Part shown: positions 1 to 64,000 of the stretch, one piece after another
Layout of the letters: the number at the start of each line of letters is the position of its first letter
How positions within the stretch are numbered: position 1 is the first letter of the stretch
Assembly (NCBI RefSeq): GCF_021202945.1
Contig: NZ_JAJOYR010000002.1
Span: 291,777 to 355,776, forward strand
Length of the DNA: 64,000 nt
Reading direction: 5' to 3'
Source of the DNA: Stenotrophomonas sp. SY1
GTDB lineage: Bacteria > Pseudomonadota > Gammaproteobacteria > Xanthomonadales > Xanthomonadaceae
Program-made: the position numbers and the translations under genes
Notes under the pieces: generated by a model
The model's database searches: none
What the model saw: the letters and a program-made list of their open reading frames with translations, nothing else
What the model was told of the DNA's origin: nothing

Positions 1-67
1 GCCGCAGGAACCGTCGCAATCAAACATTGCCAGATGGCAGGCCGCACCACGTCGGAAGCAGCAATGG

Positions 68-112
68 CTTCGCGGCTCACGCCGCTCCTACACGGACCAG
101 GGCTTCCCTGGT
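68..112. repeat. GTAG-type REP half-element and small hairpin
   Basis: Bases 68-91 read cttcgcggct...gccgctcctac, one arm of the REP palindrome family that recurs at about 27.5, 29.9, 41.6 and 47.2 kb. It is followed by a short inverted repeat, accaggg/ccctggt (96-112). This is non-coding and lies downstream of zur. Confidence 0.6.
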
Positions 113-123
113 ACTACGTGCAC

Positions 124-151
124 AAAAAAGCCGCGCTTTGCGCGGCTTTTT
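124..151 (-). terminator. Terminator of the gltX-zur unit
   Basis: A 7-bp GC stem, gccgcgc/gcgcggc, with a three-base loop is flanked by A6 on the left and T5 on the right. It is a Rho-independent terminator usable in both directions and sits 36 bases past the zur stop codon. Confidence 0.85.
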
Positions 152-186
152 CCTCGTACAGCGATTCAAACACTCAACCAGCGCAG

Positions 187-672
187 TCAGCCGGCGCAGT
201 TCGCGCACAGTCCATGCACTTCCAGCGTCTGCGCCTGCGGTTTGAAACCCAGCTCCTTGGCGCGGGTTTCAAGCTGGCGGACGATGTCGCGGTCTTCCAG
301 CTCCACCGCGCTGTGGCAGCGGTCGCAGATCAGGAAAGGTACCGAATGCTGGTTGCTGCTGGGGTGGTGGCAGGCAACGAACGAATTCACCGACGACAAC
401 TTGTGCACGAAGCCGTTGGCCATCAGGAAATCCAGCGCGCGATATACCGTTGGCGGGGCGTCGGCACCGACGCCCTTGCCTTCGCGCACCCATTCCAGCA
501 GTTCGTAGGCCTTGACCGGCTTGCCCGCCTCGGCGATCAGGCGCAGCACGTTGGCGCGGATCGGCGTCAGCCGCAGTCCGCGCTCGCGGCACACCCGTTC
601 GACCACCGCAACGAAACCCGCCGCGTCATCGACGTGGTGGTGCGGAGCGGTACAGGAGTGCGATTCGGTCAT
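187..672 (-). CDS. zur: Zinc uptake regulator Zur (Fur family)
   Basis: A 161-residue Fur-family repressor. Zur proteins bind Zn(II) and repress zinc-uptake genes. The winged helix-turn-helix lies at about residues 30-92 (PPTVYRALDFL at 73-83). The dimerisation domain carries the structural zinc cysteines as two CxxC pairs: C116/C119 (CDRC) and C156/C159 (CANC). The metal-site histidines fall around CHHPSS (101-106). The His-rich N terminus (HHH at 11-13) and the lack of a Fur-type HHHDH block favour Zur over Fur. It starts 16 bases after the gltX stop, so it is probably co-transcribed with the tRNA synthetase gene. No znu genes are in the window, so its targets must be elsewhere. Family assignment is firm; zinc specificity is inferred from the motifs. 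Confidence 0.9.
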   Translation of the reverse strand: MTESHSCTAPHHHVDDAAGFVAVVERVCRERGLRLTPIRANVLRLIAEAGKPVKAYELLEWVREGKGVGADAPPTVYRALDFLMANGFVHKLSSVNSFVACHHPSSNQHSVPFLICDRCHSAVELEDRDIVRQLETRAKELGFKPQAQTLEVHGLCANCAG

Positions 673-688
673 GTCTACCTCGAAACAA

Positions 689-2092
689 TCAGGCTTTGGG
701 AACCTTGATGAGTGCGGCGTCGATGCGTTTCAAGGCCTCGTCGCGGCCCGCCAGGTACACGGTATGGGAAATGTCAGGACTGACCTGGGTGCCGGTGATG
801 GCCACGCGCAGCGGCTGTGCCACCTTGCCCATGCCCATTTCCAGCTGTGCAGCCGCGTCGTGCAGGGCGGCAGACACGGTCTCGGCGCTCCATTCCGGCA
901 GCGCGGCCAGCAGCTCGCGGGCCTTGGCCAGCGGTGCATCGGCGCCAGGCTTGAAGTGCTTGGCCACGGCCGCTTCGTCGTATTCGGTCAGCGGGGTGTA
1001 CCAGACCACGGCCTTCTCGGCCATTTCCTTCAGCGTCTGCACGCGCTCACGCAGGGCGATGACCACGTCCACCGGCGCCGGGCCGGCGTTCACATCCAGG
1101 CCCAGCTTTTCCAGCTGGTAAACCAGGTGCGGCACGATTGAAGCCGGCTCCTCGGTCTTCAGGAAGTGCTGGTTGACCCAGCCCAGCTTGGCCATGTCCA
1201 GGCGCGAGGCCTTGGAGTTGCAGTTCTTCACATCGAACAGGTCGATCAGCTCCTGGCGGCTGAACAGCTCCTGGTCGCCATGCGACCAGCCCAGGCGGGC
1301 CAGGTAGCTGAGCAGCGCGTCGGGCAGGTAGCCGGCGTCCTTGTACTGCATCACGTCGGCCGCGCCGGTGCGCTTGGACAGCTTGGCGCCCTGCTCGTCC
1401 AGGATCATCGGCATGTGGCCGAACTTGGGCACCGGCGCACCGATGCCCTCGTACAGATTGATCTGGCGCGGGGTGTTGTTGATGTGGTCGTCGCCACGGA
1501 TGACCTCGGAGATCTTCATGTCCCAGTCGTCCACCACCACCGCGAAGTTGTAGGTGGGGTAACCGTCCGGACGGAAGATGACCATGTCATCCAACTCGCT
1601 GTTGGCGATCTCGATGCGGCCCTTGATCAGGTCGTCGAACACCACCGTGCCATCGAGCGGGTTCTTGAAGCGGATGACGCGGTTCGGGTCGTCCTTGAAC
1701 GGCAGGTTCAGGTCGCGGGCGGCGCCGTTGTAGCGCGGCTTCTCCTGCTTGGCCATGGCGGCCTCGCGCATGGCGTCCAGCTCTTCCTTGGTCTCGTAGG
1801 CGTAGTAGGCCTTGCCGTCGGCGATCAGCTGCTCGGCCACTTCCTTGTAACGGGCGACGCGGGCGGTCTGGTAGATCGGGCCTTCGTCGTAGTTCAGGCC
1901 CAGCCATTCCATCGCTTCCAGGATGGCGTCGATGGCCGCCTGGGTGCTGCGTTCACGATCGGTATCCTCGATGCGCAGCACGAACTCGCCGCCACGGTGG
2001 CGGGCCTCCAGCCAGCAGTACAGCGCAGTGCGGGCGCCACCAATGTGCAGGTAGCCGGTGGGACTGGGGGCAAAACGAGTGCGGACGGTCAT
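689..2092 (-). CDS. gltX: Glutamyl-tRNA synthetase
   Basis: Charges tRNA-Glu with glutamate in the cytoplasm (class I aminoacyl-tRNA synthetase). The 467-residue length is normal for the family. The HIGH-type signature is [14 protein letters not shown] at residues 9-22, and the KMSKS-type loop is KLSKR at 237-241. The anticodon-binding helical domain follows to the C terminus. The ATG start is directly before [12 protein letters not shown], where the family begins. It is the first gene of a probable gltX-zur transcript running towards the left edge. Confidence 0.97.
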
Positions 2093-2155
2093 GACAGGCG
2101 CAGAAGTGGGAATCGCGGCATTTTACCCCGTCCCCCCTCTGCCTGCTGTGCCCGC

Positions 2156-2182
2156 CGTAGGAGCGCCTTCGGGCACGAGGCT
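2156..2182. repeat. Degenerate GTAG REP
   Basis: cgtaggagcg...cgaggc resembles the REP arm found elsewhere in the window but has a divergent stem. It lies in the 465-base gene-free stretch 2093-2557 upstream of gltX. Confidence 0.45.
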
Positions 2183-2284
2183 GGCGGTCGGTGGGGCTCG
2201 GCAGCATCAGGGGATTGGTGGAATCGGCTGAAGGAAGGCCGTGGGCATGTTGAAGATCGGCGCTTGTGCCTTCAAGGCGAAGAA

Positions 2285-2439
2285 CTACCCCTCCCCAACC
2301 CTCCCCTGCGCTGCGCGCAAGGGAGGGGGCAAAAGCAGAAGCAAATGCAGAAGGCAGGAGCAGATGCAGAAGCAAGGCTTGGCTCCTGCAGTTGCTGTTA
2401 CCCCCCCCTTGCGCGCAGGAGAGGGTTGGGGAGGGGTAG
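2285..2439. repeat. Paired CT-rich dispersed repeats in inverted orientation
   Basis: The 19-base arm ctacccctccccaaccctc (2285-2303) is exactly inverted at 2421-2439, with further matching bases (gcgctgcgcgcaaggg versus cttgcgcgcagg) inside. Each arm is a copy of the ctctccccaacccctctccc repeat scattered through this window, so two copies face each other about 120 bases apart and could fold into a large cruciform or hairpin. The rest of 2093-2557 holds no credible gene. Confidence 0.7.
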
Positions 2440-2503
2440 CTTTGGCTTTGGCTCCTCTATTACTCCAGACAACACGCTGCCCTCCCCGCCCTGCCCCGAA
2501 AAC

Positions 2504-2532
2504 GAAGAAGGGCCGCATCGCGGCCCTTCTTC
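2504..2532 (-). terminator. Terminator of the M28 peptidase gene
   Basis: A perfect 12-bp stem, gaagaagggccg/cggcccttcttc, with a five-base loop. On the minus strand it is followed by a short T-run (gtttt). It lies 25 bases beyond the peptidase stop. Confidence 0.85.
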
Positions 2533-2557
2533 ATTCACCCACACATGCCAACCGCGC

Positions 2558-4156
2558 TCACTTCTCCAACAACGGCTTGCGCGGGAAATTCCCCTCGCGC
2601 ATCGCTGCGTTGTAGACGAACGAGGCCACGATCGCCGCCGCCTGCTTCAGATCCTCGGCCTCAGCGTGATCCCACGTATCCAGATGGCTGTGGTGCACAT
2701 TGCTGAAGTAATCCAGGCGGTCCTGGATGAACTGGAAGCCCGGCAAGCCCACCCGGTCATAGCTGATGTGGTCGGTGCTGCCGGTGTTGCGGGTGGCCAC
2801 CGTGGTCGCGCCCACATCGTTGAACGGCTTCAGCCATGCGTCGAAGATCGGCATCGCCGCCATGTTTTCCTGCGCGTAGATGCCACGGAAGCGGCCCGAG
2901 CCGTTGTCCATGTTGAAGTACACCTGGAACTTGTCGTAATCACGCAGCTTCTGCAGCGCACCGGTCGGCTCGCGCAGCGAGGCCGGCAGCGCCTTCTGCG
3001 CCGCGTCGGTGGGTTCCGGGTAATGCGCGAAATGCTTGGCAACGTAGGCCTGCGAGCCGATCAGGCCCTGCTCCTCACCGCTCCACAGCGCCACGCGGAT
3101 GGTGCGCTTGGGCTTGGCACCCACCGCCTTGAGGATGCGCATGGCTTCCATCATCACCGCCACGCCGGCGGCGTTGTCGGCCGCACCGGTGCCGGTGTGC
3201 CAGGAGTCCATGTGCGCGCCCAGCATCACGATCTCGTCGGCCTTGCTGCTGCCACGGATCTCGGCCAGCGTGTTGTAGCCGGGCTGGTCGGTGGCGTCGG
3301 TGAAACGCGCATCCACGTTCACGCGCAGGCGCACGGTCTGCTTGTCCTTCAGCGCGCGCACCAGCGGGTTGAAGTGCTCGGCGATCATCGCCAGCTCCGG
3401 GATGCCCACCGATTCACCGGCCTTGCGCGAGCCACCGCCGGCCACGCGGATGATGCCGTTGTCCCAACCGCTGATGCTGATCGCGGCCAAGGCACCTTCC
3501 TCGATTAAGAAGGCATTGGTGGCGCGGGCCAGTTCCTGGCGCTCGTTGAATTCCTTGACCCGCTTGGCGCGGTCCTCTTCGGCGGTCTTGGGAATGGTGA
3601 ATTCCTGCAGGCCTTCCAGCGAGGTGGCGTCGTGACGGTGCGAATCGGCCTCGGTGCCGCGCTTGTACTCGCGCGCGTCGCCCAGCAGCAGGATCTTGCC
3701 GCGCAGCTTGCCCTTGTACTGCTCCAGGTCGGCCAGCTTCTTGATCTCGACCTGGATCAGCTCGCCTTCTACCGGACCATTGGTGCCCGGCGTCCACGCC
3801 TTGGGCAGCGCGTGCAGCGGCTGCACACGCTCGGACAGCATCTCGACACTGGCCGAGGTGAACTCCCAACCGCGGCCGAAGTCCTCGAACGCTTCGTCAT
3901 GCACATTGGTCAGGCCCCAGGCGTTGAAGCGCTCGCGGCTCCAGCGGTTGGCTTCGGCCATCGCCGGGGAGTTGCTCAGGCGCGGCCCGATGCTTTCGGT
4001 GAGGTGGCTGAACGTGTCCATCACCTGCGAACGGTGGAAGGCTTCCTGGCGGATCTTGCCCACCATGTCCAGATCGACCTGCTCGGCGGCGTACGCCGGA
4101 GCGCCCACTGCCAATCCCATGCACAACGCCAACAAACCACGCTTGATCACCAGCAT
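2558..4156 (-). CDS. Secreted M28-family aminopeptidase
   Basis: A zinc-dependent exopeptidase of about 532 residues, exported by a Sec signal peptide (KRGLLALCMGLAVGAPAYA). The co-catalytic metal motifs are visible: GAHMDSW with the His ligand, GAADNAAG with the bridging Asp, SGEEQGLIGS with the catalytic Glu pair, and a late STDHISYD His. A PA-like insert separates the signal peptide from the peptidase domain. The frame is open 24 codons further upstream, but the signal peptide fixes the start near here. Either the ATG at 4156 or the GTG two codons later (4150) is possible; the GTG sits six bases after a GGGGGA ribosome-binding site. Likely role: degrading extracellular or periplasmic peptides. 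Substrate preference cannot be read from the sequence. Confidence 0.88.
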   Translation of the reverse strand: MLVIKRGLLALCMGLAVGAPAYAAEQVDLDMVGKIRQEAFHRSQVMDTFSHLTESIGPRLSNSPAMAEANRWSRERFNAWGLTNVHDEAFEDFGRGWEFTSASVEMLSERVQPLHALPKAWTPGTNGPVEGELIQVEIKKLADLEQYKGKLRGKILLLGDAREYKRGTEADSHRHDATSLEGLQEFTIPKTAEEDRAKRVKEFNERQELARATNAFLIEEGALAAISISGWDNGIIRVAGGGSRKAGESVGIPELAMIAEHFNPLVRALKDKQTVRLRVNVDARFTDATDQPGYNTLAEIRGSSKADEIVMLGAHMDSWHTGTGAADNAAGVAVMMEAMRILKAVGAKPKRTIRVALWSGEEQGLIGSQAYVAKHFAHYPEPTDAAQKALPASLREPTGALQKLRDYDKFQVYFNMDNGSGRFRGIYAQENMAAMPIFDAWLKPFNDVGATTVATRNTGSTDHISYDRVGLPGFQFIQDRLDYFSNVHHSHLDTWDHAEAEDLKQAAAIVASFVYNAAMREGNFPRKPLLEK

Positions 4157-4247
4157 TCCCCCGGCACTCGGCCAATCACGACAAAGGGGCGAGTCTAGCC
4201 AGCGACCACCGGCGTCCGAGCCGGCCAATGGTCATGGTCGTGACACT

Positions 4248-5132
4248 TCAGTGTGCGTTTGTCACCACCGCATGCGCCAACCCCGGCTGCAATTGCCCTG
4301 CCCAATCGCGGTCATTGGCCACCTGCGCATGCGTGCGGCTGGCCTCGAATGCTGCGAAATCCAGCTCCGCAACCGCCCACATCTGGCCTTCGCGGGTTTG
4401 CGCCAGCACGCCATCGGCGGGAAAACCGGCATCCATCGGCGCAAAGATCGCCGCCTCGCCGGTGTTCACATCCAGCGCCGGGCTCCATTCGGCCAGCCCC
4501 GCCGTGACCGACTGGGCCACGAACATGCGGTTCTCCAGCGCCCTGGCCAGGCACCCGACACGAACGCGCGTGGCCCCGGCAGCGGTATCGGTGCAGCTGG
4601 GCACGATCAGCAGGCGCGCGCCGGCTTCGTACTGGCGCCGCACCGGCAGTGGGAACTCGCTGTCGTAGCAGATCGCCACGCCCACGCGGACGCCGTCGAT
4701 ATCAAACACTTTCAGTTCATCACCGGCATCGATCAGGCCGGTGGATTTCTCGAAGCCGGTCAGTTGCAGCTTGTCCTGCCACAACTGCTGGCCGCCGGGA
4801 GTGAACCAGTCGCAGCGGTTGCGGTAACGCGCATTGCCGGTATCCAGCAGGAAGCTGCCGGCGACCACATGCATGTCCAACTCGCGCGCCAGCCGCGAAA
4901 ACAGCGCCAGCCACTGCTGGCGGTACTGCTGGATCGCCGCCAGTGACGCCGGCAGGTCGCTGAAGATGTGCTTCCTGAAGGTGGCCGCAAGCTCCAGCGA
5001 CAGATATTCGGGCAACACCGCGATGCGCGCACCAGCCGCTGCGGCTTCGCCCAGCACCTGGGCCTGTCGCGCCGCAAAGGCATCAAAATCGGCCGGTGAA
5101 CCCACCGGGTAACGGGCTACGGCAATCTTCAT
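4248..5132 (-). CDS. Carbon-nitrogen hydrolase (nitrilase superfamily)
   Basis: A 294-residue cytoplasmic amidase-type enzyme. The superfamily catalytic triad is present: E42 in LPEYLS, K121 in WQDKLQLT and C155 in AICYDSEFP. The start codon overlaps the stop of the preceding GNAT gene in an ATGA junction, so the two are translationally coupled. An acetyltransferase next to an amidohydrolase suggests linked modification and removal of an acyl or amide group. The substrate is unknown; omega-amidase, carbamoyl-putrescine hydrolase-like and aliphatic amidase branches are all possible. Confidence 0.85.
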   Translation of the reverse strand: MKIAVARYPVGSPADFDAFAARQAQVLGEAAAAGARIAVLPEYLSLELAATFRKHIFSDLPASLAAIQQYRQQWLALFSRLARELDMHVVAGSFLLDTGNARYRNRCDWFTPGGQQLWQDKLQLTGFEKSTGLIDAGDELKVFDIDGVRVGVAICYDSEFPLPVRRQYEAGARLLIVPSCTDTAAGATRVRVGCLARALENRMFVAQSVTAGLAEWSPALDVNTGEAAIFAPMDAGFPADGVLAQTREGQMWAVAELDFAAFEASRTHAQVANDRDWAGQLQPGLAHAVVTNAH

Positions 5133-5734
5133 GCGGCGCTCTCCAGTGCACGGGTCCAGAAGGTCAGCGGATGCAGCACGTCGCCGCGTCCGTGCTCGGC
5201 CCAGCGCAGCTGCATGGTCATGCCCACCTGTCGCTGGTAACCACGCTTGCGCCAGAACACCTCGTTGTCGCGATGCGCGGCAGGCCTGCGTGGGTCGTCA
5301 TGGGCGCGGTCCACCGCGCAGAACGCGGTTGTGGCGAAGCGCCCCAGTGCGCGGGCATGTGCTTCACGCGCGTCGAAAAAAGCATGGCCAATGCCCTGCC
5401 CGCGCCAGTCCGGCAGCAACACCGATTCACCGAAGTAGAACACCTGCGCCGGATCGAAACCGGCCTCCTCGAACGGCGCACGGAAGGCCGGGCCATCATC
5501 GATCAGTGGCAAGCCGGTGGACGCACCGACGACCTGCTCTCCGGCACGAGCCACCACGCAGACCGCATCCGCCGTTTCGGCGTAGGCGGCCAGGTAATCG
5601 CGTTCGTACTGAAGGCTGCCCTGGTACAGATAGGGCCAGTCGTTGAAAACGGTGATGCGCAGGCGTGCCACGTCGTCCAGGACCGGCAGCAACTGCTGGC
5701 CGTACAGCGTGGTGAGGGTGAGGGTTGGATGCAT
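5129..5734 (-). CDS. GNAT family N-acetyltransferase
   Basis: A 201-residue acetyl-CoA-dependent transferase. The pyrophosphate-binding loop reads RGQGIG within YFGESVLLPDWRGQGIGHAFF. I place the start at the ATG before HPTLTLTTLYGQ. The open frame continues 45 codons upstream but there encodes a low-complexity run derived from the CT-rich repeat at 5761-5803, which is not protein-like. The stop overlaps the nitrilase start (ATGA), indicating a two-gene operon. The acceptor substrate is not recognisable. Confidence 0.85.
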   Translation of the reverse strand: MHPTLTLTTLYGQQLLPVLDDVARLRITVFNDWPYLYQGSLQYERDYLAAYAETADAVCVVARAGEQVVGASTGLPLIDDGPAFRAPFEEAGFDPAQVFYFGESVLLPDWRGQGIGHAFFDAREAHARALGRFATTAFCAVDRAHDDPRRPAAHRDNEVFWRKRGYQRQVGMTMQLRWAEHGRGDVLHPLTFWTRALESAA

Positions 5735-5760
5735 GGGGCTGATTCTAGTCCGTGCGGCCC

Positions 5761-5803
5761 TCCCCCTCTCCCCAACCCCTCTCCTGCAAGGGGAGAGGGG
5801 CCT
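5761..5803. repeat. CT-rich dispersed repeat with hairpin
   Basis: Contains cccctctccccaacccctc followed by ctcctgcaaggggagaggg, so the second half folds on itself. Same family as the copies at 2.3, 13.0, 38.0, 43.1, 44.5, 47.0 and 57.5 kb. It lies between the GNAT gene and the small gene downstream of creD. Confidence 0.75.
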
Positions 5804-5856
5804 CAATGAAGCAGTCGCACGCAACGTTTCAGGTCGCGGCGCACCCGGCCCGTCAC

Positions 5857-6258
5857 TCAATCCAACCACCCATAAACCACCAGCCGTTCAATCGGCAGCA
5901 CCGCCAACCAGGCCTGGCCGCCCAGCGCGGCCGCAAAGTAAGCCGCGCCCTTCCAGTCCAGCGTGTTCTCCAGCTGAACCTGTTGCCATGGTCCATATCG
6001 AGTGGGCGACTGATGGGGCAGGCCAGCGCGTGCCACATGCGCCTGCTCGAAAAACGCCAATCCCTGCCGCTGGATCGCGACCGCCGTGGCACCGGCAAGG
6101 CGCAGTACCACCACGCCGTGTGCGTCGCTTCCGAACAGACTGTCCAACAGCATGTCCTCGACTTCTCCCGGCGACATGCCGAACTGCAACAGCCCACTGG
6201 TTTCGATATCGGCAGGCAACAGCTGCTGCGCGCGACGGTGGATCGATACCCGGTTCAT
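5857..6258 (-). CDS. Hypothetical protein downstream of creD
   Basis: A 133-residue protein that I do not recognise. It is probably cytoplasmic, with no signal peptide or membrane segment. It starts MNRVSIHRRAQQLLP and ends IERLVVYGWLD. The central part (AHGVVVLRLAGATAVAIQRQGL, then LDWKGAAYFAAALGGQAWLAVLP) alternates beta-like and small-residue stretches. The start 50 bases after the creD stop has ggag and agga ahead of the ATG. It is the last gene of the creB-creC-creD run and probably shares its transcript, so a role linked to the envelope-stress response is possible but unproven. Confidence 0.6.
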   Translation of the reverse strand: MNRVSIHRRAQQLLPADIETSGLLQFGMSPGEVEDMLLDSLFGSDAHGVVVLRLAGATAVAIQRQGLAFFEQAHVARAGLPHQSPTRYGPWQQVQLENTLDWKGAAYFAAALGGQAWLAVLPIERLVVYGWLD

Positions 6259-6308
6259 ATCCTGATCGCTCCAGAAGAAGCGGGGTGGTCTGCGCCACCC
6301 CGCGTCGA

Positions 6309-7673
6309 TCACGGCAAGGTTGGCGGCGTGGCCGGCTTGGCTGCCGAGCGGTTGCTCAACTCGTACCAGTCCACCTTGCGGGTGATCCACATGATCACGG
6401 CCAGGATGCCGAACAGCAGCAGCGAGCCCATCAGCAACGCGTTGTTCTCCGAGCCCAGCAGCATGAACAGCACGCCGTACAACAGGGTCAGCATCGTCGA
6501 GAACATCAGCCCGTACTTCCAGCTGCGCAGCACGCCACTGAGGTAGAAGCCCTGCAGCCCGATACACGCCGCGGCCGATATCAGGTACGCCTGCCAGAAC
6601 GCGATCTGTTCGGACAGACTCACCAGCAGCAGGAAGAAGATCGCCAATGCCAGGCCCACCAGCAGGTACTGCAGCGGGTGGATCTTCAGCTGCTTGATCA
6701 GCTCGAACAGGGCAAAGCCGACGAAGGTCAGCAGCACGAACAGGATGCCGTACTTGGTGGCCCGGTCGGCCTGGGTGTACACATCCACCGGATCGACCAG
6801 GGCCACGTCCAGCGATTCCACGCTGCCGCCCACCCCACGGATGTTCTTGAGCAACTGCGATTGCGCCGCCGATGCCAGCGACGACACCGCCCATTCGGCC
6901 TTGAAGCCGCTGTCGTCTACGGTGCGCTCGTTGGGCAGGAAGCTGCCGGCGAACTGCGGATGCGGCCACGGAGAATCCAGCGCCACGCGGGTGTCGTCGC
7001 CGACCGGCACCACCGACAACGAGCGGGTACCGTCGAGCACAAATTCCAGTTCTACCTTGTTGCCTTCAGTCAACATGCCCTGGGCACTGTCGGCCAGCAC
7101 GTTCAACGGCGCGTGCAGGCCCTTGGAGGTTTCTTCCAGTACGCCGGAACCAGCCTGCAACGGCACCGCACGGCCATCCACGCGCAGATTGGGCGTGCCG
7201 ACCAAGCCACGCACATCGGCAATGCCCAGCGCCAGATAGGGCCGCCCGTAGGTGCGCCCTTCAACCGCGCGGTAACTGGCCGGCGCGAACTCGGCCTGCA
7301 GTTTCGCCTGCCAGCTGTACACCGGCACCTTGAACAGGCCCACGCGGCGCTCGTCCGGGCGGATCTTGCCCTGCACGTTCAAGCGACGCGGCATCTGCAG
7401 GTCGTAGCCCTGCTCGGTGCGCAGCTCGGTCTTGCGCTGGGTGCTGCCTTCCACCACCACTTCCACTTCGCGCTGCTGGGTCCATGGCAGCACCCGCACC
7501 GGGCCGATCAGGGTCTGCTCGCCGGCGCGGCTCTGCGCAACCCGCGTGATCGCTTCATCGCGATACCGCTCGCGCTCGTTGATGGTGCCGCGGATCAACA
7601 TCAGGGGAATCAACAGCAACAACACCAGCCCGCCAACAATGGCGAAGCGCAACAGCAGTTTGAGGGAAGTCAT
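6309..7673 (-). CDS. creD: Inner-membrane protein CreD
   Basis: A 454-residue CreD-family protein. It has an N-terminal membrane anchor (LLLRFAIVGGLVLLLLIPLMLI), a large periplasmic beta-rich domain to about residue 290, and a cluster of about five membrane helices at the C terminus. CreD is the main target of the CreBC two-component system. It is tied to envelope integrity, colicin tolerance in E. coli and beta-lactam response in Stenotrophomonas and Pseudomonas. The start is the ATG before TSLKLLLRF; the same frame stays open upstream into creC but is out of frame with creC. It lies 82 bases downstream of creC. Confidence 0.93.
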   Translation of the reverse strand: MTSLKLLLRFAIVGGLVLLLLIPLMLIRGTINERERYRDEAITRVAQSRAGEQTLIGPVRVLPWTQQREVEVVVEGSTQRKTELRTEQGYDLQMPRRLNVQGKIRPDERRVGLFKVPVYSWQAKLQAEFAPASYRAVEGRTYGRPYLALGIADVRGLVGTPNLRVDGRAVPLQAGSGVLEETSKGLHAPLNVLADSAQGMLTEGNKVELEFVLDGTRSLSVVPVGDDTRVALDSPWPHPQFAGSFLPNERTVDDSGFKAEWAVSSLASAAQSQLLKNIRGVGGSVESLDVALVDPVDVYTQADRATKYGILFVLLTFVGFALFELIKQLKIHPLQYLLVGLALAIFFLLLVSLSEQIAFWQAYLISAAACIGLQGFYLSGVLRSWKYGLMFSTMLTLLYGVLFMLLGSENNALLMGSLLLFGILAVIMWITRKVDWYELSNRSAAKPATPPTLP

Positions 7674-7755
7674 GTCCCGTTCTCGTGTGGAAACGGGACC
7701 AGCTTGGCCGCCACCGGTGAGCGGGGTTTGTGGCCAATTTGAAGCGAATGTGAAG

Positions 7756-9192
7756 TCAGCCGGCCGGCAGTAGCAAAATGGCCTCGGCACCACCGTCGGG
7801 ATGGTTGTGCAGCTGCGCCTGGCCGCCATGCAAGCGCGCGACCTCGGCCACGAACGGCAGGCCCAGCCCGGAGCTGCGCTGGCCGCTATGCGGCCGGGCC
7901 AGTGAATAGAAGCGTTCGAATACGCGCTCCAGCGCATAGTCCGGCACGCCCGGCCCGGCATCGTGCAGGCGCACCGCCCAGCCGTCGGCAACGGACTGCA
8001 CGCTCAGCCCGATATGCCCGCCTTCGGGCGAAAACGCGATGGCGTTGTCCAGCAGGTTGGACAGCGCCTGGCGCAGCAGGAACGCATCGCCCTGCACCGG
8101 CGCGCGTTCGGGCAATCGGCTCTCCAATACCAGCTGCGCCGCCTCCAGGCGCGGCGCGGCATCCTCGACCAGGGCACGGCACAGTGCGACCAGATCCACC
8201 TCGGCGCGCTTCTGCAACCAGCCGTGCTGCTCCACTTCGGCCAGCCGCAACAGCTGGTCGATGGTTTCGGTCAGGCGCTTTTCCTGCTGCACGATGTTGC
8301 CGGCAAAGCGCTGCCGCTCGGCATCGGGCAACGGCTCCTGCAGCAGTTCGGCGGCGCCGCGTATCGCCGCCAGCGGGCTCTTCATCTCATGCGTCAGCGA
8401 CTGCACGTACTGCTCGACATAGGCCTTGCCTTCCAGCTTGCGGCGCATGGTCTCCAGCGCCTGGCCTAGGTCGCCGATCTCGTCGCGACGGTGCCGTGGC
8501 GGCGGCACCGGCTCACCGGCGCTGACCGCCTTGGCGTAGCGGCTCAGGCCACCGATGCCGCGCGACAGCCACCAGGTCATCAGCAGCCCGATCAGCGCCG
8601 ACAAGCCGATCAACCACGCGCCCCGCGCGACGATGGCGCGCTGGCTGGCGGCAATGAACGGATCGATGGTGTCGTTGGGCTGGGACAGGGTCAGCACGCC
8701 GATCAGGCTGCGGCCATCGGCCGGGTCGTAGACCGGCGCGGCCACGTGCATCACGGTGCTGGTTTCATCGCCGGGCGTGGTCGGGCTGGAGCGCGCACCG
8801 TACTCGCCGCGCAGGGTGCGGTACACGTCATTCCAGCGCGAGTTGTCGCGGCCTACGTCCTGGCCGCGCGAGTCGTAGACCACGATGCCCTGCGCATTGG
8901 TCACCGTCACCCGGTAATCGATGCTTCGCTTGGGAAAGCGCCAGACCATCGCACGCGGGTCGCGGCGCTGCGCGGTGGCGATCTGCGCGGCAAAGCTGCC
9001 ATCGGCGATATGCCCGGCCTTCAGGTCCGGGGCCGCGATCACAGCCAGCACGTTGGCTGCATCAACCAGCGTGGACTCCATCGCCTGGCGCACGCCCGGC
9101 TTCACTTCGTTGACGAACACCCGCATCACGAAGAACGCGGCGATGCCGACGATCAGGAAGAAGCCCAGGAAAAGTTTGAGGCCCAGCCGCAT
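7756..9192 (-). CDS. creC: Sensor histidine kinase CreC
   Basis: A 478-residue membrane sensor kinase, partner of CreB. It has a first transmembrane helix at about residues 6-23, a periplasmic sensor region of about 165 residues, a second helix at about 190-210, and a HAMP linker. The HisKA domain has phosphorylatable H268 in SLTHEMKSPLAAIRGA. ATPase boxes are LSNLLDNAIAFSP (N), DAGPGVPD (G1) and SSGLGLPFVAEVARLHGG (G2). The start is the ATG before RLGLKLFLGFFL, one base after the creB stop codon. Confidence 0.94.
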   Translation of the reverse strand: MRLGLKLFLGFFLIVGIAAFFVMRVFVNEVKPGVRQAMESTLVDAANVLAVIAAPDLKAGHIADGSFAAQIATAQRRDPRAMVWRFPKRSIDYRVTVTNAQGIVVYDSRGQDVGRDNSRWNDVYRTLRGEYGARSSPTTPGDETSTVMHVAAPVYDPADGRSLIGVLTLSQPNDTIDPFIAASQRAIVARGAWLIGLSALIGLLMTWWLSRGIGGLSRYAKAVSAGEPVPPPRHRRDEIGDLGQALETMRRKLEGKAYVEQYVQSLTHEMKSPLAAIRGAAELLQEPLPDAERQRFAGNIVQQEKRLTETIDQLLRLAEVEQHGWLQKRAEVDLVALCRALVEDAAPRLEAAQLVLESRLPERAPVQGDAFLLRQALSNLLDNAIAFSPEGGHIGLSVQSVADGWAVRLHDAGPGVPDYALERVFERFYSLARPHSGQRSSGLGLPFVAEVARLHGGQAQLHNHPDGGAEAILLLPAG

Positions 9193-9193
9193 C

Positions 9194-9892
9194 TCAGGTT
9201 TCCAGCGCGTAGCCCACGCCGCGGTGGGTGCGGATGGGATCGGCCTGCGCACCGGCCGTACGCAGTTTGGCGCGCAGGGTTTTGACGTGGGTATCGATGG
9301 TGCGGTCGGCACTGTCGCTGCTGTGGTCCCAGCCGCGCTCCATCAGCTGCGCGCGGCTGAGGATGGCCCCCGGCCGCCGCAGCAGCGCGGCCAGCAACGC
9401 GTACTCGTAACGGGTCAGGTCCAGCAGCACCTCGCCATAACGAATGCGTCGGCCCTCCTCATCAATGGCGAAGCTGCCGCACTGGCGCCAGCCACCTTCC
9501 GGCGGTGCGGCGGTCGCAGCCGGTGCCCGGCGCAACCTGGCGCGCACCCGCGCCACCATTTCGCGCGGCGAGAACGGTTTGGTCACGTAATCGTCGGCGC
9601 CCAGCTCCAGGCCCAGTACCCGGTCGAACTCGTCGTTGCGGGCGGTCAGGAAGATCACCGGCACCTGGCTGAACGTGCGCAGCTGCCGGCAGACCTCGAA
9701 GCCGCCCAGGTCCGGCAGGCCCACGTCCAGCACCACCACATCGGCGCCCTCGGTACGCAGCAGCTCCAGTGCCTGGCGGCCGAGCGCGCAATGGCTGGCG
9801 GCGTAGCCTTCACTACGCAGGGCGTAAAGCAGGGTATCGGCGATGGCGGCCTCGTCTTCGACGACAAGAACCCGGGCTGGCTGGTCGGACAT
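9194..9892 (-). CDS. creB: Response regulator CreB
   Basis: A 232-residue OmpR/PhoB-type regulator. The receiver domain has acidic residues EDE at 12-14, phosphoacceptor D56 in VVLDVGLPDLGG, and the conserved Lys in YVTKPFSP. A winged-helix DNA-binding domain follows, with RAQLMERGWDHSSDSADRTI and the C-terminal IRTHRGVGYALE. First gene of creBCD, transcribed divergently from rlmJ with only 45 bases between the two starts. CreB controls creD in relatives; I could not pick out a convincing cre-box pair by eye. Confidence 0.94.
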   Translation of the reverse strand: MSDQPARVLVVEDEAAIADTLLYALRSEGYAASHCALGRQALELLRTEGADVVVLDVGLPDLGGFEVCRQLRTFSQVPVIFLTARNDEFDRVLGLELGADDYVTKPFSPREMVARVRARLRRAPAATAAPPEGGWRQCGSFAIDEEGRRIRYGEVLLDLTRYEYALLAALLRRPGAILSRAQLMERGWDHSSDSADRTIDTHVKTLRAKLRTAGAQADPIRTHRGVGYALET

Positions 9893-9937
9893 GACGCCAG
9901 CATAGCCGCCACCCCTGCACCCCCGTACACTTTGCCG

Positions 9938-10795
9938 ATGAATTACCGCCACGCCTTCCACGCCGGCAACCATGCCGACGTGCTCAAGCACATCGTCATG
10001 CTGGCCATGATCGATGCACTCAAGCACAAGGAATCCCCGTTCTTCGTGCTCGATACCCATGCCGGCCGGGGCCGCTACCTGCTTTCGGCCGAGGAAAGCC
10101 GCAAGACCACCGAGGCCAACGAAGGCATCATGCAGTTGATGGCTACCCCGTCGCTGCCGGAAGTGCTGGAGCACTATCTGCGCGCGGTACAGGCCGACAA
10201 CCCGGTCGGCGCGATGATCTCCTACCCCGGTTCGCCGCTGCTGGCCGCCCGTGCCCTGCGCGAGCAGGACCGTCTGGCTGCCTGCGAGCTGCAGAAGGAA
10301 GAGGCCGCGGCACTCAAGGAGCTGTTCGCCCACGACCGCCGCGTGCAGGTCCACCAGGGCAATGGCTACGAGGCCATCCGCGCGTTCCTGCCGCCTAAGG
10401 CCGGCGCGACCAAGATCGGCCGGGCGCTGGTGCTGATCGACCCGCCTTATGAGGCCCAGGACGCCGAGTATCCGCAGATCATCGCCACCGTGCGCGAGAT
10501 CCTCACCCGCATGCCGCAGGCCCAGATTGCGGTCTGGTACCCGATCAAGCAGCGCCGCAGCCTGCAGCAGTTCTTCCGCAAAGCGACCCACCTGCCGGCC
10601 AAATCGGTGCTGCTGGCCGAACTGCTGATCCGCCCGGACGACTCCCCGCTGCGCCTGAACGGCAGCGGCATGCTGCTGATCAATCCGCCCTGGCAGTTCG
10701 ACAAGGTCCTGGCCCCGGCCCTGCCCGCCTTGAAGCAGCACCTTGGGGAGGCCGGCGCCTCGACCCGGCTGGAGTGGCTCAAGACAGCTGAATGA
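9938..10795 (+). CDS. rlmJ: 23S rRNA m6A2030 methyltransferase RlmJ
   Basis: Methylates N6 of adenine 2030 in 23S rRNA using S-adenosylmethionine. At 285 residues it matches the family. The family N terminus MNYRHAFHAGNHADVLKH, the SAM-site region FVLDTHAGRGRYLL and the catalytic N6-adenine motif DPPYE (LVLIDPPYEAQD) are all present. The start is fixed by the MNYRHAFHAGN signature. It is divergent from creB. Confidence 0.95.
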   Translation: MNYRHAFHAGNHADVLKHIVMLAMIDALKHKESPFFVLDTHAGRGRYLLSAEESRKTTEANEGIMQLMATPSLPEVLEHYLRAVQADNPVGAMISYPGSPLLAARALREQDRLAACELQKEEAAALKELFAHDRRVQVHQGNGYEAIRAFLPPKAGATKIGRALVLIDPPYEAQDAEYPQIIATVREILTRMPQAQIAVWYPIKQRRSLQQFFRKATHLPAKSVLLAELLIRPDDSPLRLNGSGMLLINPPWQFDKVLAPALPALKQHLGEAGASTRLEWLKTAE

Positions 10796-10888
10796 GGCCC
10801 AACGCCCTTCGTCACGTCCTTTGGACCGTGTTCACAGTACGTGGCAGGGTGAGTGACAGAATCAGGGGACTTTGGAGGAACCGTCGTC

Positions 10889-11434
10889 ATGGCTACCCGC
10901 AATCGCATGCCGCCCTGGCATGAAAACTTCAAGGCCCCCAGTGGCCGCGAGTTGCTGATCCGCCCCATCCGCCCGGAAGACGGCGCCCCGTTGCAAGGAG
11001 CGTTTGCTCTGTTCGGGCCGGAAGAAGTACGTGACAAGTTCCTGCAGTCGGTGGAGGCGCTGTCCGATGAAACCGCCCAGCGGCTCACCCATCCCAACCC
11101 CAAGACCGAAATCACCCTGGTAGCGGCCGAGCCGCTGCCACCGGGGGAAGCGGTGGTTGGCGCGGTTGCCCGCGCATCCATCATCCCCGGCACCCGCGAT
11201 GCCGAGTACGCCATCCTGGTCAGCCGCTTCCTGGCCGGCCAGGGCCTGGGCCGGCAGCTGATGCGCAAGCTGGTCAAATGGGCCCGCGGCAAGTACCTGG
11301 ACCGCCTGTACGGCGACATTGCCCAGGACAACGAGCCGATGCAGCAGTTGGCCGCCTCACTGGGCTTCAAGCAGGTGCCGCATCCCAGCGGCACGCCGGG
11401 CCTGGTGCGGATGGTGCTGGAGCTGGCTTCCTGA
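10889..11434 (+). CDS. GNAT acetyltransferase (Pat-like domain)
   Basis: A 181-residue acetyltransferase with the acetyl-CoA loop GQGLGRQL inside ILVSRFLAGQGLGRQLMRKLVKWARG. The end, DNEPMQQLAASLGFKQVP, is typical of the GNAT domain at the C terminus of protein lysine acetyltransferases, but the large CoA-ligase-like portion is absent. Start choice: the ATG at 10889 follows a good GGAGGA site by nine bases, whereas the in-frame codon 12 positions earlier has none. The acceptor is unknown; a protein lysine is the best guess from similarity. Confidence 0.85.
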   Translation: MATRNRMPPWHENFKAPSGRELLIRPIRPEDGAPLQGAFALFGPEEVRDKFLQSVEALSDETAQRLTHPNPKTEITLVAAEPLPPGEAVVGAVARASIIPGTRDAEYAILVSRFLAGQGLGRQLMRKLVKWARGKYLDRLYGDIAQDNEPMQQLAASLGFKQVPHPSGTPGLVRMVLELAS

Positions 11435-11522
11435 TCTGGAAAGCCCAGTGAAGGAAGGCGGGGCCTGCCTCGGCACTGTTCCCGCCCCTCCCCCGTTCCG
11501 GCGCTGCCCGTGAGCCCGACAA

Positions 11523-11563
11523 CAAGAGCAGAAGCAGGACGCCCGGCTTCTGCTCTTGCTGTT
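11523..11563 (+). terminator. Terminator after the GNAT gene
   Basis: A 13-bp perfect stem, caagagcagaagc/gcttctgctcttg, with a ten-base loop, followed by ctgtttctc. It separates the acetyltransferase gene from mfd. Confidence 0.75.
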
Positions 11564-11629
11564 TCTCACGTCCCGCTCCCCTTTGCTCACAGCGGGCTCC
11601 AAAAGCGCATCTGTTAAAATCGGCGGCTC

Positions 11630-14600
11630 ATGTCTGCCATCCAATTCCCCTCTCCGCCGCTTCCGCGTGCGGGCCAGCTGCGCGCCTGGTGGCGCGCCCC
11701 GGTGTCCACCACCGCTTTGGCCTGGCACGTGGCCCGCGCCGCGCAGGCCCACGGCAAGCCATTGCTGCTGGTGACGCGCGACAACCAGACCGCGCACCAG
11801 ACCGTGTCCGACCTGGAGACGCTGCTGGGCAGCGATGCCAACGCGCTGCCGGTGGTGCCGTTCCCGGATTGGGAAACGCTGCCCTACGACCAGTTCAGCC
11901 CGCATCCGGACATCATTTCGCAACGGCTGGCCGCACTGCACCGCCTGCCCACGCTGAGCCGTGGCATCGTCGTGGTGCCGGTGCAGACGCTGCTGCAACG
12001 GCTGGCGCCGCTGAGCTACATCGTCGGCAGCAGCTTTGACCTGAAGGTCGGCCAGCGATTGGACATGGACGCGGAAAAACGCCGGCTGGAAGGCGCCGGC
12101 TACCGCAACGTGGCGCAGGTGATGGACCCGGGCGATTTCGCCGTGCGTGGCGGCCTGCTCGATGTCTATCCGATGGGCAGGCAGGCACCGCTGCGCATCG
12201 AGCTGCTGGACGAGGACATCGACTCGATTCGCGAATTCGACCCGGAATCACAGCGCTCGCTGGACAAGGTCGATGCGGTGAAGATGCTGCCCGGCCGCGA
12301 AGTACCGGTGGACGAGGTCAGCCTGGCCAAGGTGCTGACCACGCTGCGCGAGCGCTTCGACGTGGATACGCGCCGCAGCCCGCTCTACCAGGACCTGAAG
12401 GCGGGTGTGCTGCCGTCGGGCATCGAGTACTTCCTGCCGCTGTTCTTCAACAAGACCGCAACGCTGTTCGACTATCTGCCCGAAGGTTTCCTGACAGTGG
12501 TTGGCACCGGCGTGGCCGATGCATCAGAAGCGTTCTGGCTGCAGACCAACAGCCGTTACGAACAGCGCCGCCACGACATCGAGCGCCCGCTGCTGCCGCC
12601 GGAGGAGATCTACCAGTCGCCGGACAGCCTGCGTGAGCAGTTCAACAAGCAGCCGCGCGTGGAAGTCTGGCCGGCCGAGCATCCGCGCATCAACGAGGCG
12701 CAGGCGCTGGGCGACCAGCCCTTGCCGCCGCTGCCGGTCGCGGCCAAGGATGCGCCAGCCGGGCAGGCGCTGAAATCCTTCATCGAGAACTATCCCGGCC
12801 GGGTGCTGATCGCCGCCGATTCGCCGGGCCGACGCGAGGCCTTGCTGGAGGTGTTGCAGGCAGCGGATCTGCGCCCACCGGTGATCGCCAACTTCAACGC
12901 GTTCCTCCCTTCTCCCCTCGGGGGAAGTGGGCCCGAAGGGCCGGATGGGGGTACGGGCGCCGACGGCAAGAGCAAGCGCAGCCTCTCCCCAACCCCTCTC
13001 CCGGAGGGCGAGGGGCTTGTCAGGTTCGCCATCACCGTTGCGCCGCTGGACGATGGCTTCGCCCTCAGCGAGCCGCCGATGGCGGTGCTCACCGAGCGCC
13101 AGCTGTTCCCGGAACGTGCCGGCCATGCGCGTCGCACGCGTCGTGCCGGGCGCGAGCCGGAAGCGATCATCCGTGACCTGGGTGAGCTGACCGAAGGCGC
13201 GCCCATCGTCCATGAGGACCACGGCGTGGGCCGCTATCGCGGGCTGATCGCGATGGACGTGGGCGGCATGCCCGGCGAGTTCCTCGAAATCGAATACGCC
13301 AAGGGCGACCGGCTGTATGTGCCGGTCGCGCAACTGCACCTGATCAGCCGTTACTCCGGTGCTTCACCGGAAACCGCGCCGCTGCATTCACTCGGTGGCG
13401 AGCAATGGGCCAAGGCCAAGCGCAAGGCCGCCGAGAAGGTGCGCGACGTCGCCGCCGAGCTGCTGGAAATCCAGGCGCGCCGCCAGGCCCGTGCAGGCCT
13501 GGCGCTGGACATCGACCGCGCCATGTACGAGCCGTTCGCTGCCGGTTTCCCGTTCGAGGAAACCCCGGACCAGCAGGCCGCGATCGACGCCACCCTGCGC
13601 GACCTGCAATCGAGCCAGCCGATGGACCGCGTGGTCTGCGGCGACGTGGGCTTCGGCAAGACCGAAGTGGCCGTGCGCGCCGCCTTCGCTGCCGCCAGCG
13701 GTGGCAAGCAGGTGGCGGTGCTGGTGCCGACCACGCTGCTGGCCGAGCAGCACTACCGCAATTTCCGCGACCGCTTCGCCGACTACCCGCTCAAGGTGGA
13801 AGTGCTGTCGCGCTTCAAGAGCACCAAGGAAATCAAGGCCGAACTGGAAAAGGTGGCCGAAGGCACGATCGATGTGATCATCGGCACGCACCGGCTGTTG
13901 CAGCCGGACGTGAAGTTCAAGGATCTGGGACTGGTCATCGTCGATGAGGAGCAGCGTTTCGGCGTGCGCCAGAAGGAAGCGCTGAAGGCGATGCGCGCCA
14001 ACGTGCACCTGCTCACGCTCACCGCCACGCCGATCCCACGCACGCTAAACATGGCCATGGCCGGGTTGCGTGACCTGTCGATCATCGCCACGCCGCCGCC
14101 GAACCGGCTGGCGGTCAAGACCTTCATCACCGCCTGGGACAACGCGCAGCTGCGCGAAGCGTTTCAGCGTGAGCTCTCGCGCGGTGGCCAGCTGTACTTC
14201 CTGCACAACGATGTGGAAAGCATGGGCCGGATGCAGCGCGAGTTGTCCGAGCTGGTGCCTGAAGCACGCATCGGCGTGGCGCACGGGCAGATGCCCGAAC
14301 GCGAGCTGGAAAAGGTGATGCTGGATTTCCAGAAGCAGCGCTTCAACGTGCTGCTGGCCAGCACCATCATCGAATCGGGCATCGACATCCCCAACGCCAA
14401 CACCATCATCATCAACCGCGCCGACAAGTTCGGCCTGGCCCAGCTGCATCAGCTGCGTGGCCGCGTCGGCCGTTCGCACCACCGCGCCTATGCCTACCTG
14501 GTGGTGCCGCCGGACAAACGTTCGATCAGCGCCGACGCGCACAAACGTCTGGAAGCCATCGCCTCGATGGACGAGCTGGGCGCCGGCTTCACCCTGGCCA

Positions 14601-15208
14601 CGCACGATCTGGAAATCCGCGGTGCCGGTGAACTGCTCGGCGAAGACCAGAGCGGACAGATGGCCGAGGTTGGCTTCAGCCTGTACACCGAACTGTTGGA
14701 ACGCGCGGTGCGCTCGATCCGGACCGGCAAGCTGCCCGACCTGGATGCCGGCGAGGTACCGCGCGGTGCCGAAGTCGAACTGCATGTGCCGGCGTTGATT
14801 CCGGAAGACTATCTGCCCGACGTGCATACGCGCCTGACCTTGTACAAGCGCATTTCCAGCGCGCGCGACAGCATCGCCCTGCGCGAGTTGCAGGTGGAGA
14901 TGATCGACCGCTTCGGCCTGCTGCCGGATGCGGTGAAGCATCTGTTCGCCATTGCGGAGCTGAAGCTGCAAGCCAACGCACTGGGCATCCGCAAGCTGGA
15001 GCTGGGCGAGAACGGTGGCCGCATCGTGTTTGAAGCCAAGCCCGACATCGACCCGATGGCGGTGATCCAGCTGATCCAGAAGCAACCCAAGCTGTATCAG
15101 ATGGACGGCCCGGACAAGCTGCGCATCAAGCATCCGTTGCCGGAAAGCGCTGATCGTTTCAACGCTGCACGCGCGTTGCTGACCACCCTGCGTCCATCGA
15201 ATTCCTGA
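11630..15208 (+). CDS. mfd: Transcription-repair coupling factor Mfd
   Basis: Displaces RNA polymerase stalled at DNA damage and recruits UvrA. 1192 residues. Parts in order: UvrB-like N-terminal module; RNA-polymerase interaction domain around GVGRYRGL; translocase with Walker A GDVGFGKTE and Walker B DEEQRFG; helicase motifs LTATPIPRTL and QLRGRVGRS; C-terminal TRCF domain. It is about 40 residues longer than E. coli Mfd. The surplus is explained by an in-frame stretch at about residues 426-463 (Pro/Gly/Ser-rich, SPTPLPEGEG) encoded by a dispersed DNA repeat. The reading frame is intact on both sides. ATG follows an ordinary spacer; no neighbouring genes overlap. Confidence 0.97.
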   Translation: MSAIQFPSPPLPRAGQLRAWWRAPVSTTALAWHVARAAQAHGKPLLLVTRDNQTAHQTVSDLETLLGSDANALPVVPFPDWETLPYDQFSPHPDIISQRLAALHRLPTLSRGIVVVPVQTLLQRLAPLSYIVGSSFDLKVGQRLDMDAEKRRLEGAGYRNVAQVMDPGDFAVRGGLLDVYPMGRQAPLRIELLDEDIDSIREFDPESQRSLDKVDAVKMLPGREVPVDEVSLAKVLTTLRERFDVDTRRSPLYQDLKAGVLPSGIEYFLPLFFNKTATLFDYLPEGFLTVVGTGVADASEAFWLQTNSRYEQRRHDIERPLLPPEEIYQSPDSLREQFNKQPRVEVWPAEHPRINEAQALGDQPLPPLPVAAKDAPAGQALKSFIENYPGRVLIAADSPGRREALLEVLQAADLRPPVIANFNAFLPSPLGGSGPEGPDGGTGADGKSKRSLSPTPLPEGEGLVRFAITVAPLDDGFALSEPPMAVLTERQLFPERAGHARRTRRAGREPEAIIRDLGELTEGAPIVHEDHGVGRYRGLIAMDVGGMPGEFLEIEYAKGDRLYVPVAQLHLISRYSGASPETAPLHSLGGEQWAKAKRKAAEKVRDVAAELLEIQARRQARAGLALDIDRAMYEPFAAGFPFEETPDQQAAIDATLRDLQSSQPMDRVVCGDVGFGKTEVAVRAAFAAASGGKQVAVLVPTTLLAEQHYRNFRDRFADYPLKVEVLSRFKSTKEIKAELEKVAEGTIDVIIGTHRLLQPDVKFKDLGLVIVDEEQRFGVRQKEALKAMRANVHLLTLTATPIPRTLNMAMAGLRDLSIIATPPPNRLAVKTFITAWDNAQLREAFQRELSRGGQLYFLHNDVESMGRMQRELSELVPEARIGVAHGQMPERELEKVMLDFQKQRFNVLLASTIIESGIDIPNANTIIINRADKFGLAQLHQLRGRVGRSHHRAYAYLVVPPDKRSISADAHKRLEAIASMDELGAGFTLATHDLEIRGAGELLGEDQSGQMAEVGFSLYTELLERAVRSIRTGKLPDLDAGEVPRGAEVELHVPALIPEDYLPDVHTRLTLYKRISSARDSIALRELQVEMIDRFGLLPDAVKHLFAIAELKLQANALGIRKLELGENGGRIVFEAKPDIDPMAVIQLIQKQPKLYQMDGPDKLRIKHPLPESADRFNAARALLTTLRPSNS
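12904..13020 (+). repeat. Dispersed repeat inserted in frame within mfd
   Basis: Contains ttctcccctcgggggaag, gggcccgaagggccgg and ctctccccaacccctctccc, i.e. the intergenic CT-rich repeat found at least eight other times in this window. Here it lies inside mfd, is a multiple of three in effect, and has no stop codon in the mfd frame, so it adds about 38 residues between the UvrB-like region and the RNA-polymerase interaction region. The boundaries are approximate. Confidence 0.8.
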
Positions 15209-15235
15209 ACGAAGCAGCGCGTGATGTTTGCGTGA

Positions 15236-15270
15236 AAGCGAGGGCACGCGGAGAATGCGCGCCCTCGCTT
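15236..15270 (+). terminator. Hairpin after mfd
   Basis: A 10-bp perfect stem, aagcgagggc/gccctcgctt, starting 28 bases after the mfd stop. There is no T-tract, so it is a probable rather than certain terminator. Confidence 0.55.
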
Positions 15271-15304
15271 ATGATCGCGCCGTCGCCAGGGTACTGGCCT
15301 TCTC

Positions 15305-15922
15305 ATGTCGCCAACTCCCATGCCCGTGCGCATCTCCATTCCGCCGGAAGACGAATCCTGCACCATCGCGGTGTTGGCCGCCGCACTGGATCAGCGCGAC
15401 AGTTACACCGACCATCACTGCGATCGTGTTTCGCAGCTGGCACAGGCATTGGGAATCCGTTGCGGTCTTGATGAACAAGAACTTGGCCACCTTGTGCTGG
15501 CCGCACGCTTCCACGATGTCGGCAAGATCGGTATTCGCGATGACGTGCTGCTGTTCCCAGGCAAGCTGGATGAGAGCAAGAAGAACGTCATGCGCACCCA
15601 TCCCGAACGCGGCGCACGCCTGTTCGCCACCACGGGCCGCGATGATGCCGCTGCGGTGGCAAGATTGATACTTCACCACCACGAGGCCTGGGATGGCAGC
15701 GGTTATCCGCATGGCCTGCAGCGCGAGGAAATTCCGCTGGGCGCACGCATCCTTACCATCGTCGATGGTTTTGATGCGATGACCACGCAACGCCCTTACC
15801 GCAACGCGCTGCCAACGACCCGGGCACTGGAAATTCTCGCCGCCGACGGCAACAAGCGGATTGATCAGCGCTTGTATGGCGAGTTCGTCGGCATGCTGCG
15901 CGACGGCGACTGCGTCGCCTAG
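15305..15922 (+). CDS. HD-GYP domain phosphodiesterase
   Basis: A 205-residue single-domain HD-GYP protein; the family hydrolyses cyclic di-GMP. The metal-binding HD is at 70-71 (ARFHDVGKIG). The second histidine cluster is HHHEAWDGSGYP at 124-135, giving the full HHExxDGxGYP signature. It is followed by ILTIVDGFDAMTTQRPYR, which is also conserved. No receiver, PAS or membrane segment is fused to it, so input must come from a partner or from expression. The alternative start at codon 6 (MPVRIS) cannot be excluded. Bases 15923-16057 downstream hold no gene I can support. Confidence 0.88.
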   Translation: MSPTPMPVRISIPPEDESCTIAVLAAALDQRDSYTDHHCDRVSQLAQALGIRCGLDEQELGHLVLAARFHDVGKIGIRDDVLLFPGKLDESKKNVMRTHPERGARLFATTGRDDAAAVARLILHHHEAWDGSGYPHGLQREEIPLGARILTIVDGFDAMTTQRPYRNALPTTRALEILAADGNKRIDQRLYGEFVGMLRDGDCVA

Positions 15923-16057
15923 GCCTTGGCGGCTGCCGCGGCTCCCCTGGACTGTTGTACCGGGATAGCGCGGTGCTTCATTTCTGCCTGCATGGCCACA
16001 TCGTCGTGGAGGCGGTGAGCATTGGTCTCGACATCCCCACCTACCCCGAACTTGCTG

Positions 16058-16089
16058 GAATATACGATTCATATATGATTCGCGTATTC
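16058..16089. promoter_or_regulatory. Palindromic operator upstream of the ParD-like gene
   Basis: The core tcatatatga (16069-16078) is a perfect 10-bp palindrome. Flanking arms gaatatacgat and ttcgcgtattc extend the symmetry, with 8 of 11 positions matching, giving a 32-base imperfect dyad. The segment is AT-rich in a GC-rich surrounding and ends 17 bases before the ATG. This is the expected layout for autoregulation by a ribbon-helix-helix antitoxin, and it may overlap the promoter. Confidence 0.6.
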
Positions 16090-16106
16090 AACATATCAGG
16101 TGAAGC

Positions 16107-16319
16107 ATGGGCATCGTCAACATCGACGACGAACTGCACGACAACATCCGCCGGGCAAGCACGGTTTCCGGGCGCTCCATCAATGCCCAGGCCGGCTTCT
16201 GGATCAAGATCGGCATGCTCTGCGAGCTCAACCCGCAGTTGAGCTACCAGGAAATCGTCGCCCGCGAACTCACCGCCGCCGGGGTGCGGCCAGTGACACT
16301 GCTGGCCGCCGAATCATGA
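16107..16319 (+). CDS. ParD-like antitoxin-type protein
   Basis: A 70-residue protein with a ribbon-helix-helix layout: strand GIVNID at 2-7, helix DELHDNIRRASTVSG, then helix RSINAQAGFWIKIGM. It matches the ParD-like antitoxin family. The ATG follows an aggtga site. No ParE or RelE toxin follows. Instead its last four bases overlap the start of a methionine aminopeptidase gene (ATGA), so translation of the enzyme is coupled to this protein. An AT-rich dyad just upstream is a candidate autoregulatory operator. Whether the pair acts as a toxin-antitoxin system, or the protein only regulates the enzyme, is open. Confidence 0.8.
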   Translation: MGIVNIDDELHDNIRRASTVSGRSINAQAGFWIKIGMLCELNPQLSYQEIVARELTAAGVRPVTLLAAES

Positions 16320-17107
16320 TCAAGCAACCGCACGAACTGGCGTTGATGGCCGAATCCGGCCGCCTGCTGGCCTCGGTGTTCGAAGCACTGGACCGACTGC
16401 CGCTGGAAGGCCTGAGCACGCTGCAGGTCAATGACTGGGTCGAACGTTTCATCGTGCAGGAACTGAAGGCACGCCCGGCCAGCAAGGGCCAGTACGGCTT
16501 CGCCTACGTACTCAACAGCTCCATCGACAACGTGGTCTGCCACGGCATTCCATCGGCGTCGGACATCCTGCGCAATGGCAGCATCGTCAATTTGGACATC
16601 ACCCTGGAGAAGAACGGCTACATCGCCGACTCCAGCAAGATGTACCTGATCGGCGAGGTCAGCCATGCCGCGCGGCGGCTGGTGAACAGCACGCGCGAGG
16701 CGATGTGGAAAGGCATCGCCACGGTGCGTCCTGGCGCGACGCTGGGCGATATCGGCTTTGCCATCCAGCGCCATGCCAAGCAAGCCGGCTATTCGGTGGT
16801 CAAGGAATACTGCGGGCACGGCATCGGCCGCGAGATGCACGAGGAACCACAAGTGCTGCATTACGGCCGTCGTGGCACCGGCCTGGCGCTGCAGGCAGGC
16901 ATGACCTTCACCATTGAACCGATGATCAACCAGGGCCGCGCGGCCATCGACAGCAGCGATGACGGCTGGACGGTGACCACCCGTGACGGCAAGTTGTCCG
17001 CGCAGTGCGAGCACACTGTCGAGGTCACTGAAACGGGCGTGCGGGTGCTGACCCTGCGCACGGAGGAACACGCGTTGGCGGAGCGGCTGCTGGGAAGCTC
17101 CCGATGA
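16316..17107 (+). CDS. map: Type I methionine aminopeptidase
   Basis: Removes N-terminal methionine from new proteins. 263 residues, close to E. coli Map. All metal and catalytic positions are present: H76 (VVCHGIPS), D94 (VNLDIT), D105 (IADSSKM), H168 (GHGIG), E201 (FTIEPMI) and E232 (CEHTVEVT), with H175 in MHEEP. So the enzyme should be active. The start is set by the ATGA overlap with the ParD-like gene. Housekeeping map in this group normally sits near rpsB/tsf; the coupling here suggests an additional, specially regulated paralogue. That it is a paralogue is inference, since the rest of the genome is not visible. Confidence 0.92.
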   Translation: MIKQPHELALMAESGRLLASVFEALDRLPLEGLSTLQVNDWVERFIVQELKARPASKGQYGFAYVLNSSIDNVVCHGIPSASDILRNGSIVNLDITLEKNGYIADSSKMYLIGEVSHAARRLVNSTREAMWKGIATVRPGATLGDIGFAIQRHAKQAGYSVVKEYCGHGIGREMHEEPQVLHYGRRGTGLALQAGMTFTIEPMINQGRAAIDSSDDGWTVTTRDGKLSAQCEHTVEVTETGVRVLTLRTEEHALAERLLGSSR

Positions 17108-17187
17108 ATTCGCGCCGTCATTCCTGCCTGCGCGGGAGTGACGGCTTGAGGCATCGCGCACCAGCCGATCGCCACTTCATCCCAGAG

Positions 17188-17213
17188 AAAAGGCCCGGCA
17201 ATGCCGGGCCTTC
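17188..17213. terminator. Bidirectional terminator between map and the M13 peptidase gene
   Basis: Stem aaggcccggc/gccgggcctt with a two-base loop, flanked by A and T residues. It lies between two converging genes. Confidence 0.8.
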
Positions 17214-17249
17214 CTCGTTTCATGCAACAACTTCAGGCAATCGCCGTGA

Positions 17250-19343
17250 TCACCAGATCACGACGCGCTTGTCGTCGGCGCGCACCATCGCATCGCCGGC
17301 CTTGCACTGGAACGCTGCCGCATACGAGGGCATGTTTGACGGGGCGCCGTTGGCACGGAAGTTCGCCGGTGCGTGCGGATCGGTGTTAAGACGCACGCGC
17401 AGCTCGCCGTCGGTGAAGTTGCGGCGCCACACGGTGGCCCAGTTCATGAAGAAGCGCTGGTCCTGCGTGTAGCCGTCCACCGGCACATTGACCTTGGCAT
17501 CTTCCTTCAACGCCATCTGCAGCGCGTCGTAGGCAACGGTCAGGCCACCCAGATCACCGATGTTCTCGCCCAGGGTCAGCTTGCCCTTCACGTTAACGCC
17601 CGGCAGCGACTCATAGCCGTCGAACTGCGCGACCAGCTGGTCGGTGCGGCTGTTGAACGCGGTGCGGTCGGCATCGGTCCACCAGTTGTCGAAGTTGCCG
17701 TTGGCGGCGAACTGGCTGCCCGAGTCGTCGTAGCCATGCATCATTTCGTGGCCGATCACCGCGCCGATGCCACCGTAGTTCAACGCCGGATCAGCCTTGG
17801 CGTCGAAGAACGGCGGCTGCAGGATGGCGGCCGGGAACACGATCTCGTTCTTGGTGGCGTTGTAGTACGCGTTCACCGTCTGCGGGGTCATGCCCCACTC
17901 GGTCTTGTCCACCGGCTTGCCGATCTTGCCCAGCATGTAGCGGTAGTTGAACGCGCGCGCGGCCTGCACGTTGCCCAGGTAGCTGTCGCCATTGGTGGTC
18001 AGGCCCGACCAGTCACGCCACTTGTCCGGGTAGCCAATCTTCGGGGTGAAGCTGGCCCACTTTTCCAGCGCCTTCTTCTTGGTGTCCGCGCCCATCCACG
18101 GCAGCGTTTCCAGGCGTGCCTTCAGTGCAACGGACAGGTTCTCCACCAGGTGCTGCATGGCCACCTTGGATTCGGCCGGGAACACCGCGTCCACGTACAG
18201 CTGGCCCAGTGCTTCACCCATCGAGCCGTTCACCGACTCCAGCACGCGCTTCCAGCGCGGCTGCATTTCCTGCTGGCCGCGCAGGGTCTTGTTGAAGAAA
18301 TCGAAGTTGGCCTGCTCGAAGTTCTTGCTCAGGTAAGGCGCGGCGTTGTCCACGGTGTGGAAGCGCAGGTAAGCCTGCCAGGTGGCGGCCGGCACGTCGG
18401 CCAGCATCTTGTCCACTTCGCCGAAGAAGCCCGGCTGGGCCAGCGAGAACTTGTCCTTGGCCGGGATCTGCAGCGTGTCGAACAATGCGGTCCAGCTGAA
18501 GTTCGGGGTCTGCTTGTCGGCGTCGGCGGCGCTGACCGGGTTGTAGCGCTTGGACGGATCACGCAGCTCGATGCGCGACAGCGAGGCCTTGGCCAGGCGG
18601 GTTTCGAAATCCATCACCGCCTTGGCCTGCGTCTTTGCCTGCGCGGCGTCCACGCCAGACAGGGTCAGCAGTTGTTCGATGTAAGCCACGTAGGCGTCGC
18701 GGATCTTGGCCTGCGATTCGTCGAAGTAGTAACCCTTCTCCGGCAGGCCCAGGCCGCCCTGGCCGACGTAGGCGATGACGTTGGCCGAATCCTTGAAGTC
18801 CGGGCTGGCGTACAGCGCGAACAGGAAGCCGTTGCCCTGCGCGTAGCTGTCACGCAGGTAGCCGCTCAGCGCGGCGCTGTCGTTCAGCGCGGCGATCTTG
18901 TCCAGTTCCGGCTGCAGCGGCTTGATGCCGGCCGCTTCGATGGTGGCCTCGTCCGAACCGGTCTTCCAGATGTCGCCGATCTTGGCTTCCACCGAGCCGG
19001 CCTCGGCCTTGGCGGCGGCAGCCTGCTGCACCAGCGCGTGCTGCACTTCCAGCGAGCGCTCGCGCAGGATCTCGAAGCTGCCCCAGGTGGTCTGGTCGCC
19101 CGGCACCGGGTTGGCCTTGAGCCACTTGCTGTTGACGAAACCATTGAGGTCGGCACAGGCCTGGATGGACGGATCCAGGTCGGCAGCGTTGAGCGAGATC
19201 AGCTGGGTCTTGATCTGCGACTGGTCGAATGCCGGCTTTGCATCGGCAACCGGCGCAACGGGCGCCTCGGTCTTGCCGCAGGCAGCCAGCGACGCGGCGA
19301 TGGCAACCGTCAGTGACAACGGGACGAGCTTGGAAAACGACAT
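17250..19343 (-). CDS. M13-family metallopeptidase, lipoprotein
   Basis: A neprilysin-like zinc endopeptidase of 697 residues (PepO/PgPepO type). The N terminus is a lipoprotein signal ([16 protein letters not shown]), so it should be anchored in the cell envelope. The zinc site is [10 protein letters not shown] (HExxH), the downstream Glu ligand lies in ENIGDLGG, and the substrate-site block [15 protein letters not shown] is conserved. The family ends near an invariant Trp; here the C terminus is VVIW. The open frame runs 75 codons further upstream, but the signal peptide fixes the start. Likely role: degradation of small peptides outside the inner membrane. Confidence 0.92.
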
Positions 19344-19686
19344 GGAAACCTCCGGCCAAACAGGGATTAGGGCGACGCAAGCAAGCGCGACGCAGCCTCC
19401 GAGCGTAGTGGATTCGGGGCAGCACAGGGATCGGCCGAAGGTCACGATGGCCAGAAGAAGGGTTTTCGCCCGATACGGCACATCGAAGATGGCCGGTTCA
19501 CCGCTGCCCCGCAGAACCCTGCATCCGGCCACGTTGTTCATACGCGGGGGCCGCGCTGCCAGCGTCAATCCATACCTGCATCACTGGAACTGGGGCGGAG
19601 CTTTCCTCTATGGTGCGCGGCGACCCGCCCGGACGCTCTCCGGGCGGCGGCGTATTTGCCCGAAACCCTTCATTACTGGATTGGAA
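19344..19686. other. Divergent intergenic region between M13 peptidase and Roadblock-like genes
   Basis: 343 bases with no credible gene. The only structure I see is a hairpin ccgcccgg/ccgggcgg (19625-19647) about 40 bases before the Roadblock-like start, which could be in its leader. Promoters for both genes must lie here, but I cannot place -35/-10 boxes with confidence. Confidence 0.5.
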
Positions 19687-20049
19687 ATGACCGGAAACGT
19701 AAGACTGGATGGCTTGAGTGAGATAGCCGGCTTCATTGGCGCAGCGCTGGTGGACAGCGACAGCGGCATGGCGCTGGGCACACTCGGCGGTGGCGCGATC
19801 AATCTGGAAGTCGCCGCCGCCGGCAATGCCGACGTTGTCCGTGCCAAGCGGCAGGTAGCCAAGTCGCTCGGCCTGACCGACAGCATCGAAGACATCCTGC
19901 TGACGCTGTCCAAGCAGTACCACCTGATCCGCCCGCTCGACAGCAATCAGGACCTGTTCCTGTACGTGGTGCTGGATCGCGCCCGCGCCAACCTGGCGAT
20001 GGCCCGGCATGCATTGAAGTCCTTCGAGCAGACGCTGGATTTCAAGTAA
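19687..20049 (+). CDS. Roadblock/LC7-like small protein
   Basis: A 120-residue soluble protein with the Roadblock/LC7 pattern: [23 protein letters not shown] (strand-strand), [25 protein letters not shown] (long helix), then [15 protein letters not shown] and [25 protein letters not shown] (strands and last helix). Such proteins dimerise and in bacteria often act as partners of small Ras-like GTPases (MglA/MglB type) or regulate motility. No GTPase gene is adjacent, so this is an orphan copy. Start: ATG with ggattgga just upstream. Assignment is by pattern only. Confidence 0.7.
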
Positions 20050-20077
20050 GCACTACCAACGCTTGCGCCGGGATCAC

Positions 20078-20103
20078 AGGTCTTGCGTAAAGCAAGGCCT
20101 TTC
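20078..20103. terminator. Terminator between converging genes
   Basis: Stem aggtcttgc/gcaaggcct (one G-T type mismatch) with loop gtaaa, followed by ttcc. It separates the Roadblock-like gene from the MFS gene. Confidence 0.6.
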
Positions 20104-20131
20104 CACCGGTGCAGACTGCGGCCATCAGCAA

Positions 20132-21313
20132 TCACCGCACCCGCAACGACGCCCCCAGCACCGCGACGCCTGCCAGCGCCGATGCCGCCAGCACAAACGC
20201 CACCGGCAGCGACCAATGCTGGGCGATGAAGCCGATCGAGGCCGGACCCAGCAGAACTCCCGCATAGCCCAGCGTGGTCACCGCCGGAATGGCGACGCTC
20301 TCCGGCATCCGCGTCTGCTTGCCGGCAAGGGTGAACATCACCGGCACGATATTGGCGCAGCCAATGCCAACCAGTGCATAGCCGAACAGCGCGATCGCAA
20401 AGCTCGGCACCAGCGTGGCCAGGAAGAACCCGCCGCTGGCCAGCAAGCCGCCCAGCAGCACGGCGCGGGAAGCACCCAATCGGCTGACCAGACGGTCTCC
20501 CAACAGGCGCGTCACCGTCATCGCCACGTTGAACGCAACAAAGCCCCAGCCAGCATGTTCCAGTTCGACACCGCGCACTTCATGCAGGAACACCGCACTC
20601 CAGTCCAGCATCGAGCCTTCGGCCAGGAAGGTCACAAAGCACACGATGCCGATGAGGATCACCACGCCCTTGGGCATTGCGAAGCTGGCTTCGCCGTGCG
20701 GGGCGCGTTCGCTGCGCCAGCAGCGCAGCGACACGGCAGTCACCGCCGCAACACCTGCCGCCACCACCAGCGTTGCCAGCAATACTCCTGCGCCAACGGA
20801 CAACAACAACGCGACCAACGCCGCGCCAGTGAGCGCACCAATGCTGTAGAAGGCGTGGAAGCCGGACATCATCGGCCTGCCCGATTCGCGCTCGACCGCC
20901 ACAGCCTGGATGTTCATCACGCAGTCCATCGCGCCGATCGCCGCGCCAAACACCAGCAACACCAGTCCAATGGCCAACGGCGTGGGAGCGCTGGCCAGCA
21001 ACGGCAGGGTGAGGACCATCAGCACCACGGTCACCAGCATGACCGCACGACAACCGTGCCGGGCTGCGAGCATGCCGGCAATGGGCATCGCCAGCAGCGA
21101 GCCCAGGCCCAGGCACAGCAGCACCACGCCCAGCATTGCCTCATCCAGTCCGGCACGCTCCTTGGCGAACGGGACCAGCGGCGCCCAGCAGGCAATGGCG
21201 AACCCGGGAACGAAGAATGCAGCGCGCGTGGCGATCTGCTGACAGCGTTGAAGACCGGTTGGATTGGGCATGCGTTGAATTGACAGATGGGCGCCGCAGG
21301 TGCGGGCAGTCAT
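20132..21313 (-). CDS. MFS transporter
   Basis: A 393-residue major facilitator with about 12 hydrophobic segments. It begins around AAFFVPGFAIACWAPLVPF and includes the loop LAARHGCRAVML between helices 2 and 3. It resembles the YbjJ/fucose-permease-like branch. It lies 17 bases downstream of a DeoR regulator on the same strand, so the two form an operon, and the regulator hints at a sugar or sugar-derivative substrate. The start is uncertain: codon 15 (MPNPTGLQ) is as good as the first, and neither has a clear ribosome-binding site. Confidence 0.85.
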   Translation of the reverse strand: MTARTCGAHLSIQRMPNPTGLQRCQQIATRAAFFVPGFAIACWAPLVPFAKERAGLDEAMLGVVLLCLGLGSLLAMPIAGMLAARHGCRAVMLVTVVLMVLTLPLLASAPTPLAIGLVLLVFGAAIGAMDCVMNIQAVAVERESGRPMMSGFHAFYSIGALTGAALVALLLSVGAGVLLATLVVAAGVAAVTAVSLRCWRSERAPHGEASFAMPKGVVILIGIVCFVTFLAEGSMLDWSAVFLHEVRGVELEHAGWGFVAFNVAMTVTRLLGDRLVSRLGASRAVLLGGLLASGGFFLATLVPSFAIALFGYALVGIGCANIVPVMFTLAGKQTRMPESVAIPAVTTLGYAGVLLGPASIGFIAQHWSLPVAFVLAASALAGVAVLGASLRVR

Positions 21314-21330
21314 TGGAAGGGGAGCTCGGA

Positions 21331-22119
21331 TCAGACCGGGCCGACGCTGACCGGATGCACGTGCAGCGAGTCCAGCGCGAAGCGTTCCAGCATCGCGGCG
21401 GGAACACTGTCGGCGACAACCAGGTGATCGACCTGATCGATGCCGGCAATTCGGAAGCTCGCGCGTGCGCCGATCTTTGCGTCGGTCGCGACGATGACCA
21501 CCACGCCGCTGGCGCGGATCATGGCCTGCTTGAACGCCGACTCCTCGGCGTTGATGCCCCAGATGCCGGTTTCAGGGTCCACCGCGCAGGTGCCCGGGAG
21601 GCATACGTCGGCCTGCAGCTGGTCGAGCTGCTGCACGGCGATGGCGCCGATTGCCCCACCACTGACCGGATCGATCCGGCCACCGATCATCACCACTTCC
21701 GTCGCATGTTCGCCACCGAGTATCTCGGCGATGGCCGGTGCGTTGGTCACCACCGTCACCGCCTTGCCGCGCAGCGCGCGGGCGACTTCCACATTGGTCG
21801 AACCGGCGTCCAGCAACACCACTTGCCCGGGCTGGATCAGCGATGCCGCGCGTACCGCCAGCGCGACGCGTCCGTCGTCGCTGCGGTCGATCCGCGCTGG
21901 CAGGGCGTCGAACTGAGGGGTCGGCAGCAAGGCCCCGCCGTACACGCGCCGGCACAGGCCTTGGCTGGCCATCTCGCGCAGATCGCGGCGGATGGAGTCC
22001 TCGGAGACGCCGAATGCGGCAGCCAGTTCGCTGGCAATCACTCGCCCGTTGCGGCGCAGCTGTTCAAGGATGCGCTGCTGGCGCTCCTGCGGGAGCACAT
22101 CGGGATCGGAGGCGTTCAT
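21331..22119 (-). CDS. DeoR-family transcriptional regulator
   Basis: A 262-residue regulator. The N-terminal helix-turn-helix is ERQQRILEQLRRNGRVIASELAAAFGVSEDSIRRDLREMA, the DeoR signature. The sugar-phosphate-binding C-terminal domain contains VVLLDAGSTNVEVARAL and EVVMIGGRIDPVSG. Such proteins usually repress neighbouring transport or catabolic genes and release on binding a phosphorylated sugar. First gene of the pair with the MFS transporter. Its own upstream region holds repeated aatcatgca elements that may be its operator. Confidence 0.9.
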   Translation of the reverse strand: MNASDPDVLPQERQQRILEQLRRNGRVIASELAAAFGVSEDSIRRDLREMASQGLCRRVYGGALLPTPQFDALPARIDRSDDGRVALAVRAASLIQPGQVVLLDAGSTNVEVARALRGKAVTVVTNAPAIAEILGGEHATEVVMIGGRIDPVSGGAIGAIAVQQLDQLQADVCLPGTCAVDPETGIWGINAEESAFKQAMIRASGVVVIVATDAKIGARASFRIAGIDQVDHLVVADSVPAAMLERFALDSLHVHPVSVGPV

Positions 22120-22158
22120 CGGCGGATTTGGGCATGACTACGGGGAATGCGCACCATC

Positions 22159-22205
22159 AATCATGCACAAACTGACTTAATCATGCAATTTCGCGCATTA
22201 AATTG
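22159..22205. promoter_or_regulatory. Candidate DeoR operator/promoter region
   Basis: Two direct copies of aatcatgca (22159-22167 and 22179-22187) spaced by 20 bases, i.e. two helical turns. They are followed by an inverted repeat caattt/aaattg (22186-22191 and 22200-22205). The segment is AT-rich compared with its surroundings and lies 40-86 bases upstream of the deoR-type start. Confidence 0.5.
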
Positions 22206-22276
22206 TTCACGTTCGCGCATGAACCGGCATCGGCACGGCGATCCACCGTATCCGACCTGCCCAGCCCATCAACCCC

Positions 22277-23158
22277 TCAGCGCTGGTCGCAGCCTCGCAG
22301 CCATTCCCGCAACGCCGGGTTGCCGTGTGCCGGCCGCAGGCAGAACTGCAGTTCAAATCCGGCGCCGGTGGCATTGATCCACTGGTAGCGGATGTCCTCG
22401 CTACGGAAGCCGGCCATGCTCGCTGGCACGATCGCGACACCTGCGCCTACCGCCACCAGCGACAGCACGGCATGCATGCCATGCGCCTCCTGCACGACCC
22501 GGGGCAGAAAGCCCGCATCACGGCACAGCGCCATCACCTGCGAGTGGAAACCGATGCCCTCCTCCGCCGGCCACATCACGAACGCCTCGTCGCGCAATGC
22601 GGCCACACTCATCTCGCCAGCAGCTACCAGGGAATGCTCGCGCGGCACGGCGATGGCCAAGCCGCCATGGTCAAAAGCACGGAGTTCCAGTTCCCCTGCA
22701 TCGGGCACCGGCGGAATCAGAATCCCCAGATCGATCGCATCCGCGCGCAGCATCATCTGTTGCTGGCGCGAGGTCGCCTCACGCAGCTCCAGCCGCACCT
22801 GCGGGTGCGACTGCCGGAATGCGCGGATACACGCGGGCAGTCGCCCGTACAGCGCGCTGCCCACATAGGCGATGCGCAACCTGCCGCTGCGTCCTGCGGC
22901 CACGTCACGCGTGCGGAGCAGCGCCTGTTCGGCCTGCAGCAGTGTCTGCCGCGCCTCGGCCAGCAAGGTCGCGCCCGCCGCCGTCAGCCCCAGCGTGCGG
23001 TTGCCACGCACGATCAACTCCGCCCCCACGCTCGCCTCCAACCGCCGGATCGCTGCGGTCAGTGGCGGTTGCGACATATGCAGGCGCGCGGCGGCGCGAT
23101 GGAAATGCAGTTCTTCAGCGACAGCCACGAACTGCCGCAACAGACGAAGATCAATCAT
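22277..23158 (-). CDS. LysR-family transcriptional regulator
   Basis: A 293-residue LysR protein. The winged helix is at the N terminus: MIDLRLLRQFVAVAEELHFHRAAARLHMSQPPLTAAIRRLE, with the typical AAARLHMSQPPLT recognition helix. An effector-binding domain of two alpha/beta lobes follows (LRIAYVGSALYGRLPACIRAF). It lies 32 bases downstream of a short-chain dehydrogenase gene on the same strand, so the two may be co-transcribed. Effector unknown. Confidence 0.92.
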   Translation of the reverse strand: MIDLRLLRQFVAVAEELHFHRAAARLHMSQPPLTAAIRRLEASVGAELIVRGNRTLGLTAAGATLLAEARQTLLQAEQALLRTRDVAAGRSGRLRIAYVGSALYGRLPACIRAFRQSHPQVRLELREATSRQQQMMLRADAIDLGILIPPVPDAGELELRAFDHGGLAIAVPREHSLVAAGEMSVAALRDEAFVMWPAEEGIGFHSQVMALCRDAGFLPRVVQEAHGMHAVLSLVAVGAGVAIVPASMAGFRSEDIRYQWINATGAGFELQFCLRPAHGNPALREWLRGCDQR

Positions 23159-23190
23159 GCGAGCCGGCCAGAAGATGCAGGGCCGGCAGC

Positions 23191-24075
23191 CTAGCAGCCA
23201 GCGCTGTGCGATGTACTCGGTGCGGCGATGTCATTCCACAAATCACAAACCGCCTGCGCGCTGTCAGCGGACACCGCGCATAGATCGCGCGGGTACTGCA
23301 CGTCGGCGATTTCCTGCAGCCGCGTCGCACGGAACTGCCCATTGCTTGCACGCAGTATCCAGCCGCCTTCGCTGCACTGCCGTGACGCAAGGAACGCAGC
23401 CCCCGGTGCAACCGTATCCGGATGCAGTTCGTCCGCTTCACCGCTGATGCCCCACATGCGCGTCTTGGCCACCGGCGAGAGTGCATTGACGATGATGTTG
23501 GATGCCGCGCCTTCGGCAGCAAGCACGTTGACCAAGCCCACTGCGGCCATCTTCGCCATCGCATAGGCCCCCAGGCCCTGCTGCACATACTGCGGATACA
23601 AGGCGCGATCGGACGTGGTCACCACGATGCGGCCGCCACCTGCTGCACGCATCGTCGGCCATGCAGCCTGCGCCAGCCACAACGGCGCCTTCGCGGCGAT
23701 GTCGAGCATCCGTTCCAGACGCTGCGCATCCAAGGTTTCGACGGGCTGATACTCGACCCAACCGGCGTTGTGGATCAGGAAATCCAGGCGACCATGCTGC
23801 CGCAGCACGCGCTCCACCAATGCATGGCAATCATTGCGGTTGTCGATGGGCGTGTGCTCGCCGTAAGCCATCCGTCCCTGATCACGCAGGCGCGCCACCG
23901 CATCGGCAACACGCTGCGGATCCCGGCCACTGCCATCACTGTCCGCGCCCACGTCATGCAACACCACGCAGGCGCCCATGCCGGCCAGCAGCTTGGCGTA
24001 GGCAAAGCCCAGGCCAGTGGCCGCGCCGGTGACGAGGCCAACCTGGCCCTCGAATGAAACCGTATTCGTATCCAT
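23191..24075 (-). CDS. Short-chain dehydrogenase/reductase
   Basis: A 294-residue SDR. Rossmann cofactor motif TGAATGLG (residues 16-23), the structural NAG in IHNAGW, the catalytic region VVTTSDRALYPQ and the YxxxK pair in AYAMAK are present. The acidic residue after beta-2 (HDVGADSD) is ambiguous for NAD versus NADP preference. An unusual C-terminal extension of about 40 residues (DVQYPRDLCAVSADS to the end) goes past the core fold. Similarity suggests the group related to the dehydrogenase part of multifunctional peroxisomal-type enzymes. Substrate unknown. Confidence 0.85.
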   Translation of the reverse strand: MDTNTVSFEGQVGLVTGAATGLGFAYAKLLAGMGACVVLHDVGADSDGSGRDPQRVADAVARLRDQGRMAYGEHTPIDNRNDCHALVERVLRQHGRLDFLIHNAGWVEYQPVETLDAQRLERMLDIAAKAPLWLAQAAWPTMRAAGGGRIVVTTSDRALYPQYVQQGLGAYAMAKMAAVGLVNVLAAEGAASNIIVNALSPVAKTRMWGISGEADELHPDTVAPGAAFLASRQCSEGGWILRASNGQFRATRLQEIADVQYPRDLCAVSADSAQAVCDLWNDIAAPSTSHSAGC

Positions 24076-24146
24076 GCGCGCAGCATCCCGCGGGATGGTC
24101 GCGCGATGCCAATACCGATCACCAGCTGCGGCGATACGCCGCGTGT

Positions 24147-24204
24147 ATCACGCCCAGCACGGCCAGGCCGAGTTGCAGCTCTGCACAGCCCGGCTGGGCG
24201 TGAT
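24147..24204. terminator. Large stem-loop between arsH and the SDR gene
   Basis: A perfect 12-bp inverted repeat, atcacgcccagc/gctgggcgtgat, encloses a 34-base loop. On the minus strand it lies after arsH and 72 bases before the SDR start. No T-tract follows. It may be a terminator or a leader structure; the 24076-24299 gap holds no gene. Confidence 0.45.
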
Positions 24205-24299
24205 GGGAGATGATCGAAATGACGCAGTTGTGCACCACGCGGCCCGGTGCGCAGCCACTGTTTGGGCGAACACCCCCGCCCCGAGGCTCCACTAACGCG

Positions 24300-25016
24300 T
24301 TACTCCGCGACCTCTACCGCTCCCGCCGCGCGCGCCAATGCAGCCGCCTCGGCTGCGCCCTTGCGCTCGCTGTAACGGTCAACCAGGTAGTCGCTGCGGC
24401 CGCGCACCATCAACGTGAACTTGATCAGCTCTTCCATCACGTCCACCACCCGGTCGTAGTACGGCGACGGGCGCATGCGGCCGTTCGCATCAAACTCCTG
24501 CCACGCCTTCGGCACCGACGATTGATTGGGGATGGTGACCATGCGCATCCAGCGCCCCATTACACGCAGTGCATTGACCACGTTGAACGACTGCGAGCCG
24601 CCGCTGACCTGCATCACCGCCAGCGTCCGGCCCTGCGTGGGGCGCACGCTGCCCTCCTCCAGCGGCAACCAGTCGATCTGGTTCTTGAGCACGCCGGTCA
24701 GCGTGCCATGCCGCTCGGGTGACACCCATACCTGCCCTTCGGACCACTGCGACCATTCGCGCAGTTGCTGCACCTTGGGGTGATCCTTGCCGCAGCTGTC
24801 GAGCATGGGAAGCTCGTGCGGGTCGAACACCCGCGTTTCGGCACCGAGCTGGCGCAGGATTCGCTCGGCTTCCAGCGCCAGCTTGCGGCTGTAGGACTCC
24901 GGCCGCAGCGATCCGTACAACAGCAGGATGCGCGGGCGGTGGCCAGGACCGTTGCCGGCCAGCAACTCGGTCCCCGGCTCAGGAAGATGCTCAAACACGA
25001 TGTTGGGAAGATCCAT
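24300..25016 (-). CDS. arsH: NADPH-dependent FMN reductase ArsH
   Basis: A 238-residue flavodoxin-like oxidoreductase. FMN-phosphate loop [12 protein letters not shown], the downstream [20 protein letters not shown] and the [19 protein letters not shown] block are typical of ArsH. ArsH oxidises trivalent methylated and aromatic arsenicals and gives organoarsenical resistance. It is divergent from arsR with 44 bases between them that hold an ArsR-type operator, so both units are probably controlled together. Confidence 0.93.
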
Positions 25017-25037
25017 GGGGATATCTTGTTGCGCCTC

Positions 25038-25052
25038 AATAGTTCGACTATT
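25038..25052. promoter_or_regulatory. ArsR operator in the arsH-arsR gap
   Basis: Inverted repeat aatagt-tcg-actatt. It lies 8 bases before the arsR ATG and 22 bases before the arsH ATG, where bound ArsR would block both promoters. Position and symmetry fit known ArsR boxes. Confidence 0.7.
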
Positions 25053-25060
25053 CTAGAAAC

Positions 25061-25390
25061 ATGGAAATGAATCAGGCAATAAGCGCGCTCAACGCACTCG
25101 GCCAAGCCACCCGCCTGGCCGCCTACCGGCTGCTGGTGGAAGCCGGCCCGGACGGGCGCATGGCGGGCGAAATCGCCCAGGCCCTGTCGGTGCCCAACGC
25201 CACGCTCTCCTTCCATCTGAAGGAGCTGCTGCAGGCCGGCCTCATCCACAGCGAAAACGTCGGCCGCAATGTCTGCTACCGGGCCAACTACGACGCCATG
25301 AACGCGCTGCTCGGCTATCTCACCCACAACTGCTGCGCCGGTACGCCCGCTGCCGACTGCGACGTTCCCACCAGCAACAGCTGCTGCTGA
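25061..25390 (+). CDS. arsR: Arsenic-responsive repressor ArsR
   Basis: A 109-residue ArsR/SmtB-family winged-helix repressor. The recognition region is GEIAQALSVPNATLSFHLKELLQAGLI. The classic E. coli CVC arsenic site in the recognition helix is absent. Instead there is a cysteine-rich tail, C91-C92, C100 and C108-C109 (NCCAGTPAADC then SCC). This resembles the C-terminal As(III) site of the Acidithiobacillus-type ArsR. ATG at 25061 or codon 3 are both possible starts. Leads an arsR-arsN2-arsC-acr3 operon. Confidence 0.92.
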   Translation: MEMNQAISALNALGQATRLAAYRLLVEAGPDGRMAGEIAQALSVPNATLSFHLKELLQAGLIHSENVGRNVCYRANYDAMNALLGYLTHNCCAGTPAADCDVPTSNSCC

Positions 25391-25399
25391 GCCAACCCC

Positions 25400-25879
25400 A
25401 TGACCGCATGCATCCGCGCCGCAACCCCTGCTGATCTGGCTGCGCTGACCGCGCTGCTGGCGTCAGCATCCCTGCCCGTTGCGGACCTGGACGGCCAACG
25501 CATCCACTTTCTCGTCGCCGAGATCGATGCCCAGGTGGTTGGCGTCATTGGTGTAGAAGCACTGCCTCCGGAGGGATTGCTGCGCTCGCTGGCGGTGTCG
25601 CCGGCCCTGCGTGGCAGCGGTCTTGGCAGGCAACTGGTGCAGGCACTGGAAGCCCATGCCGCACATCACGGTATCGAGCACCTGACGCTGCTGACCGAAA
25701 CCGCTGCATCGTTCTTCAACCGCCTGGGTTACCTGCAGCAGTCCCGCGAGCAGGTCACCGATGCCATCCGCGCCACCACCGAATTCCGCAGCCTCTGCCC
25801 TGCTTCGGCGATCTGCATGCACAAACCACTGGATCCGGCGCGGAGCGCTTCTGGCATATCCGCAGCAGCTCCGCGCTGA
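25400..25879 (+). CDS. arsN2: Arsenic-resistance N-acetyltransferase ArsN2
   Basis: A 159-residue GNAT protein. CoA loop RGSGLGRQL; FFNRLGYLQQSREQVTDAIRATTEF near the end is typical of ArsN2. ArsN-type enzymes acetylate arsenical or glutamate-analogue antibiotics such as arsinothricin. It starts 9 bases after arsR and precedes arsC, so it belongs to the ars operon. The last 20 residues (ARSASGISAAAPR) are poorly conserved in character. Confidence 0.85.
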   Translation: MTACIRAATPADLAALTALLASASLPVADLDGQRIHFLVAEIDAQVVGVIGVEALPPEGLLRSLAVSPALRGSGLGRQLVQALEAHAAHHGIEHLTLLTETAASFFNRLGYLQQSREQVTDAIRATTEFRSLCPASAICMHKPLDPARSASGISAAAPR

Positions 25880-25937
25880 CGGCTGCAGGAGTCCCGCATG
25901 CGCGCAGTAAAGCTTTCCCATCACCTCTGGAACCACC

Positions 25938-26456
25938 ATGACCATCAATGTTCTTTTCCTGTGCACCGGCAACAGCGCACGCAGCGTGCTGGCCGAAGCA
26001 ACATTGCGCGCCTGGGGCGGCAGTCGTTTCGCTGCATTCAGCGCCGGCAGCCAGCCCACCGGTATGGTCAATCCGTTCGCGCTGGCCCAGCTCTCGGCCG
26101 ACGGCATCAGCAGCACCGGCCTGCGCAGCAAATCCTGGGACGAGTTCACCGCTGCCGATGCACCGCGCATGGACCTGATCATCACCGTATGCGATTCCGC
26201 TGCGGCGGAGAGCTGCCCGGTCGTGTTCGGTGACTTTCTGCGTTCGCATTGGGGGCTGCCCGACCCCGCTGCGGTGGAGGGCAGTGACGCCGACAAGCAA
26301 CAGGCTTTCGCGCAGGCTCACGACATCGTCAAGGCGCGCCTGCGGGCACTGCTGGCACTGCCTGCAGAGATATGGACGGACCGCACGCGCTTGAAGACGG
26401 CGTTGGACCAGATCGGATTGATGCAGCCGCAGGGCGAGGCCAGCAACCATGTCTGA
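25938..26456 (+). CDS. arsC: Arsenate reductase ArsC (thioredoxin-coupled type)
   Basis: Reduces arsenate to arsenite for export. The 172-residue low-molecular-weight phosphatase fold begins with the P-loop CTGNSARS, nucleophile C9 and R15. The thioredoxin-coupled redox cascade needs two more cysteines; C85 and C93 (VCDSAAAESCPV) are the candidates. Asp in GLPDPAAVEG is the general acid. Its last eight bases overlap the start of acr3, coupling reductase and exporter. Confidence 0.92.
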   Translation: MTINVLFLCTGNSARSVLAEATLRAWGGSRFAAFSAGSQPTGMVNPFALAQLSADGISSTGLRSKSWDEFTAADAPRMDLIITVCDSAAAESCPVVFGDFLRSHWGLPDPAAVEGSDADKQQAFAQAHDIVKARLRALLALPAEIWTDRTRLKTALDQIGLMQPQGEASNHV

Positions 26457-27507
26457 TGCGGCACCGCGCATGGGAGGCTTCGAGCGCTACCTGACATTGT
26501 GGGTCGCCTTGTGCATCGTCGTCGGCACCGCGCTCGGCCATGCCTTCCCTGCCCTGTTCGCACGTCTTGGCAGCATGGAAGTGGCCCGGGTCAACCTGCC
26601 GGTGGCGGTGCTGATCTGGCTGATGATCATCCCGATGCTGCTGAAGGTGGACTTCGGTGCCATGCGTCAGGTGGGCCAGCGCTGGCGCGGCATCGGCGTC
26701 ACCCTCTTCATCAACTGGGCAGTCAAGCCGTTCTCGATGGCTTTGCTGGGTTGGTTTTTTCTGCGCCACGTGTTTGCCGCGTGGCTGCCCACCGGGCAGA
26801 TCGACTCGTACATGGCCGGGCTGATCCTGCTGGCGGCAGCGCCGTGCACCGCGATGGTGTTCGTATGGAGCAACCTGTGCCGGGGCGATGCCAATTTCAC
26901 CCTGAGCCAGGTGGCCCTCAACGACGCGATCATGGTGTTGGCATTCGCGCCATTGGTGGCGCTGCTGCTGGGTCTGTCGTCGATCACCGTTCCGTGGGCG
27001 ACGCTGGTGTTGTCGGTGACGCTGTACATCCTGCTGCCGGTCGCGCTGGCGGTAGTGCTGCGTCGCTGGCTGCTGGCACGCGGCGGGCAGGCGCGGTTGC
27101 AGAAGGCGCTGCAACGCCTCGCACCGCTGTCATTGACGGCCTTGCTGGCCACGCTGGTGCTGCTGTTCGGCTTCCAGGGCCGGCAGATCGTCGAGCAACC
27201 GCTGGTCATCGCCATCCTTGCCGTACCCATCCTGCTGCAGGTCTATTTCAACGCCGGGCTCGCCTACCTGCTCAACCGGCGCCTCGGTGTTGCCCACTGC
27301 GTGGCCGGGCCGTCGGCGTTGATTGGCGCCAGCAACTTCTTCGAGCTGGCCGTTGCCGCTGCGGTCAGCCTGTTCGGCGTGCATTCCGGCGCCGCGCTGG
27401 CGACCGTGGTCGGCGTGCTGATTGAAGTACCGGTGATGCTGACCGTGGTTGCCATCGTCAACCGCTCGCGTCGCTGGTATGACGCAGGAATCGTCCCCCG
27501 ACCGTAG
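26449..27507 (+). CDS. acr3: Arsenite efflux transporter Acr3
   Basis: A 352-residue ACR3-family arsenite exporter with about ten membrane helices. The family hallmark AAAPCTAMVFVWS contains the conserved C133 proposed to bind arsenite; GPSALIGASNFFELAVA is a second conserved block. It overlaps arsC by eight bases and ends the operon. It is distinct from the unrelated ArsB antiporter despite often sharing that name. Confidence 0.94.
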   Translation: MSDAAPRMGGFERYLTLWVALCIVVGTALGHAFPALFARLGSMEVARVNLPVAVLIWLMIIPMLLKVDFGAMRQVGQRWRGIGVTLFINWAVKPFSMALLGWFFLRHVFAAWLPTGQIDSYMAGLILLAAAPCTAMVFVWSNLCRGDANFTLSQVALNDAIMVLAFAPLVALLLGLSSITVPWATLVLSVTLYILLPVALAVVLRRWLLARGGQARLQKALQRLAPLSLTALLATLVLLFGFQGRQIVEQPLVIAILAVPILLQVYFNAGLAYLLNRRLGVAHCVAGPSALIGASNFFELAVAAAVSLFGVHSGAALATVVGVLIEVPVMLTVVAIVNRSRRWYDAGIVPRP

Positions 27508-27510
27508 CGT

Positions 27511-27812
27511 GCTTCGCGGCTGAAGTTGCTCCTACGAGGAATGCCTCCTCCGTAGGAGCGGCCTTGGCCGCGAAGCGGGTGATGTCTGATCAACAGCGCG
27601 GCCAGCAATCTCATGGTCGCTGACAGCATGACGCTTCAACCGCAACGTGCTTCGCGGCTGAAGCCGCTCCTACAAGGAATACCTCCTCCGTAGGAGCGGC
27701 CTTGGCCGCGAAACTTGTGGTGCCTGATCAACAGCGCGGCCGGCATTCTCATGATTGCTGGCAGCACTGCGCTTCAACTGCCACGTGCCTCGCGGCTCAC
27801 GCCGTTCCTACA
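27511..27812. repeat. 138-bp tandem repeat array built from GTAG REPs
   Basis: Units begin at 27511, 27649 and 27787: two full 138-base copies and the start of a third. Each full unit carries an inverted REP pair: cttcgcggctgaag...gctcctac followed by gtaggagcggccttggccgcgaa. A shared tail follows (tgatcaacagcgcggcc, then cgcttcaac). Copies differ by scattered substitutions. The array fills nearly all of 27508-27825; no gene is present. Confidence 0.85.
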
Positions 27813-27825
27813 AAATTGCATCGGA

Positions 27826-29043
27826 TCAGTGACTGCGGCGATTGGGCAGGAACGCCGCCACCATGCCCAGCAGCGGCAGGAACGAAATCACCTTGTAGAC
27901 CCACAGGATGCTGGTGTGATCGGCCAGCACGCCGAGCACCGCGGCACCCAGGCCGCCCATGCCAAACGCGAACCCGAAGAACATGCCCGACACCGCACCG
28001 ATACGGTGTGGCATCAGCTCCTGCGCATAGACCAGGATGGCCGAGAACGCCGAGGACAGCACGAAGCCGATGATCAAGGTCAGCACCGTCGTCCATTCCA
28101 GGTTGGCGTACGGCAGGATCAACGCGAACGGTGCCACACCCAGGATCGACGCCCAGATCACCGGCTTGCGGCCGATGCGGTCGCCCAGCGGGCCACCAAG
28201 CAAGGTGCCCGCGGCCGATGCGGCCAGGAAACCGAACAGATGCAGCTGCGCGCTCTGCACGGTGACGCTGAACTTCTGCATCAGGTAGAACGTGTAGAAG
28301 CTGCTCAGGCCGGCGATATAGAAATACTTGCTGAAGATCAGCACCAGCAGGATCGCGATCACCCAGGCCACGGTGCGCGACGGCAACCGTGGTTCGGCAC
28401 TTGCCGCGACAGCCTTCGGCTTGGCCGCACTGACCACCAGATGTTGCTGGTACCAGCGGCTCACATACATCAGCAAGCCAATGCCCAGCAGCGCCGCACC
28501 GCTGAACCACGCCACGCTGCGCTGTCCATTGGGTGCGATCACCGCCGCCGCCAGCAGCGGACCAATGGCCGTGCCCGCGTTGCCACCCAACTGAAACACC
28601 GATTGTGACAAGCCATGGCGACCGCCTGATGCCAGGCGCGCAATGCGCGAGGACTCCGGATGGAAAATGGCCGAGCCGATACCCACCAGCATCGCCGCCA
28701 CCAGCACCATGCTGAAGTTCGGCGCGTAGGCCAGCAGCAGCAATCCGCACAACGTCGAGGTCATGCCCATCGGCAGCGAATACGGCGCAGGCTGCTTGTC
28801 GGTACGCAGGCCGATCAGTGGCTGGAACAGGGACGCGGTGAGCTGGTAGGTCAAGGTGATCATGCCTACCTGGGTGAAGCTCAGGTTGAACTGCAGCTTG
28901 AAGATCGGATACAGCGCCAGGATCAGCGACTGCATCATGTCGTTGACCAGATGCGAACTGCTGATCGCTGCGAGCACACCCACGGCAACCGGGCGACGCG
29001 GGCTGGCGGGTGATGCAGCAACGGGTGGAGCGGTAGATGACAT
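27826..29043 (-). CDS. MFS exporter, fosmidomycin-resistance (Fsr) type
   Basis: A 405-residue major facilitator with about 12 membrane helices. The family block ISSSHLVNDMMQSLILALYPIFK near the N terminus and SAIFHPESSRIARLASGG are strongly typical of Fsr-like drug exporters. The loop GDRIGRKPV is the MFS motif repeated in the second half. The start is the ATG before SSTAPPVAASPASPRRP; the open frame upstream runs across the divergent promoter region. An AraC-type gene is transcribed divergently and probably regulates it. Confidence 0.88.
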   Translation of the reverse strand: MSSTAPPVAASPASPRRPVAVGVLAAISSSHLVNDMMQSLILALYPIFKLQFNLSFTQVGMITLTYQLTASLFQPLIGLRTDKQPAPYSLPMGMTSTLCGLLLLAYAPNFSMVLVAAMLVGIGSAIFHPESSRIARLASGGRHGLSQSVFQLGGNAGTAIGPLLAAAVIAPNGQRSVAWFSGAALLGIGLLMYVSRWYQQHLVVSAAKPKAVAASAEPRLPSRTVAWVIAILLVLIFSKYFYIAGLSSFYTFYLMQKFSVTVQSAQLHLFGFLAASAAGTLLGGPLGDRIGRKPVIWASILGVAPFALILPYANLEWTTVLTLIIGFVLSSAFSAILVYAQELMPHRIGAVSGMFFGFAFGMGGLGAAVLGVLADHTSILWVYKVISFLPLLGMVAAFLPNRRSH

Positions 29044-29113
29044 GGCAGAACCACGGAAGGGGGGGGAAGTCGGACGCATGGTAGAGTCGCCGCGAACGCC
29101 CTTCTTGCGCGAT

Positions 29114-29917
29114 ATGGTCATGCACCCTCTCAAAAAGGACACCCAACCGCGCATCGGCAAGCGCCGCCCCTTGCCCGCCGGGCCGGAGACGGCGGTGTAC
29201 TGCAAGGCGCGCGACTACAGCGCCGACACGGTCATTCCACTGCACCACCATCCCGACCGTCACCAGTTGGTGTACGCCGAGTCGGGCGTCTTGGTGGTGC
29301 GTGCGGGCATGGGCCGCTGGGTGGTGCCCAGCACCCGTGCCATCTGGATGCCGGCCGGCACCGGCCACCAGGTGCACTGCATCGGCCAGGTGCAGATGCG
29401 CAGCCTGTACGTCACCCCGGCCGCGATGCCGCAGCCACCGGCCGGCGCGTCAGCGGTGTCGATCACGCCGCTGCTGGCCGCGCTGATCCGCGCGGCGGTC
29501 ACGGTGAAGCAGCCTTATCGCGAGGATTCGCGTGATGGCCGCCTGATGCGTTTGATCCTGGATGAAATGCAGACCCTGCCGGTGCTGCCGCTGCATCTGC
29601 CCGAACCGACAGACGCGCGCTTGCGGCTGATCGGCAGGCAACTCGAACGGCATCCGGATGACGATTCGACATTGCAGGATTGGGCGTCGCGGCTGGAGGT
29701 TGATGTGAAAACCATCCAGCGCCTGTGCGCACGCGAACTGGGCATGACCTTCGGCCAGTGGCGGCAGCAGGCGCGGCTGTTGCGCGCCTTGGAACGGTTG
29801 GCCATCGGCGAGAAAGTCATCGATGTCGCACTGGCGCTCGGCTATGAAAGTCCGAGTGCGTTCACCACCATGTTCAAGCGGCGCTTTGGCCTGACACCGA
29901 GCCAGTTCTTTCGTTGA
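29114..29917 (+). CDS. AraC-family regulator with cupin sensor
   Basis: About 267 residues. An N-terminal cupin domain (HHHPDRHQLVYAESGVLVV, then WMPAGTGHQVHC) is followed by two helix-turn-helix units: LQDWASRLEVDVKTIQRLCARELG, and VIDVALALGYESPSAFTTMFKRRFGLTPSQFF. Divergent from the Fsr-type exporter gene with 70 bases between them. The start could be here, two codons later, or 12 codons earlier; no strong ribosome-binding site decides. Likely controls the exporter in response to a small molecule. Confidence 0.87.
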   Translation: MVMHPLKKDTQPRIGKRRPLPAGPETAVYCKARDYSADTVIPLHHHPDRHQLVYAESGVLVVRAGMGRWVVPSTRAIWMPAGTGHQVHCIGQVQMRSLYVTPAAMPQPPAGASAVSITPLLAALIRAAVTVKQPYREDSRDGRLMRLILDEMQTLPVLPLHLPEPTDARLRLIGRQLERHPDDDSTLQDWASRLEVDVKTIQRLCARELGMTFGQWRQQARLLRALERLAIGEKVIDVALALGYESPSAFTTMFKRRFGLTPSQFFR

Positions 29918-29939
29918 CGTGACCGTGCAAAAGGCAATT

Positions 29940-30053
29940 GTAGGAGCGGCCTCGGCCGCGAAACCGGTGATGCAGTGGCAATGAGGATTCCTGCAACTGC
30001 AGGAACACCTTCCGCGTTTGCTTCACTGGCTTCGCGGCCGAGGCCGCTCCTAC
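29940..30053. repeat. Inverted pair of GTAG REPs
   Basis: gtaggagcggcctcggccgc (29940-29959) is mirrored by gcggccgaggccgctcctac ending at 30053. The intervening bases contain smaller pairs (cctgcaactgcagg). This is the dimer arrangement typical of Stenotrophomonas REPs, between an AraC gene and a converging hydrolase gene. Confidence 0.85.
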
Positions 30054-30091
30054 GCTCGGTGCTTGCTTCGTTGCCAGAACTTGAATGCACA

Positions 30092-31609
30092 TCACCTCGA
30101 GTAACGCTCACCATCGAATTCAAAGCCGTTCACCCGCCCCTGCGCATCACGCAGGAAACGCACCGGCTCGACCGCATCCAACGGCCCGCCCTGCGCGCCG
30201 AACAGATCAACAACCGCCGGTTGCAGCTCACGTTCCAGTACACCGATGCGCAGGCGCAGGACACCGCCGTCTTCACTGATAAGCGCGTCGACCGGCAGCC
30301 GCTCAGCCCGGAGACGGCCGACATGGATCGCACGTGCCTCTTCGGTCGGCTGCCAGTTCCAACCCTGCCAACGTGGATCGGCGCGCTCCTTTTCCTGGCG
30401 TGTGCGCAGGCCGGCGAGCTGGTCGGCAACCCGCTTCGGGTACGCCTGCTGGCGTGTCTGCGCCCATGATGCGGCTTCCGGGTGATCCACCAGGTACTGG
30501 AAGAACTGCACCACCGTGCGTGATGTCAGCCAACCGGTAGCGTTGTCGGAGTTGGAGAACACGCCGATGCCCACGCCCAGGTCCGGTGAGAACGCCATCA
30601 TGCTGCGGGCACCGGTGTAGCTACCGCCATGGATGTAAAGCGTGTGACCTTCAAAATCACAGACGTTCCAGCCAAACGCATAACCGTTGCATGGAAGCTC
30701 GTACGCATTGCGCGCTTTGGGGTCCACATGCACCCCGATGACATGCGCCGCGTCGATCGCCTGCGCATTGAATCCTGCCGGTACCGGCGCGCCCAGCTGC
30801 ACGCGTAGCCAACGACCGAGATCACGTGGTGAAGTCATCATGCCGCCGGCCGAATGCATGATGGCGTCAGGCTTGGGCGGCACCACCTGCCAGCCACGTT
30901 CCTGACCCAGCCACTGGTGATTGAACGCCAACTGCGTGGGATCGAATGCCGAGGTACGCGCTGCGGTCTCATGCAGCTGCAACGGCACGAACAGCTCATC
31001 CTGCAACCAGTCCTGCCATCGCCTCCCGGTGCACTGGTAAAGGATGGCGGCGTAGATGTTGTAGCCCAGGTTGTCGTAATCGAAACCGGCCGGGCGCGCG
31101 CTAGCCAACGTGGACAACAGCTGCGGGTACAAGGCCGGGTCCGGCGCTCCGATGTAAGCCTCTAGCGTGGTGATTGCATCGGCGCTCAACGGCACCCGGT
31201 GGTTGAGCAGGTCCGCCAGCGTCCATGCGGCAGGGTCTACTCCGCCGGGCAATTGCAGCTGCGGCCAGTGCTCGGCCAGGGTGCTGTCCAAGCGCAGCAC
31301 ACCGCGTTGATCCAGCAACTGTGCCAACAAACCCATGTAGGACTTGGTCTGCGAGGCAATATACATCGGCGTGCCCATCTTCAGCGGCGCGCCGCTGGCG
31401 GCATTGCGCGTACCACGCACGTAACCCAGCAGCTGCCGTTCGCGGTCAACCACCACCACCGCATAGCCCGGCCCCAGCGTGGGAATGCCGTCAAGGAAAG
31501 CCTGCAATTGCCGGGCGGCCTGTTCCGGTGTCGCCGCAGCGGCCGGCACCACGAATGAGACAAGCGCCAGCACGAGCAGCAGGCAGCGATGGATGAGGCG
31601 CAGAGTCAT
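30092..31609 (-). CDS. Secreted beta-lactamase-like serine hydrolase
   Basis: A 505-residue class C beta-lactamase/penicillin-binding fold. The signal peptide is LLLVLALVSFVVPAAAA. Catalytic motifs: SxxK in IASQTKSYMG, YxN in YDNLGYN, and HGG in LYIHGGSYTGARS, the KTG equivalent. An extra domain of about 130 residues follows (from VADQLAGLRTRQ), as in esterase or D-aminopeptidase relatives. True beta-lactamase activity is unlikely given the HGG motif and extension; esterase or peptidase is more probable. The start is set by the signal peptide. Confidence 0.85.
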   Translation of the reverse strand: MTLRLIHRCLLLVLALVSFVVPAAAATPEQAARQLQAFLDGIPTLGPGYAVVVVDRERQLLGYVRGTRNAASGAPLKMGTPMYIASQTKSYMGLLAQLLDQRGVLRLDSTLAEHWPQLQLPGGVDPAAWTLADLLNHRVPLSADAITTLEAYIGAPDPALYPQLLSTLASARPAGFDYDNLGYNIYAAILYQCTGRRWQDWLQDELFVPLQLHETAARTSAFDPTQLAFNHQWLGQERGWQVVPPKPDAIMHSAGGMMTSPRDLGRWLRVQLGAPVPAGFNAQAIDAAHVIGVHVDPKARNAYELPCNGYAFGWNVCDFEGHTLYIHGGSYTGARSMMAFSPDLGVGIGVFSNSDNATGWLTSRTVVQFFQYLVDHPEAASWAQTRQQAYPKRVADQLAGLRTRQEKERADPRWQGWNWQPTEEARAIHVGRLRAERLPVDALISEDGGVLRLRIGVLERELQPAVVDLFGAQGGPLDAVEPVRFLRDAQGRVNGFEFDGERYSR

Positions 31610-31692
31610 GATGCGATTCCCGGAAGACCTGCCACGATGCTGCCGTGGCCTGCCGCCCGGCGTATTGAACGGATTGAACCTGTCGCGCGCGT

Positions 31693-32520
31693 TCACTCAC
31701 GCAACAGCGCGGCCAGCCGTGCCGGCGTCAGTCCACTGTGCTGCCGTGTGACCCGGCTCAGATGCGCCTGGTCGGCGAAACCGGCCTGGCATGCGGCTGT
31801 CGCCAGTGAGTGGCCGGCGGCAAGCAGTGGCAAGGCCCGTTGCAGCTGTGCACGCATGCGGAACGCCGATGGCGTGCAGCCGATCCAGCGCGCGAACGCC
31901 CGCGCGAAATACACCGGATGCAAGCCCTGCTCGCGGGCCAGCGTCGCCAGCGATACCGGCTCCTCACGCAGCCGCTCGCACGCCAATGCCAGCCAACGCG
32001 GCGGCGCGCCTGGCGGCCGCTGGCCAGCCGTCACCATCGTCGCCAACAGCTCCCACAGACTGGCTTCGGCCTGCATCGCCGGCAGATCGCCTGTCAGCAG
32101 TTGCGCCAGCGTGGTGCCGCCGCGCGCCAGCACCATCGATGCGGGTTGCTCACGCCATTGCCAGCCTTGCTCGATGCCCAGCCCATCTTTCAGATCAAAC
32201 GTGGTCGGCAGGTTGATGCCGAGGATCAGGGCGCCTGACGGACCGTAGTCGTTGGCGTGCACCAGCCCCGCAGGCTTGAGCCCGACGGCCGATGTCGCCA
32301 GCCGGACTTCCTGCTGTGGCGTCTGCTCGCCCAGCGTACCCAGCAACAACAAGGAAAGCTGATGGCAATCGTGCGTGTGCCGCTGCATGCGCAGGCCCGG
32401 TGCATACCAGCTCACCCGTGCCGACAATCGCTCGCCCGCGAACAACGTACGGCTGCGTGCGCCGGCGGTTGCGGTCGGTTGTCGTGATGCGGCGCTGGCC
32501 GGCATTGTCATGATGGCCAC
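31693..32520 (-). CDS. AraC-family transcriptional regulator
   Basis: A 275-residue regulator with an N-terminal cupin-like sensing region (MQRHTHDCHQLSLLLLGTLGE) and C-terminal double helix-turn-helix (LATLAREQGLHPVYFARAFARWIGCTPSAF, then SLATAACQAGFADQAHLSRVTRQHSGLTPARL). Located 83 bases upstream of the serine hydrolase gene on the same strand, so it may be co-transcribed with it or control it. Bases 32521-32784 upstream contain nothing I can name. Confidence 0.88.
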   Translation of the reverse strand: MAIMTMPASAASRQPTATAGARSRTLFAGERLSARVSWYAPGLRMQRHTHDCHQLSLLLLGTLGEQTPQQEVRLATSAVGLKPAGLVHANDYGPSGALILGINLPTTFDLKDGLGIEQGWQWREQPASMVLARGGTTLAQLLTGDLPAMQAEASLWELLATMVTAGQRPPGAPPRWLALACERLREEPVSLATLAREQGLHPVYFARAFARWIGCTPSAFRMRAQLQRALPLLAAGHSLATAACQAGFADQAHLSRVTRQHSGLTPARLAALLRE

Positions 32521-32784
32521 TGCGAGAGGGGACTATCGCAGTCTAGTCTTCGTCGGCATCGGCGCACCTGCCGTTGGTCGTGGTACTGCGGGAAGCCGAT
32601 GGTCGGTTGAAGGGGCCAGACGCTGAAGCGCGGACAGCCCTCTCATCCGCTGGCCGCCGCTTCTTTCTTCCGTCATCAGGAGAAGGATGCACTTTCCGGC
32701 AGCGCATCGTGCCCCGCCTCTACCAGCGCGCAGCAGGACCTGGCCGGGGCTGATCTCCTCCCCGGCAGTCACCGATGGATCGAC

Positions 32785-33474
32785 TCAAACGGTCTGCTTT
32801 GCCGCTTCGTCGATCAACGCCGCCACTTCCACCGGATGCGAAGCCAGCGATGCGTGGCTGGCATCCAGGCTGAGCACGCGGCGCGGCTTGATCCGCTCGG
32901 ACATCGCCTTCTGGTTTTCCGGGGCGATCATCCGGTCACGCGTGGAGAGCTGATACCAGCTTGGCTTGTGCTTCCACGCCGGGTCGGTGATGTTGTCGCC
33001 GAAGGTGCTGGCCAGCGGCGCCTTCTGGGTAACGCCCATCACGAAGCCTTCCTCGGGCGACAGGTCCTGGCAGAAACTCTCGTGGAACTTGGCCGGGTTC
33101 AACCACAGATAGCCGTCGCTGTCCGGGGCGAGGTTCGATGCGGCCTCCGGCAGATGCTGCTGGGTGATGCCGCCAGCGCTTTCCCCGGCATCGGGGGCGA
33201 ACGCGGCAATGAACACCAGCGCTTTCACGTTGCCCTGGTTGCCCGCCTGGCTGATCACCGCGCCACCATAGGAATGACCGACCAGCACCACCGGGCCTTG
33301 CACCTGCGCCACCATCTTGCGGGTGCGCTCGGCGTCATCGGCCAATGACGTCAGTGGATTCTCCACCGCACGGATGTCGGTGTAGCCCAGCTTCTTCAGT
33401 TCAAGGATGACCTTGGCCCAATGCGCCGCGCCACCCCAGAAACCATGTACCAGTACGACTGCCGGCTTGCTCAT
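32785..33474 (-). CDS. Alpha/beta-fold hydrolase
   Basis: A 229-residue cytoplasmic hydrolase. VLVHGFWGGAAHW is the oxyanion region, GHSYGG the nucleophile elbow, and DASHASLASHP holds the catalytic His. It is similar to salicylate-esterase-like (MES) and haloalkane-type small hydrolases. The start is the ATG before SKPAVVLVHGF; upstream open codons lack protein character. Substrate unknown. Confidence 0.87.
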   Translation of the reverse strand: MSKPAVVLVHGFWGGAAHWAKVILELKKLGYTDIRAVENPLTSLADDAERTRKMVAQVQGPVVLVGHSYGGAVISQAGNQGNVKALVFIAAFAPDAGESAGGITQQHLPEAASNLAPDSDGYLWLNPAKFHESFCQDLSPEEGFVMGVTQKAPLASTFGDNITDPAWKHKPSWYQLSTRDRMIAPENQKAMSERIKPRRVLSLDASHASLASHPVEVAALIDEAAKQTV

Positions 33475-33605
33475 GACCTTGTTTCCTGCACTTGGGAAGA
33501 AGCCTCGCTGCCGGTACGCGCTCCGCCATGGGACCGAATACAACAGGATGGAGTGCGCAATTTTTCAGCTGCACCGTAAATGGCCCGTGAGGGTTGAGCC
33601 GGGCA

Positions 33606-33631
33606 AACAAAAACCCGGCTTGCGCCGGGTT
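33606..33631 (-). terminator. Terminator of the secreted esterase gene
   Basis: Stem aacccggc/gccgggtt with a four-base loop; on the minus strand it is followed by ttttgtttg. It lies 27 bases past the esterase stop. Confidence 0.8.
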
Positions 33632-33657
33632 CCCGTGACCGATCCCAACGACGTGGC

Positions 33658-34596
33658 TTACTCGGCCTTGCTGGGGGATGCTGGCTGCGCGAGCAGGTAC
33701 TCCAGCCCCTGCATGAATCCGCGCGGCGCGACGGTCAGGTGGTCTTCGTCGTTGAGCACATCCAGCTGCAGCTGCAGCGATGCATACCGGCGCGATGCCA
33801 ACACCTTCTGCATCCGTCGTGCGTCCCCGACCATGTCCGCGTCGCCACCGTGCGCCGGCGCCTCACGCTCACCGACGTACATGTAGATCCGTGCCGGCAG
33901 GTCACGATGCGCTGCAGCGAAGCGGCTCTCCTGACGTTCCATCACGTGCTGGTCGTACCAGTACGACGGGCTGCCGAGGATGTAGCCGGAGAACAGCTGC
34001 GGGCGCTCGAACAGAATCTGCGTACCCAGCAAGGCGCCATAGGAGTGGCCGAGGAACAACCTGCGCTGTTCGTCGGTGCGGTAATGCTGTGCGATGAACG
34101 GCAGTACCTGGCTGTCCAGATAGCTCAGGTAGGACGCACCGCCACCGTGCACGCTATCGGCGGGCGTGCCGCTGGGGGCGTTGGGAGTGGGCGTGTAGTC
34201 GCGACGGCGGCTGGGCATGCCACCGTCACCCTTTGCATAGGACAAACCCACCAGGATGAAGTCCTGGATGCGCGGCCCCTCCACGTTCATGCGACGCGCC
34301 ATCTGCCGGATCAGCGGAAAAGCGTAATCCGCATCGGTGACGTAAAGCACTGGATAGCGCCGGTCCGGGTTCTCGGCGTAGCCGGCCGGTAGGGCGACGA
34401 ACACCTGGTAGACACGGGCCGATACCGGGTCCGGCACATCCCACACTTCACTGCCGATGACTTCGTAGGGCTGGCCACCACCACGCTGCTCAACTTGCAG
34501 GGTTGGCGGAACCGATGTGACGGCCGGTGCCGTCGCCGCCATTGCACTCCCTGCCAGCAGCAGGGCAAGACATCCCAAGATCACCTTTCGCCTCAC
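33658..34596 (-). CDS. Secreted esterase (IroE/Fes-like alpha/beta hydrolase)
   Basis: A 312-residue protein with a signal peptide (VILGCLALLLAGSAMAA). The fold matches the enterochelin-esterase/esterase D group: RYPVLYVTDADYAFPLIRQMAR, DFILVGLSYAKG, the nucleophile GHSYGALLG, and a late His in LNDEDHLTVAP. No siderophore gene is near, so hydrolysis of a siderophore is only one possibility; general ester cleavage in the periplasm is as likely. Confidence 0.82.
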   Translation of the reverse strand: MRRKVILGCLALLLAGSAMAATAPAVTSVPPTLQVEQRGGGQPYEVIGSEVWDVPDPVSARVYQVFVALPAGYAENPDRRYPVLYVTDADYAFPLIRQMARRMNVEGPRIQDFILVGLSYAKGDGGMPSRRRDYTPTPNAPSGTPADSVHGGGASYLSYLDSQVLPFIAQHYRTDEQRRLFLGHSYGALLGTQILFERPQLFSGYILGSPSYWYDQHVMERQESRFAAAHRDLPARIYMYVGEREAPAHGGDADMVGDARRMQKVLASRRYASLQLQLDVLNDEDHLTVAPRGFMQGLEYLLAQPASPSKAE

Positions 34597-34654
34597 GCTT
34601 CACTCCTGTGTTTTGATCCGTGCCCGATCATGGCACAGGGCCAACCACGGCCAC

Positions 34655-34685
34655 AAAACAGAACACCCGGCGCAAGGCCGGGTGT
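34655..34685 (-). terminator. Terminator of gpmA
   Basis: Stem acacccggc/gccgggtgt with a five-base loop, followed on the minus strand by tctgttttg. It lies 24 bases past the gpmA stop. Confidence 0.82.
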
Positions 34686-34708
34686 CCAGGAGAAACATGG
34701 GTGCCGGC

Positions 34709-35458
34709 TTACTTCGCCTTGCCCTGGTTGGCGACGGCCTCGGCGGCCTTCTTCGCCGCTTCCGGATCGCCCAGGTAGCGGAACGACTGCACGGTCAGAT
34801 CGTCGTTCAATTCGAACAGCAGCGGGATGCCGGTCGGAATGTTGAGCTCCAGGATCTGCTCCTTGCTCACGTTGTTGAGGTACTTGTACAGCGCGCGCAG
34901 CGAGTTGCCGTGGGCGGTGACCAGCACGGTCTTGCCGTCCTTCAGCTGCGGAGCGATCGCGTCGTGCCAGTACGGCAGCACGCGGTCCAGCGTGGTCGCC
35001 AGCGACTCGGTGCCCGGCAGCGCGTTGCGGTCCAGGCCGGCGTAACGACGGTCGTGAATCGGGTGGCCCGGATCTTCCAGGTCCATCGGCGGCGGCGGGA
35101 TGTCGTAGGAACGACGCCACACCTTGACCTGTTCCTCGCCGTGCTTGGCGGCGGTCTCGGCCTTGTCCAGGCCCTGCAGGCCACCGTAGTGACGCTCATT
35201 CAGGCGCCACGACTTGCTGACCGGCAACCAGTCCTGGTCCAGCTCGGCCAGGGCGCCCTGCAGCGTGTGGATGGCGCGTTTGAGCACCGAGGTATGGGCG
35301 ACATCGAACTGCAGCCCTTCTTCCTTCATCAGCCGGCCGGCAGCAGCGGCTTCGCGGCGGCCCTGCTCGGTGAGGTCCACGTCCACCCAACCGGTGAAAC
35401 GGTTGTCGAGGTTCCACTGGCTCTGGCCATGGCGCAACAGCACGAGTTTGCGGGTCAC
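34709..35458 (-). CDS. gpmA: 2,3-bisphosphoglycerate-dependent phosphoglycerate mutase
   Basis: Glycolytic enzyme interconverting 3- and 2-phosphoglycerate. 249 residues, normal length. Phosphohistidine motif [10 protein letters not shown] with H10, [15 protein letters not shown], the second catalytic region [14 protein letters not shown], and [15 protein letters not shown] near the end with the second His. It is an independent transcription unit between its terminator and the divergent nfi gene. Confidence 0.96.
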
Positions 35459-35552
35459 TGCGGATATCTCCGGTTCGGGGGAAGGAAGGTCGCCGATTGT
35501 AGCCGGTCACCCGCAGCCCCGCAGGCACGCCGGAAGTGGCAGGCTTGGCGGC

Positions 35553-36221
35553 ATGGCCGCCGTCGCATCCGATACCCGCCCCCCACCGGACTACGCCCAG
35601 CTGCGGCGTCAACAGCTCGAACTCGCCGCGCGGGTGGAGCTGGACGATGCCTTGGTTGGCCTGCCCGAGCGCATCGCCGGCATCGACACCGGCTTCGAGG
35701 ATGACGGCCGTGTCACGCGCTCGGCAGCGGTGCTGGTCGACGGCCGCAGCCTGCAACCGCTGCATTCCACCCTGGCGCGGCAGCCCACTGCCCTGCCCTA
35801 CATCCCCGGCCTGCTCAGCTTCCGCGAACTGCCGGCGGCACTGGATGCACTAGCGCAGCTACCGGAAGCACCGGCGCTGGTGATGGTGGACGGCCACGGC
35901 ATCGCCCATCCACGCGGGCTGGGCATTGCCGCGCATCTGGGGGTGCTGACCGGTCTGCCAAGCATCGGCGTGGGCAAGAGCCGGCTGGTCGGGGATTACG
36001 AAGAGCCCGGCCCGCAACGTGGCGACCACACGCCGTTGTTCCACAAGGGCAGACAGGTGGGCTGGGTACTGCGCAGCAAGCCGCGTTGCAAGCCGCTGTT
36101 TGTTTCACCGGGGCATCGTGTCTCGGTGCAGGCCTGCCTGCCGCTGGTGCTGGATTGCCTGGCCGGTTACCGGTTGCCGGAGCCGACACGGCTGGCGGAT
36201 CGGTTGGCGTCGCAGCGCTAG
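35553..36221 (+). CDS. nfi: Endonuclease V
   Basis: Cuts DNA (or RNA) next to deoxyinosine and other deaminated bases. 222 residues. Conserved blocks: GIDTGFED with the first catalytic Asp, [11 protein letters not shown] with the Glu, and [21 protein letters not shown] with the second Asp, followed by [10 protein letters not shown]. The start at 35553 gives the usual length. Divergent from gpmA, and 144 bases upstream of the pirin gene. Confidence 0.94.
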
Positions 36222-36365
36222 GCTTTGGCAAGCAGCAGCGTTACCCCAGCCCAAGCCTTCCGCCTTCCGCCTTCCGCCAAGAGAACAATCCGTTGCCGGC
36301 ACAGTCACAACCCAATCTCATCGACCGTGCCATCCTCCCGCGCAGCAACCAGCCAAGGAGTCACC

Positions 36366-37226
36366 ATGACCACCATCATCAGCCCGCGCGTACACGACCT
36401 TGGCGGATTCCAGGTCCGGCGTGCCGTGCCTTCCCTGCAAGCGCGCAGCGTCGGGCCGTTCGTGTTCGTGGACCACATGGGGCCGGCCATCTTCAGTCCC
36501 GGCCAGGGCATCGATGTACGCCCGCATCCGCATATCGGCCTGGCCACGGTGACCTTCCTGTGGGCCGGCCAGATCGGCCATCGCGACACGCTGGGCTCGG
36601 AACAGGTCATCCGCCCCGGCGATGTGAACTGGATGACCGCCGGGCGCGGCATCGCCCATTCCGAACGCACCCCGGCCGATTCGCGCGAACACGAGCAGGC
36701 GCTGCATGGCATGCAGACCTGGGTGGCATTGCCCAAGGAGCACGAGGAAACCGAACCGGCGTTCTTCCATTTCGCCGCTGACCAGCTGCCACAGCAGCGC
36801 CGCGACGGCGCCCTGCTGCGGGTGATCGCCGGCCGCGCGTATGGCGAGGAGTCGCCGGTAAAGGTGTTCGCAGACACCTTGAACGTTGCCATCGACCTGC
36901 AACCCGGCGCCGAACTCGACCTGGACACCGGCCATGTGCAGCGCGCGCTCTACATCCTGGAGGGCGAGGCCCAGCTCGACGGCACCGACGTGCCTGCCCA
37001 GCACCTGGTCATTCCCGAACCCGGCGCACGTGGCCGGCTGCGCGCCAAGACGCCGGTCAAGGCCATGCTGATGGGCGGCGAGCCGCTCGATGGCCCGCGC
37101 CATCTGTGGTGGAACTTCGTGTCCAGCTCCAAGGAGCGCATCGAACAGGCCAAGGACGACTGGCAGAACGGTCGCTTCGGTACCATCCCGGGCGATGACA
37201 AGGAGTTCATCCCGCTGCCCGGTTAA
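36366..37226 (+). CDS. Pirin family protein
   Basis: A 286-residue bicupin. The metal-binding N-terminal cupin shows RPHPHIGLATVTFLWAG (two His ligands) and AGRGIAHSER (third His), with the Glu in HEQALHGMQTW. The C-terminal cupin ends HLWWNFVSSSKERIEQAKDDW. Pirins include quercetinase-like dioxygenases and redox-linked regulators; the precise role is not readable. A strong aaggag ribosome-binding site lies seven bases before the ATG. Confidence 0.92.
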   Translation: MTTIISPRVHDLGGFQVRRAVPSLQARSVGPFVFVDHMGPAIFSPGQGIDVRPHPHIGLATVTFLWAGQIGHRDTLGSEQVIRPGDVNWMTAGRGIAHSERTPADSREHEQALHGMQTWVALPKEHEETEPAFFHFAADQLPQQRRDGALLRVIAGRAYGEESPVKVFADTLNVAIDLQPGAELDLDTGHVQRALYILEGEAQLDGTDVPAQHLVIPEPGARGRLRAKTPVKAMLMGGEPLDGPRHLWWNFVSSSKERIEQAKDDWQNGRFGTIPGDDKEFIPLPG

Positions 37227-37304
37227 CGTTTTAAAAACGCAAGCGAGATTGGGCTTCGCTATTTTTTCTTCCGCCCGTTCCGGGCCTTTTCTAGGGACAA
37301 CACG

Positions 37305-38024
37305 ATGAGCATGGGAAAGCGACTGACGGCCGAGTTTCTCGGCACCTTCTGGCTGGTGCTGGGCGGCTGCGGCAGCGCAGTGCTGGCAGCGAACTTCGGG
37401 GGTGATGGCAATCCGCTGGGCATCGGCTTTGTCGGTGTGGCACTGGCATTCGGCCTGACCGTGCTGACCGGCGCCTATGCGTTCGGCCATATCTCCGGTG
37501 CGCACTTCAATCCGGCGGTGAGCATCGGCCTGTGGGCCGGCGGCCGCTTCGCGGGCAAGGACCTGGTCCCGTACATCGTGGCGCAGGTGCTGGGCGGCAT
37601 TCTTGCCGGCTTCATCCTGCTGCAGATCGCCCAGGGCAACCCCAACTTCCTGATTGATGGCAGCCAAGCCGGTGCCTTCGCCAGCAATGGCTACGGCGCA
37701 CTGTCGCCCGGCGGCTATGCCGTGGCCGCCGCGTTCCTGTGCGAAGTGGTGCTGACCGCCATGTTCCTGGTGGTGATCATGGGCGCCACCCATGGCCGCG
37801 CACCGGCCGGCTTCGCGCCGATCGCCATCGGCCTGGCGCTGACCCTGATCCACCTGATCAGCATCCCGGTCACCAACACCTCGGTGAACCCGGCCCGCTC
37901 CACGGCCGTGGCAGTGTTTGCCGGCTCCGGCGCCTTGGGCCAGCTGTGGCTGTTCTGGGTTGCGCCGATCCTGGGCGCGCTGATCGGCGGCATCGCCTAC
38001 AAGTGGATCGGCAACGACAAGTAA
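37305..38024 (+). CDS. aqpZ: Aquaporin Z
   Basis: A 239-residue inner-membrane water channel with six helices and two NPA half-helices: [14 protein letters not shown] and [15 protein letters not shown]. The aromatic/arginine filter is consistent with a water-specific AqpZ (Arg after the second NPA, His in [11 protein letters not shown]). It is followed directly by a strong hairpin. Confidence 0.95.
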
Positions 38025-38044
38025 GCTTGCACCCGCACCTTCAG

Positions 38045-38070
38045 CCCCTCTCCCGGCACCGGGAGAGGGG
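38045..38070 (+). terminator. Repeat-derived hairpin after aqpZ
   Basis: A perfect 12-bp stem, cccctctcccgg/ccgggagagggg, with loop ca. It is a compact copy of the CT-rich repeat and sits where the aqpZ terminator is expected, though only ttg follows. Confidence 0.65.
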
Positions 38071-38285
38071 TTGATCGACAACAGCTGCCGGCCCGCCAGG
38101 CGGATCTGCGGCCAAGTACTTTGCAAGTGATGTGGACTTTGTAATACCGTCAGTACCGGCTGGACGCGCATGGGGATGCGCAGACAGGGCAAGGGGAAAC
38201 GCCTGCCGGCCACGCAAAGCCTTCAGAACCATCCGAGCCACTTCCATCGTGCCGCCTGCGGCCGGTGTTTTATGGGGAATGCGAA

Positions 38286-38750
38286 GTGAAGACTGTCCGT
38301 ACCGTTTCTGCCGCGTTGTTGCTTGCGGCCTGCTCCCAAGTGTCGGCCCAGACCGCCGAGCAATGTCCGTCGCTGCCGGCCGCCAGCGGTCTGCACTGGG
38401 AACAACAGGCCCAGAACGATTTCATCGTGTGCAAGGCCACCACCGGCGATGGCCGCGCAGTGTTGAACCTGATGCTGACCTCGCGCGACCCGGACCTGCT
38501 GCTGAACCGCGCACTGCGTGCGGAGAAAGGCGCTTTCGCTGGCGAGTCGTTGCATTGGTACAAGCTGGACATGGGCGGGCGCGAACTGCCGGGACTCGAG
38601 TCGCGACGCATCACCTCGGTCAAGCTGGACAAGAACCGCTTCGCGCAGATCTGGATTGATGCAGGCGATGTCGGCGAGCTGGGCACCCTGCAGAACCTGA
38701 CCCAGACCTTGAACCTCAACCCGTCAGCGTTGGCTGGTGGAGATCATTGA
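38286..38750 (+). CDS. Hypothetical exported protein
   Basis: A 154-residue protein with an N-terminal export signal (KTVRTVSAALLLAACSQVSAQ). The AAC could serve as a lipobox or the cleavage could be after AQ. I do not recognise the mature part; it has two cysteines (EQCPSL, IVCKATT) that could form a disulfide and a repetitive leucine/asparagine end (QTLNLNPSALAGG). The start is taken as GTG at 38286, with ggggaa seven bases ahead; an in-frame GTG seven codons earlier would interrupt the signal peptide with charged residues. Confidence 0.6.
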   Translation: MKTVRTVSAALLLAACSQVSAQTAEQCPSLPAASGLHWEQQAQNDFIVCKATTGDGRAVLNLMLTSRDPDLLLNRALRAEKGAFAGESLHWYKLDMGGRELPGLESRRITSVKLDKNRFAQIWIDAGDVGELGTLQNLTQTLNLNPSALAGGDH

Positions 38751-39205
38751 GGCAGTAATGGGTGCGGCAGCGTAGGACCTGAGGAGCGGCAGCAGCCGGC
38801 GTACTGCCCTGCACGCTCCATCGCTGCGTCCAGGCACGACCTCGGCAGCGGCCTTCGCTCCCACCATGCGCCGCTGCATTCACTGCTGAACTCCAGAGCC
38901 GGCCAGTTGCATGCCGGCCAACGACCAACGGCTGGGTGGGGCCGATGGCAACAGGGAGCTGCTCGCGCGCAGTACCGATAAACCCGGCACATCGACATGG
39001 GCAGGGCCCGCCTGGCTGCTGGTCAAATAATTACCAATGAAACCAGTTGTCGCCACGCGCGTGTCGACAACGTCGGACGTGCCTGGCAGTCAGACGTCTC
39101 CCTCCATGCCCTAAGACCAAAGTCGCACGCGATTCACAAGGCGTACACGTTGACCCCTGCCGTGCATGGGTAGAACCTTGGCCCATCTCCCCGTGAGGCG
39201 ACTCG
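38751..39205. other. Gene-free leader region of cstA
   Basis: 455 bases without a credible reading frame on either strand. The one strong structure is the 26-base palindrome at 39046-39071, annotated separately. AT-richer bases (ggtcaaataattaccaatg) lie just before it and may contain a promoter. Confidence 0.5.
39046..39071. promoter_or_regulatory. 26-base near-perfect palindrome upstream of cstA
   Basis: The arms start gttgtcg and end cgacaac around the centre cacgcgcgtg. Only one position pair (8 and 19) breaks symmetry. It lies 134 bases upstream of the cstA ATG, beside an AT-rich segment, as expected for a dimeric regulator's binding site. It could also form a hairpin in RNA. Confidence 0.55.
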
Positions 39206-41272
39206 ATGAAAGGTTTTTCCAAAGCTGGCTGGGCGTTGCTGTCCCTGATCGGCGCATTCTGCCTGGGCGTGGTGGCACTACGCCGCGGCGAGCACATCAA
39301 TGCGTTGTGGATCGTGGTTGCGGCCGTCTCGCTGTATCTCGTGGCCTTCCGTTACTACGGCCTGTTCGTCGCCAACAAGGTGCTGGGCGTTGATCCCACC
39401 CGCGCCACCCCGGCCATCATCAACAACGATGGCCTGGACTACGTACCCACCAACAAGCACGTCCTGTTCGGCCACCACTTCGCCGCCATCGCCGGTGCCG
39501 GCCCACTGGTTGGCCCGGTGCTGGCTGCGCAGATGGGCTACCTGCCCGGCACGTTGTGGCTGATTGCCGGCGTGGTGCTGGCCGGCGCGGTGCAGGATTT
39601 CATGATCCTGTTCATTTCAAGCCGTCGCAACGGCCGTTCGCTGGGCGACCTGGTGCGCGAGGAAATGGGCCCGGTGCCCGGCACCATCGCGTTGTTCGGT
39701 GTCTTCATGATCATGATCATCATCCTCGCGGTGCTGGCGATGATCGTGGTGAAGGCATTGGAAGGCAGCCCGTGGGGCATGTTCACCGTCATCGCGACGA
39801 TGCCCATCGCCATCCTGATGGGCGTCTACATGCGCTACATCCGCCCCGGCAAGATCGGCGAGATCTCCGTGGTTGGCCTGGTGCTTCTGATCAGCGCCAT
39901 CTGGTACGGCGGCAAGGTCGCCGCCGATCCGGTGCTGGGCCCGATGTTCACCTTCACCGGCGTGCAGATCACCTGGATGCTGATCGGCTACGGCTTCGTC
40001 GCCGCCGTGTTGCCGGTGTGGTTGCTGCTCGCCCCGCGTGACTACCTGTCCACCTTCCTCAAGATCGGCACCATCGTCGGCCTGGCGATCGGCATCCTGA
40101 TCGTGATGCCGGAACTGAAGATGCCGGCGCTGACCCAGTTCACCGACGGCACCGGCCCGGTGTGGAAGGGCAGCATGTTCCCGTTCCTGTTCATCACCAT
40201 CGCCTGCGGTGCAGTGTCCGGCTTCCACGCGCTGATCAGCTCGGGCACCACCCCCAAGCTGCTGGCCAATGAAGGCCACGCCGCCTATATCGGTTACGGC
40301 GGCATGCTGATGGAGTCGTTCGTGGCGATCATGGCCATGGTGGCTGCCTCGATCATCGAGCCGGGCATCTACTTCGCCATGAACAGCCCGGCTGCGGTGA
40401 TCGGCACCGACGTCGTCCACGCCGCGCAGGTGGTGAGCAACTGGGGCTTTGCAATCACTCCGGAACAGCTCACCGCTACCGCCACCGAAATCGGCGAGCA
40501 TTCCATCCTCTCGCGTGCCGGTGGCGCGCCGACGTTGGCCGTGGGCATCGCGCAGATCCTGCACGCGGTGTTGCCGGGCGAAGGCATGATGGCGTTCTGG
40601 TACCACTTCGCGATCCTGTTCGAAGCGTTGTTCATCCTCACCGCCGTCGATGCCGGTACCCGTTCGGGCCGCTTCATGCTGCAGGACCTGCTGGGCAACT
40701 TCGTGCCGGCACTGCGCCGCACCGATTCATGGGTGGCCAGCTTCATCGCTACCGGTGGCTGCGTCGCGCTGTGGGGCTACTTCCTGTACCAGGGCGTGAC
40801 CGATCCGCTGGGCGGCATCAACATGCTGTGGCCGCTGTTCGGTATCGCCAACCAGATGCTGGCCGGCGTGGCCCTGCTGCTGTGCACCGTGGTGCTGTTC
40901 AAGCTGAAGAAGGACAAGTACGCCTGGGTGCCGTTGATCCCGGCGATCTGGCTGCTGATCTGCACCACCGCCGCTGGCTTCATCAAGATCTTCTCCGACG
41001 AGCCGAGCGTCGGCTTCCTGGCCCAGGCGCACAAGTACCGCGACGCCATCGCCGGCGGCAACCTGCTGCCGCCGTCCAAGAGCTTCGACCAGATGCAGCA
41101 GGTAATGGTGAACAACTACATCAATGCCGGCCTCACCGTGCTGTTCCTGTTCGTGGTGTTCGCGGTGCTGGTGTATTCGGTCAAGACCATCATCGCGGCG
41201 CGTCGCTCGCCGGTCCGCACCGACCACGAGACGCCGTACATCGCGCTCAAGCCGCACGAGATGGACGTGTAA
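39206..41272 (+). CDS. cstA: Carbon starvation protein CstA
   Basis: A 688-residue integral membrane protein of the CstA family, which imports pyruvate or peptides during carbon limitation. Many membrane helices; family blocks NDGLDYVPTNKHVLFGHHFAAIAGAGPLVGP (His pair) and GTTPKLLANE are present. The stop codon shares one base with the start of the small ybdD gene, a pairing conserved across proteobacteria. The long leader with a palindrome suggests tight regulation. Confidence 0.96.
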   Translation: MKGFSKAGWALLSLIGAFCLGVVALRRGEHINALWIVVAAVSLYLVAFRYYGLFVANKVLGVDPTRATPAIINNDGLDYVPTNKHVLFGHHFAAIAGAGPLVGPVLAAQMGYLPGTLWLIAGVVLAGAVQDFMILFISSRRNGRSLGDLVREEMGPVPGTIALFGVFMIMIIILAVLAMIVVKALEGSPWGMFTVIATMPIAILMGVYMRYIRPGKIGEISVVGLVLLISAIWYGGKVAADPVLGPMFTFTGVQITWMLIGYGFVAAVLPVWLLLAPRDYLSTFLKIGTIVGLAIGILIVMPELKMPALTQFTDGTGPVWKGSMFPFLFITIACGAVSGFHALISSGTTPKLLANEGHAAYIGYGGMLMESFVAIMAMVAASIIEPGIYFAMNSPAAVIGTDVVHAAQVVSNWGFAITPEQLTATATEIGEHSILSRAGGAPTLAVGIAQILHAVLPGEGMMAFWYHFAILFEALFILTAVDAGTRSGRFMLQDLLGNFVPALRRTDSWVASFIATGGCVALWGYFLYQGVTDPLGGINMLWPLFGIANQMLAGVALLLCTVVLFKLKKDKYAWVPLIPAIWLLICTTAAGFIKIFSDEPSVGFLAQAHKYRDAIAGGNLLPPSKSFDQMQQVMVNNYINAGLTVLFLFVVFAVLVYSVKTIIAARRSPVRTDHETPYIALKPHEMDV

Positions 41273-41496
41273 TGGGTACCGAACTGGTCCCCGTCGGTCA
41301 GTACCAGACCTTCCGCCGTACCTGGCGGCGGCTGGTGCAGACCGCGCGCCTGTGCTGCGGGGTGCCGGATTACGACAACTACGTCCGGCACATGCAGGAG
41401 AAACATCCGGATCGTGAGGTCATGGATTACAAGACCTTCTTCCGCGAACGCCAGGAAGCTCGGTTCGGCAACCGGGGCGGTTTCCGCTGTTGTTGA
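41272..41496 (+). CDS. ybdD: YbdD/YjiX family small protein
   Basis: A 74-residue protein of the DUF466 (YbdD/YjiX) family. Signature GVPDYDNYVRHMQEKHPDREVMDYKTFFRERQEARFG; cysteines CC near residues 29-30 and at the C terminus. It overlaps the cstA stop by one base (taATG). Homologues are needed for CstA/BtsT transport activity. Confidence 0.92.
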   Translation: MGTELVPVGQYQTFRRTWRRLVQTARLCCGVPDYDNYVRHMQEKHPDREVMDYKTFFRERQEARFGNRGGFRCC

Positions 41497-41524
41497 GCCG
41501 GATACGTTGAGGCAATGAAAAATG

Positions 41525-41555
41525 AAAAAGGCGGGGCCAGTGGCCCCGCCTTTTT
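41525..41555. terminator. Strong terminator after cstA-ybdD
   Basis: A perfect 15-bp stem, aaaaaggcggggcca/tggccccgccttttt, with a one-base loop. Confidence 0.93.
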
Positions 41556-41575
41556 CGTTTGCATGATCGGCTTTT

Positions 41576-41673
41576 GCAGGAGCTGCGTAAGCCGCGAAAC
41601 CGATGGGCCATCGGTTTGCAGGAAGGCCCCGCAACTTCTCGATCAGTGGCTTCGCGGCAGAGGCCGCTCCTAC
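41576..41673. repeat. Inverted pair of GTAG REPs
   Basis: gcaggagctgcgtaagccgc at 41576 is mirrored by cttcgcggcagaggccgctc at 41650-41669 (element ends in ctac at 41673). It lies between the cstA terminator and the DUF819 gene. Confidence 0.75.
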
Positions 41674-41695
41674 AGAGATGCCGACCTGTAGCCGA

Positions 41696-42946
41696 TCAGG
41701 CCCCGGCCATCCACTTCAGCATCAGGCCGGTCATGTAGGCGATCACGGTGCCGGTGGCGTAACCCACCGTGCCGAGCAGCACGCCCACCGGTGCCAACGT
41801 CGGATGGAACGCGGCGGCCACCACGGGTGCCGATGCAGCCGCGCCGATGTTGCCCTGCGAACCAATGGCAAAGAAGAACAGCGGCGTGCGCAGCATGCGG
41901 CTTACCACGTACAGCAGCCCGATATGCACGCCCATCCAGATCGCGCCCAACGCGAACAGCCACGGCCGCTCCAGCAGCGCCAGCAGGTCCATCTGCATGC
42001 CGATGCAGGCGATCAGGAAATACAGGAACAACGTGCCGATCTTCGACGCGCCCGCCGCTTCCAGATTGCGCGCCCGGGTAAAGCTCAACAGCAACCCGGC
42101 AAGCGTGGACAGCATCACCACCCACACGAACGAAGAGTTCAACGAAGCCTTGGCAGCCCAGCTAACGTTGTCACCGAACCACGCTGCCAAGGGCACTGCC
42201 AATGCGTGCGCCAGCCCAACCACGCCCAGGCCGACGCCGACGATCACCATCAGATCGGTCAGGCTCGGATTGCGCGCACTCTTGGCTTCGTACTCGGCGA
42301 TGCGACGCTTCATGTCGTCGATGGCCGAGGTATCGGCGCCGCTGCGGGCATCGATGATCTGCGAACGCCCGGCCAGCCACAGCAGCACCGCCATCCACAG
42401 GCTGGCGCAGGCCACATCGACCACCGCGAACTGGCCGAAGGTGGTGGCATCGACGTTGAAGGTTTCGCGCATGGCGGCCATGTTGGCGCCGCCGCCGATC
42501 CAGCTGCCCGCCAATGCGGCCATGCCGGCCCAGGTGTCGCCGGCAACGGTTTCCGGGTGGATCAGCTTCATCACCTGGAAGGACACCGCCGCACCGAGCA
42601 CGATGCCCACCGTGCCGGTGACGAACATGATCAGCAGCTTCGGCCCGAGACGGGCGATGCCCTTCAGATCAATGGATAGCGTCAGCAGCACCAAAGCGGC
42701 CGGCAGCAGCACGTCACGGGCGATCGGGTTGTAGAGCTTGGTGCCGTGGCCGTCGATCAGGCCGGTGGTGTTGTAGATGGCCGGAATGAAGTAGCACAGC
42801 AGCAGCGCTGGCACCCAGGTGAAAACCTTTTTCCAGAACGGGGTTGGCCCGCTGGCCAACCAGAAGATCAATGCCAGTGTCGCGGCGATCAGGCCAAGGC
42901 CGACGATGTCATTGGTGATCAGAGCGGTGTTGCTTTCGGTCGGCAT
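41696..42946 (-). CDS. DUF819 family membrane protein (first copy)
   Basis: A 416-residue YjcL-like integral membrane protein with about ten to twelve hydrophobic segments. Conserved pieces: LLLCYFIPAIYNTTGLI, LLTLSIDLKGIARLG, AALAGSWIGGGANMAAM. Function of the family is unknown; transport is assumed from topology. It is a close paralogue of the next gene upstream, aligning along its whole length. A terminator-like hairpin stands 22 bases before its start codon. Confidence 0.88.
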   Translation of the reverse strand: MPTESNTALITNDIVGLGLIAATLALIFWLASGPTPFWKKVFTWVPALLLCYFIPAIYNTTGLIDGHGTKLYNPIARDVLLPAALVLLTLSIDLKGIARLGPKLLIMFVTGTVGIVLGAAVSFQVMKLIHPETVAGDTWAGMAALAGSWIGGGANMAAMRETFNVDATTFGQFAVVDVACASLWMAVLLWLAGRSQIIDARSGADTSAIDDMKRRIAEYEAKSARNPSLTDLMVIVGVGLGVVGLAHALAVPLAAWFGDNVSWAAKASLNSSFVWVVMLSTLAGLLLSFTRARNLEAAGASKIGTLFLYFLIACIGMQMDLLALLERPWLFALGAIWMGVHIGLLYVVSRMLRTPLFFFAIGSQGNIGAAASAPVVAAAFHPTLAPVGVLLGTVGYATGTVIAYMTGLMLKWMAGA

Positions 42947-42968
42947 AGCCAGTTCCTGTCGATCGAAG

Positions 42969-42999
42969 AAAAAAAAACGCCACGTTGGTGACGTGGCGT
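42969..42999 (-). terminator. Terminator or attenuator ahead of the first DUF819 copy
   Basis: A perfect 9-bp stem, acgccacgt/acgtggcgt, with five-base loop and, on the minus strand, a run of nine T. It ends only 22 bases before the ATG of the downstream DUF819 gene. It may simply end the upstream DUF819 transcript, or act as an attenuator for the second gene. Confidence 0.75.
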
Positions 43000-43100
43000 C
43001 GAGTGGCGAAGCCTAGCATGCCGGTGCGGGTGGCAGGTCGTTTTGGCGGATTGGGTTTACCTGATCGAGCCTGCGGAGGATGCATGCGCGGTGCGCATTC

Positions 43101-43222
43101 CCCCTCTCCCCAACCCCTCTCCCGCCAGGGGAGAGGGACTTAGGTAGCAGCGCGCTGGAAGATCATCCGCAACTGCAAGCTTCAACGCCCCTCTCCGTTT
43201 ACGGGGCTCCGCGGGCTGGGAG
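43101..43222. repeat. Two CT-rich dispersed repeats between the DUF819 genes
   Basis: Copy one (43101-43137) has cccctctccccaacccctc then cccgccaggggagaggg. Copy two (43188-43222) is a degenerate cccctctccgtttacgggg followed by gcgggctgggag. They fill most of the 310-base gap; no gene is present there. Confidence 0.75.
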
Positions 43223-43256
43223 AAGCACCAGGCACCAAGCTCCCCTCCCGGGAACC

Positions 43257-44510
43257 TCAACCCGCCCCAGCCATCGCCCGCAATGCGATACCGACGACGT
43301 AAGCCGCACCGGTTCCCACCGCATAACCCAGCGTACCCAGCAGCACGCCCACCGGCGCCAAGGCCGGATGGAAGGCCGTGGCGAGTACCGGGGCCGAAGC
43401 CGGGCCACCGATATTGCTCTGCGAGGCAATGGCGAAATAGAAGAACGGCACGCGCAGCAGCTTGCCGACAAACCACAGCAGCACGATATGCACGCCAATC
43501 CAGATCACGCCCAGCGCGAACAACCAGGGCTTCTCCAGCAACGCCAGTAGATCCATCTGCATGCCGATGCAGGCGATCAGGAAGTACAGGAACATCGAGC
43601 CCCACTTTGATGCGCCCACACCTTCCAAGCTGCGCGCGCGGGTGAAGCTCAGGCCCAGGCCGATGAAGGTGGCCAGCAACACCACCCACACGAACGGCTT
43701 GTCCAGGCTGACCGACGAGGACCAACTGAAGTTGGCACCAAACCAGGCCGACAACGGGCCGGCCAAACCATGTGCCAATGCAACCGTACCGAAGGCCACG
43801 CCGCCCATCACCATCAGATCACCCAGCGCAGGGATCCGTGCATGCTGGGCCTGGTAGCTGGCCACGCGGTCGCGCAGTTCGTCCAGCGCCGTGGTGTCGG
43901 CACCGCTGTGCTTGTCCAACGCAGGTGCGCGCGAAGCGAAGAAGATCAGCACCGCCATCCACACGTAGCCCACGCCGACATCGACCACCGCGAACTGGCC
44001 GAACGTGGTGGCATCGACCTCGAAGATTTCCTTCATCGCCAGCATGTTCGCGCCGCCGCCGATCCAACTGCCGGCCAAGGCAGCCATGCCGCCCCAGGTA
44101 TTGCCGGCCACCGTTTCCGGATGGAACCAGGACATCACCTGGAACGCCACCAGCGCGCCGAGCATGATGCTCAGCACCGCCGCCACGTACATGGCCAGCA
44201 TCTTCCAGCCCAGGCCGATGATGCCTTTCAGGTCGATGGACAGCGTCAGCAGCACCAGCGCGGCGGGCAGGAACACGTCGCGGGCGATCGGGTTGTAGAG
44301 CTTGGTGGTTTCACCATCGATCAGGCCGACAGTGTTGTAGACGCCGGGAATGAAGTAGCACAGCAGCAGTGCCGGCACGAAGCTGTAGAACTTCTTCAGC
44401 AGCGGATTGCTGCTGCCCGATGTCCAGAAAATAACGCCCAGCGTGGCGGCGATCAGGCCGAACACGATGATGTCATTGCTGATGAGTGCGCCTGTGGCGG
44501 CTGCCATCAT
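43257..44510 (-). CDS. DUF819 family membrane protein (second copy)
   Basis: 417 residues, highly similar to the adjacent copy: LLLCYFIPGVYNTVGLI, LTLSIDLKGIIGLGWKML, AALAGSWIGGGANMLAMKE and FLYFLIACIGMQMDLLALLEKPWL recur almost unchanged. Clearly a tandem duplication that has had time to diverge. About eleven membrane segments, no known function. Two ATG codons in a row (44510, 44507) are possible starts. Confidence 0.88.
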   Translation of the reverse strand: MMAAATGALISNDIIVFGLIAATLGVIFWTSGSSNPLLKKFYSFVPALLLCYFIPGVYNTVGLIDGETTKLYNPIARDVFLPAALVLLTLSIDLKGIIGLGWKMLAMYVAAVLSIMLGALVAFQVMSWFHPETVAGNTWGGMAALAGSWIGGGANMLAMKEIFEVDATTFGQFAVVDVGVGYVWMAVLIFFASRAPALDKHSGADTTALDELRDRVASYQAQHARIPALGDLMVMGGVAFGTVALAHGLAGPLSAWFGANFSWSSSVSLDKPFVWVVLLATFIGLGLSFTRARSLEGVGASKWGSMFLYFLIACIGMQMDLLALLEKPWLFALGVIWIGVHIVLLWFVGKLLRVPFFYFAIASQSNIGGPASAPVLATAFHPALAPVGVLLGTLGYAVGTGAAYVVGIALRAMAGAG

Positions 44511-44547
44511 CGTCTATCCCCTTGATGCTTGAGTGCTGAAAAGCCTG

Positions 44548-44697
44548 CCCTCACCCCAACCCCTCTCCCGCAGGCGGGAGAGGGGCTTTTGAGATTGCAG
44601 TCATCTTGATTGCTTCATCCCCAGGCGTGCAGGAGAAGGGCTTTTGAGATTACGGCCATCTTGATCACTCCCTTCTCCCGCGAGCGGGGTGAGGGCT
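44548..44697. repeat. Duplicated CT-rich repeat units
   Basis: Two repeats (from 44548 and from about 44669) flank a duplicated 30-base segment reading gggcttttgagatt...catcttgat (44584-44613 and 44637-44664). The rest of 44511-44865 contains gccgaacgaccagcgcgctg and gtgcccgaagggcggatgag, motifs also seen in the mfd insertion. No gene. Confidence 0.65.
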
Positions 44698-44829
44698 TGT
44701 TGCTTACGAGCCATTGGTTCGTACAAGGCCGAACGACCAGCGCGCTGCGCTGGGCAGGGGCGCGGAGCGAGGTGCCCGAAGGGCGGATGAGGGGAGCTTT
44801 CGCTCTATCCAACCACCGCCAACAGACAG

Positions 44830-44858
44830 AAAAAGAGGGCATGCCAACGCATGCCCTC
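44830..44858 (-). terminator. Terminator of the S9 peptidase gene
   Basis: A perfect 10-bp stem, gagggcatgc/gcatgccctc, with loop caac; on the minus strand followed by ttttt. It lies eight bases beyond the stop codon. Confidence 0.88.
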
Positions 44859-44865
44859 GCTTCCA

Positions 44866-46932
44866 TTACTGACCGATGTGCTGCTTCAGCCAGTCGTTGA
44901 CCGTGTCATGCCACTGCACGCTGTTGTGCGGCTTGAGCACCCAGTGGTTCTCGTCCGGGAAGTACAGGAACTTGGACTCGATGCCCTTGCGCTGCAGCGC
45001 GGTGAACGTGGCCAGGCCCTGCTCGACGGGGATGCGGTAATCCAGCTGGCCCTGCACCACCAGCATCGGCTTCTTCCAGTTGGCGACGTGGTTGACCGGG
45101 TTGAACTTCTCGTAGTTCTGCGGGACCTCGTATGGCGTGCCGCCCTGCTCCCACTCGGTGAACCACAGTTCTTCGGTGGCGTAACCCATCGCACGCTGGT
45201 CGAACACACCGTCGTGGTTCACCAGGCACTTCCACGGCTCGTTCCAGTTGCCGGCGATCCAGTTGACCATGAAGCCGCCGTAGCTGGCGCCCAGCGCACA
45301 GGCCTTCTCGCCATTGAGGAAGCCGTACTGCTGCTGCGCAGCGGCCCAGCCCTTCTGCAGGTCTTCCAGCGGGCGGTCGCCCCAGTGCTGGCTGATCGCG
45401 TCAGTGAAGGCCTGGCCGTAGCCGGTGGAGCCGTGGAAATCGATCATCACCACCGCGTAGCCCTGGCCCGCGTAGGTCTGCGGGTTCCAGCGGTAGCTCC
45501 AGCCGTTGCCGAAGCTGCCCTGCGGGCCGCCGTGGATCAGGAACGCCACCGGGTACTTCTTGCCTTCCTGGTAGTTGTGCGGCTTGACCACGTAACCGTG
45601 CACCGTCTCGTTGTTCCAGCCCTTGAACGAGAACTGCTCGAAGTCACCGAAGTCCACTTCCGGCAGCATCTCGGCCGCACTCTGGGTGATCGCACGCAGC
45701 GGTGCGCCGGCAGCGGTGGTGCCGGTCAGCACCTGGTCGCCGCTCTTGAGCGAATTGCGGCTCAACGCCAGCGTGTCGCCGGCGATGTCGAAGGAAGAAA
45801 TGCTGCCCTCGCCCACCAGCTTGGTCGGCTCGCCGTTGGCGATGTTGACCGCGAACAGCGGGTGTTCGCCCATGTCCTGCGCGGTGGTGTAGATGGTCTG
45901 GCCATCAGCCGACAAGGTGATGCCATCGGCCGAGCGGTCCCACTGCGGCGCGATCTCATTGGCCTTGCCGCTGGCCAGGTCCAGCGCCATCAGGCCGAAG
46001 CGGTCAGCTTCGAAGCCCGGGCGCTTCATCGCGCGGTAGAACAGGGTCTTGCCGTCGGCGCTGAACACCGGGCCGGCATCCCACGCCGGGTTGCCCGCAG
46101 TCAGGTTGACCGGGGCGGACTTGCCGGCGGCATCGAGCTTGTACAGGTCGAAGTTGGTCGACCACGATTCCTGGCTGCCCTGCACGCGGATGCTGGCGAC
46201 CACGGACTTGCCGTCCGGCGACCACACGAAATCCTCGTTGCCGCCAAACGGCTTGGACGGCGCATCGCCGGCCAGGCTGGCGCTGATCGCCGAGGCGCCC
46301 TTCACTGCGCCAGCGCCGGCAGCCGGCAGCGGCGCCACGAACAGCGTGTTGCGGCGGCCGTCAGCCCAGGTGTCCCAATGGCGCACGAACATGCTGTCGA
46401 ACACCTGGCCGCTGGTCTTCTTGGCCTTTTCGGCTTCCAGACGCTTGCTGGTGCAGGCCAGGTCCGAGCCGCAGTCCTGGAACACGCCGGCGCTGAACAC
46501 CACGCGCTCGCCCTGCGGCGAGACGCGGTAGCTGTCCACATCGGTGGCGAAATCGGTCAATTGCTGCGGCGCACCGCCGGCCAGCGGCATCAGGTACAGC
46601 TGCTGGCTGCCGTTCTTGGCGCTGAGGAAATACACGCTCTGGCCGTCGGCCGAGATCGAAGCGGAATTGACGTTCCAGCCTTCCGGCGTGAGGCGCTTGG
46701 GCGGCGCCATGTCGCGGGTGCGCAGGTCGCGGATCCACAGGCTGCTGCTGGCCTTCAGGTCGGCATCGACCACACGCTTGGCGAACACCACCTGCGCACC
46801 ATTGGCGGTGAGCAGCGGCGCGGACACGCGGTCCAGCTTCACCATGTCGCGGACTTCAAAACCGCGTGCATTGGCCAGCGAAGGCAATGCGGCAAGCAGA
46901 CACAACGGCAACAGGGCATGGCGAAGCTTCAT
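44866..46932 (-). CDS. Secreted S9-family (DPP/acylaminoacyl) peptidase
   Basis: 688 residues. Signal peptide RHALLPLCLLAALPSLANA, then a seven-bladed beta-propeller (residues about 30-410), then the alpha/beta hydrolase peptidase domain. Catalytic triad: Ser in LGASYGGFMVNW, Asp in QGQLDYRIP, His in DENHWVL. It resembles S9 dipeptidyl-peptidase/acylaminoacyl-peptidase enzymes of Stenotrophomonas and Xanthomonas that remove dipeptides from peptides in the periplasm. The neighbouring peptide transporters fit this role. Confidence 0.92.
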   Translation of the reverse strand: MKLRHALLPLCLLAALPSLANARGFEVRDMVKLDRVSAPLLTANGAQVVFAKRVVDADLKASSSLWIRDLRTRDMAPPKRLTPEGWNVNSASISADGQSVYFLSAKNGSQQLYLMPLAGGAPQQLTDFATDVDSYRVSPQGERVVFSAGVFQDCGSDLACTSKRLEAEKAKKTSGQVFDSMFVRHWDTWADGRRNTLFVAPLPAAGAGAVKGASAISASLAGDAPSKPFGGNEDFVWSPDGKSVVASIRVQGSQESWSTNFDLYKLDAAGKSAPVNLTAGNPAWDAGPVFSADGKTLFYRAMKRPGFEADRFGLMALDLASGKANEIAPQWDRSADGITLSADGQTIYTTAQDMGEHPLFAVNIANGEPTKLVGEGSISSFDIAGDTLALSRNSLKSGDQVLTGTTAAGAPLRAITQSAAEMLPEVDFGDFEQFSFKGWNNETVHGYVVKPHNYQEGKKYPVAFLIHGGPQGSFGNGWSYRWNPQTYAGQGYAVVMIDFHGSTGYGQAFTDAISQHWGDRPLEDLQKGWAAAQQQYGFLNGEKACALGASYGGFMVNWIAGNWNEPWKCLVNHDGVFDQRAMGYATEELWFTEWEQGGTPYEVPQNYEKFNPVNHVANWKKPMLVVQGQLDYRIPVEQGLATFTALQRKGIESKFLYFPDENHWVLKPHNSVQWHDTVNDWLKQHIGQ

Positions 46933-47040
46933 CTACATCTCCGGCGAAAACGGCAAAGCGCCGATGGTAGGGCCGCAGGTGCGTGGGGTGCAAAGGCCAT
47001 CGGTCATGCCCTGCGGCCAAAGATGGCAAAGGCCGGGGTG

Positions 47041-47163
47041 GCCTCTCCCCAACCCCTCTCCCGTAAAGGGAGAAGGGCTTGAGCGGTCTTCCCGGCCCAA
47101 AGGAATGCCGCACGCTCTGTTCCAGCCCCGCTCCCCTTGCGGGAGAGCGGGTGGGGAGAGGGC
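47041..47163. repeat. Two CT-rich dispersed repeats
   Basis: 47041-47079 has cctctccccaacccctctcc then cgtaaagggagaaggg. 47127-47163 has the inverse order, ccccgctccccttgcgggag then gcgggtggggagaggg. They face each other, as at 2.3 kb. The gap 46933-47409 holds no gene. Confidence 0.75.
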
Positions 47164-47188
47164 AGGCCCCCTTCGCAGAGGCTGCCGT

Positions 47189-47305
47189 GTAGGAGCGGCG
47201 CAAGCCGCGAGACTGGTGATCCAGCCACCTGTCGAAACATCTGCAATTGCTGCTGTTTCCTGCCACGGCCGGCTGCGTCAGCTTCGCGGCTTACGCCGCT
47301 CCCAC
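47189..47305. repeat. Inverted pair of GTAG REPs
   Basis: gtaggagcggcgcaagccgc at 47189-47208 is mirrored by gcggcttacgccgctcccac ending at 47305. Confidence 0.82.
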
Positions 47306-47357
47306 ACGACCGCCGCCCCTGCAACCGAAATGCGGGCCTCCCCTCCCCCACAAACGG

Positions 47358-47381
47358 CCATCCCCGCCGGAGCGGGGATGG
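47358..47381 (-). terminator. Hairpin after the OPT transporter gene
   Basis: Stem ccatccccgc/gcggggatgg with loop cgga, 28 bases beyond the stop; only a weak T-run (gtttg) follows on the minus strand. Confidence 0.65.
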
Positions 47382-47409
47382 TCGTCAAAACATGGCGATG
47401 GCCGGGCAA

Positions 47410-49377
47410 TTACATCTTGCCGCCAGCCTTCTTGCCGACGCGGTAGATCAGCCAGCCCACCAGGGCCAGCACGGCCAGGCCGATCCACTGCGAGGCCGGC
47501 AGCTGCACCGGCACTGCCAGCACGTCGGCGCGCTCGGTGATCACGATCGGAATCGCGATGGCGATGCCCATCAGCGCTTCACCGGTGATCAGGCCGGCGG
47601 CGAACAGCACGCCCGGCTTGTGCACGCGGTCGCGGCCTTCTTCGTCATCGGCGCGGACCTTGTGGAAGCGCTCGACCAGGTGGGCAATCAGGCCACCCAC
47701 GAAGATCGGCACCATCAGCTCCAGCGGCAGGTAGATACCGATGGCGGCGGCCAGCACCGGCACGCGGAAGCGCTTGCCGGTCTTTTTCAGCCATTCGTCG
47801 ATGGCGATGATCAGCGCACCGACAGCGGCGCCCATGCCGATGAACAGCCACGGCAGCTCGCCGCCGAACAGGCCACGGGCAACCGAGGCCATCAGGTTGG
47901 CCTGCGGCGCTGCCAGCGAGTTCGGATGCTCGGCGGTCGGCGCACCGATGCCGTAGGCCTGGGCCAGCAGATTCAGTACCGGCGCCATGATCAGGGCGCA
48001 GGAGAACGCGCCGATGCCCAGCATCAGCTGCTGCTTCCACGGGGTGGCACCAACGATGTAACCGGCCTTGAGGTCCTGCAGGTTGTCACCGCCCACTGCG
48101 GCGGCGCAGCACACCACCGCGCCGATCATGATCGCGGCCACCGCGCCCAGCGGCGCGCCGCCGACACCGACCTTGGTCAGGCCGTCTTCGCCCAGCAGCA
48201 CCACCAGCACCGCCGAGGCGAACAGGATGGTGGAGATGGTGATGCCCGAAACCGGGTTGTTGGACGAACCGATCAGGCCGGCCAGGTAGGCCGACACCGA
48301 CACGAACAGGAAGCCGGCGACGATCATGATGATGGTCATCGGGATCGACACGTGCCACTGGCCGACGATGGCCTGGTACAGGCCCAGCAGCGGCAGGGTG
48401 AAGGCGATCAGCGCGATCAGCATCCACTTCATCGGCAGGTCGCGCTCGGTCTCGGCCAGCGCCGGGCCACTGCTCTTGCGGGCCGCAGCAAAGCCGCTCT
48501 TGACCCCGTTGAGCAGCGACTTGCGCAGCGAGAACAGCGTCCAGATACCGCCGATCAGCATTGCGCCGACACCGAGGTAACGGATCTTGGCGCCCCAGAT
48601 GGCGAACGCGGCTTCGGCCGAGGACGCGCTGGCGATCTGCGCGGCCAGTGCCGGGTCGGAGTTCATGAAGAACGCCTGGTACAGCGGGATGGCGATGTGC
48701 CAGGACAGGATCGCGCCGGACACCACCACGATGCCGACGTTCAGGCCGACGATGTAGCCCACGCCCAGCAGGGCCGGCGACAGGTTGGTGCCGATGAAGG
48801 CGGTGACCTTGGAGCTGCCGATATAGGCCGACTGGGCCCAGGCATCGGGAATCAGGCGCATGCCGCTGGCTGCGGCCACCTTGACCACCGCACCGATCAC
48901 TGCCGACAGGGCCAGGATCTTCAGGCCCGGGCCGGGGTTCTCACCGGCCTTGAGCACTTCGGCCGCGGCCTTGCCTTCCGGGAACGGAAGCGGGTCTTCG
49001 ACGATCATCGAGCGGCGCAGCGGCACCGAGAACAGCACGCCCAGCAGGCCGCCCAGACCGGCGATGCCCAGCACCCACCAGTATTTGAAGTCCGGCCAGT
49101 AGCCCATGATCACCAGCGCGGGGATGGTGAAGATGACGCCGGCGGCAATCGACGAGCCGGCCGAGGCGCCGGTCTGGACGATGTTGTTTTCCAGGATCGA
49201 GCCGCCGCCCAGCAGGCGCAGCACGCCCATGGAAATCACGGCAGCCGGGATGGCGGTGGCGATGGTCAGGCCTGCGAACAGACCCAGGTAAGCATTGGCG
49301 GCGGACAGCACCACCGCCAGCACGATGGCAAGGGCCACCGCGCGGAAGGTGAGCTGCGCGGGCGCGGCGTTGTTCAT
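47410..49377 (-). CDS. OPT-family oligopeptide transporter
   Basis: A 655-residue membrane protein of the oligopeptide transporter (OPT) family, about 15 helices. The first segment, TFRAVALAIVLAVVLSAANAYLGLFAGLTIATAIPAAVISM, and NNIVQTGASAGSSIAAG match the prokaryotic OPT group. It probably imports oligopeptides, although some members carry metal-chelates. The start is the ATG before NNAAPAQLTFRAV; 11 further codons upstream do not look coding. Divergent from the POT gene, with 208 bases between starts. Confidence 0.92.
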   Translation of the reverse strand: MNNAAPAQLTFRAVALAIVLAVVLSAANAYLGLFAGLTIATAIPAAVISMGVLRLLGGGSILENNIVQTGASAGSSIAAGVIFTIPALVIMGYWPDFKYWWVLGIAGLGGLLGVLFSVPLRRSMIVEDPLPFPEGKAAAEVLKAGENPGPGLKILALSAVIGAVVKVAAASGMRLIPDAWAQSAYIGSSKVTAFIGTNLSPALLGVGYIVGLNVGIVVVSGAILSWHIAIPLYQAFFMNSDPALAAQIASASSAEAAFAIWGAKIRYLGVGAMLIGGIWTLFSLRKSLLNGVKSGFAAARKSSGPALAETERDLPMKWMLIALIAFTLPLLGLYQAIVGQWHVSIPMTIIMIVAGFLFVSVSAYLAGLIGSSNNPVSGITISTILFASAVLVVLLGEDGLTKVGVGGAPLGAVAAIMIGAVVCCAAAVGGDNLQDLKAGYIVGATPWKQQLMLGIGAFSCALIMAPVLNLLAQAYGIGAPTAEHPNSLAAPQANLMASVARGLFGGELPWLFIGMGAAVGALIIAIDEWLKKTGKRFRVPVLAAAIGIYLPLELMVPIFVGGLIAHLVERFHKVRADDEEGRDRVHKPGVLFAAGLITGEALMGIAIAIPIVITERADVLAVPVQLPASQWIGLAVLALVGWLIYRVGKKAGGKM

Positions 49378-49585
49378 GGAAAGCCCTAGGATGGCAAAAA
49401 ACCGCTCCACGCTAACGCCGGCTTAACGGCAAGTCCAGTCACGGTGCCGCATCTGCCGGCACCGGGCACAACCAGAGACCGCATCCGGCACAGCCACGGC
49501 ACCGTTTGCGCGCGATGCGGCAATGCGGCATCCGCCCCATCGGGGGCGCCCCTATACTTGCCGGCTAACCTCATCGCGGCCACCG

Positions 49586-51349
49586 ATGTCCACCAGCACC
49601 CTTCCCGCCCCCTCCTCCAACGATTTCCTGGGGCACCCGAAGGGTGTCTACGTCTGCTTCTTCACCGAGATGTGGGAGCGCTTCTCCTTCTATGGGATGA
49701 AGGCGCTGCTGTTGCTGTACCTGACCAAGTACCACCTGTTCGGCGACAAGGCCGGGCTGGACCTGCTCGGTGCCTATGGCGGACTGGTGTACTGCATCCC
49801 GGTGTTCGGCGGCATGCTGGCCGACCGTTGGCTGGGCATGCGCAAGGCAGTGGTGTTCGGCGGAGTGCTGCTGGTGCTCGGCCACCTGGGCATGGCCTTC
49901 GAGGGGCACGAGGCGCAACGGGTTGCCGGTGAAGTAGTCCGCGACGAGACCGCGCTGGCGGTGACCTATCTGTCGCTGTCACTGATCATCATGGGCGTGG
50001 GCTTCCTCAAACCCAACATCTCCACCATCGTCGGCAAGCTGTATCCGGAAAACGATCCGCGCCGCGACTCGGGCTTCTCGCTGTTCTACGCCGGCATCAA
50101 CCTCGGGGCGTTGTTCGCCTCACTGGTATGCGGCTTCCTCGGCGAAGCCTACGGCTGGAAGTACGGTTTCGGTGCCGCCGGCATCGGCATGCTGGTTGGT
50201 CTGGGCATGTTCCTGTGGGGCCAGAAGTACCTGCACGGCCATGCCGAACCGCCACAACCGACCGCACTGCGCGAACGCGTGCTCGGCCTGCCGCGCGAAG
50301 GGCTGATCTATGCCGTGGCCGTGGTCGGCGTGCTGCCGGTGGCGGCCTTGATGTGGGCGGCAGCCAACGGCGCGTTCGCACTCGGCGGTGAAATCAGCCT
50401 GGCATTGATGCTGATGATCGTCGTACTCGGCGGCGTGCTGCTGTGGTTTGCCTGGTTCACCGGCACCCACTGCACGCCGGTGCAACGCCAGCAGATGATC
50501 GCGCTGATGGTGCTGATCTTCATGGCGCTGGTGTTCTTCACCCTGTACGAGCAGACCTACGGTTCGTGGGTCACCTTCACCGATCGCCTGCTGACCAAGG
50601 ACCTGGTGCCGTCGCTGGTGATCCGCGAAGGCACGCCGCTGCCGTGGTCGATCATCTCGCTGGTGCTGGCGCCGCTGGGCTTCGTGCTGGCCGCGCGCCT
50701 GTCCGACCGTGATCCCGCTTCGAAAGCACCGCGCACCTTGTTCGCCATCATCGTGATCGCAATGCTGGTGATGCTGGTCCGCGATTGCCTGGTGCTGCCG
50801 CAGACCGCCGGCTCGCTGACCTACCTCGGCGCGTTGTTCCTGGTGTTGCTGGCACCGTTGTTTGCCGCCTTGTGGGCGTGGCTGGACAAGCGCCGGCTCG
50901 ATCCTTCCAAGCCGGTCAAATCCTCTTTCGGGCTGGTGTTCGGCGCACTCTCGTTCGTGCCGTTGGCGCTGGCCGCGCAGCAGGTGGGCGCGACCGGGCA
51001 GATGGCCAGCGTGTGGTGGCTGGTGTTGGCTTACCTGATTCTGGAGATCGGCGAGATGTGTCTGTCGCCGGTCGGCCTTTCCGCCGTGACCCAGCTGGCG
51101 GCACCGCGCGTGGTCAGCCTGATGATGGGCACCTGGTTCCTGGCGACCGCGTTCTCCGAAGCATTGGCGGCGCTGTTCGGCAAGCTCGCTGCGATCGATG
51201 TTCCCGAAGGCGAAGTGATGAACATCGCCGAGGCTGCTGCCCGTTACGAACATCTGTTCTGGCTGCTGATGTGGCTGGGGCTTGGCTGTGCAGTGCTCGC
51301 CCTGCTCGCTTCGCCATGGTTGAAGCGGATGATGCACGGCGTGCGCTGA
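49586..51349 (+). CDS. POT/PTR2 proton-dependent peptide transporter
   Basis: 587 residues, a POT-family di-/tripeptide symporter. EMWERFSFYGMKALLLLYLT contains the ExxERFxYYG motif that couples protons to substrate. GGMLADRWLGMRKAVVFGG and FSLFYAGINLGALFASLVCG are also conserved. The number of hydrophobic segments (about 14) fits the bacterial branch with extra helices. Divergent from the OPT gene, so both import systems may share regulation. Confidence 0.94.
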   Translation: MSTSTLPAPSSNDFLGHPKGVYVCFFTEMWERFSFYGMKALLLLYLTKYHLFGDKAGLDLLGAYGGLVYCIPVFGGMLADRWLGMRKAVVFGGVLLVLGHLGMAFEGHEAQRVAGEVVRDETALAVTYLSLSLIIMGVGFLKPNISTIVGKLYPENDPRRDSGFSLFYAGINLGALFASLVCGFLGEAYGWKYGFGAAGIGMLVGLGMFLWGQKYLHGHAEPPQPTALRERVLGLPREGLIYAVAVVGVLPVAALMWAAANGAFALGGEISLALMLMIVVLGGVLLWFAWFTGTHCTPVQRQQMIALMVLIFMALVFFTLYEQTYGSWVTFTDRLLTKDLVPSLVIREGTPLPWSIISLVLAPLGFVLAARLSDRDPASKAPRTLFAIIVIAMLVMLVRDCLVLPQTAGSLTYLGALFLVLLAPLFAALWAWLDKRRLDPSKPVKSSFGLVFGALSFVPLALAAQQVGATGQMASVWWLVLAYLILEIGEMCLSPVGLSAVTQLAAPRVVSLMMGTWFLATAFSEALAALFGKLAAIDVPEGEVMNIAEAAARYEHLFWLLMWLGLGCAVLALLASPWLKRMMHGVR

Positions 51350-51361
51350 CGCAGCCGCCCA

Positions 51362-51391
51362 CGGCCCGCGACCGATTTCGGTCACGGGCCG
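51362..51391 (+). terminator. Hairpin after the POT gene
   Basis: Stem cggcccgcgaccg/cggtcacgggccg (12 of 13 pairs) with loop attt; no T-run. It lies 12 bases past the stop. Confidence 0.6.
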
Positions 51392-51544
51392 CAACCAACG
51401 CTTCTGCCCGGGGGAGCTACATTTGGCGCCATGCTGGTCTGACTAGGCCAGCGTCGCCCGAAGCGACTTCATCATCACATCGCCAATGCCCCCTGCCCCT
51501 GCATGCTCGCTGCATCTTCACAGCAAGCGGTTGCCGGAGCCTCC

Positions 51545-52207
51545 ATGTCTGATGTGCGCTGGACGTTCCCTGCCATGACCACCGCGTATTCGAGTGGTCC
51601 AACTGCCGCACCGCTACCACCACCGGTACCGGTGCAGATCACCAGCAACGGTTTTCAGTTGCGCACCCTTCGCCAGGCCGATGTCACACCGCGCTTCGTG
51701 GAATGGATCAATGCTCCGGCCATGCGTACCGGCCTGAACCTTTCGCCGCAGGCCATCGACGACACCACGCTGCGCGGTTACATAAACGGCTTCGATGGGC
51801 ATCGAAACCACATGATCGGCATCTTCGACCAGGGGTTGCTGATCGGCTTCTACACGCTGGATGTCAATGCAAAACATCGCGTTGCCACCGTGACCGCTGG
51901 CATCGGCGAGACCGGCTGCGAACATCGGCGCGTTTACTGGGCGACCATCGATGCGCTGATCGATCACTTCTTCATCTATCGCAACATCGACAAGATCACT
52001 GCGCACGTACTCGCACGCAACCGCGCCATGCTGTTCAACTTCATCGACAACGGACGCTTTTTCTTTGAAGCCCGGCTACGCGATGAGTGCCTGGACCAGG
52101 ATGGCCAACGCCACGACGTCCTGATCTTCGCTGCCTTCCACAAGGGCGAGCGTCCCGCTGGATTGCTCTACACCCCGCATCTACAGCGTGCACTCTCCTG
52201 CCCCTGA
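51545..52207 (+). CDS. GNAT-like protein, paralogue of the FAAL-operon GNAT
   Basis: A 220-residue RimJ/RimL-like fold. It begins MSDVRWTFPAMT and shares most of its length with the gene at 57956: DVTPRFVEWINAPAMRTGLNL, NHMIGIFDQGLLIGFYTLDVN, FFFEARLRDECLDQDGQRHDVLIFAAF. The usual GNAT cofactor loop (R/QxxGxG/A) is not visible; the equivalent stretch reads TGCEHRRVYWATID without the glycines. The acyl donor may therefore not be free acetyl-CoA. It stands alone, 217 bases before the autotransporter gene. The prolines at 22-30 form a flexible lead-in. Confidence 0.75.
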   Translation: MSDVRWTFPAMTTAYSSGPTAAPLPPPVPVQITSNGFQLRTLRQADVTPRFVEWINAPAMRTGLNLSPQAIDDTTLRGYINGFDGHRNHMIGIFDQGLLIGFYTLDVNAKHRVATVTAGIGETGCEHRRVYWATIDALIDHFFIYRNIDKITAHVLARNRAMLFNFIDNGRFFFEARLRDECLDQDGQRHDVLIFAAFHKGERPAGLLYTPHLQRALSCP

Positions 52208-52424
52208 TGCCTGCACCTGCGCCCAAGAGGGCTGATCCACGGCTTGCCACTGTGGTTGATGCAGACATAGCGCATCGGCAAATCGTTGATCCGAGCACGC
52301 GCATGCGGCTCGCGACGCAACGTATTCATCCATGTGTATAGACACTTCATTCACGGAGCCCCCCCTCCACTACCGGCTCGGAGTAACCACACGATTCCCA
52401 TAGGGCACCGCCCAAGGAGCAGAC

Positions 52425-55400
52425 ATGGTGCGTTCGACGAAGCCCAGCACGCAGCATTGCAAACGCCCGCGCCGGTGGGGATTGGCCAACAGCATCAGTG
52501 TGGTACTTGCCTCCCAGGCGTTCCTGTTGACTCCGGCAGCGGTGCAGGCACAGAACGCATGGGTGGGCGGAGTCAGCAACGAAATCACGGATCTGGACAA
52601 CTGGGCCGATGGTCAAAGCACCGGGGAAATCGGTGATGCCCTCATCAACGGCAATACGCCGAATCTGCCGGTCTGGACGATTGGCAAACCCTCCGTCTCG
52701 CCCAACTTCAGCGAGACCTATCTGTATGTGAACTCGTTGACCATCGGCGATGGCAGCGGAAGCAACGGCCTGCTGACCGTCAACACGCTCCTCGCTGACA
52801 GCTACCGTCAGGCGCAGTTCTACGTGCAGAGTTCAGGCACTTCGACCCCCATAACGGTAGGTGCTGACGGTGGTACAGGCGTACTGACCTTCAACCTGCA
52901 CAACGGCGTTCCGCAGCAAGGCACCGTCCTGAACATCGAAAGCCGCGGGGAGCAGTCCGGCTTTGTCGTCGGCAAGGGGGCCGGCAGCAGCGGCACGGTC
53001 AGCATCCAGGGGCTTGGCAACAGTCTCTACGCACAGAGCATGTCCAACCCTCTGTCCTCGGGAAAAGTTGTCTGGAACGAGGCAAACCACATCATTGGCA
53101 GTGATGGCGGCACCGGTACGGTCACCGTGCAGGATGCGAGCTGGATAACCCAGCATGGAGCATCAGACCCGGTATCCGGCTATCCGACAGGTTCAACATT
53201 AACCCTGGGAACTGGCAGCGGCAGCGTAGGCAACGTCAACATCCTTGCCGGCGGCAAGCTGCACACCGGCGTCTATCCTTCCCCTGGCTACCGCACCTCC
53301 GATGTCATCGGCGCCGATGGTGGCAATGGTGCCCTTACCGTCTCGGGCGTCAACGCTGAAGGCTATGCCAGCAATGCGAACTTCAGTGGCGGATTGGATA
53401 TCGGCAATGGGCTTGATGCCGTCGGCACCGCCAACGTACTGAGTGGCGGCAAGCTGCTTACCTATGTCGGCGAACAGTCTCTCCACGACCCGGTGACGGG
53501 TGGCTTTGTCACTGCCCCCACCGCGCAGATCGGGCTCGATGGCGGTACAGGTCAAGCGACGGTCTCCGGCTCGGGCTCCATCTGGTATGTCGCTGGCGCG
53601 ACATCGGAGTACAGCAATCGACACATAGACAATGACGGTGTGGACCCGGATGACTCCTCTGAGTACATCTACCCTGTACAGGATGATCTGCTGGACCAGA
53701 CTGTTGGTCACCTGCATGTCGGCGTCTCCGGCACGGGCAGCCTGACCATTGCCGATGGCGGCGTGGTAGCGCTGGGCACCGCCTATCTCGGCAATGTCTA
53801 TGAAACAACGCCAACCGACCAGTACAGCTATTACGGGCTGCTCCAGTTCGACGAAGGCCAGGGCACCTTGTTCCTCGGCGAAACCGCAACCGGCAATGGC
53901 ACGCTCAACATCGGCGCTGCTGCTGGCCAGGCTGCCGCCGCCAGCGGTGAACTGCGTGCGGGAATGATCCAGTTCGGCCCGGGTGCCGGAACCGTGGTGC
54001 TCAACCACACAAACACCGCGTACGTCTTCAGCACACCGCTGGTCGGCAATGGGGTACTTGCCAACCACGCCGGCACTACCTGGCTGCAGCCGCATACACC
54101 GGTGCCGCTGCCCACGCCCCCACCGTCGCCGCAACCGACCGACAACAGCGGTTTCACCGGCACCACCGAGTTGTATGGCGGCACGTTGGGACTGGGCTAC
54201 GCGCTGGCACTGGGCACCAGCGCGGTGCAGGTCAAGGGCAATGCCAAACTGATCTATGCCAACGGCATCGACATCAACAACACGATTGATCTGCAGGCAG
54301 CCAACACGCTGACCACCTCGGTTGCCGATGGCGGCACGGCCACGCAGACCGGCGCGATCTCCGGCACCGGCAATCTGCTCAAGGCCGATGTAGGCACCTT
54401 GGCCCTCACCAGCGCGAACACGTACACCGGTGAGACGACCATCGCCGGCGGCACGCTGGCGTTGAGCGGCGCCGGCAGCATCGCCCAGTCCAGCCGCGTG
54501 GTTGCTGATGGCATCTTCGATATCTCCGCGGCTACCAGCCCGGTGTCGATCCAGCGCCTGGCCGGCAGTGGCACGGTCAACTTCGGCAGCCAGTCGCTGT
54601 CGCTCACTGCTGCGGCCGATACGTTCGCCGGCAATCTGGCCGGCACTGGCGACTTCAACGTGCTTGCCGGCGTGCAGACCCTGAGCGGTGACAGCAGCGC
54701 ATTTGCCGGCAACACCCACGTGCAGGGCGAGTTGTGGGTCAACGGCAGCCTGGGCCTTGCCAGCACGCTTACCACGGTAGACAACGGCGGCCTGCTCGGC
54801 GGCGGTGGCGTGGTCGGCGGTTCGGTGCTGGTCAACGACGGTGTGCTGGTGCCTGGCGCAATCGAATCGGTACCCGGACAACTGCGTATCGGTGGCGACC
54901 TGACCTTGTCGCCGGATGCCACCATGCGATTCCTGTTCGGCCAGGCCGGCGTCCCCGGCGGCGCGTTGAACGACCTGCTCAGTGTTGGTGGCAACCTCGT
55001 ACTGGACGGCACCTTGAATGTCACCGAGGCTCCAGGCGGCGCATTCGACCCGGGCATCTACCGCGTGATCGACTACGCAGGCACGCTGGATGACCGTGGC
55101 CTGACCCTGGGCAGCCTGCCCCCCTCGTCCGGAACCGTCACCGTACAGACCAGCGTGGGCCAGCAGGTCAACCTGGTCCTGGTGCCCACGGGCACGCAGG
55201 TCACGCTCAGCTTCTGGGACGGCGCAGCCGGGCCCAAGGACGATGGCCAGATCAATGGCGGCAACGGCATCTGGCAGAACAGCACCGGCAACAACAACTG
55301 GACCAACACCGACGGAACCATCAACGCAGCCTTCGCCGATGGCAGCTTTGCAGTGTTCACCGGCGCGCCCGGGGATGTGACCGTGGACGGCAGCCTGGGC

Positions 55401-57464
55401 GGGATCGAAGTCGTCGGCATGCAGTTCGCCAGCGGCGGCTACGTGGTGGGTGGTGACGCCATCACCCTGCTCGGCCCCGAGGCCATTGTGCGCGTTGGCG
55501 CCAGTACGTTGGGCCGCAGGGAATTCCTGACCCGCGGCCCGGAACACCAGGCCACCATCAACGCGGTACTGGCCGGCGATGCACGCCTGGTCAAAAGTGA
55601 TGCCGGCACGCTGGTCCTCAACGGCAACAACACCTACAGCGGTGGCACCTACATCCGCAACGGCCTGGTGCAGATCGCCTCCGACCAGGCACTGGGTGCC
55701 AGCACTGGTGCACTGGCGTTCGACTTCGGTGCGCTTCGCAGTACCGCCGACATCACCTCGGCACGTGCCGTCAGCGTGGAAACCAGCGCCACCTTCCTGA
55801 CCGCGGACGCCACCACGCTGACACTGACCGGTGCACTCACCGGCAGCGGCGCGTTGGTCAAGGGCGGTGGCGGCGTCCTGCACCTGACCGGCACCAGCAG
55901 CTTGTCCGGTGCCACGCAGGTGGCTTCCGGCATGCTGAAGGTCGACGGCAGCCTGGCCGACTCGGCGGTGACCGTGGACTACTCGGCCATCCTGGCCGGC
56001 AACGGCAGCGTGGGCAGCACCGTCGTGCGCAGTGGCGGCATCATCAGCCCGGGCAGCTCGATCGGCACGCTCACCATCAACGGCGACTACACACAGGAAG
56101 CCGGCTCCCGCTACATCGTCGAAGTAGACCCGACATCCAGCGCATCCGACCTGATCGCCGCCAGCGGCGCGGCAACGCTCGGCAACGGTGCATTGCTGCA
56201 GGTGGTACGCACCAACGACGCGCTGTATCGGGCCGGCACCCGCTACACCGTGCTCAGCGCCGACGGCGGCGTCAGCGGCGAGTTCACTGCGCAGGGCGAG
56301 CTGGCGGTATCGCCGTTCCTGACCCTGACCGACACCTACGACGCCAACCACGCCTATCTGGAAGTCCTGCAAACCGGGCAACTGACCGACGTGGACTGCA
56401 CGCCCAACGCCAACGCCGCTGCAGGCGGTGCGGGTGGACTGGCACAGGATGGCGACCTGAATACCGCCCTGCTCAACCAGCTCGACAACGCCGCCGTCTG
56501 CGACGCGCTGGGCCAGCTGACCGGCGAAATCTACGCCTCGCTGCGGGGCGCCCAGCTGGAAGACAGCCGCTTCGTGCGCGAAGCCATCGGTAACCGCGTG
56601 CGCGGCGCCAACATTGGCCCGCATGAGGAAACGGTCGATGACGGCGTGTGGGCGCATGCGTTCGGGTCGTGGGGCCGCTTTGACCACGGCAGCGACACCC
56701 AGGTGTTGAGCCGCGACATCAGCGGCCTGTTCGTCGGTGCCGACTGGTCGCTGTCCGACGCCTGGCGCATCGGCCTGCTGGGCGGCTTCAGCAACTCCGA
56801 TTTCGACGTGAACCGGTGGCGCTCCTCGGCCGACAGCGACGACAAGCACCTGGCCCTGTACACCGGCGGTGAATGGGACAACGGCTTCGGCTTCCATGGC
56901 GGCCTGGCCTACGCCTGGCACGACATCGAGATCAAGCGCCAGGTGGACTTCGCCCATTTCAGCGACCAACTGCGCGCCGACTACAAGGCCACTACCCGCC
57001 AGGTGTTCACCGAAGCCAACTACCGCATGCAGATGGCGCACATGGTGCTGCAGCCGTTCCTCAACGTGGCCTATGTGCAGTTGGACAGCGATGGCTTCAG
57101 CGAACACGGCGGTGAAGCCGCATTGTCCGCGCGCAGCCAGGACAACGACCTGACCTTCGCCACGCTGGGCATGCGCAGCCTGCGCCAGTTCGAACTCAGC
57201 GGCGGCGGCAACATCACGCTGCGCGCGATGGCCGGTTGGCGGCATGTGTTTGGCGACCGCAGCCCGAACGTGGACCTGGGCTTCATCAGCGGCGGCGCCT
57301 TCACCATCCAAGGCGTGCCGCTGGCGCGCCAGGCGCTGGCAGCCGAACTGGGCGTGGAAGCCTCACCGCGAACCAACCTGCGCCTGGGCCTGACCTACTC
57401 CGGCCAACTCGGCGGCGGCATCGATGACCATGGTGGCAAGGCCTTCGTGGAATGGAAGTTCTGA
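52425..57464 (+). CDS. Large autotransporter (type Va secretion)
   Basis: 1679 residues. A signal peptide ends near residue 42 (TPAAVQA). The passenger is a long beta-helix rich in Gly, Thr and Ser. It includes repeated autotransporter-associated strands such as KADVGTLALTSANTYTGETT, KSDAGTLVLNGNNTYSGGTY and KGGGGVLHLTGTSSLSGATQ. A proline linker (VPLPTPPPSPQPTD) lies at about residue 560. Only two cysteines are seen in the mature part, C1325 and C1359, likely a disulfide next to the beta-barrel domain, which starts around residue 1409 and ends in the outer-membrane signature VEWKF. It would be displayed on the cell surface; adhesion or another extracellular function is inferred. No protease triad seen. 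Flanked by two paralogous GNAT genes. Confidence 0.94.
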   Translation: MVRSTKPSTQHCKRPRRWGLANSISVVLASQAFLLTPAAVQAQNAWVGGVSNEITDLDNWADGQSTGEIGDALINGNTPNLPVWTIGKPSVSPNFSETYLYVNSLTIGDGSGSNGLLTVNTLLADSYRQAQFYVQSSGTSTPITVGADGGTGVLTFNLHNGVPQQGTVLNIESRGEQSGFVVGKGAGSSGTVSIQGLGNSLYAQSMSNPLSSGKVVWNEANHIIGSDGGTGTVTVQDASWITQHGASDPVSGYPTGSTLTLGTGSGSVGNVNILAGGKLHTGVYPSPGYRTSDVIGADGGNGALTVSGVNAEGYASNANFSGGLDIGNGLDAVGTANVLSGGKLLTYVGEQSLHDPVTGGFVTAPTAQIGLDGGTGQATVSGSGSIWYVAGATSEYSNRHIDNDGVDPDDSSEYIYPVQDDLLDQTVGHLHVGVSGTGSLTIADGGVVALGTAYLGNVYETTPTDQYSYYGLLQFDEGQGTLFLGETATGNGTLNIGAAAGQAAAASGELRAGMIQFGPGAGTVVLNHTNTAYVFSTPLVGNGVLANHAGTTWLQPHTPVPLPTPPPSPQPTDNSGFTGTTELYGGTLGLGYALALGTSAVQVKGNAKLIYANGIDINNTIDLQAANTLTTSVADGGTATQTGAISGTGNLLKADVGTLALTSANTYTGETTIAGGTLALSGAGSIAQSSRVVADGIFDISAATSPVSIQRLAGSGTVNFGSQSLSLTAAADTFAGNLAGTGDFNVLAGVQTLSGDSSAFAGNTHVQGELWVNGSLGLASTLTTVDNGGLLGGGGVVGGSVLVNDGVLVPGAIESVPGQLRIGGDLTLSPDATMRFLFGQAGVPGGALNDLLSVGGNLVLDGTLNVTEAPGGAFDPGIYRVIDYAGTLDDRGLTLGSLPPSSGTVTVQTSVGQQVNLVLVPTGTQVTLSFWDGAAGPKDDGQINGGNGIWQNSTGNNNWTNTDGTINAAFADGSFAVFTGAPGDVTVDGSLGGIEVVGMQFASGGYVVGGDAITLLGPEAIVRVGASTLGRREFLTRGPEHQATINAVLAGDARLVKSDAGTLVLNGNNTYSGGTYIRNGLVQIASDQALGASTGALAFDFGALRSTADITSARAVSVETSATFLTADATTLTLTGALTGSGALVKGGGGVLHLTGTSSLSGATQVASGMLKVDGSLADSAVTVDYSAILAGNGSVGSTVVRSGGIISPGSSIGTLTINGDYTQEAGSRYIVEVDPTSSASDLIAASGAATLGNGALLQVVRTNDALYRAGTRYTVLSADGGVSGEFTAQGELAVSPFLTLTDTYDANHAYLEVLQTGQLTDVDCTPNANAAAGGAGGLAQDGDLNTALLNQLDNAAVCDALGQLTGEIYASLRGAQLEDSRFVREAIGNRVRGANIGPHEETVDDGVWAHAFGSWGRFDHGSDTQVLSRDISGLFVGADWSLSDAWRIGLLGGFSNSDFDVNRWRSSADSDDKHLALYTGGEWDNGFGFHGGLAYAWHDIEIKRQVDFAHFSDQLRADYKATTRQVFTEANYRMQMAHMVLQPFLNVAYVQLDSDGFSEHGGEAALSARSQDNDLTFATLGMRSLRQFELSGGGNITLRAMAGWRHVFGDRSPNVDLGFISGGAFTIQGVPLARQALAAELGVEASPRTNLRLGLTYSGQLGGGIDDHGGKAFVEWKF

Positions 57465-57908
57465 GATCGGAAGCCAGAGATCAGCCACCAGCAACGCCAA
57501 GGGCGACAACCATTCTGATCGGCGCCCTTCTCCCGCAGGTGAGAGGGGTAGGAATGGGAGCCGCTTCAGGAAGAGCAGAAAGATGGAAGCCCCAGCACGG
57601 AATCCTCGCCGACCTCCCGGTCACCTCCCCCTACCCACCGGCGCTGCCCGGAGCAACTCTGACCTGCGGATGTGGAGCAAGGCTGCGCCTCGACACCGGG
57701 CAACGCCTGCCTCCAGCGTTCCGTGACCCCACTCCTCGCGCCAGCATTCAAGGCGCGAAGCTGCGATCAAATGAGAGCCTCGCATTCTCCACGTCGCCTT
57801 CACATCCCCCGATCCCATATTCAATTGCATCAGGGGTTGCTGCCCCTCGCTGCACACCGATCTGACAGTCCCAGACCTGCACCATCACATCGCTTCTCAG
57901 TACACGCA
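57465..57908. other. Intergenic region after the autotransporter
   Basis: A gene-free stretch of about 440 bases. A degenerate CT-rich repeat is at 57520-57555 (gcccttctcccgcaggtgag, then aggggtagg), probably serving as the autotransporter terminator. Neither strand has a convincing reading frame. Confidence 0.5.
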
Positions 57909-57924
57909 CCGACACGCGTGTCGG
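57909..57924. promoter_or_regulatory. Perfect 16-bp palindrome upstream of the FAAL operon
   Basis: ccgacacgcgtgtcgg is identical to its own complement. It ends 31 bases before the first ATG of the GNAT-FAAL-ACP-P450 operon, in the place of an operator. Its centre (acacgcgtgt) resembles the centre of the cstA palindrome at 39046. Confidence 0.6.
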
Positions 57925-57955
57925 ATCAGGACACTGGGATGCAACAGGAGGTTCC

Positions 57956-58591
57956 ATGCCCGAAGTGCGTTGGACGTTTCCGCCGATGACCTCGCGCCCG
58001 GCGCATGCCGCCCAGCCATCCCCAGCGGCTGCATCCCCTCCGGTGCAGATAGGCACCCACGGCTTCGTGCTGCGCACGTTGCTGCCCGCCGACGTCACTC
58101 CGCGATTCGTTCAGTGGATCAATGCACCAGCCATGCGTGCCGGCTTGAACCTGGCCCAGTTGAATTTCGATGAAGTGCGCCTGCGTCAGTTCATCGCCTC
58201 CTTCGACGGCCGCCACAACCACATCATCGGCATTTTCGACCAGGAACTACTGGTGGGCTTCTACACCGTTGATGTGAACCTGGCCCACAAGGTTGGCGCG
58301 CTCACGGCCGGCATTGGTGAAGAAGGCTATGCACGCCGCAAGGTTTACTGGAACACCATCGATGCGCTGCTCGATCACTTCTTCGTTTACCGCGAGCTGG
58401 ACAAGATTGTCGCGCGCGTGCTGGCCGGCAACAGCGCCATGCTGTTCAACTTCGTGGACAACAGCCGCTTCTTCTTCGAGGCACGCCTGCGTGAGGAATG
58501 TCTTGGCCAGGATGGCAGGCGCCAGGATGTGTTGGTTTTCGCTGCCTTTCGCGAGGGCGAACGTCCGCAGGGTGTGAGCTACCTTCCGTGA
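57956..58591 (+). CDS. GNAT-like acyltransferase, first gene of the FAAL operon
   Basis: 211 residues, paralogous to the protein at 51545 (same start pattern MPEVRWTFPPMT, same core). A RimJ/RimL-type fold is suggested by FVLRTLLPADVTPRFVQWIN and FFVYRELDKIVARVLAGNSAMLFNFVDN. As in its paralogue, the glycine-rich acetyl-CoA loop is missing (EEGYARRKVYWNTID). Since it is coupled to an acyl-AMP ligase and an acyl carrier protein, it may take its acyl group from that carrier. Strong AGGAGG site four bases before the ATG. Its stop overlaps the next start as GTGA. The function is inferred from context. Confidence 0.78.
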   Translation: MPEVRWTFPPMTSRPAHAAQPSPAAASPPVQIGTHGFVLRTLLPADVTPRFVQWINAPAMRAGLNLAQLNFDEVRLRQFIASFDGRHNHIIGIFDQELLVGFYTVDVNLAHKVGALTAGIGEEGYARRKVYWNTIDALLDHFFVYRELDKIVARVLAGNSAMLFNFVDNSRFFFEARLREECLGQDGRRQDVLVFAAFREGERPQGVSYLP

Positions 58592-60291
58592 GGGATACAC
58601 CCACCCGCAATACCGACCTGGCCTTGCAGCTGGGCGGCTTCCGCAACCTTCGCCACGCGCTCAACTATGCGGCCGACGGCGAAACCGGCATCAACTTCCA
58701 CGACGCCCGCGGCAACCTGCAAACAGCAATGAGCTATAACCAACTGCGCGCCCACGCCTTGGTCGCGGCAACGCAGCTGCGGGCCATCGGCCTGCAACCC
58801 GGGCAGCGGATGGCGGTGATCGCCGACACCAGCGCCGCCTTCCTGGCGCTGTTCTACGGCGCGCAGTACGCCGGTGTCGTGCCGTGCCCGCTGCCTTATC
58901 ACGCATTCCCCGGCGGGCGTGATGCGTACACGGCGCAGCTCTCCGCATTGCTCGCAGCCAGTGGCGCACGTTGGTTGTTCTCACCACGCGCCACGCTCGG
59001 CAGCGCCGAGGCCGCTGCCATGGGGCATCGCGCGCAGGTAATCCCGCTGGAACTGCTTCCCGCGCACAGCACGCAATCACAGGCTCCCGAAGCAGCTGAA
59101 GTCGAGGCGGACATCCCGGCCTACGTCCAGTTTTCCTCCGGCTCCACCGCCACCCCCAAAGGCGTGGTGGTGCGGCAACAGGCTTTGATGGCCAACGTCG
59201 ACGCCATCGCAACGCACGGCCTGCGCATGCATGCCGACGACCGCGCCTGTTCCTGGCTGCCGCTGTATCACGACATGGGGCTGGTCGGCTTCTCGATCGT
59301 GGCGATGTGCGCGCAGCGCAGCGTGGACTACCTTGCGCCACATGCCTTCGCCGCACGGCCGCTGGCCTGGTTGGAACTGATGTCGCGACAACGCACCAGC
59401 ATCGTCTATGCGCCCAGCTTCGCCTGGAAGCTGGCGGCACAACGCTATCAATCAGCGACACCGGACATTGATCTGTCCGCGTTGCGCGTGGCCGGTGTGG
59501 GCGGAGACCAGGTACGCAGCAACGACCTGCACGCCTTCTCCCACGCATTGGCCGCGAGTGGCTTCAGGCATCATGCGTTCCAGCCGAGCTACGGCCTTGC
59601 CGAAGCCACCCTGGCCGTGAGCATGGGCGCGCTGGACGCGCCACCGCGCAGCGATGAAGCACCCGCAGCGGCTGATGGCACGCTGCACCCACGGCAGTTG
59701 CTTGGTTGCGGCAAGCCGTTGCCCGGCATCGATGTCAGCGTGCGCGACAGCGACGGCCATTCGTTGCCCGAACGCAGCATCGGCCACTTGTGGATACGCG
59801 GGCCGAACGTGATGCGCCAGTACCTGCACGCCACCGATGCCGACGCATCACCGCAGACCGATGGCTTCCTCGATACCGGTGACCTGGGCTACCTGCATGA
59901 GGGCGAATTGTTCATCAGCGGACGCGCCAAGGACCTGATTCTGGTACGTGGCCGCAACCTGTGGCCACAGGACATCGAAGCCGCCGCAGCTCAGGCCGCG
60001 GCCTTGGACGTGGCCGATGTCGCAGCCATCGGCGTAGAGCGCGATGGCGAGGAAGCGCTGTTGGTATTGGCCGAATGCGGAAGCGATATCGAACGCCAGC
60101 AGTGCACTCGCGAACAGATCACCGAAGCCCTTGCCACCAGCTTCGGCATCCGCGCCGAAGTGGTGGCACTGCCGCCGCACGCCCTGCCATTCACCACATC
60201 CGGAAAACTGGCGCGCGCACGCGCTAAAGCAATGTATCTCGATGGCTGCTGGCCACCGACCAACGTTTCCCACATGGAGGACATCACTTGA
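58588..60291 (+). CDS. Fatty acyl-AMP ligase (FAAL)
   Basis: A 567-residue adenylating enzyme. It activates a fatty acid as acyl-AMP and passes it to an acyl carrier protein rather than CoA. AMP-binding motifs: YVQFSSGSTATPKGVVV at about 179-195, SWLPLYHDMGLVG, FQPSYGLAEATLAVSMG, and DTGDLGYLHEGELFISGRAKDLILVRGRNLWPQDIE near the end. SWLPxYHDMGL and RGRNxxPQDIE are typical of FAALs rather than acyl-CoA synthetases. The start is GTG at 58588, overlapping the GNAT stop (GTGA). An upstream start would extend antiparallel into GNAT coding sequence without sense. The stop overlaps the ACP start (TTGA). Confidence 0.93.
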   Translation: MRDTPTRNTDLALQLGGFRNLRHALNYAADGETGINFHDARGNLQTAMSYNQLRAHALVAATQLRAIGLQPGQRMAVIADTSAAFLALFYGAQYAGVVPCPLPYHAFPGGRDAYTAQLSALLAASGARWLFSPRATLGSAEAAAMGHRAQVIPLELLPAHSTQSQAPEAAEVEADIPAYVQFSSGSTATPKGVVVRQQALMANVDAIATHGLRMHADDRACSWLPLYHDMGLVGFSIVAMCAQRSVDYLAPHAFAARPLAWLELMSRQRTSIVYAPSFAWKLAAQRYQSATPDIDLSALRVAGVGGDQVRSNDLHAFSHALAASGFRHHAFQPSYGLAEATLAVSMGALDAPPRSDEAPAAADGTLHPRQLLGCGKPLPGIDVSVRDSDGHSLPERSIGHLWIRGPNVMRQYLHATDADASPQTDGFLDTGDLGYLHEGELFISGRAKDLILVRGRNLWPQDIEAAAAQAAALDVADVAAIGVERDGEEALLVLAECGSDIERQQCTREQITEALATSFGIRAEVVALPPHALPFTTSGKLARARAKAMYLDGCWPPTNVSHMEDIT

Positions 60292-60518
60292 CCGCATTGC
60301 TGGAAGCCAAGGAACTTCTTTCCGGCTGTCTGTTCGTGCCTACCGAAAAGATCGGCGACGACGACAAGCTGCAGACCATCAAGGAGTTGGACAGCCTCAG
60401 TTTTGCCAGCATCGTGGTGGAACTGGAAAGCCGCGCCGGGCGTGAAATCGACCCGGTCGACCTGCTGGAGTTGCGCAGCGTGCGCGACGTGGCCGCATTG
60501 CTGGAACGCTATCGGTGA
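60288..60518 (+). CDS. Stand-alone acyl carrier protein
   Basis: A 76-residue acyl carrier domain. The phosphopantetheine attachment motif is DSLSF with S36 in IKELDSLSFASIVVELE. The rest is acidic and helical as in ACPs. The start is TTG, with a good GGAGG eight bases ahead; its bases overlap the FAAL stop (TTGA), and its stop overlaps the P450 start (GTGA). It should receive the acyl chain from the FAAL and present it to the P450 and perhaps to the GNAT. Confidence 0.92.
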   Translation: MTALLEAKELLSGCLFVPTEKIGDDDKLQTIKELDSLSFASIVVELESRAGREIDPVDLLELRSVRDVAALLERYR

Positions 60519-61762
60519 ACCAACCCAGTGACATCTGCAACCGGTTGTACGCGTTGGCTCGCGAGCGCAATGGTCAGGACGTCATGCTCGATATCAATGG
60601 CGTACCGATGCTGGTGCTGCAACGTCATGAGAGCGCCGACCATGTACTGCGTACGCATGCGGCGCACTATCGCAAGGACATGGCCTGGTTTCGCCAGGCC
60701 TTGGGTGCTTCGCGCTTCTGCGAAGAAGGCGAAGCCTGGCGGATACGCCGCAGGATCACCCACGAACACTTCACCCATTTTGACCGAGAACACACCTGCG
60801 CATTGGCAGGCCAGCATGGTGCCCATGCCGTACAGCGGCTACTGGCCGACAGCGCCAAGGGGGCGCAGACAATCGACGACCACGTGCTGCGCACGATGAC
60901 GGTCTCAATACTTGTGGAGAACTTCCTGGGCATTCCGTTCCAGGACACGGGCATTGATCTGGCCCTGATTTCCGAGCTGATGGAATACGGCTCGGCCTAT
61001 TCGTTCGTGCCACCCGGCCGCACCGAAGCCTACTACGCCCAAGGCCTGCGACGACTACCCGGCCTGCGCAGGGAAATCCTGCAGCAGATGCGTGTCCTGC
61101 GCGATGGCAGCCTGCCTACCAGCCCCATGCTGGCCGACATGCTCCGTGCCGACGTGGACCCGGCCAACGACATCGTGCTCGAACACGAGCTGGTCACGTT
61201 CCTTGCGGCCGGCGCGGAAAGCTCCGCCTCCACCGCTGGCTGGGCGTGTTATCTGCTTGCCCGGTATCCGGAAGTGCAGGAGCGCCTGCGCGACCAGGTC
61301 ATGCAGCTCAATCCCGCCGATGGCTGGAATGCATTGACACAATGCACGCCTCTGGAAGACTTCATTTCCGAAGCACTGCGTCTGTTTCCGCCGTCGCCAA
61401 TCATCTCGCGCCAGGCCACGCAAGCCGACCGTATCGGCATTCATCATGTAGACAGCGGCCAGAACCTGTTGATTTCCTTCATCGGCATCGGCCACGACGC
61501 ACACATGCGCGATGACCCGTGGACGCTTGCAGGCACACCCGTCGTGCGCGGCCCTACTGCTGGCAACCGAATGGCCTTCAGTATCGGGCCACGCATCTGC
61601 GGCGGAAAACTGTTCGCCCTGGTTGAACTGATGGGCGCGCTGGCCGCGTTCCTGCGCCATGCGCGGTTTGAACTCACCTGCGACTCCCCCCCGCGCTTCC
61701 ATTGGAAAGCGCAGCTGCTGCGCGAAGGCGGCCATCCAGTGCGGGTGACGCCACTGCACTGA
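60515..61762 (+). CDS. Cytochrome P450
   Basis: A 415-residue heme monooxygenase. The heme cysteine is C362 in FSIGPRICGGK, the helix-K ExxR is EALR, and the oxygen-binding helix-I signature is AGAESS at 232-237, with Ser where Thr is usual. No membrane anchor, so a soluble bacterial type; redox partners are not in the window. Position after an ACP suggests it oxidises an acyl chain held on the carrier protein, as CYP107H1 (BioI) does, but that is inferred. Start GTG at 60515 overlaps the ACP stop. Confidence 0.93.
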   Translation: MNQPSDICNRLYALARERNGQDVMLDINGVPMLVLQRHESADHVLRTHAAHYRKDMAWFRQALGASRFCEEGEAWRIRRRITHEHFTHFDREHTCALAGQHGAHAVQRLLADSAKGAQTIDDHVLRTMTVSILVENFLGIPFQDTGIDLALISELMEYGSAYSFVPPGRTEAYYAQGLRRLPGLRREILQQMRVLRDGSLPTSPMLADMLRADVDPANDIVLEHELVTFLAAGAESSASTAGWACYLLARYPEVQERLRDQVMQLNPADGWNALTQCTPLEDFISEALRLFPPSPIISRQATQADRIGIHHVDSGQNLLISFIGIGHDAHMRDDPWTLAGTPVVRGPTAGNRMAFSIGPRICGGKLFALVELMGALAAFLRHARFELTCDSPPRFHWKAQLLREGGHPVRVTPLH

Positions 61763-61770
61763 GACGTTGC

Positions 61771-61805
61771 CGTTGCACAGCGAAGCAACGCTCCACTGTG
61801 CAACG
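61771..61805. terminator. Hairpin closing the FAAL operon
   Basis: A perfect 10-bp stem, cgttgcacag/ctgtgcaacg, around a 15-base loop. It lies between the P450 gene and the converging S9 peptidase gene. No T-tract, so a probable terminator. Confidence 0.6.
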
Positions 61806-61846
61806 ACCGCTGAGGCTCTCTGCCAAGTCCTACACGGCAGCTCCGG

Positions 61847-63805
61847 TCACTTGGCGGTGGCGCCGCCCAGATGCCGCGACAGGAACGCAAGCAGCTGCGT
61901 GTAGTACTCACGTTGATGTGGCTCGGTATAGAAGCCGTGTCCCTCGGTGCTGTAATACAGCGACTCCACCGGCACACCTGCCTTGCGGAGTGCAGCCTCC
62001 ATCATGCGGCTGTGTTCGATGGGTGCTCTCTCATCTTCGCCGCCGGCCGCCAGAAACACCGGCACCTTGATCTTGTCCGCAAGCCGGTTGGGTGAAACCG
62101 CCGCCAGCGCGGCCTGATCCTCGCCCACCCAGTCCTTGGACCAGTTGCCCAGGCTGCGCCGCGTACGGCCGTCCTCGCGCTGCATCATCGGCAGGTCGTA
62201 AACACCGACATAGCCTGCAGCGCATTGGTAGAGCGTGGGTTCCTTGGCCACCCCCATCAACGCCGCGTAGGCACCATAACTGGCACCGTAAATGCATATC
62301 TTCCCTCCGGCGGTGTGACCTTGCGCCATCGCCCAGCGCGTGGCGTCGGTCACGTCGTCCTGCATCGTGCCGCCCCATTGGCGTGCACCGGCACGTTCGA
62401 ATGCCCAGCCATAGTTGCCCGAACCGCGGTAGTTGACCTGCAACACCGCATAGCCGGCAGAAGCCAGCATCTGCGCGACCCGGTCGTACTGCCATTGGTC
62501 GAAGATGCCGAACGGCCCGCCGTGCGGCATCACCACCATCGGCAAACTGCCGTTGGTGCCGCGCGGCTTGGTGAGGTAGCCATGGATGGTCAGGCCATCA
62601 CGCGCCTGGAAGCTGAAAGGCTCCACTTTCGCGGCCAGCTCCGGGTCAATCCAGCTTCCGCGGCTGACCACATGGTCCACTTTCTTGACCGCCGGCTCGT
62701 ACAGATAGAAGTCGCCAGGGTTCTCGCCCGACCAAACCTTCACAAGCAGCAGCCGCCCGTCCTTGGTGCTGGAGGTGACCGTCACCGATTGCCGAGGAAA
62801 CGCCGCTTCGAGGCTGCGATGCAGCCGCGCCTCCGGCACCGACTCATCGAAGAACAGATTGCGATGCCGGCCATCCATCACCTGCGCACCAATCGGCATG
62901 GACGTGCCGCTGCGAATGATGAGTTCAAAAGGGTCGGCACCCTCGTCATGCAACACCGTCGCGCGAGTGCCAGCAACCGGATCCCACGCCACGATGCGGT
63001 CGGTTGCCTTGTCCTCGCCGCGCACCAGCAGGTAGGCAAGCCGGTTGTCGGCAGAGAAACCCAACGGTAATTCGATGCGACCTGTTGCCACTTGATCATT
63101 GATCAAGCGCCAATCGGTCCCCGCCGCATCGCGGTAGTAGAGCTTGCTGCTGTTGTCCACGTTTTCGCCGACCGCCAAGCGCACTTCACCGCTGTTGTCG
63201 GTGGCAAACCTGGCCCACCGCACCGGTGCCCGCGCGACCGTGATGCGGCGACCACTGTTCACATCCAGCTTCTCCGCGCGGGTGAACGGCTCTTCCGTGC
63301 CCATCGGCCAAACCGAAATCACCACGTTGCTTTCATCAGCAGGCAGCGTATCCACCAGGAACGCCGCGACACTTTCCACCTTCTTCGGCTGGATGCGCGT
63401 ACCAGGACCATTGCCCAGCATGCGGAATCCGACCAACAGTTCTGCCTTGCCTCCGTCGGCGTTGACCGCATAAAGCTCACCGGTTCGCTGCGGCTCGTCC
63501 AACATGCCGAACTTCTCGGCCAGGCCGATCACCACCCGCTCATCGTTGGCCCATTCGAAATCATAGACGTGCCCATTGCGCCCCGGCACGAACGACCCCG
63601 AAGGCTTGTTGCCCTCGCGGGTGAAGATGGTCAGTACGGTCTTGTCCTCAAACGGGACGGTCGCCGCGTAATACTTCCCGCTCGGCGAAATCTTGATGTC
63701 ATTGAAATCATCCTTGCGGATGTACTGCCCCAGATCCACGGCCGCGTGGATATTTCCCGCCATGGCACCAAGCACCAAGGCAATCCCAAGCGTCACTGCC
63801 TTCAT
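61847..63805 (-). CDS. Secreted S9-family prolyl oligopeptidase-like peptidase
   Basis: 652 residues with a signal peptide (VTLGIALVLGAMAGNIHAA). A beta-propeller half comes first, then an alpha/beta hydrolase catalytic half. Catalytic motifs: Ser in YGASYGAYAALMG, Asp in AAGGEDERAPIEH, His in EGHGFYTEPHQ. The HGG oxyanion region is VVMPHGGPFG. Similar in plan to the peptidase at 44866 but from a different subgroup. The start is fixed by the signal peptide (ATG at 63805); an in-frame codon eight positions upstream adds only charged residues. Converges on the FAAL operon. Confidence 0.91.
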   Translation of the reverse strand: MKAVTLGIALVLGAMAGNIHAAVDLGQYIRKDDFNDIKISPSGKYYAATVPFEDKTVLTIFTREGNKPSGSFVPGRNGHVYDFEWANDERVVIGLAEKFGMLDEPQRTGELYAVNADGGKAELLVGFRMLGNGPGTRIQPKKVESVAAFLVDTLPADESNVVISVWPMGTEEPFTRAEKLDVNSGRRITVARAPVRWARFATDNSGEVRLAVGENVDNSSKLYYRDAAGTDWRLINDQVATGRIELPLGFSADNRLAYLLVRGEDKATDRIVAWDPVAGTRATVLHDEGADPFELIIRSGTSMPIGAQVMDGRHRNLFFDESVPEARLHRSLEAAFPRQSVTVTSSTKDGRLLLVKVWSGENPGDFYLYEPAVKKVDHVVSRGSWIDPELAAKVEPFSFQARDGLTIHGYLTKPRGTNGSLPMVVMPHGGPFGIFDQWQYDRVAQMLASAGYAVLQVNYRGSGNYGWAFERAGARQWGGTMQDDVTDATRWAMAQGHTAGGKICIYGASYGAYAALMGVAKEPTLYQCAAGYVGVYDLPMMQREDGRTRRSLGNWSKDWVGEDQAALAAVSPNRLADKIKVPVFLAAGGEDERAPIEHSRMMEAALRKAGVPVESLYYSTEGHGFYTEPHQREYYTQLLAFLSRHLGGATAK

Positions 63806-63940
63806 ATCTCTCCCCAAAGTAACGGACATCCGATCCGTGGCCGGATTCTAGTCTGCTGTCTTCTGGTTTGAGTAGCGGGTGGGCTGCGTGCCAGTGCACG
63901 AGGTGGAAAAGTCGGGTTGGGAACGCAACCTGGGGCTCCG

Positions 63941-64000
63941 CTTGACTACCTTGTCCATGAAATCCGGGGCAGTTCACTCTGACCCCTGTTCTTTTTAAAA
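63941..64000. other. Possible mobile-element edge at the window end
   Basis: The last bases include gaaatccggggcagttcact then ctgacccctgttc and end ttttaaaa. The pattern looks like the end of an IS3-type or other transposable element rather than coding sequence, but the rest lies beyond the window and I could not confirm it. Bases 63806-63940 hold only the peptidase promoter region. Confidence 0.35.

Follow-up and report, generated by a model that had tools for sequence, protein, structure and literature searches.

In the window (the whole stretch of 64,000 nucleotides of Stenotrophomonas sp. SY1 DNA that was analyzed), a row of genes encoding a GNAT-type N-acyltransferase, a fatty acyl-AMP ligase (FAAL), an acyl carrier protein (ACP) and a cytochrome P450 is preceded by the gene of a classical autotransporter and by a second GNAT gene:

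51545..52207, + strand: GNAT-A, a second RimL-type GNAT of 220 aa, with 64% identity to GNAT-B; included in alignment A1
52425..57464, + strand: classical autotransporter of 1679 aa, with matches to PF03797, PF12951 and TIGR01414 and a weak TIGR04393 repeat
53256..53258, + strand: codon of a G-G-K lysine (K278 of the passenger), a candidate acylation site proposed from lysine conservation
57956..58591, + strand: GNAT-B, an N-acyltransferase of the RimL/RimJ/SpeG fold, 211 aa, ATG start
58588..60291, + strand: FAAL, 567 aa, GTG start, overlapping the GNAT-B stop by 4 bases
60288..60518, + strand: ACP, 76 aa, TTG start, with its serine in L-D-S-L
60515..61762, + strand: P450, 415 aa, GTG start, with E286xxR289 and C362

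The open reading frame calls bear out the four-gene row described in the sequence-only reading, with 4-base overlaps at all three junctions (GTGA, TTGA and GTGA), as well as the three non-ATG starts reported there (GTG for the FAAL, TTG for the ACP and GTG for the P450). The mechanical reading frame of the FAAL opens further upstream, at 58498. As an account of a whole operon, GNAT-FAAL-ACP-P450 was incomplete, in that the most constant neighbor, the upstream autotransporter, was omitted. The paralogous GNAT-A was likewise absent from that reading; it is the sole further copy of GNAT-B found in the genome and scores below the gathering cut-off of every Pfam family. Just upstream of GNAT-A lies a gene for a POT-family transporter (49523-51349), and the autotransporter and GNAT-B genes are separated by 491 bp. 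A promoter scan found none (2.0 expected), five terminators were found (6.6 expected), and an Rfam scan of positions 50000-64000 gave no match.

Among the assessable loci, the GNAT gene is followed by the FAAL and ACP genes in 13 of 14, the P450 comes next after the ACP in 10 of 13, and an autotransporter homologous to that of the window adjoins the GNAT in 10 of 11. An autotransporter lies beside the GNAT in Stenotrophomonas, Dyella, a Lysobacteraceae MAG, Saezia (where it is divergent to the GNAT), Limnobaculum, Leminorella, Budvicia and Mesorhizobium; the exception, L011, is a GNAT without partners, which counts against the passenger acylation considered below. A search of other genomes for the FAAL-ACP-P450-GNAT order had been suggested, and the order was found in several other species, so that confinement to this genome is ruled out and the gene row is more than a chance arrangement. 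Autotransporter-GNAT-FAAL-ACP-(P450) is an undescribed conserved five-gene unit. Where the starts were resolved (the window, L002, L003, L006 and L007), a 4-base overlap of the GNAT and FAAL genes is seen in the window and in L002 and L007, and the two lie 4 bases apart in L003 and 11 in L006. The gap between the autotransporter and GNAT genes in two Dyella is 17-18 bp, and a single transcript is therefore possible.

Searches of 5.8 billion proteins with the GNAT, the passenger and the P450 converged on the same contigs. At least 16 contigs (matched by size; P450 match P0093 excluded) were common to two or more of the three lists and at least 7 to all three; pairwise, at least 11 were shared by GNAT and passenger, at least 10 by P450 and GNAT, and at least 9 by P450 and passenger. 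When the lists were shifted by eight offsets as a chance control, 1 coincidence was observed in 24 comparisons. Within the family, the GNAT is present in 3 of 395 genomes (not counting G388, with E = 9e-4 and 29% identity), and the passenger, at E <= 1e-20 and with at most the best three candidates per genome scored, in at least 2 of the 395, both of which carry the GNAT; in the third GNAT genome, G080 (locus L003), the passenger is present in pieces only.

Related plasmid FAALs (41-43% identity) had no annotated autotransporter within 6 kb in either of two contexts from 175 plasmid records, the one in Roseomonas being inside a sugar/phosphocholine-type cluster and the one in Sphingomonas having no obvious partners; a general link between FAALs and autotransporters is weakened accordingly. 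The GNAT had a single plasmid match, at 26% identity, the P450 had none on plasmids at E <= 1e-60, GNAT-A had none on phages, and the 13 pattern matches on viral contigs included no relative; by these searches, carriage of the cassette on plasmids or phages is ruled out or weakened. Comparison of the Leminorella FAAL DNA with E. coli genomes yielded no match.

The FAAL hallmarks, the phosphopantetheine serine of the ACP, and the heme cysteine and ExxR motif of the P450, all previously recognized by inspection, are upheld by family matches and alignments. The ligase matches PF00501, narrowly passes the NF006624 'fatty acyl-AMP ligase' model (601 bits, cut-off 600) and has the E. coli FAAL 3pbk as its best solved relative (E = 4e-108). 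In an alignment with the latter that was counted by hand, the FAAL-specific helix stretch is gapless, and the window protein has W, M and F at the positions of W224, M231 and F279, which block the CoA pocket in the E. coli enzyme (PMC8460268). The ACP matches PF00550 (36.4 bits), and the D-S of its phosphopantetheine site is invariant in all 13 aligned ACPs. In the P450 (PF00067, 122.9 bits), E286, R289 and the heme-binding C362 are invariant in 9 of 9 aligned sequences. By sequence, its closest solved relatives are the plant enzymes LUTEIN DEFICIENT 5 and carotene epsilon-monooxygenase, followed by CYP4B1 and BM3, all at E = 8e-19 or weaker. In these best matches it differs from CYP107H1 (BioI), a P450 that acts on acyl-ACP and is similar in the ACP-bound acyl substrate proposed here. 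Because the ACP gene has no P450 gene after it in 3 of 13 loci, the P450 is an accessory part of the cassette, and its status as an obligatory part was rejected. In Limnobaculum, a P450 is encoded elsewhere in the genome; Leminorella grimontii and the incomplete genome of a Methylobacteriaceae MAG yielded none.

GNAT-B falls below the Pfam gathering score (Acetyltransf_3, E = 0.0077), and all four scanned relatives from other species pass the PF13302 cut-off. Its predicted model (pLDDT 84.5) has the RimL/SpeG fold and is structurally closest to enzymes that use acetyl-CoA, some of which act on small amines; this counts against passenger acylation. The canonical CoA loop of GNATs is Q/R-x-x-G-x-G/A. 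Among the 34 aligned GNATs of this group, the second glycine of the SpeG loop Q-G-K-G-F-A is kept in just 4, and all 34 have L, Y, F or M at the last position, Ala in SpeG; by this alignment, the loop is degraded and departs from the canonical motif. Because of this degradation, passage of the acyl chain from the ACP to the GNAT is plausible; loss of CoA-binding elements marks the RtxC enzymes that use acyl-ACP (PMC8339906). No RtxC/HlyC family appears among the Pfam matches of GNAT-B listed up to E = 10, nor any RtxC enzyme among the best 50 structural matches of its model.

The autotransporter is of type Va (classical), with a signal peptide recognized by eye, an N-terminal repeat passenger (approximately residues 40-600), PATR repeats (PF12951) and a C-terminal beta-barrel (PF03797, residues 1408-1659, 210.9 bits). 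The lysine at K278 is found in all 17 GNAT-linked passengers vs. 14 of 20 that are not known to be linked (excluding L003, a fragment, and L005 and L010, duplicates of P0060 and P0066), and is the only invariant lysine in alignment A2 (9 sequences). On this thin evidence, K278 is the leading candidate acylation site; alternatively, its role could be structural. In Mesorhizobium, the last 280 residues, which still match PF03797, are 17-23% identical to the others, compared with 29-39% for the passenger; the passenger is better conserved than the barrel, in favor of passenger acylation.

There is, in our estimate, an even chance that the locus is a self-contained system for the fatty acylation of a surface autotransporter. 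The FAAL would adenylate a free fatty acid and load it onto the co-encoded ACP; the P450, where present, would oxidize the ACP-bound chain; the RimL-fold GNAT would then acylate the passenger prior to export, in the manner of RtxC enzymes acting on RTX proteins, and the barrel would display the lipidated passenger. The earlier reading rightly identified the FAAL-type ligase, dedicated ACP, P450 and GNAT, which are conserved as a block, but left out the autotransporter, which is the most likely acyl acceptor. In favor of this reading are the homologous autotransporter beside the GNAT in other genomes, the short gap in the two Dyella, the contigs common to the three protein searches, the joint occurrence of passenger and GNAT within the family, the CoA-pocket blockers of the FAAL, the degraded GNAT loop and the two plasmid FAAL contexts with no annotated autotransporter. 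Against it count the 491 bp between autotransporter and GNAT-B in the window, the lack of a GNAT-passenger or GNAT-P450 correlation beyond rpoB distance and the retention of K278 in 14 of 20 passengers not known to be linked. We know of no acylated autotransporter of this kind, and literature searches showed none either.

The cassette, known from its genes, can be likened to RtxC/HlyC systems, in which the gene of a GNAT-fold enzyme lies beside that of an exported protein, acyl-ACP is the donor, CoA-binding elements are lost and a lysine of the partner is modified (PMC8339906). It differs in the RimL-type fold of the GNAT, in the dedicated FAAL, ACP and P450 of the operon, and in the partner, a putatively acylated type V autotransporter rather than a type I-secreted RTX protein; no RTX protein was recognized in the unit. 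For type V passengers, cytoplasmic glycosylation by dedicated enzymes, some of them co-transcribed, offers a precedent (PMC8151025). The BAHT (Aah, TibC) and NGT (HMW1C, EtpC) enzymes resemble the proposed system in this dedicated modification before export, and NGT genes share a transcript with those of their substrates (PMC8151025, PMC4358343); in contrast, a single enzyme adds a sugar rather than the proposed acyl group, and the NGT cases with co-transcription belong to two-partner systems instead of classical autotransporters. Lipid-carrying autotransporters such as NalP, SphB1, AlpA and CapA bear the lipid at the N-terminus of the mature passenger (PMC9289746), whereas the window passenger has no cysteine at the end of the signal peptide (by eye) and has its own cassette. 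The pairing of a FAAL with its cognate ACP, and the conserved CoA-pocket blockers, are shared with JamA-JamB-type starters and E. coli FAAL 3pbk. The stand-alone FAAL-ACP pairs reviewed in the part of PMC11837247 available to us, by contrast, feed polyketide or peptide synthases, and that text mentions no autotransporter, GNAT or P450.

The main rival to passenger acylation, put forward in the sequence-only reading, which we consider unlikely but more probable than the other alternatives, is that the GNAT releases the acyl group from the ACP onto a soluble amine, yielding a small oxidized N-acyl compound of the lipoamino acid or acyl-polyamine type, with the autotransporter co-selected as a surface partner and not itself the substrate. 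The GNAT fold resembles both the SpeG polyamine acetyltransferases and RimL, the usual role of a FAAL-ACP pair is to initiate a small-molecule pathway (PMC11837247), the four enzyme genes are tightly coupled while the gap to the autotransporter is as wide as 491 bp in the window, and the POT-family transporter, or the MFS-like transporters seen by eye near L004, L005 and L006, could export such a product. However, by eye, none of these transporters is constant across the loci; what recurs beside the cassette is an exported protein whose passenger is conserved, and a small-molecule pathway would have no need of the same adjoining passenger domain. It is improbable that two separate jobs are combined here, i.e. 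that the GNAT uses acetyl-CoA to acetylate the autotransporter or another protein while FAAL, ACP and P450 make a fatty product for something else, given the GNAT-FAAL overlaps, the near-constant association of the pair across loci and the degraded CoA loop.

Finally, the unit genes largely track rpoB distances. Beyond rpoB distance (7-9 taxa), correlation was observed for GNAT and FAAL (partial r = 0.40, p = 0.004), FAAL and passenger (partial r = 0.61, p = 0.001) and P450 and passenger (partial r = 0.62, p = 0.03), and none for GNAT and passenger (partial r = 0.06, p = 0.36) or GNAT and P450 (partial r = 0.25, p = 0.16). Each of these genomes has 4 to 66 PF03797 matches, so some autotransporter adjacency could be due to chance. 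That the autotransporter link is merely an inherited neighborhood without function, the whole island being passed on together, would agree with the rpoB distances and with the abundance of autotransporters in the hosts, but is very unlikely, as the order is kept across several orders with passengers mostly 30-50% identical, and a chance autotransporter neighbor is expected in just 0.2-2.3% per genome (a rough figure that assumes one gene per kb, the loci not being independent).

Returning to passenger acylation, the recurrence of this gene set in distant bacteria, each time behind a surface protein of one type, suggests a new route of lipid attachment to such a protein. With somewhat less confidence than in the acylation itself, we propose a type V variant spread over several Pseudomonadota orders, with its own activation, carrier, oxidation and transfer enzymes and a passenger lysine that would carry a (P450-oxidized) fatty acyl group, as the first dedicated system for autotransporter fatty-acylation. 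If so, these bacteria would display a surface protein bearing a tailored lipid, attached by enzymes whose genes accompany its own, and acylation would be added to the ways in which type V passengers are known to be modified in the cytoplasm; FAALs would gain a protein-modifying role, and an unusual branch of GNATs would have acyl-ACP as its donor.

The four-gene operon that the sequence-only reading described, and to which it ascribed an oxidised N-acyl product, was a real observation, and the unit recurs in other species, but the description was incomplete: the autotransporter at 52425-57464 and a second GNAT gene, GNAT-A, had been overlooked. The gene order in the window is as follows.

51545-52207, + strand, GNAT-A
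52425-57464, + strand, autotransporter (1,679 aa)
57956-58591, + strand, GNAT-B
58588-60291, + strand, FAAL
60288-60518, + strand, ACP
60515-61762, + strand, P450

GNAT-A, found by a protein search with the GNAT, is 64% identical to GNAT-B, and the single autotransporter flanked by these paralogues is separated from GNAT-B by 491 bp; a search of the host genome identified no third GNAT of the same kind. The gene some 200 bp ahead of GNAT-A (49523-51349) encodes a POT-family (PF00854) transporter, and an S9 peptidase is encoded on the opposite strand downstream of the unit. Elsewhere in the window, on the - strand, two adjoining genes for DUF819 (PF05684) membrane proteins (41696-42946 and 43257-44510) are probably a tandem duplication. 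The host is close to Stenotrophomonas mori (rpoB 96% identical; same genus), in the family Lysobacteraceae.

When contigs from one genome per species were scanned using 34 aligned GNATs, 14 loci (L001-L014) were retrieved, or 15 including the window. The upstream side is visible in 11 loci, and in 10 of them the GNAT has a homologue of the window autotransporter next to it (the window, L001-L007, L009 and L010, with L011 as the exception); in L008, L012, L013 and L014 the sequence begins within the GNAT or shortly ahead of it, so that this side is cut off. In Saezia (L004) the autotransporter gene is encoded on the other strand from the GNAT; in L003 it is split over two ORFs, and in two Dyella it lies 17 and 18 bp from the GNAT. 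The FAAL follows the GNAT in 13 of 14 loci and is missing from L011; L009, where the contig ends in the GNAT, is outside this count, and L008 contributes only a 147-aa piece. The ACP is present in all FAAL-bearing loci (13 of 13), and the P450 in 10 of 13 (missing from L006, L007 and L013; a 152-aa piece in L014). Four of the 15 loci are Budvicia contig pieces, every one cut at or near contig ends, so a single copy may be represented twice, by L009 and by one of L008, L012 and L014; excluding Budvicia gives 9/10 for the autotransporter, 10/11 for the FAAL, 10/10 for the ACP and 7/10 for the P450. The autotransporter and its acyl cassette form a conserved unit with a sporadic distribution.

Individual genomes show variations on this arrangement. 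In Limnobaculum, the P450 (44% identity; G617:C12:166522-167757, in locus L033) is located far from the cassette and within a few kb of two ORFs matching the window autotransporter; genome searches found no P450 in Leminorella grimontii or in the incomplete Methylobacteriaceae MAG. Saezia L004 has three GNATs in tandem and a short-chain dehydrogenase (SDR) ORF (L004:8278-9198) that overlaps the P450 stop by 4 bases and could oxidise a hydroxyl placed by the P450. Budvicia aquatica (L008, L009, L012, L014) has GNAT pieces on separate contigs, one accompanied by the 147-aa FAAL and one by a P450 interrupted by a stop; the genome probably contains multiple copies of the unit, some of them degenerate. 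In the Methylobacteriaceae MAG, L011 carries a same-branch GNAT (about 45%) without autotransporter or FAAL, and another contig, L013, carries a GNAT end, FAAL and ACP.

Co-occurrence was also apparent when about 5.8 billion proteins were searched with three queries and contigs were paired by equal size, an indirect sign of identity. The GNAT gave 46 matches (45 distinct contig sizes), passenger residues 30-600 at least 44 (43 sizes) and the P450 at least 89 at E <= 1e-60 (87 sizes), with about 8,000 candidates scored in each of the latter two. Sizes in common numbered at least 11 for GNAT and passenger, 10 for P450 and GNAT, and 9 for P450 and passenger; at least 7 were common to all three lists and at least 16 to two or more, compared with 1 coincidence in 24 comparisons when the lists were shifted by eight offsets. 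Among the matches listed, 32 of 43 passenger and 77 of 87 P450 contig sizes had no GNAT counterpart, which may reflect limits of the GNAT search or true absence; 24 of the 45 GNAT contig sizes are at least 6 kb, and many GNAT contigs are too short for both genes.

The GNAT is rare. It was found in 3 of 395 genomes of the host family (a fourth, at E 9e-4, was left out). With at most three candidates scored per genome, the passenger reached E <= 1e-20 in 2 of the 395, and these two both have the GNAT; the remaining GNAT genome, the L003 MAG (G080), has a fragmented passenger. The GNAT occurs in 2 of 299 genomes of the order and, at E <= 1e-15, in 5 of 398 in the phylum sample and 2 of 369 in the class sample, the latter matches being five distant relatives and the window's own genome. 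Within about 10 kb of the five distant GNATs, BLASTP found no match to the window autotransporter, ACP or P450 and a single weak FAAL match (23%, 4 kb off, in L044); the cassette is therefore tied to the core GNAT branch. A small outer-membrane barrel protein (PF13505) neighbours three of the five (neighbours picked by eye, with those of three loci scanned), the distant GNATs (about 30% identity) being convergent to it (L043:8851-10233, L044:9646-11003, L045:9802-11429), and the wider branch may act on outer-membrane proteins. On a Roseomonas mucosa plasmid (L057), a related FAAL (43%) is flanked by an SDR and a phosphocholine cytidylyltransferase-family gene, with glycosyltransferase and flippase genes nearby, and looks like another FAAL in a surface-modification setting.

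The part of the autotransporter that accompanies the cassette seems to be the N-terminal passenger: the Mesorhizobium barrel end has diverged (17-23% identity to others, with PF03797 still matched) and its passenger less so (29-39%). In the 17 passengers known to be linked to a GNAT, the sole invariant lysine is K278, in a G-G-K motif (codon 53256..53258); since it is also carried by 14 of the 20 passengers for which no link is known, this candidate site offers a lead and falls short of proof. Another lysine, K199, is kept in 14 of the 17 and is Asn in the window.

We infer, with about an even chance of being correct, that the unit functions in passenger acylation, whereby an acyl group would move from the cassette ACP to the passenger. 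Four lines of evidence underlie this proposal. By a hand count in the alignment, the window FAAL retains the CoA-excluding residues of the E. coli FAAL (PMC8460268). The GNAT has an altered CoA-pyrophosphate loop, with the second Gly in 4 of 34 sequences and L, Y, F or M in place of the next small residue in 34 of 34. RtxC enzymes, including one GNAT-fold protein without CoA-binding elements, transfer acyl groups from acyl-ACP to lysines of RTX proteins (PMC8339906). Finally, dedicated enzymes, some co-transcribed, glycosylate type V passengers in the cytoplasm (PMC8151025).

Several results count against passenger acylation. All unit genes track rpoB distances, and after these were removed (7 to 9 taxa), the correlations of the GNAT with the passenger (partial r = 0.06, p = 0.36) and the P450 (0.25, p = 0.16) were not significant; those for GNAT-FAAL (0.40), FAAL-P450 (0.76), FAAL-passenger (0.61) and P450-passenger (0.62) persisted (p = 0.001 to 0.03). 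PF03797 is plentiful in unit-bearing genomes (4 to 66 matches), and the 491-bp spacing before GNAT-B is likewise unfavourable. The acyl acceptor may instead be a small amine, in keeping with the SpeG-like fold of the GNAT, which can be aligned to SpeG.

Among the matches listed from 5.39 million open-access papers, no paper on this unit and no acylated autotransporter of this kind was found. The available text of a FAAL review (PMC11837247) mentions neither autotransporter, GNAT nor P450; that of an autotransporter review (PMC9289746) describes AlpA/CapA and NalP/SphB1 passengers lipidated at the N-terminus, and that of a review of modified extracellular proteins (PMC10450907) names glycosylated autotransporters. 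The unit is more interesting than the initial four-gene description implied, in that an autotransporter carries its own acyl cassette.
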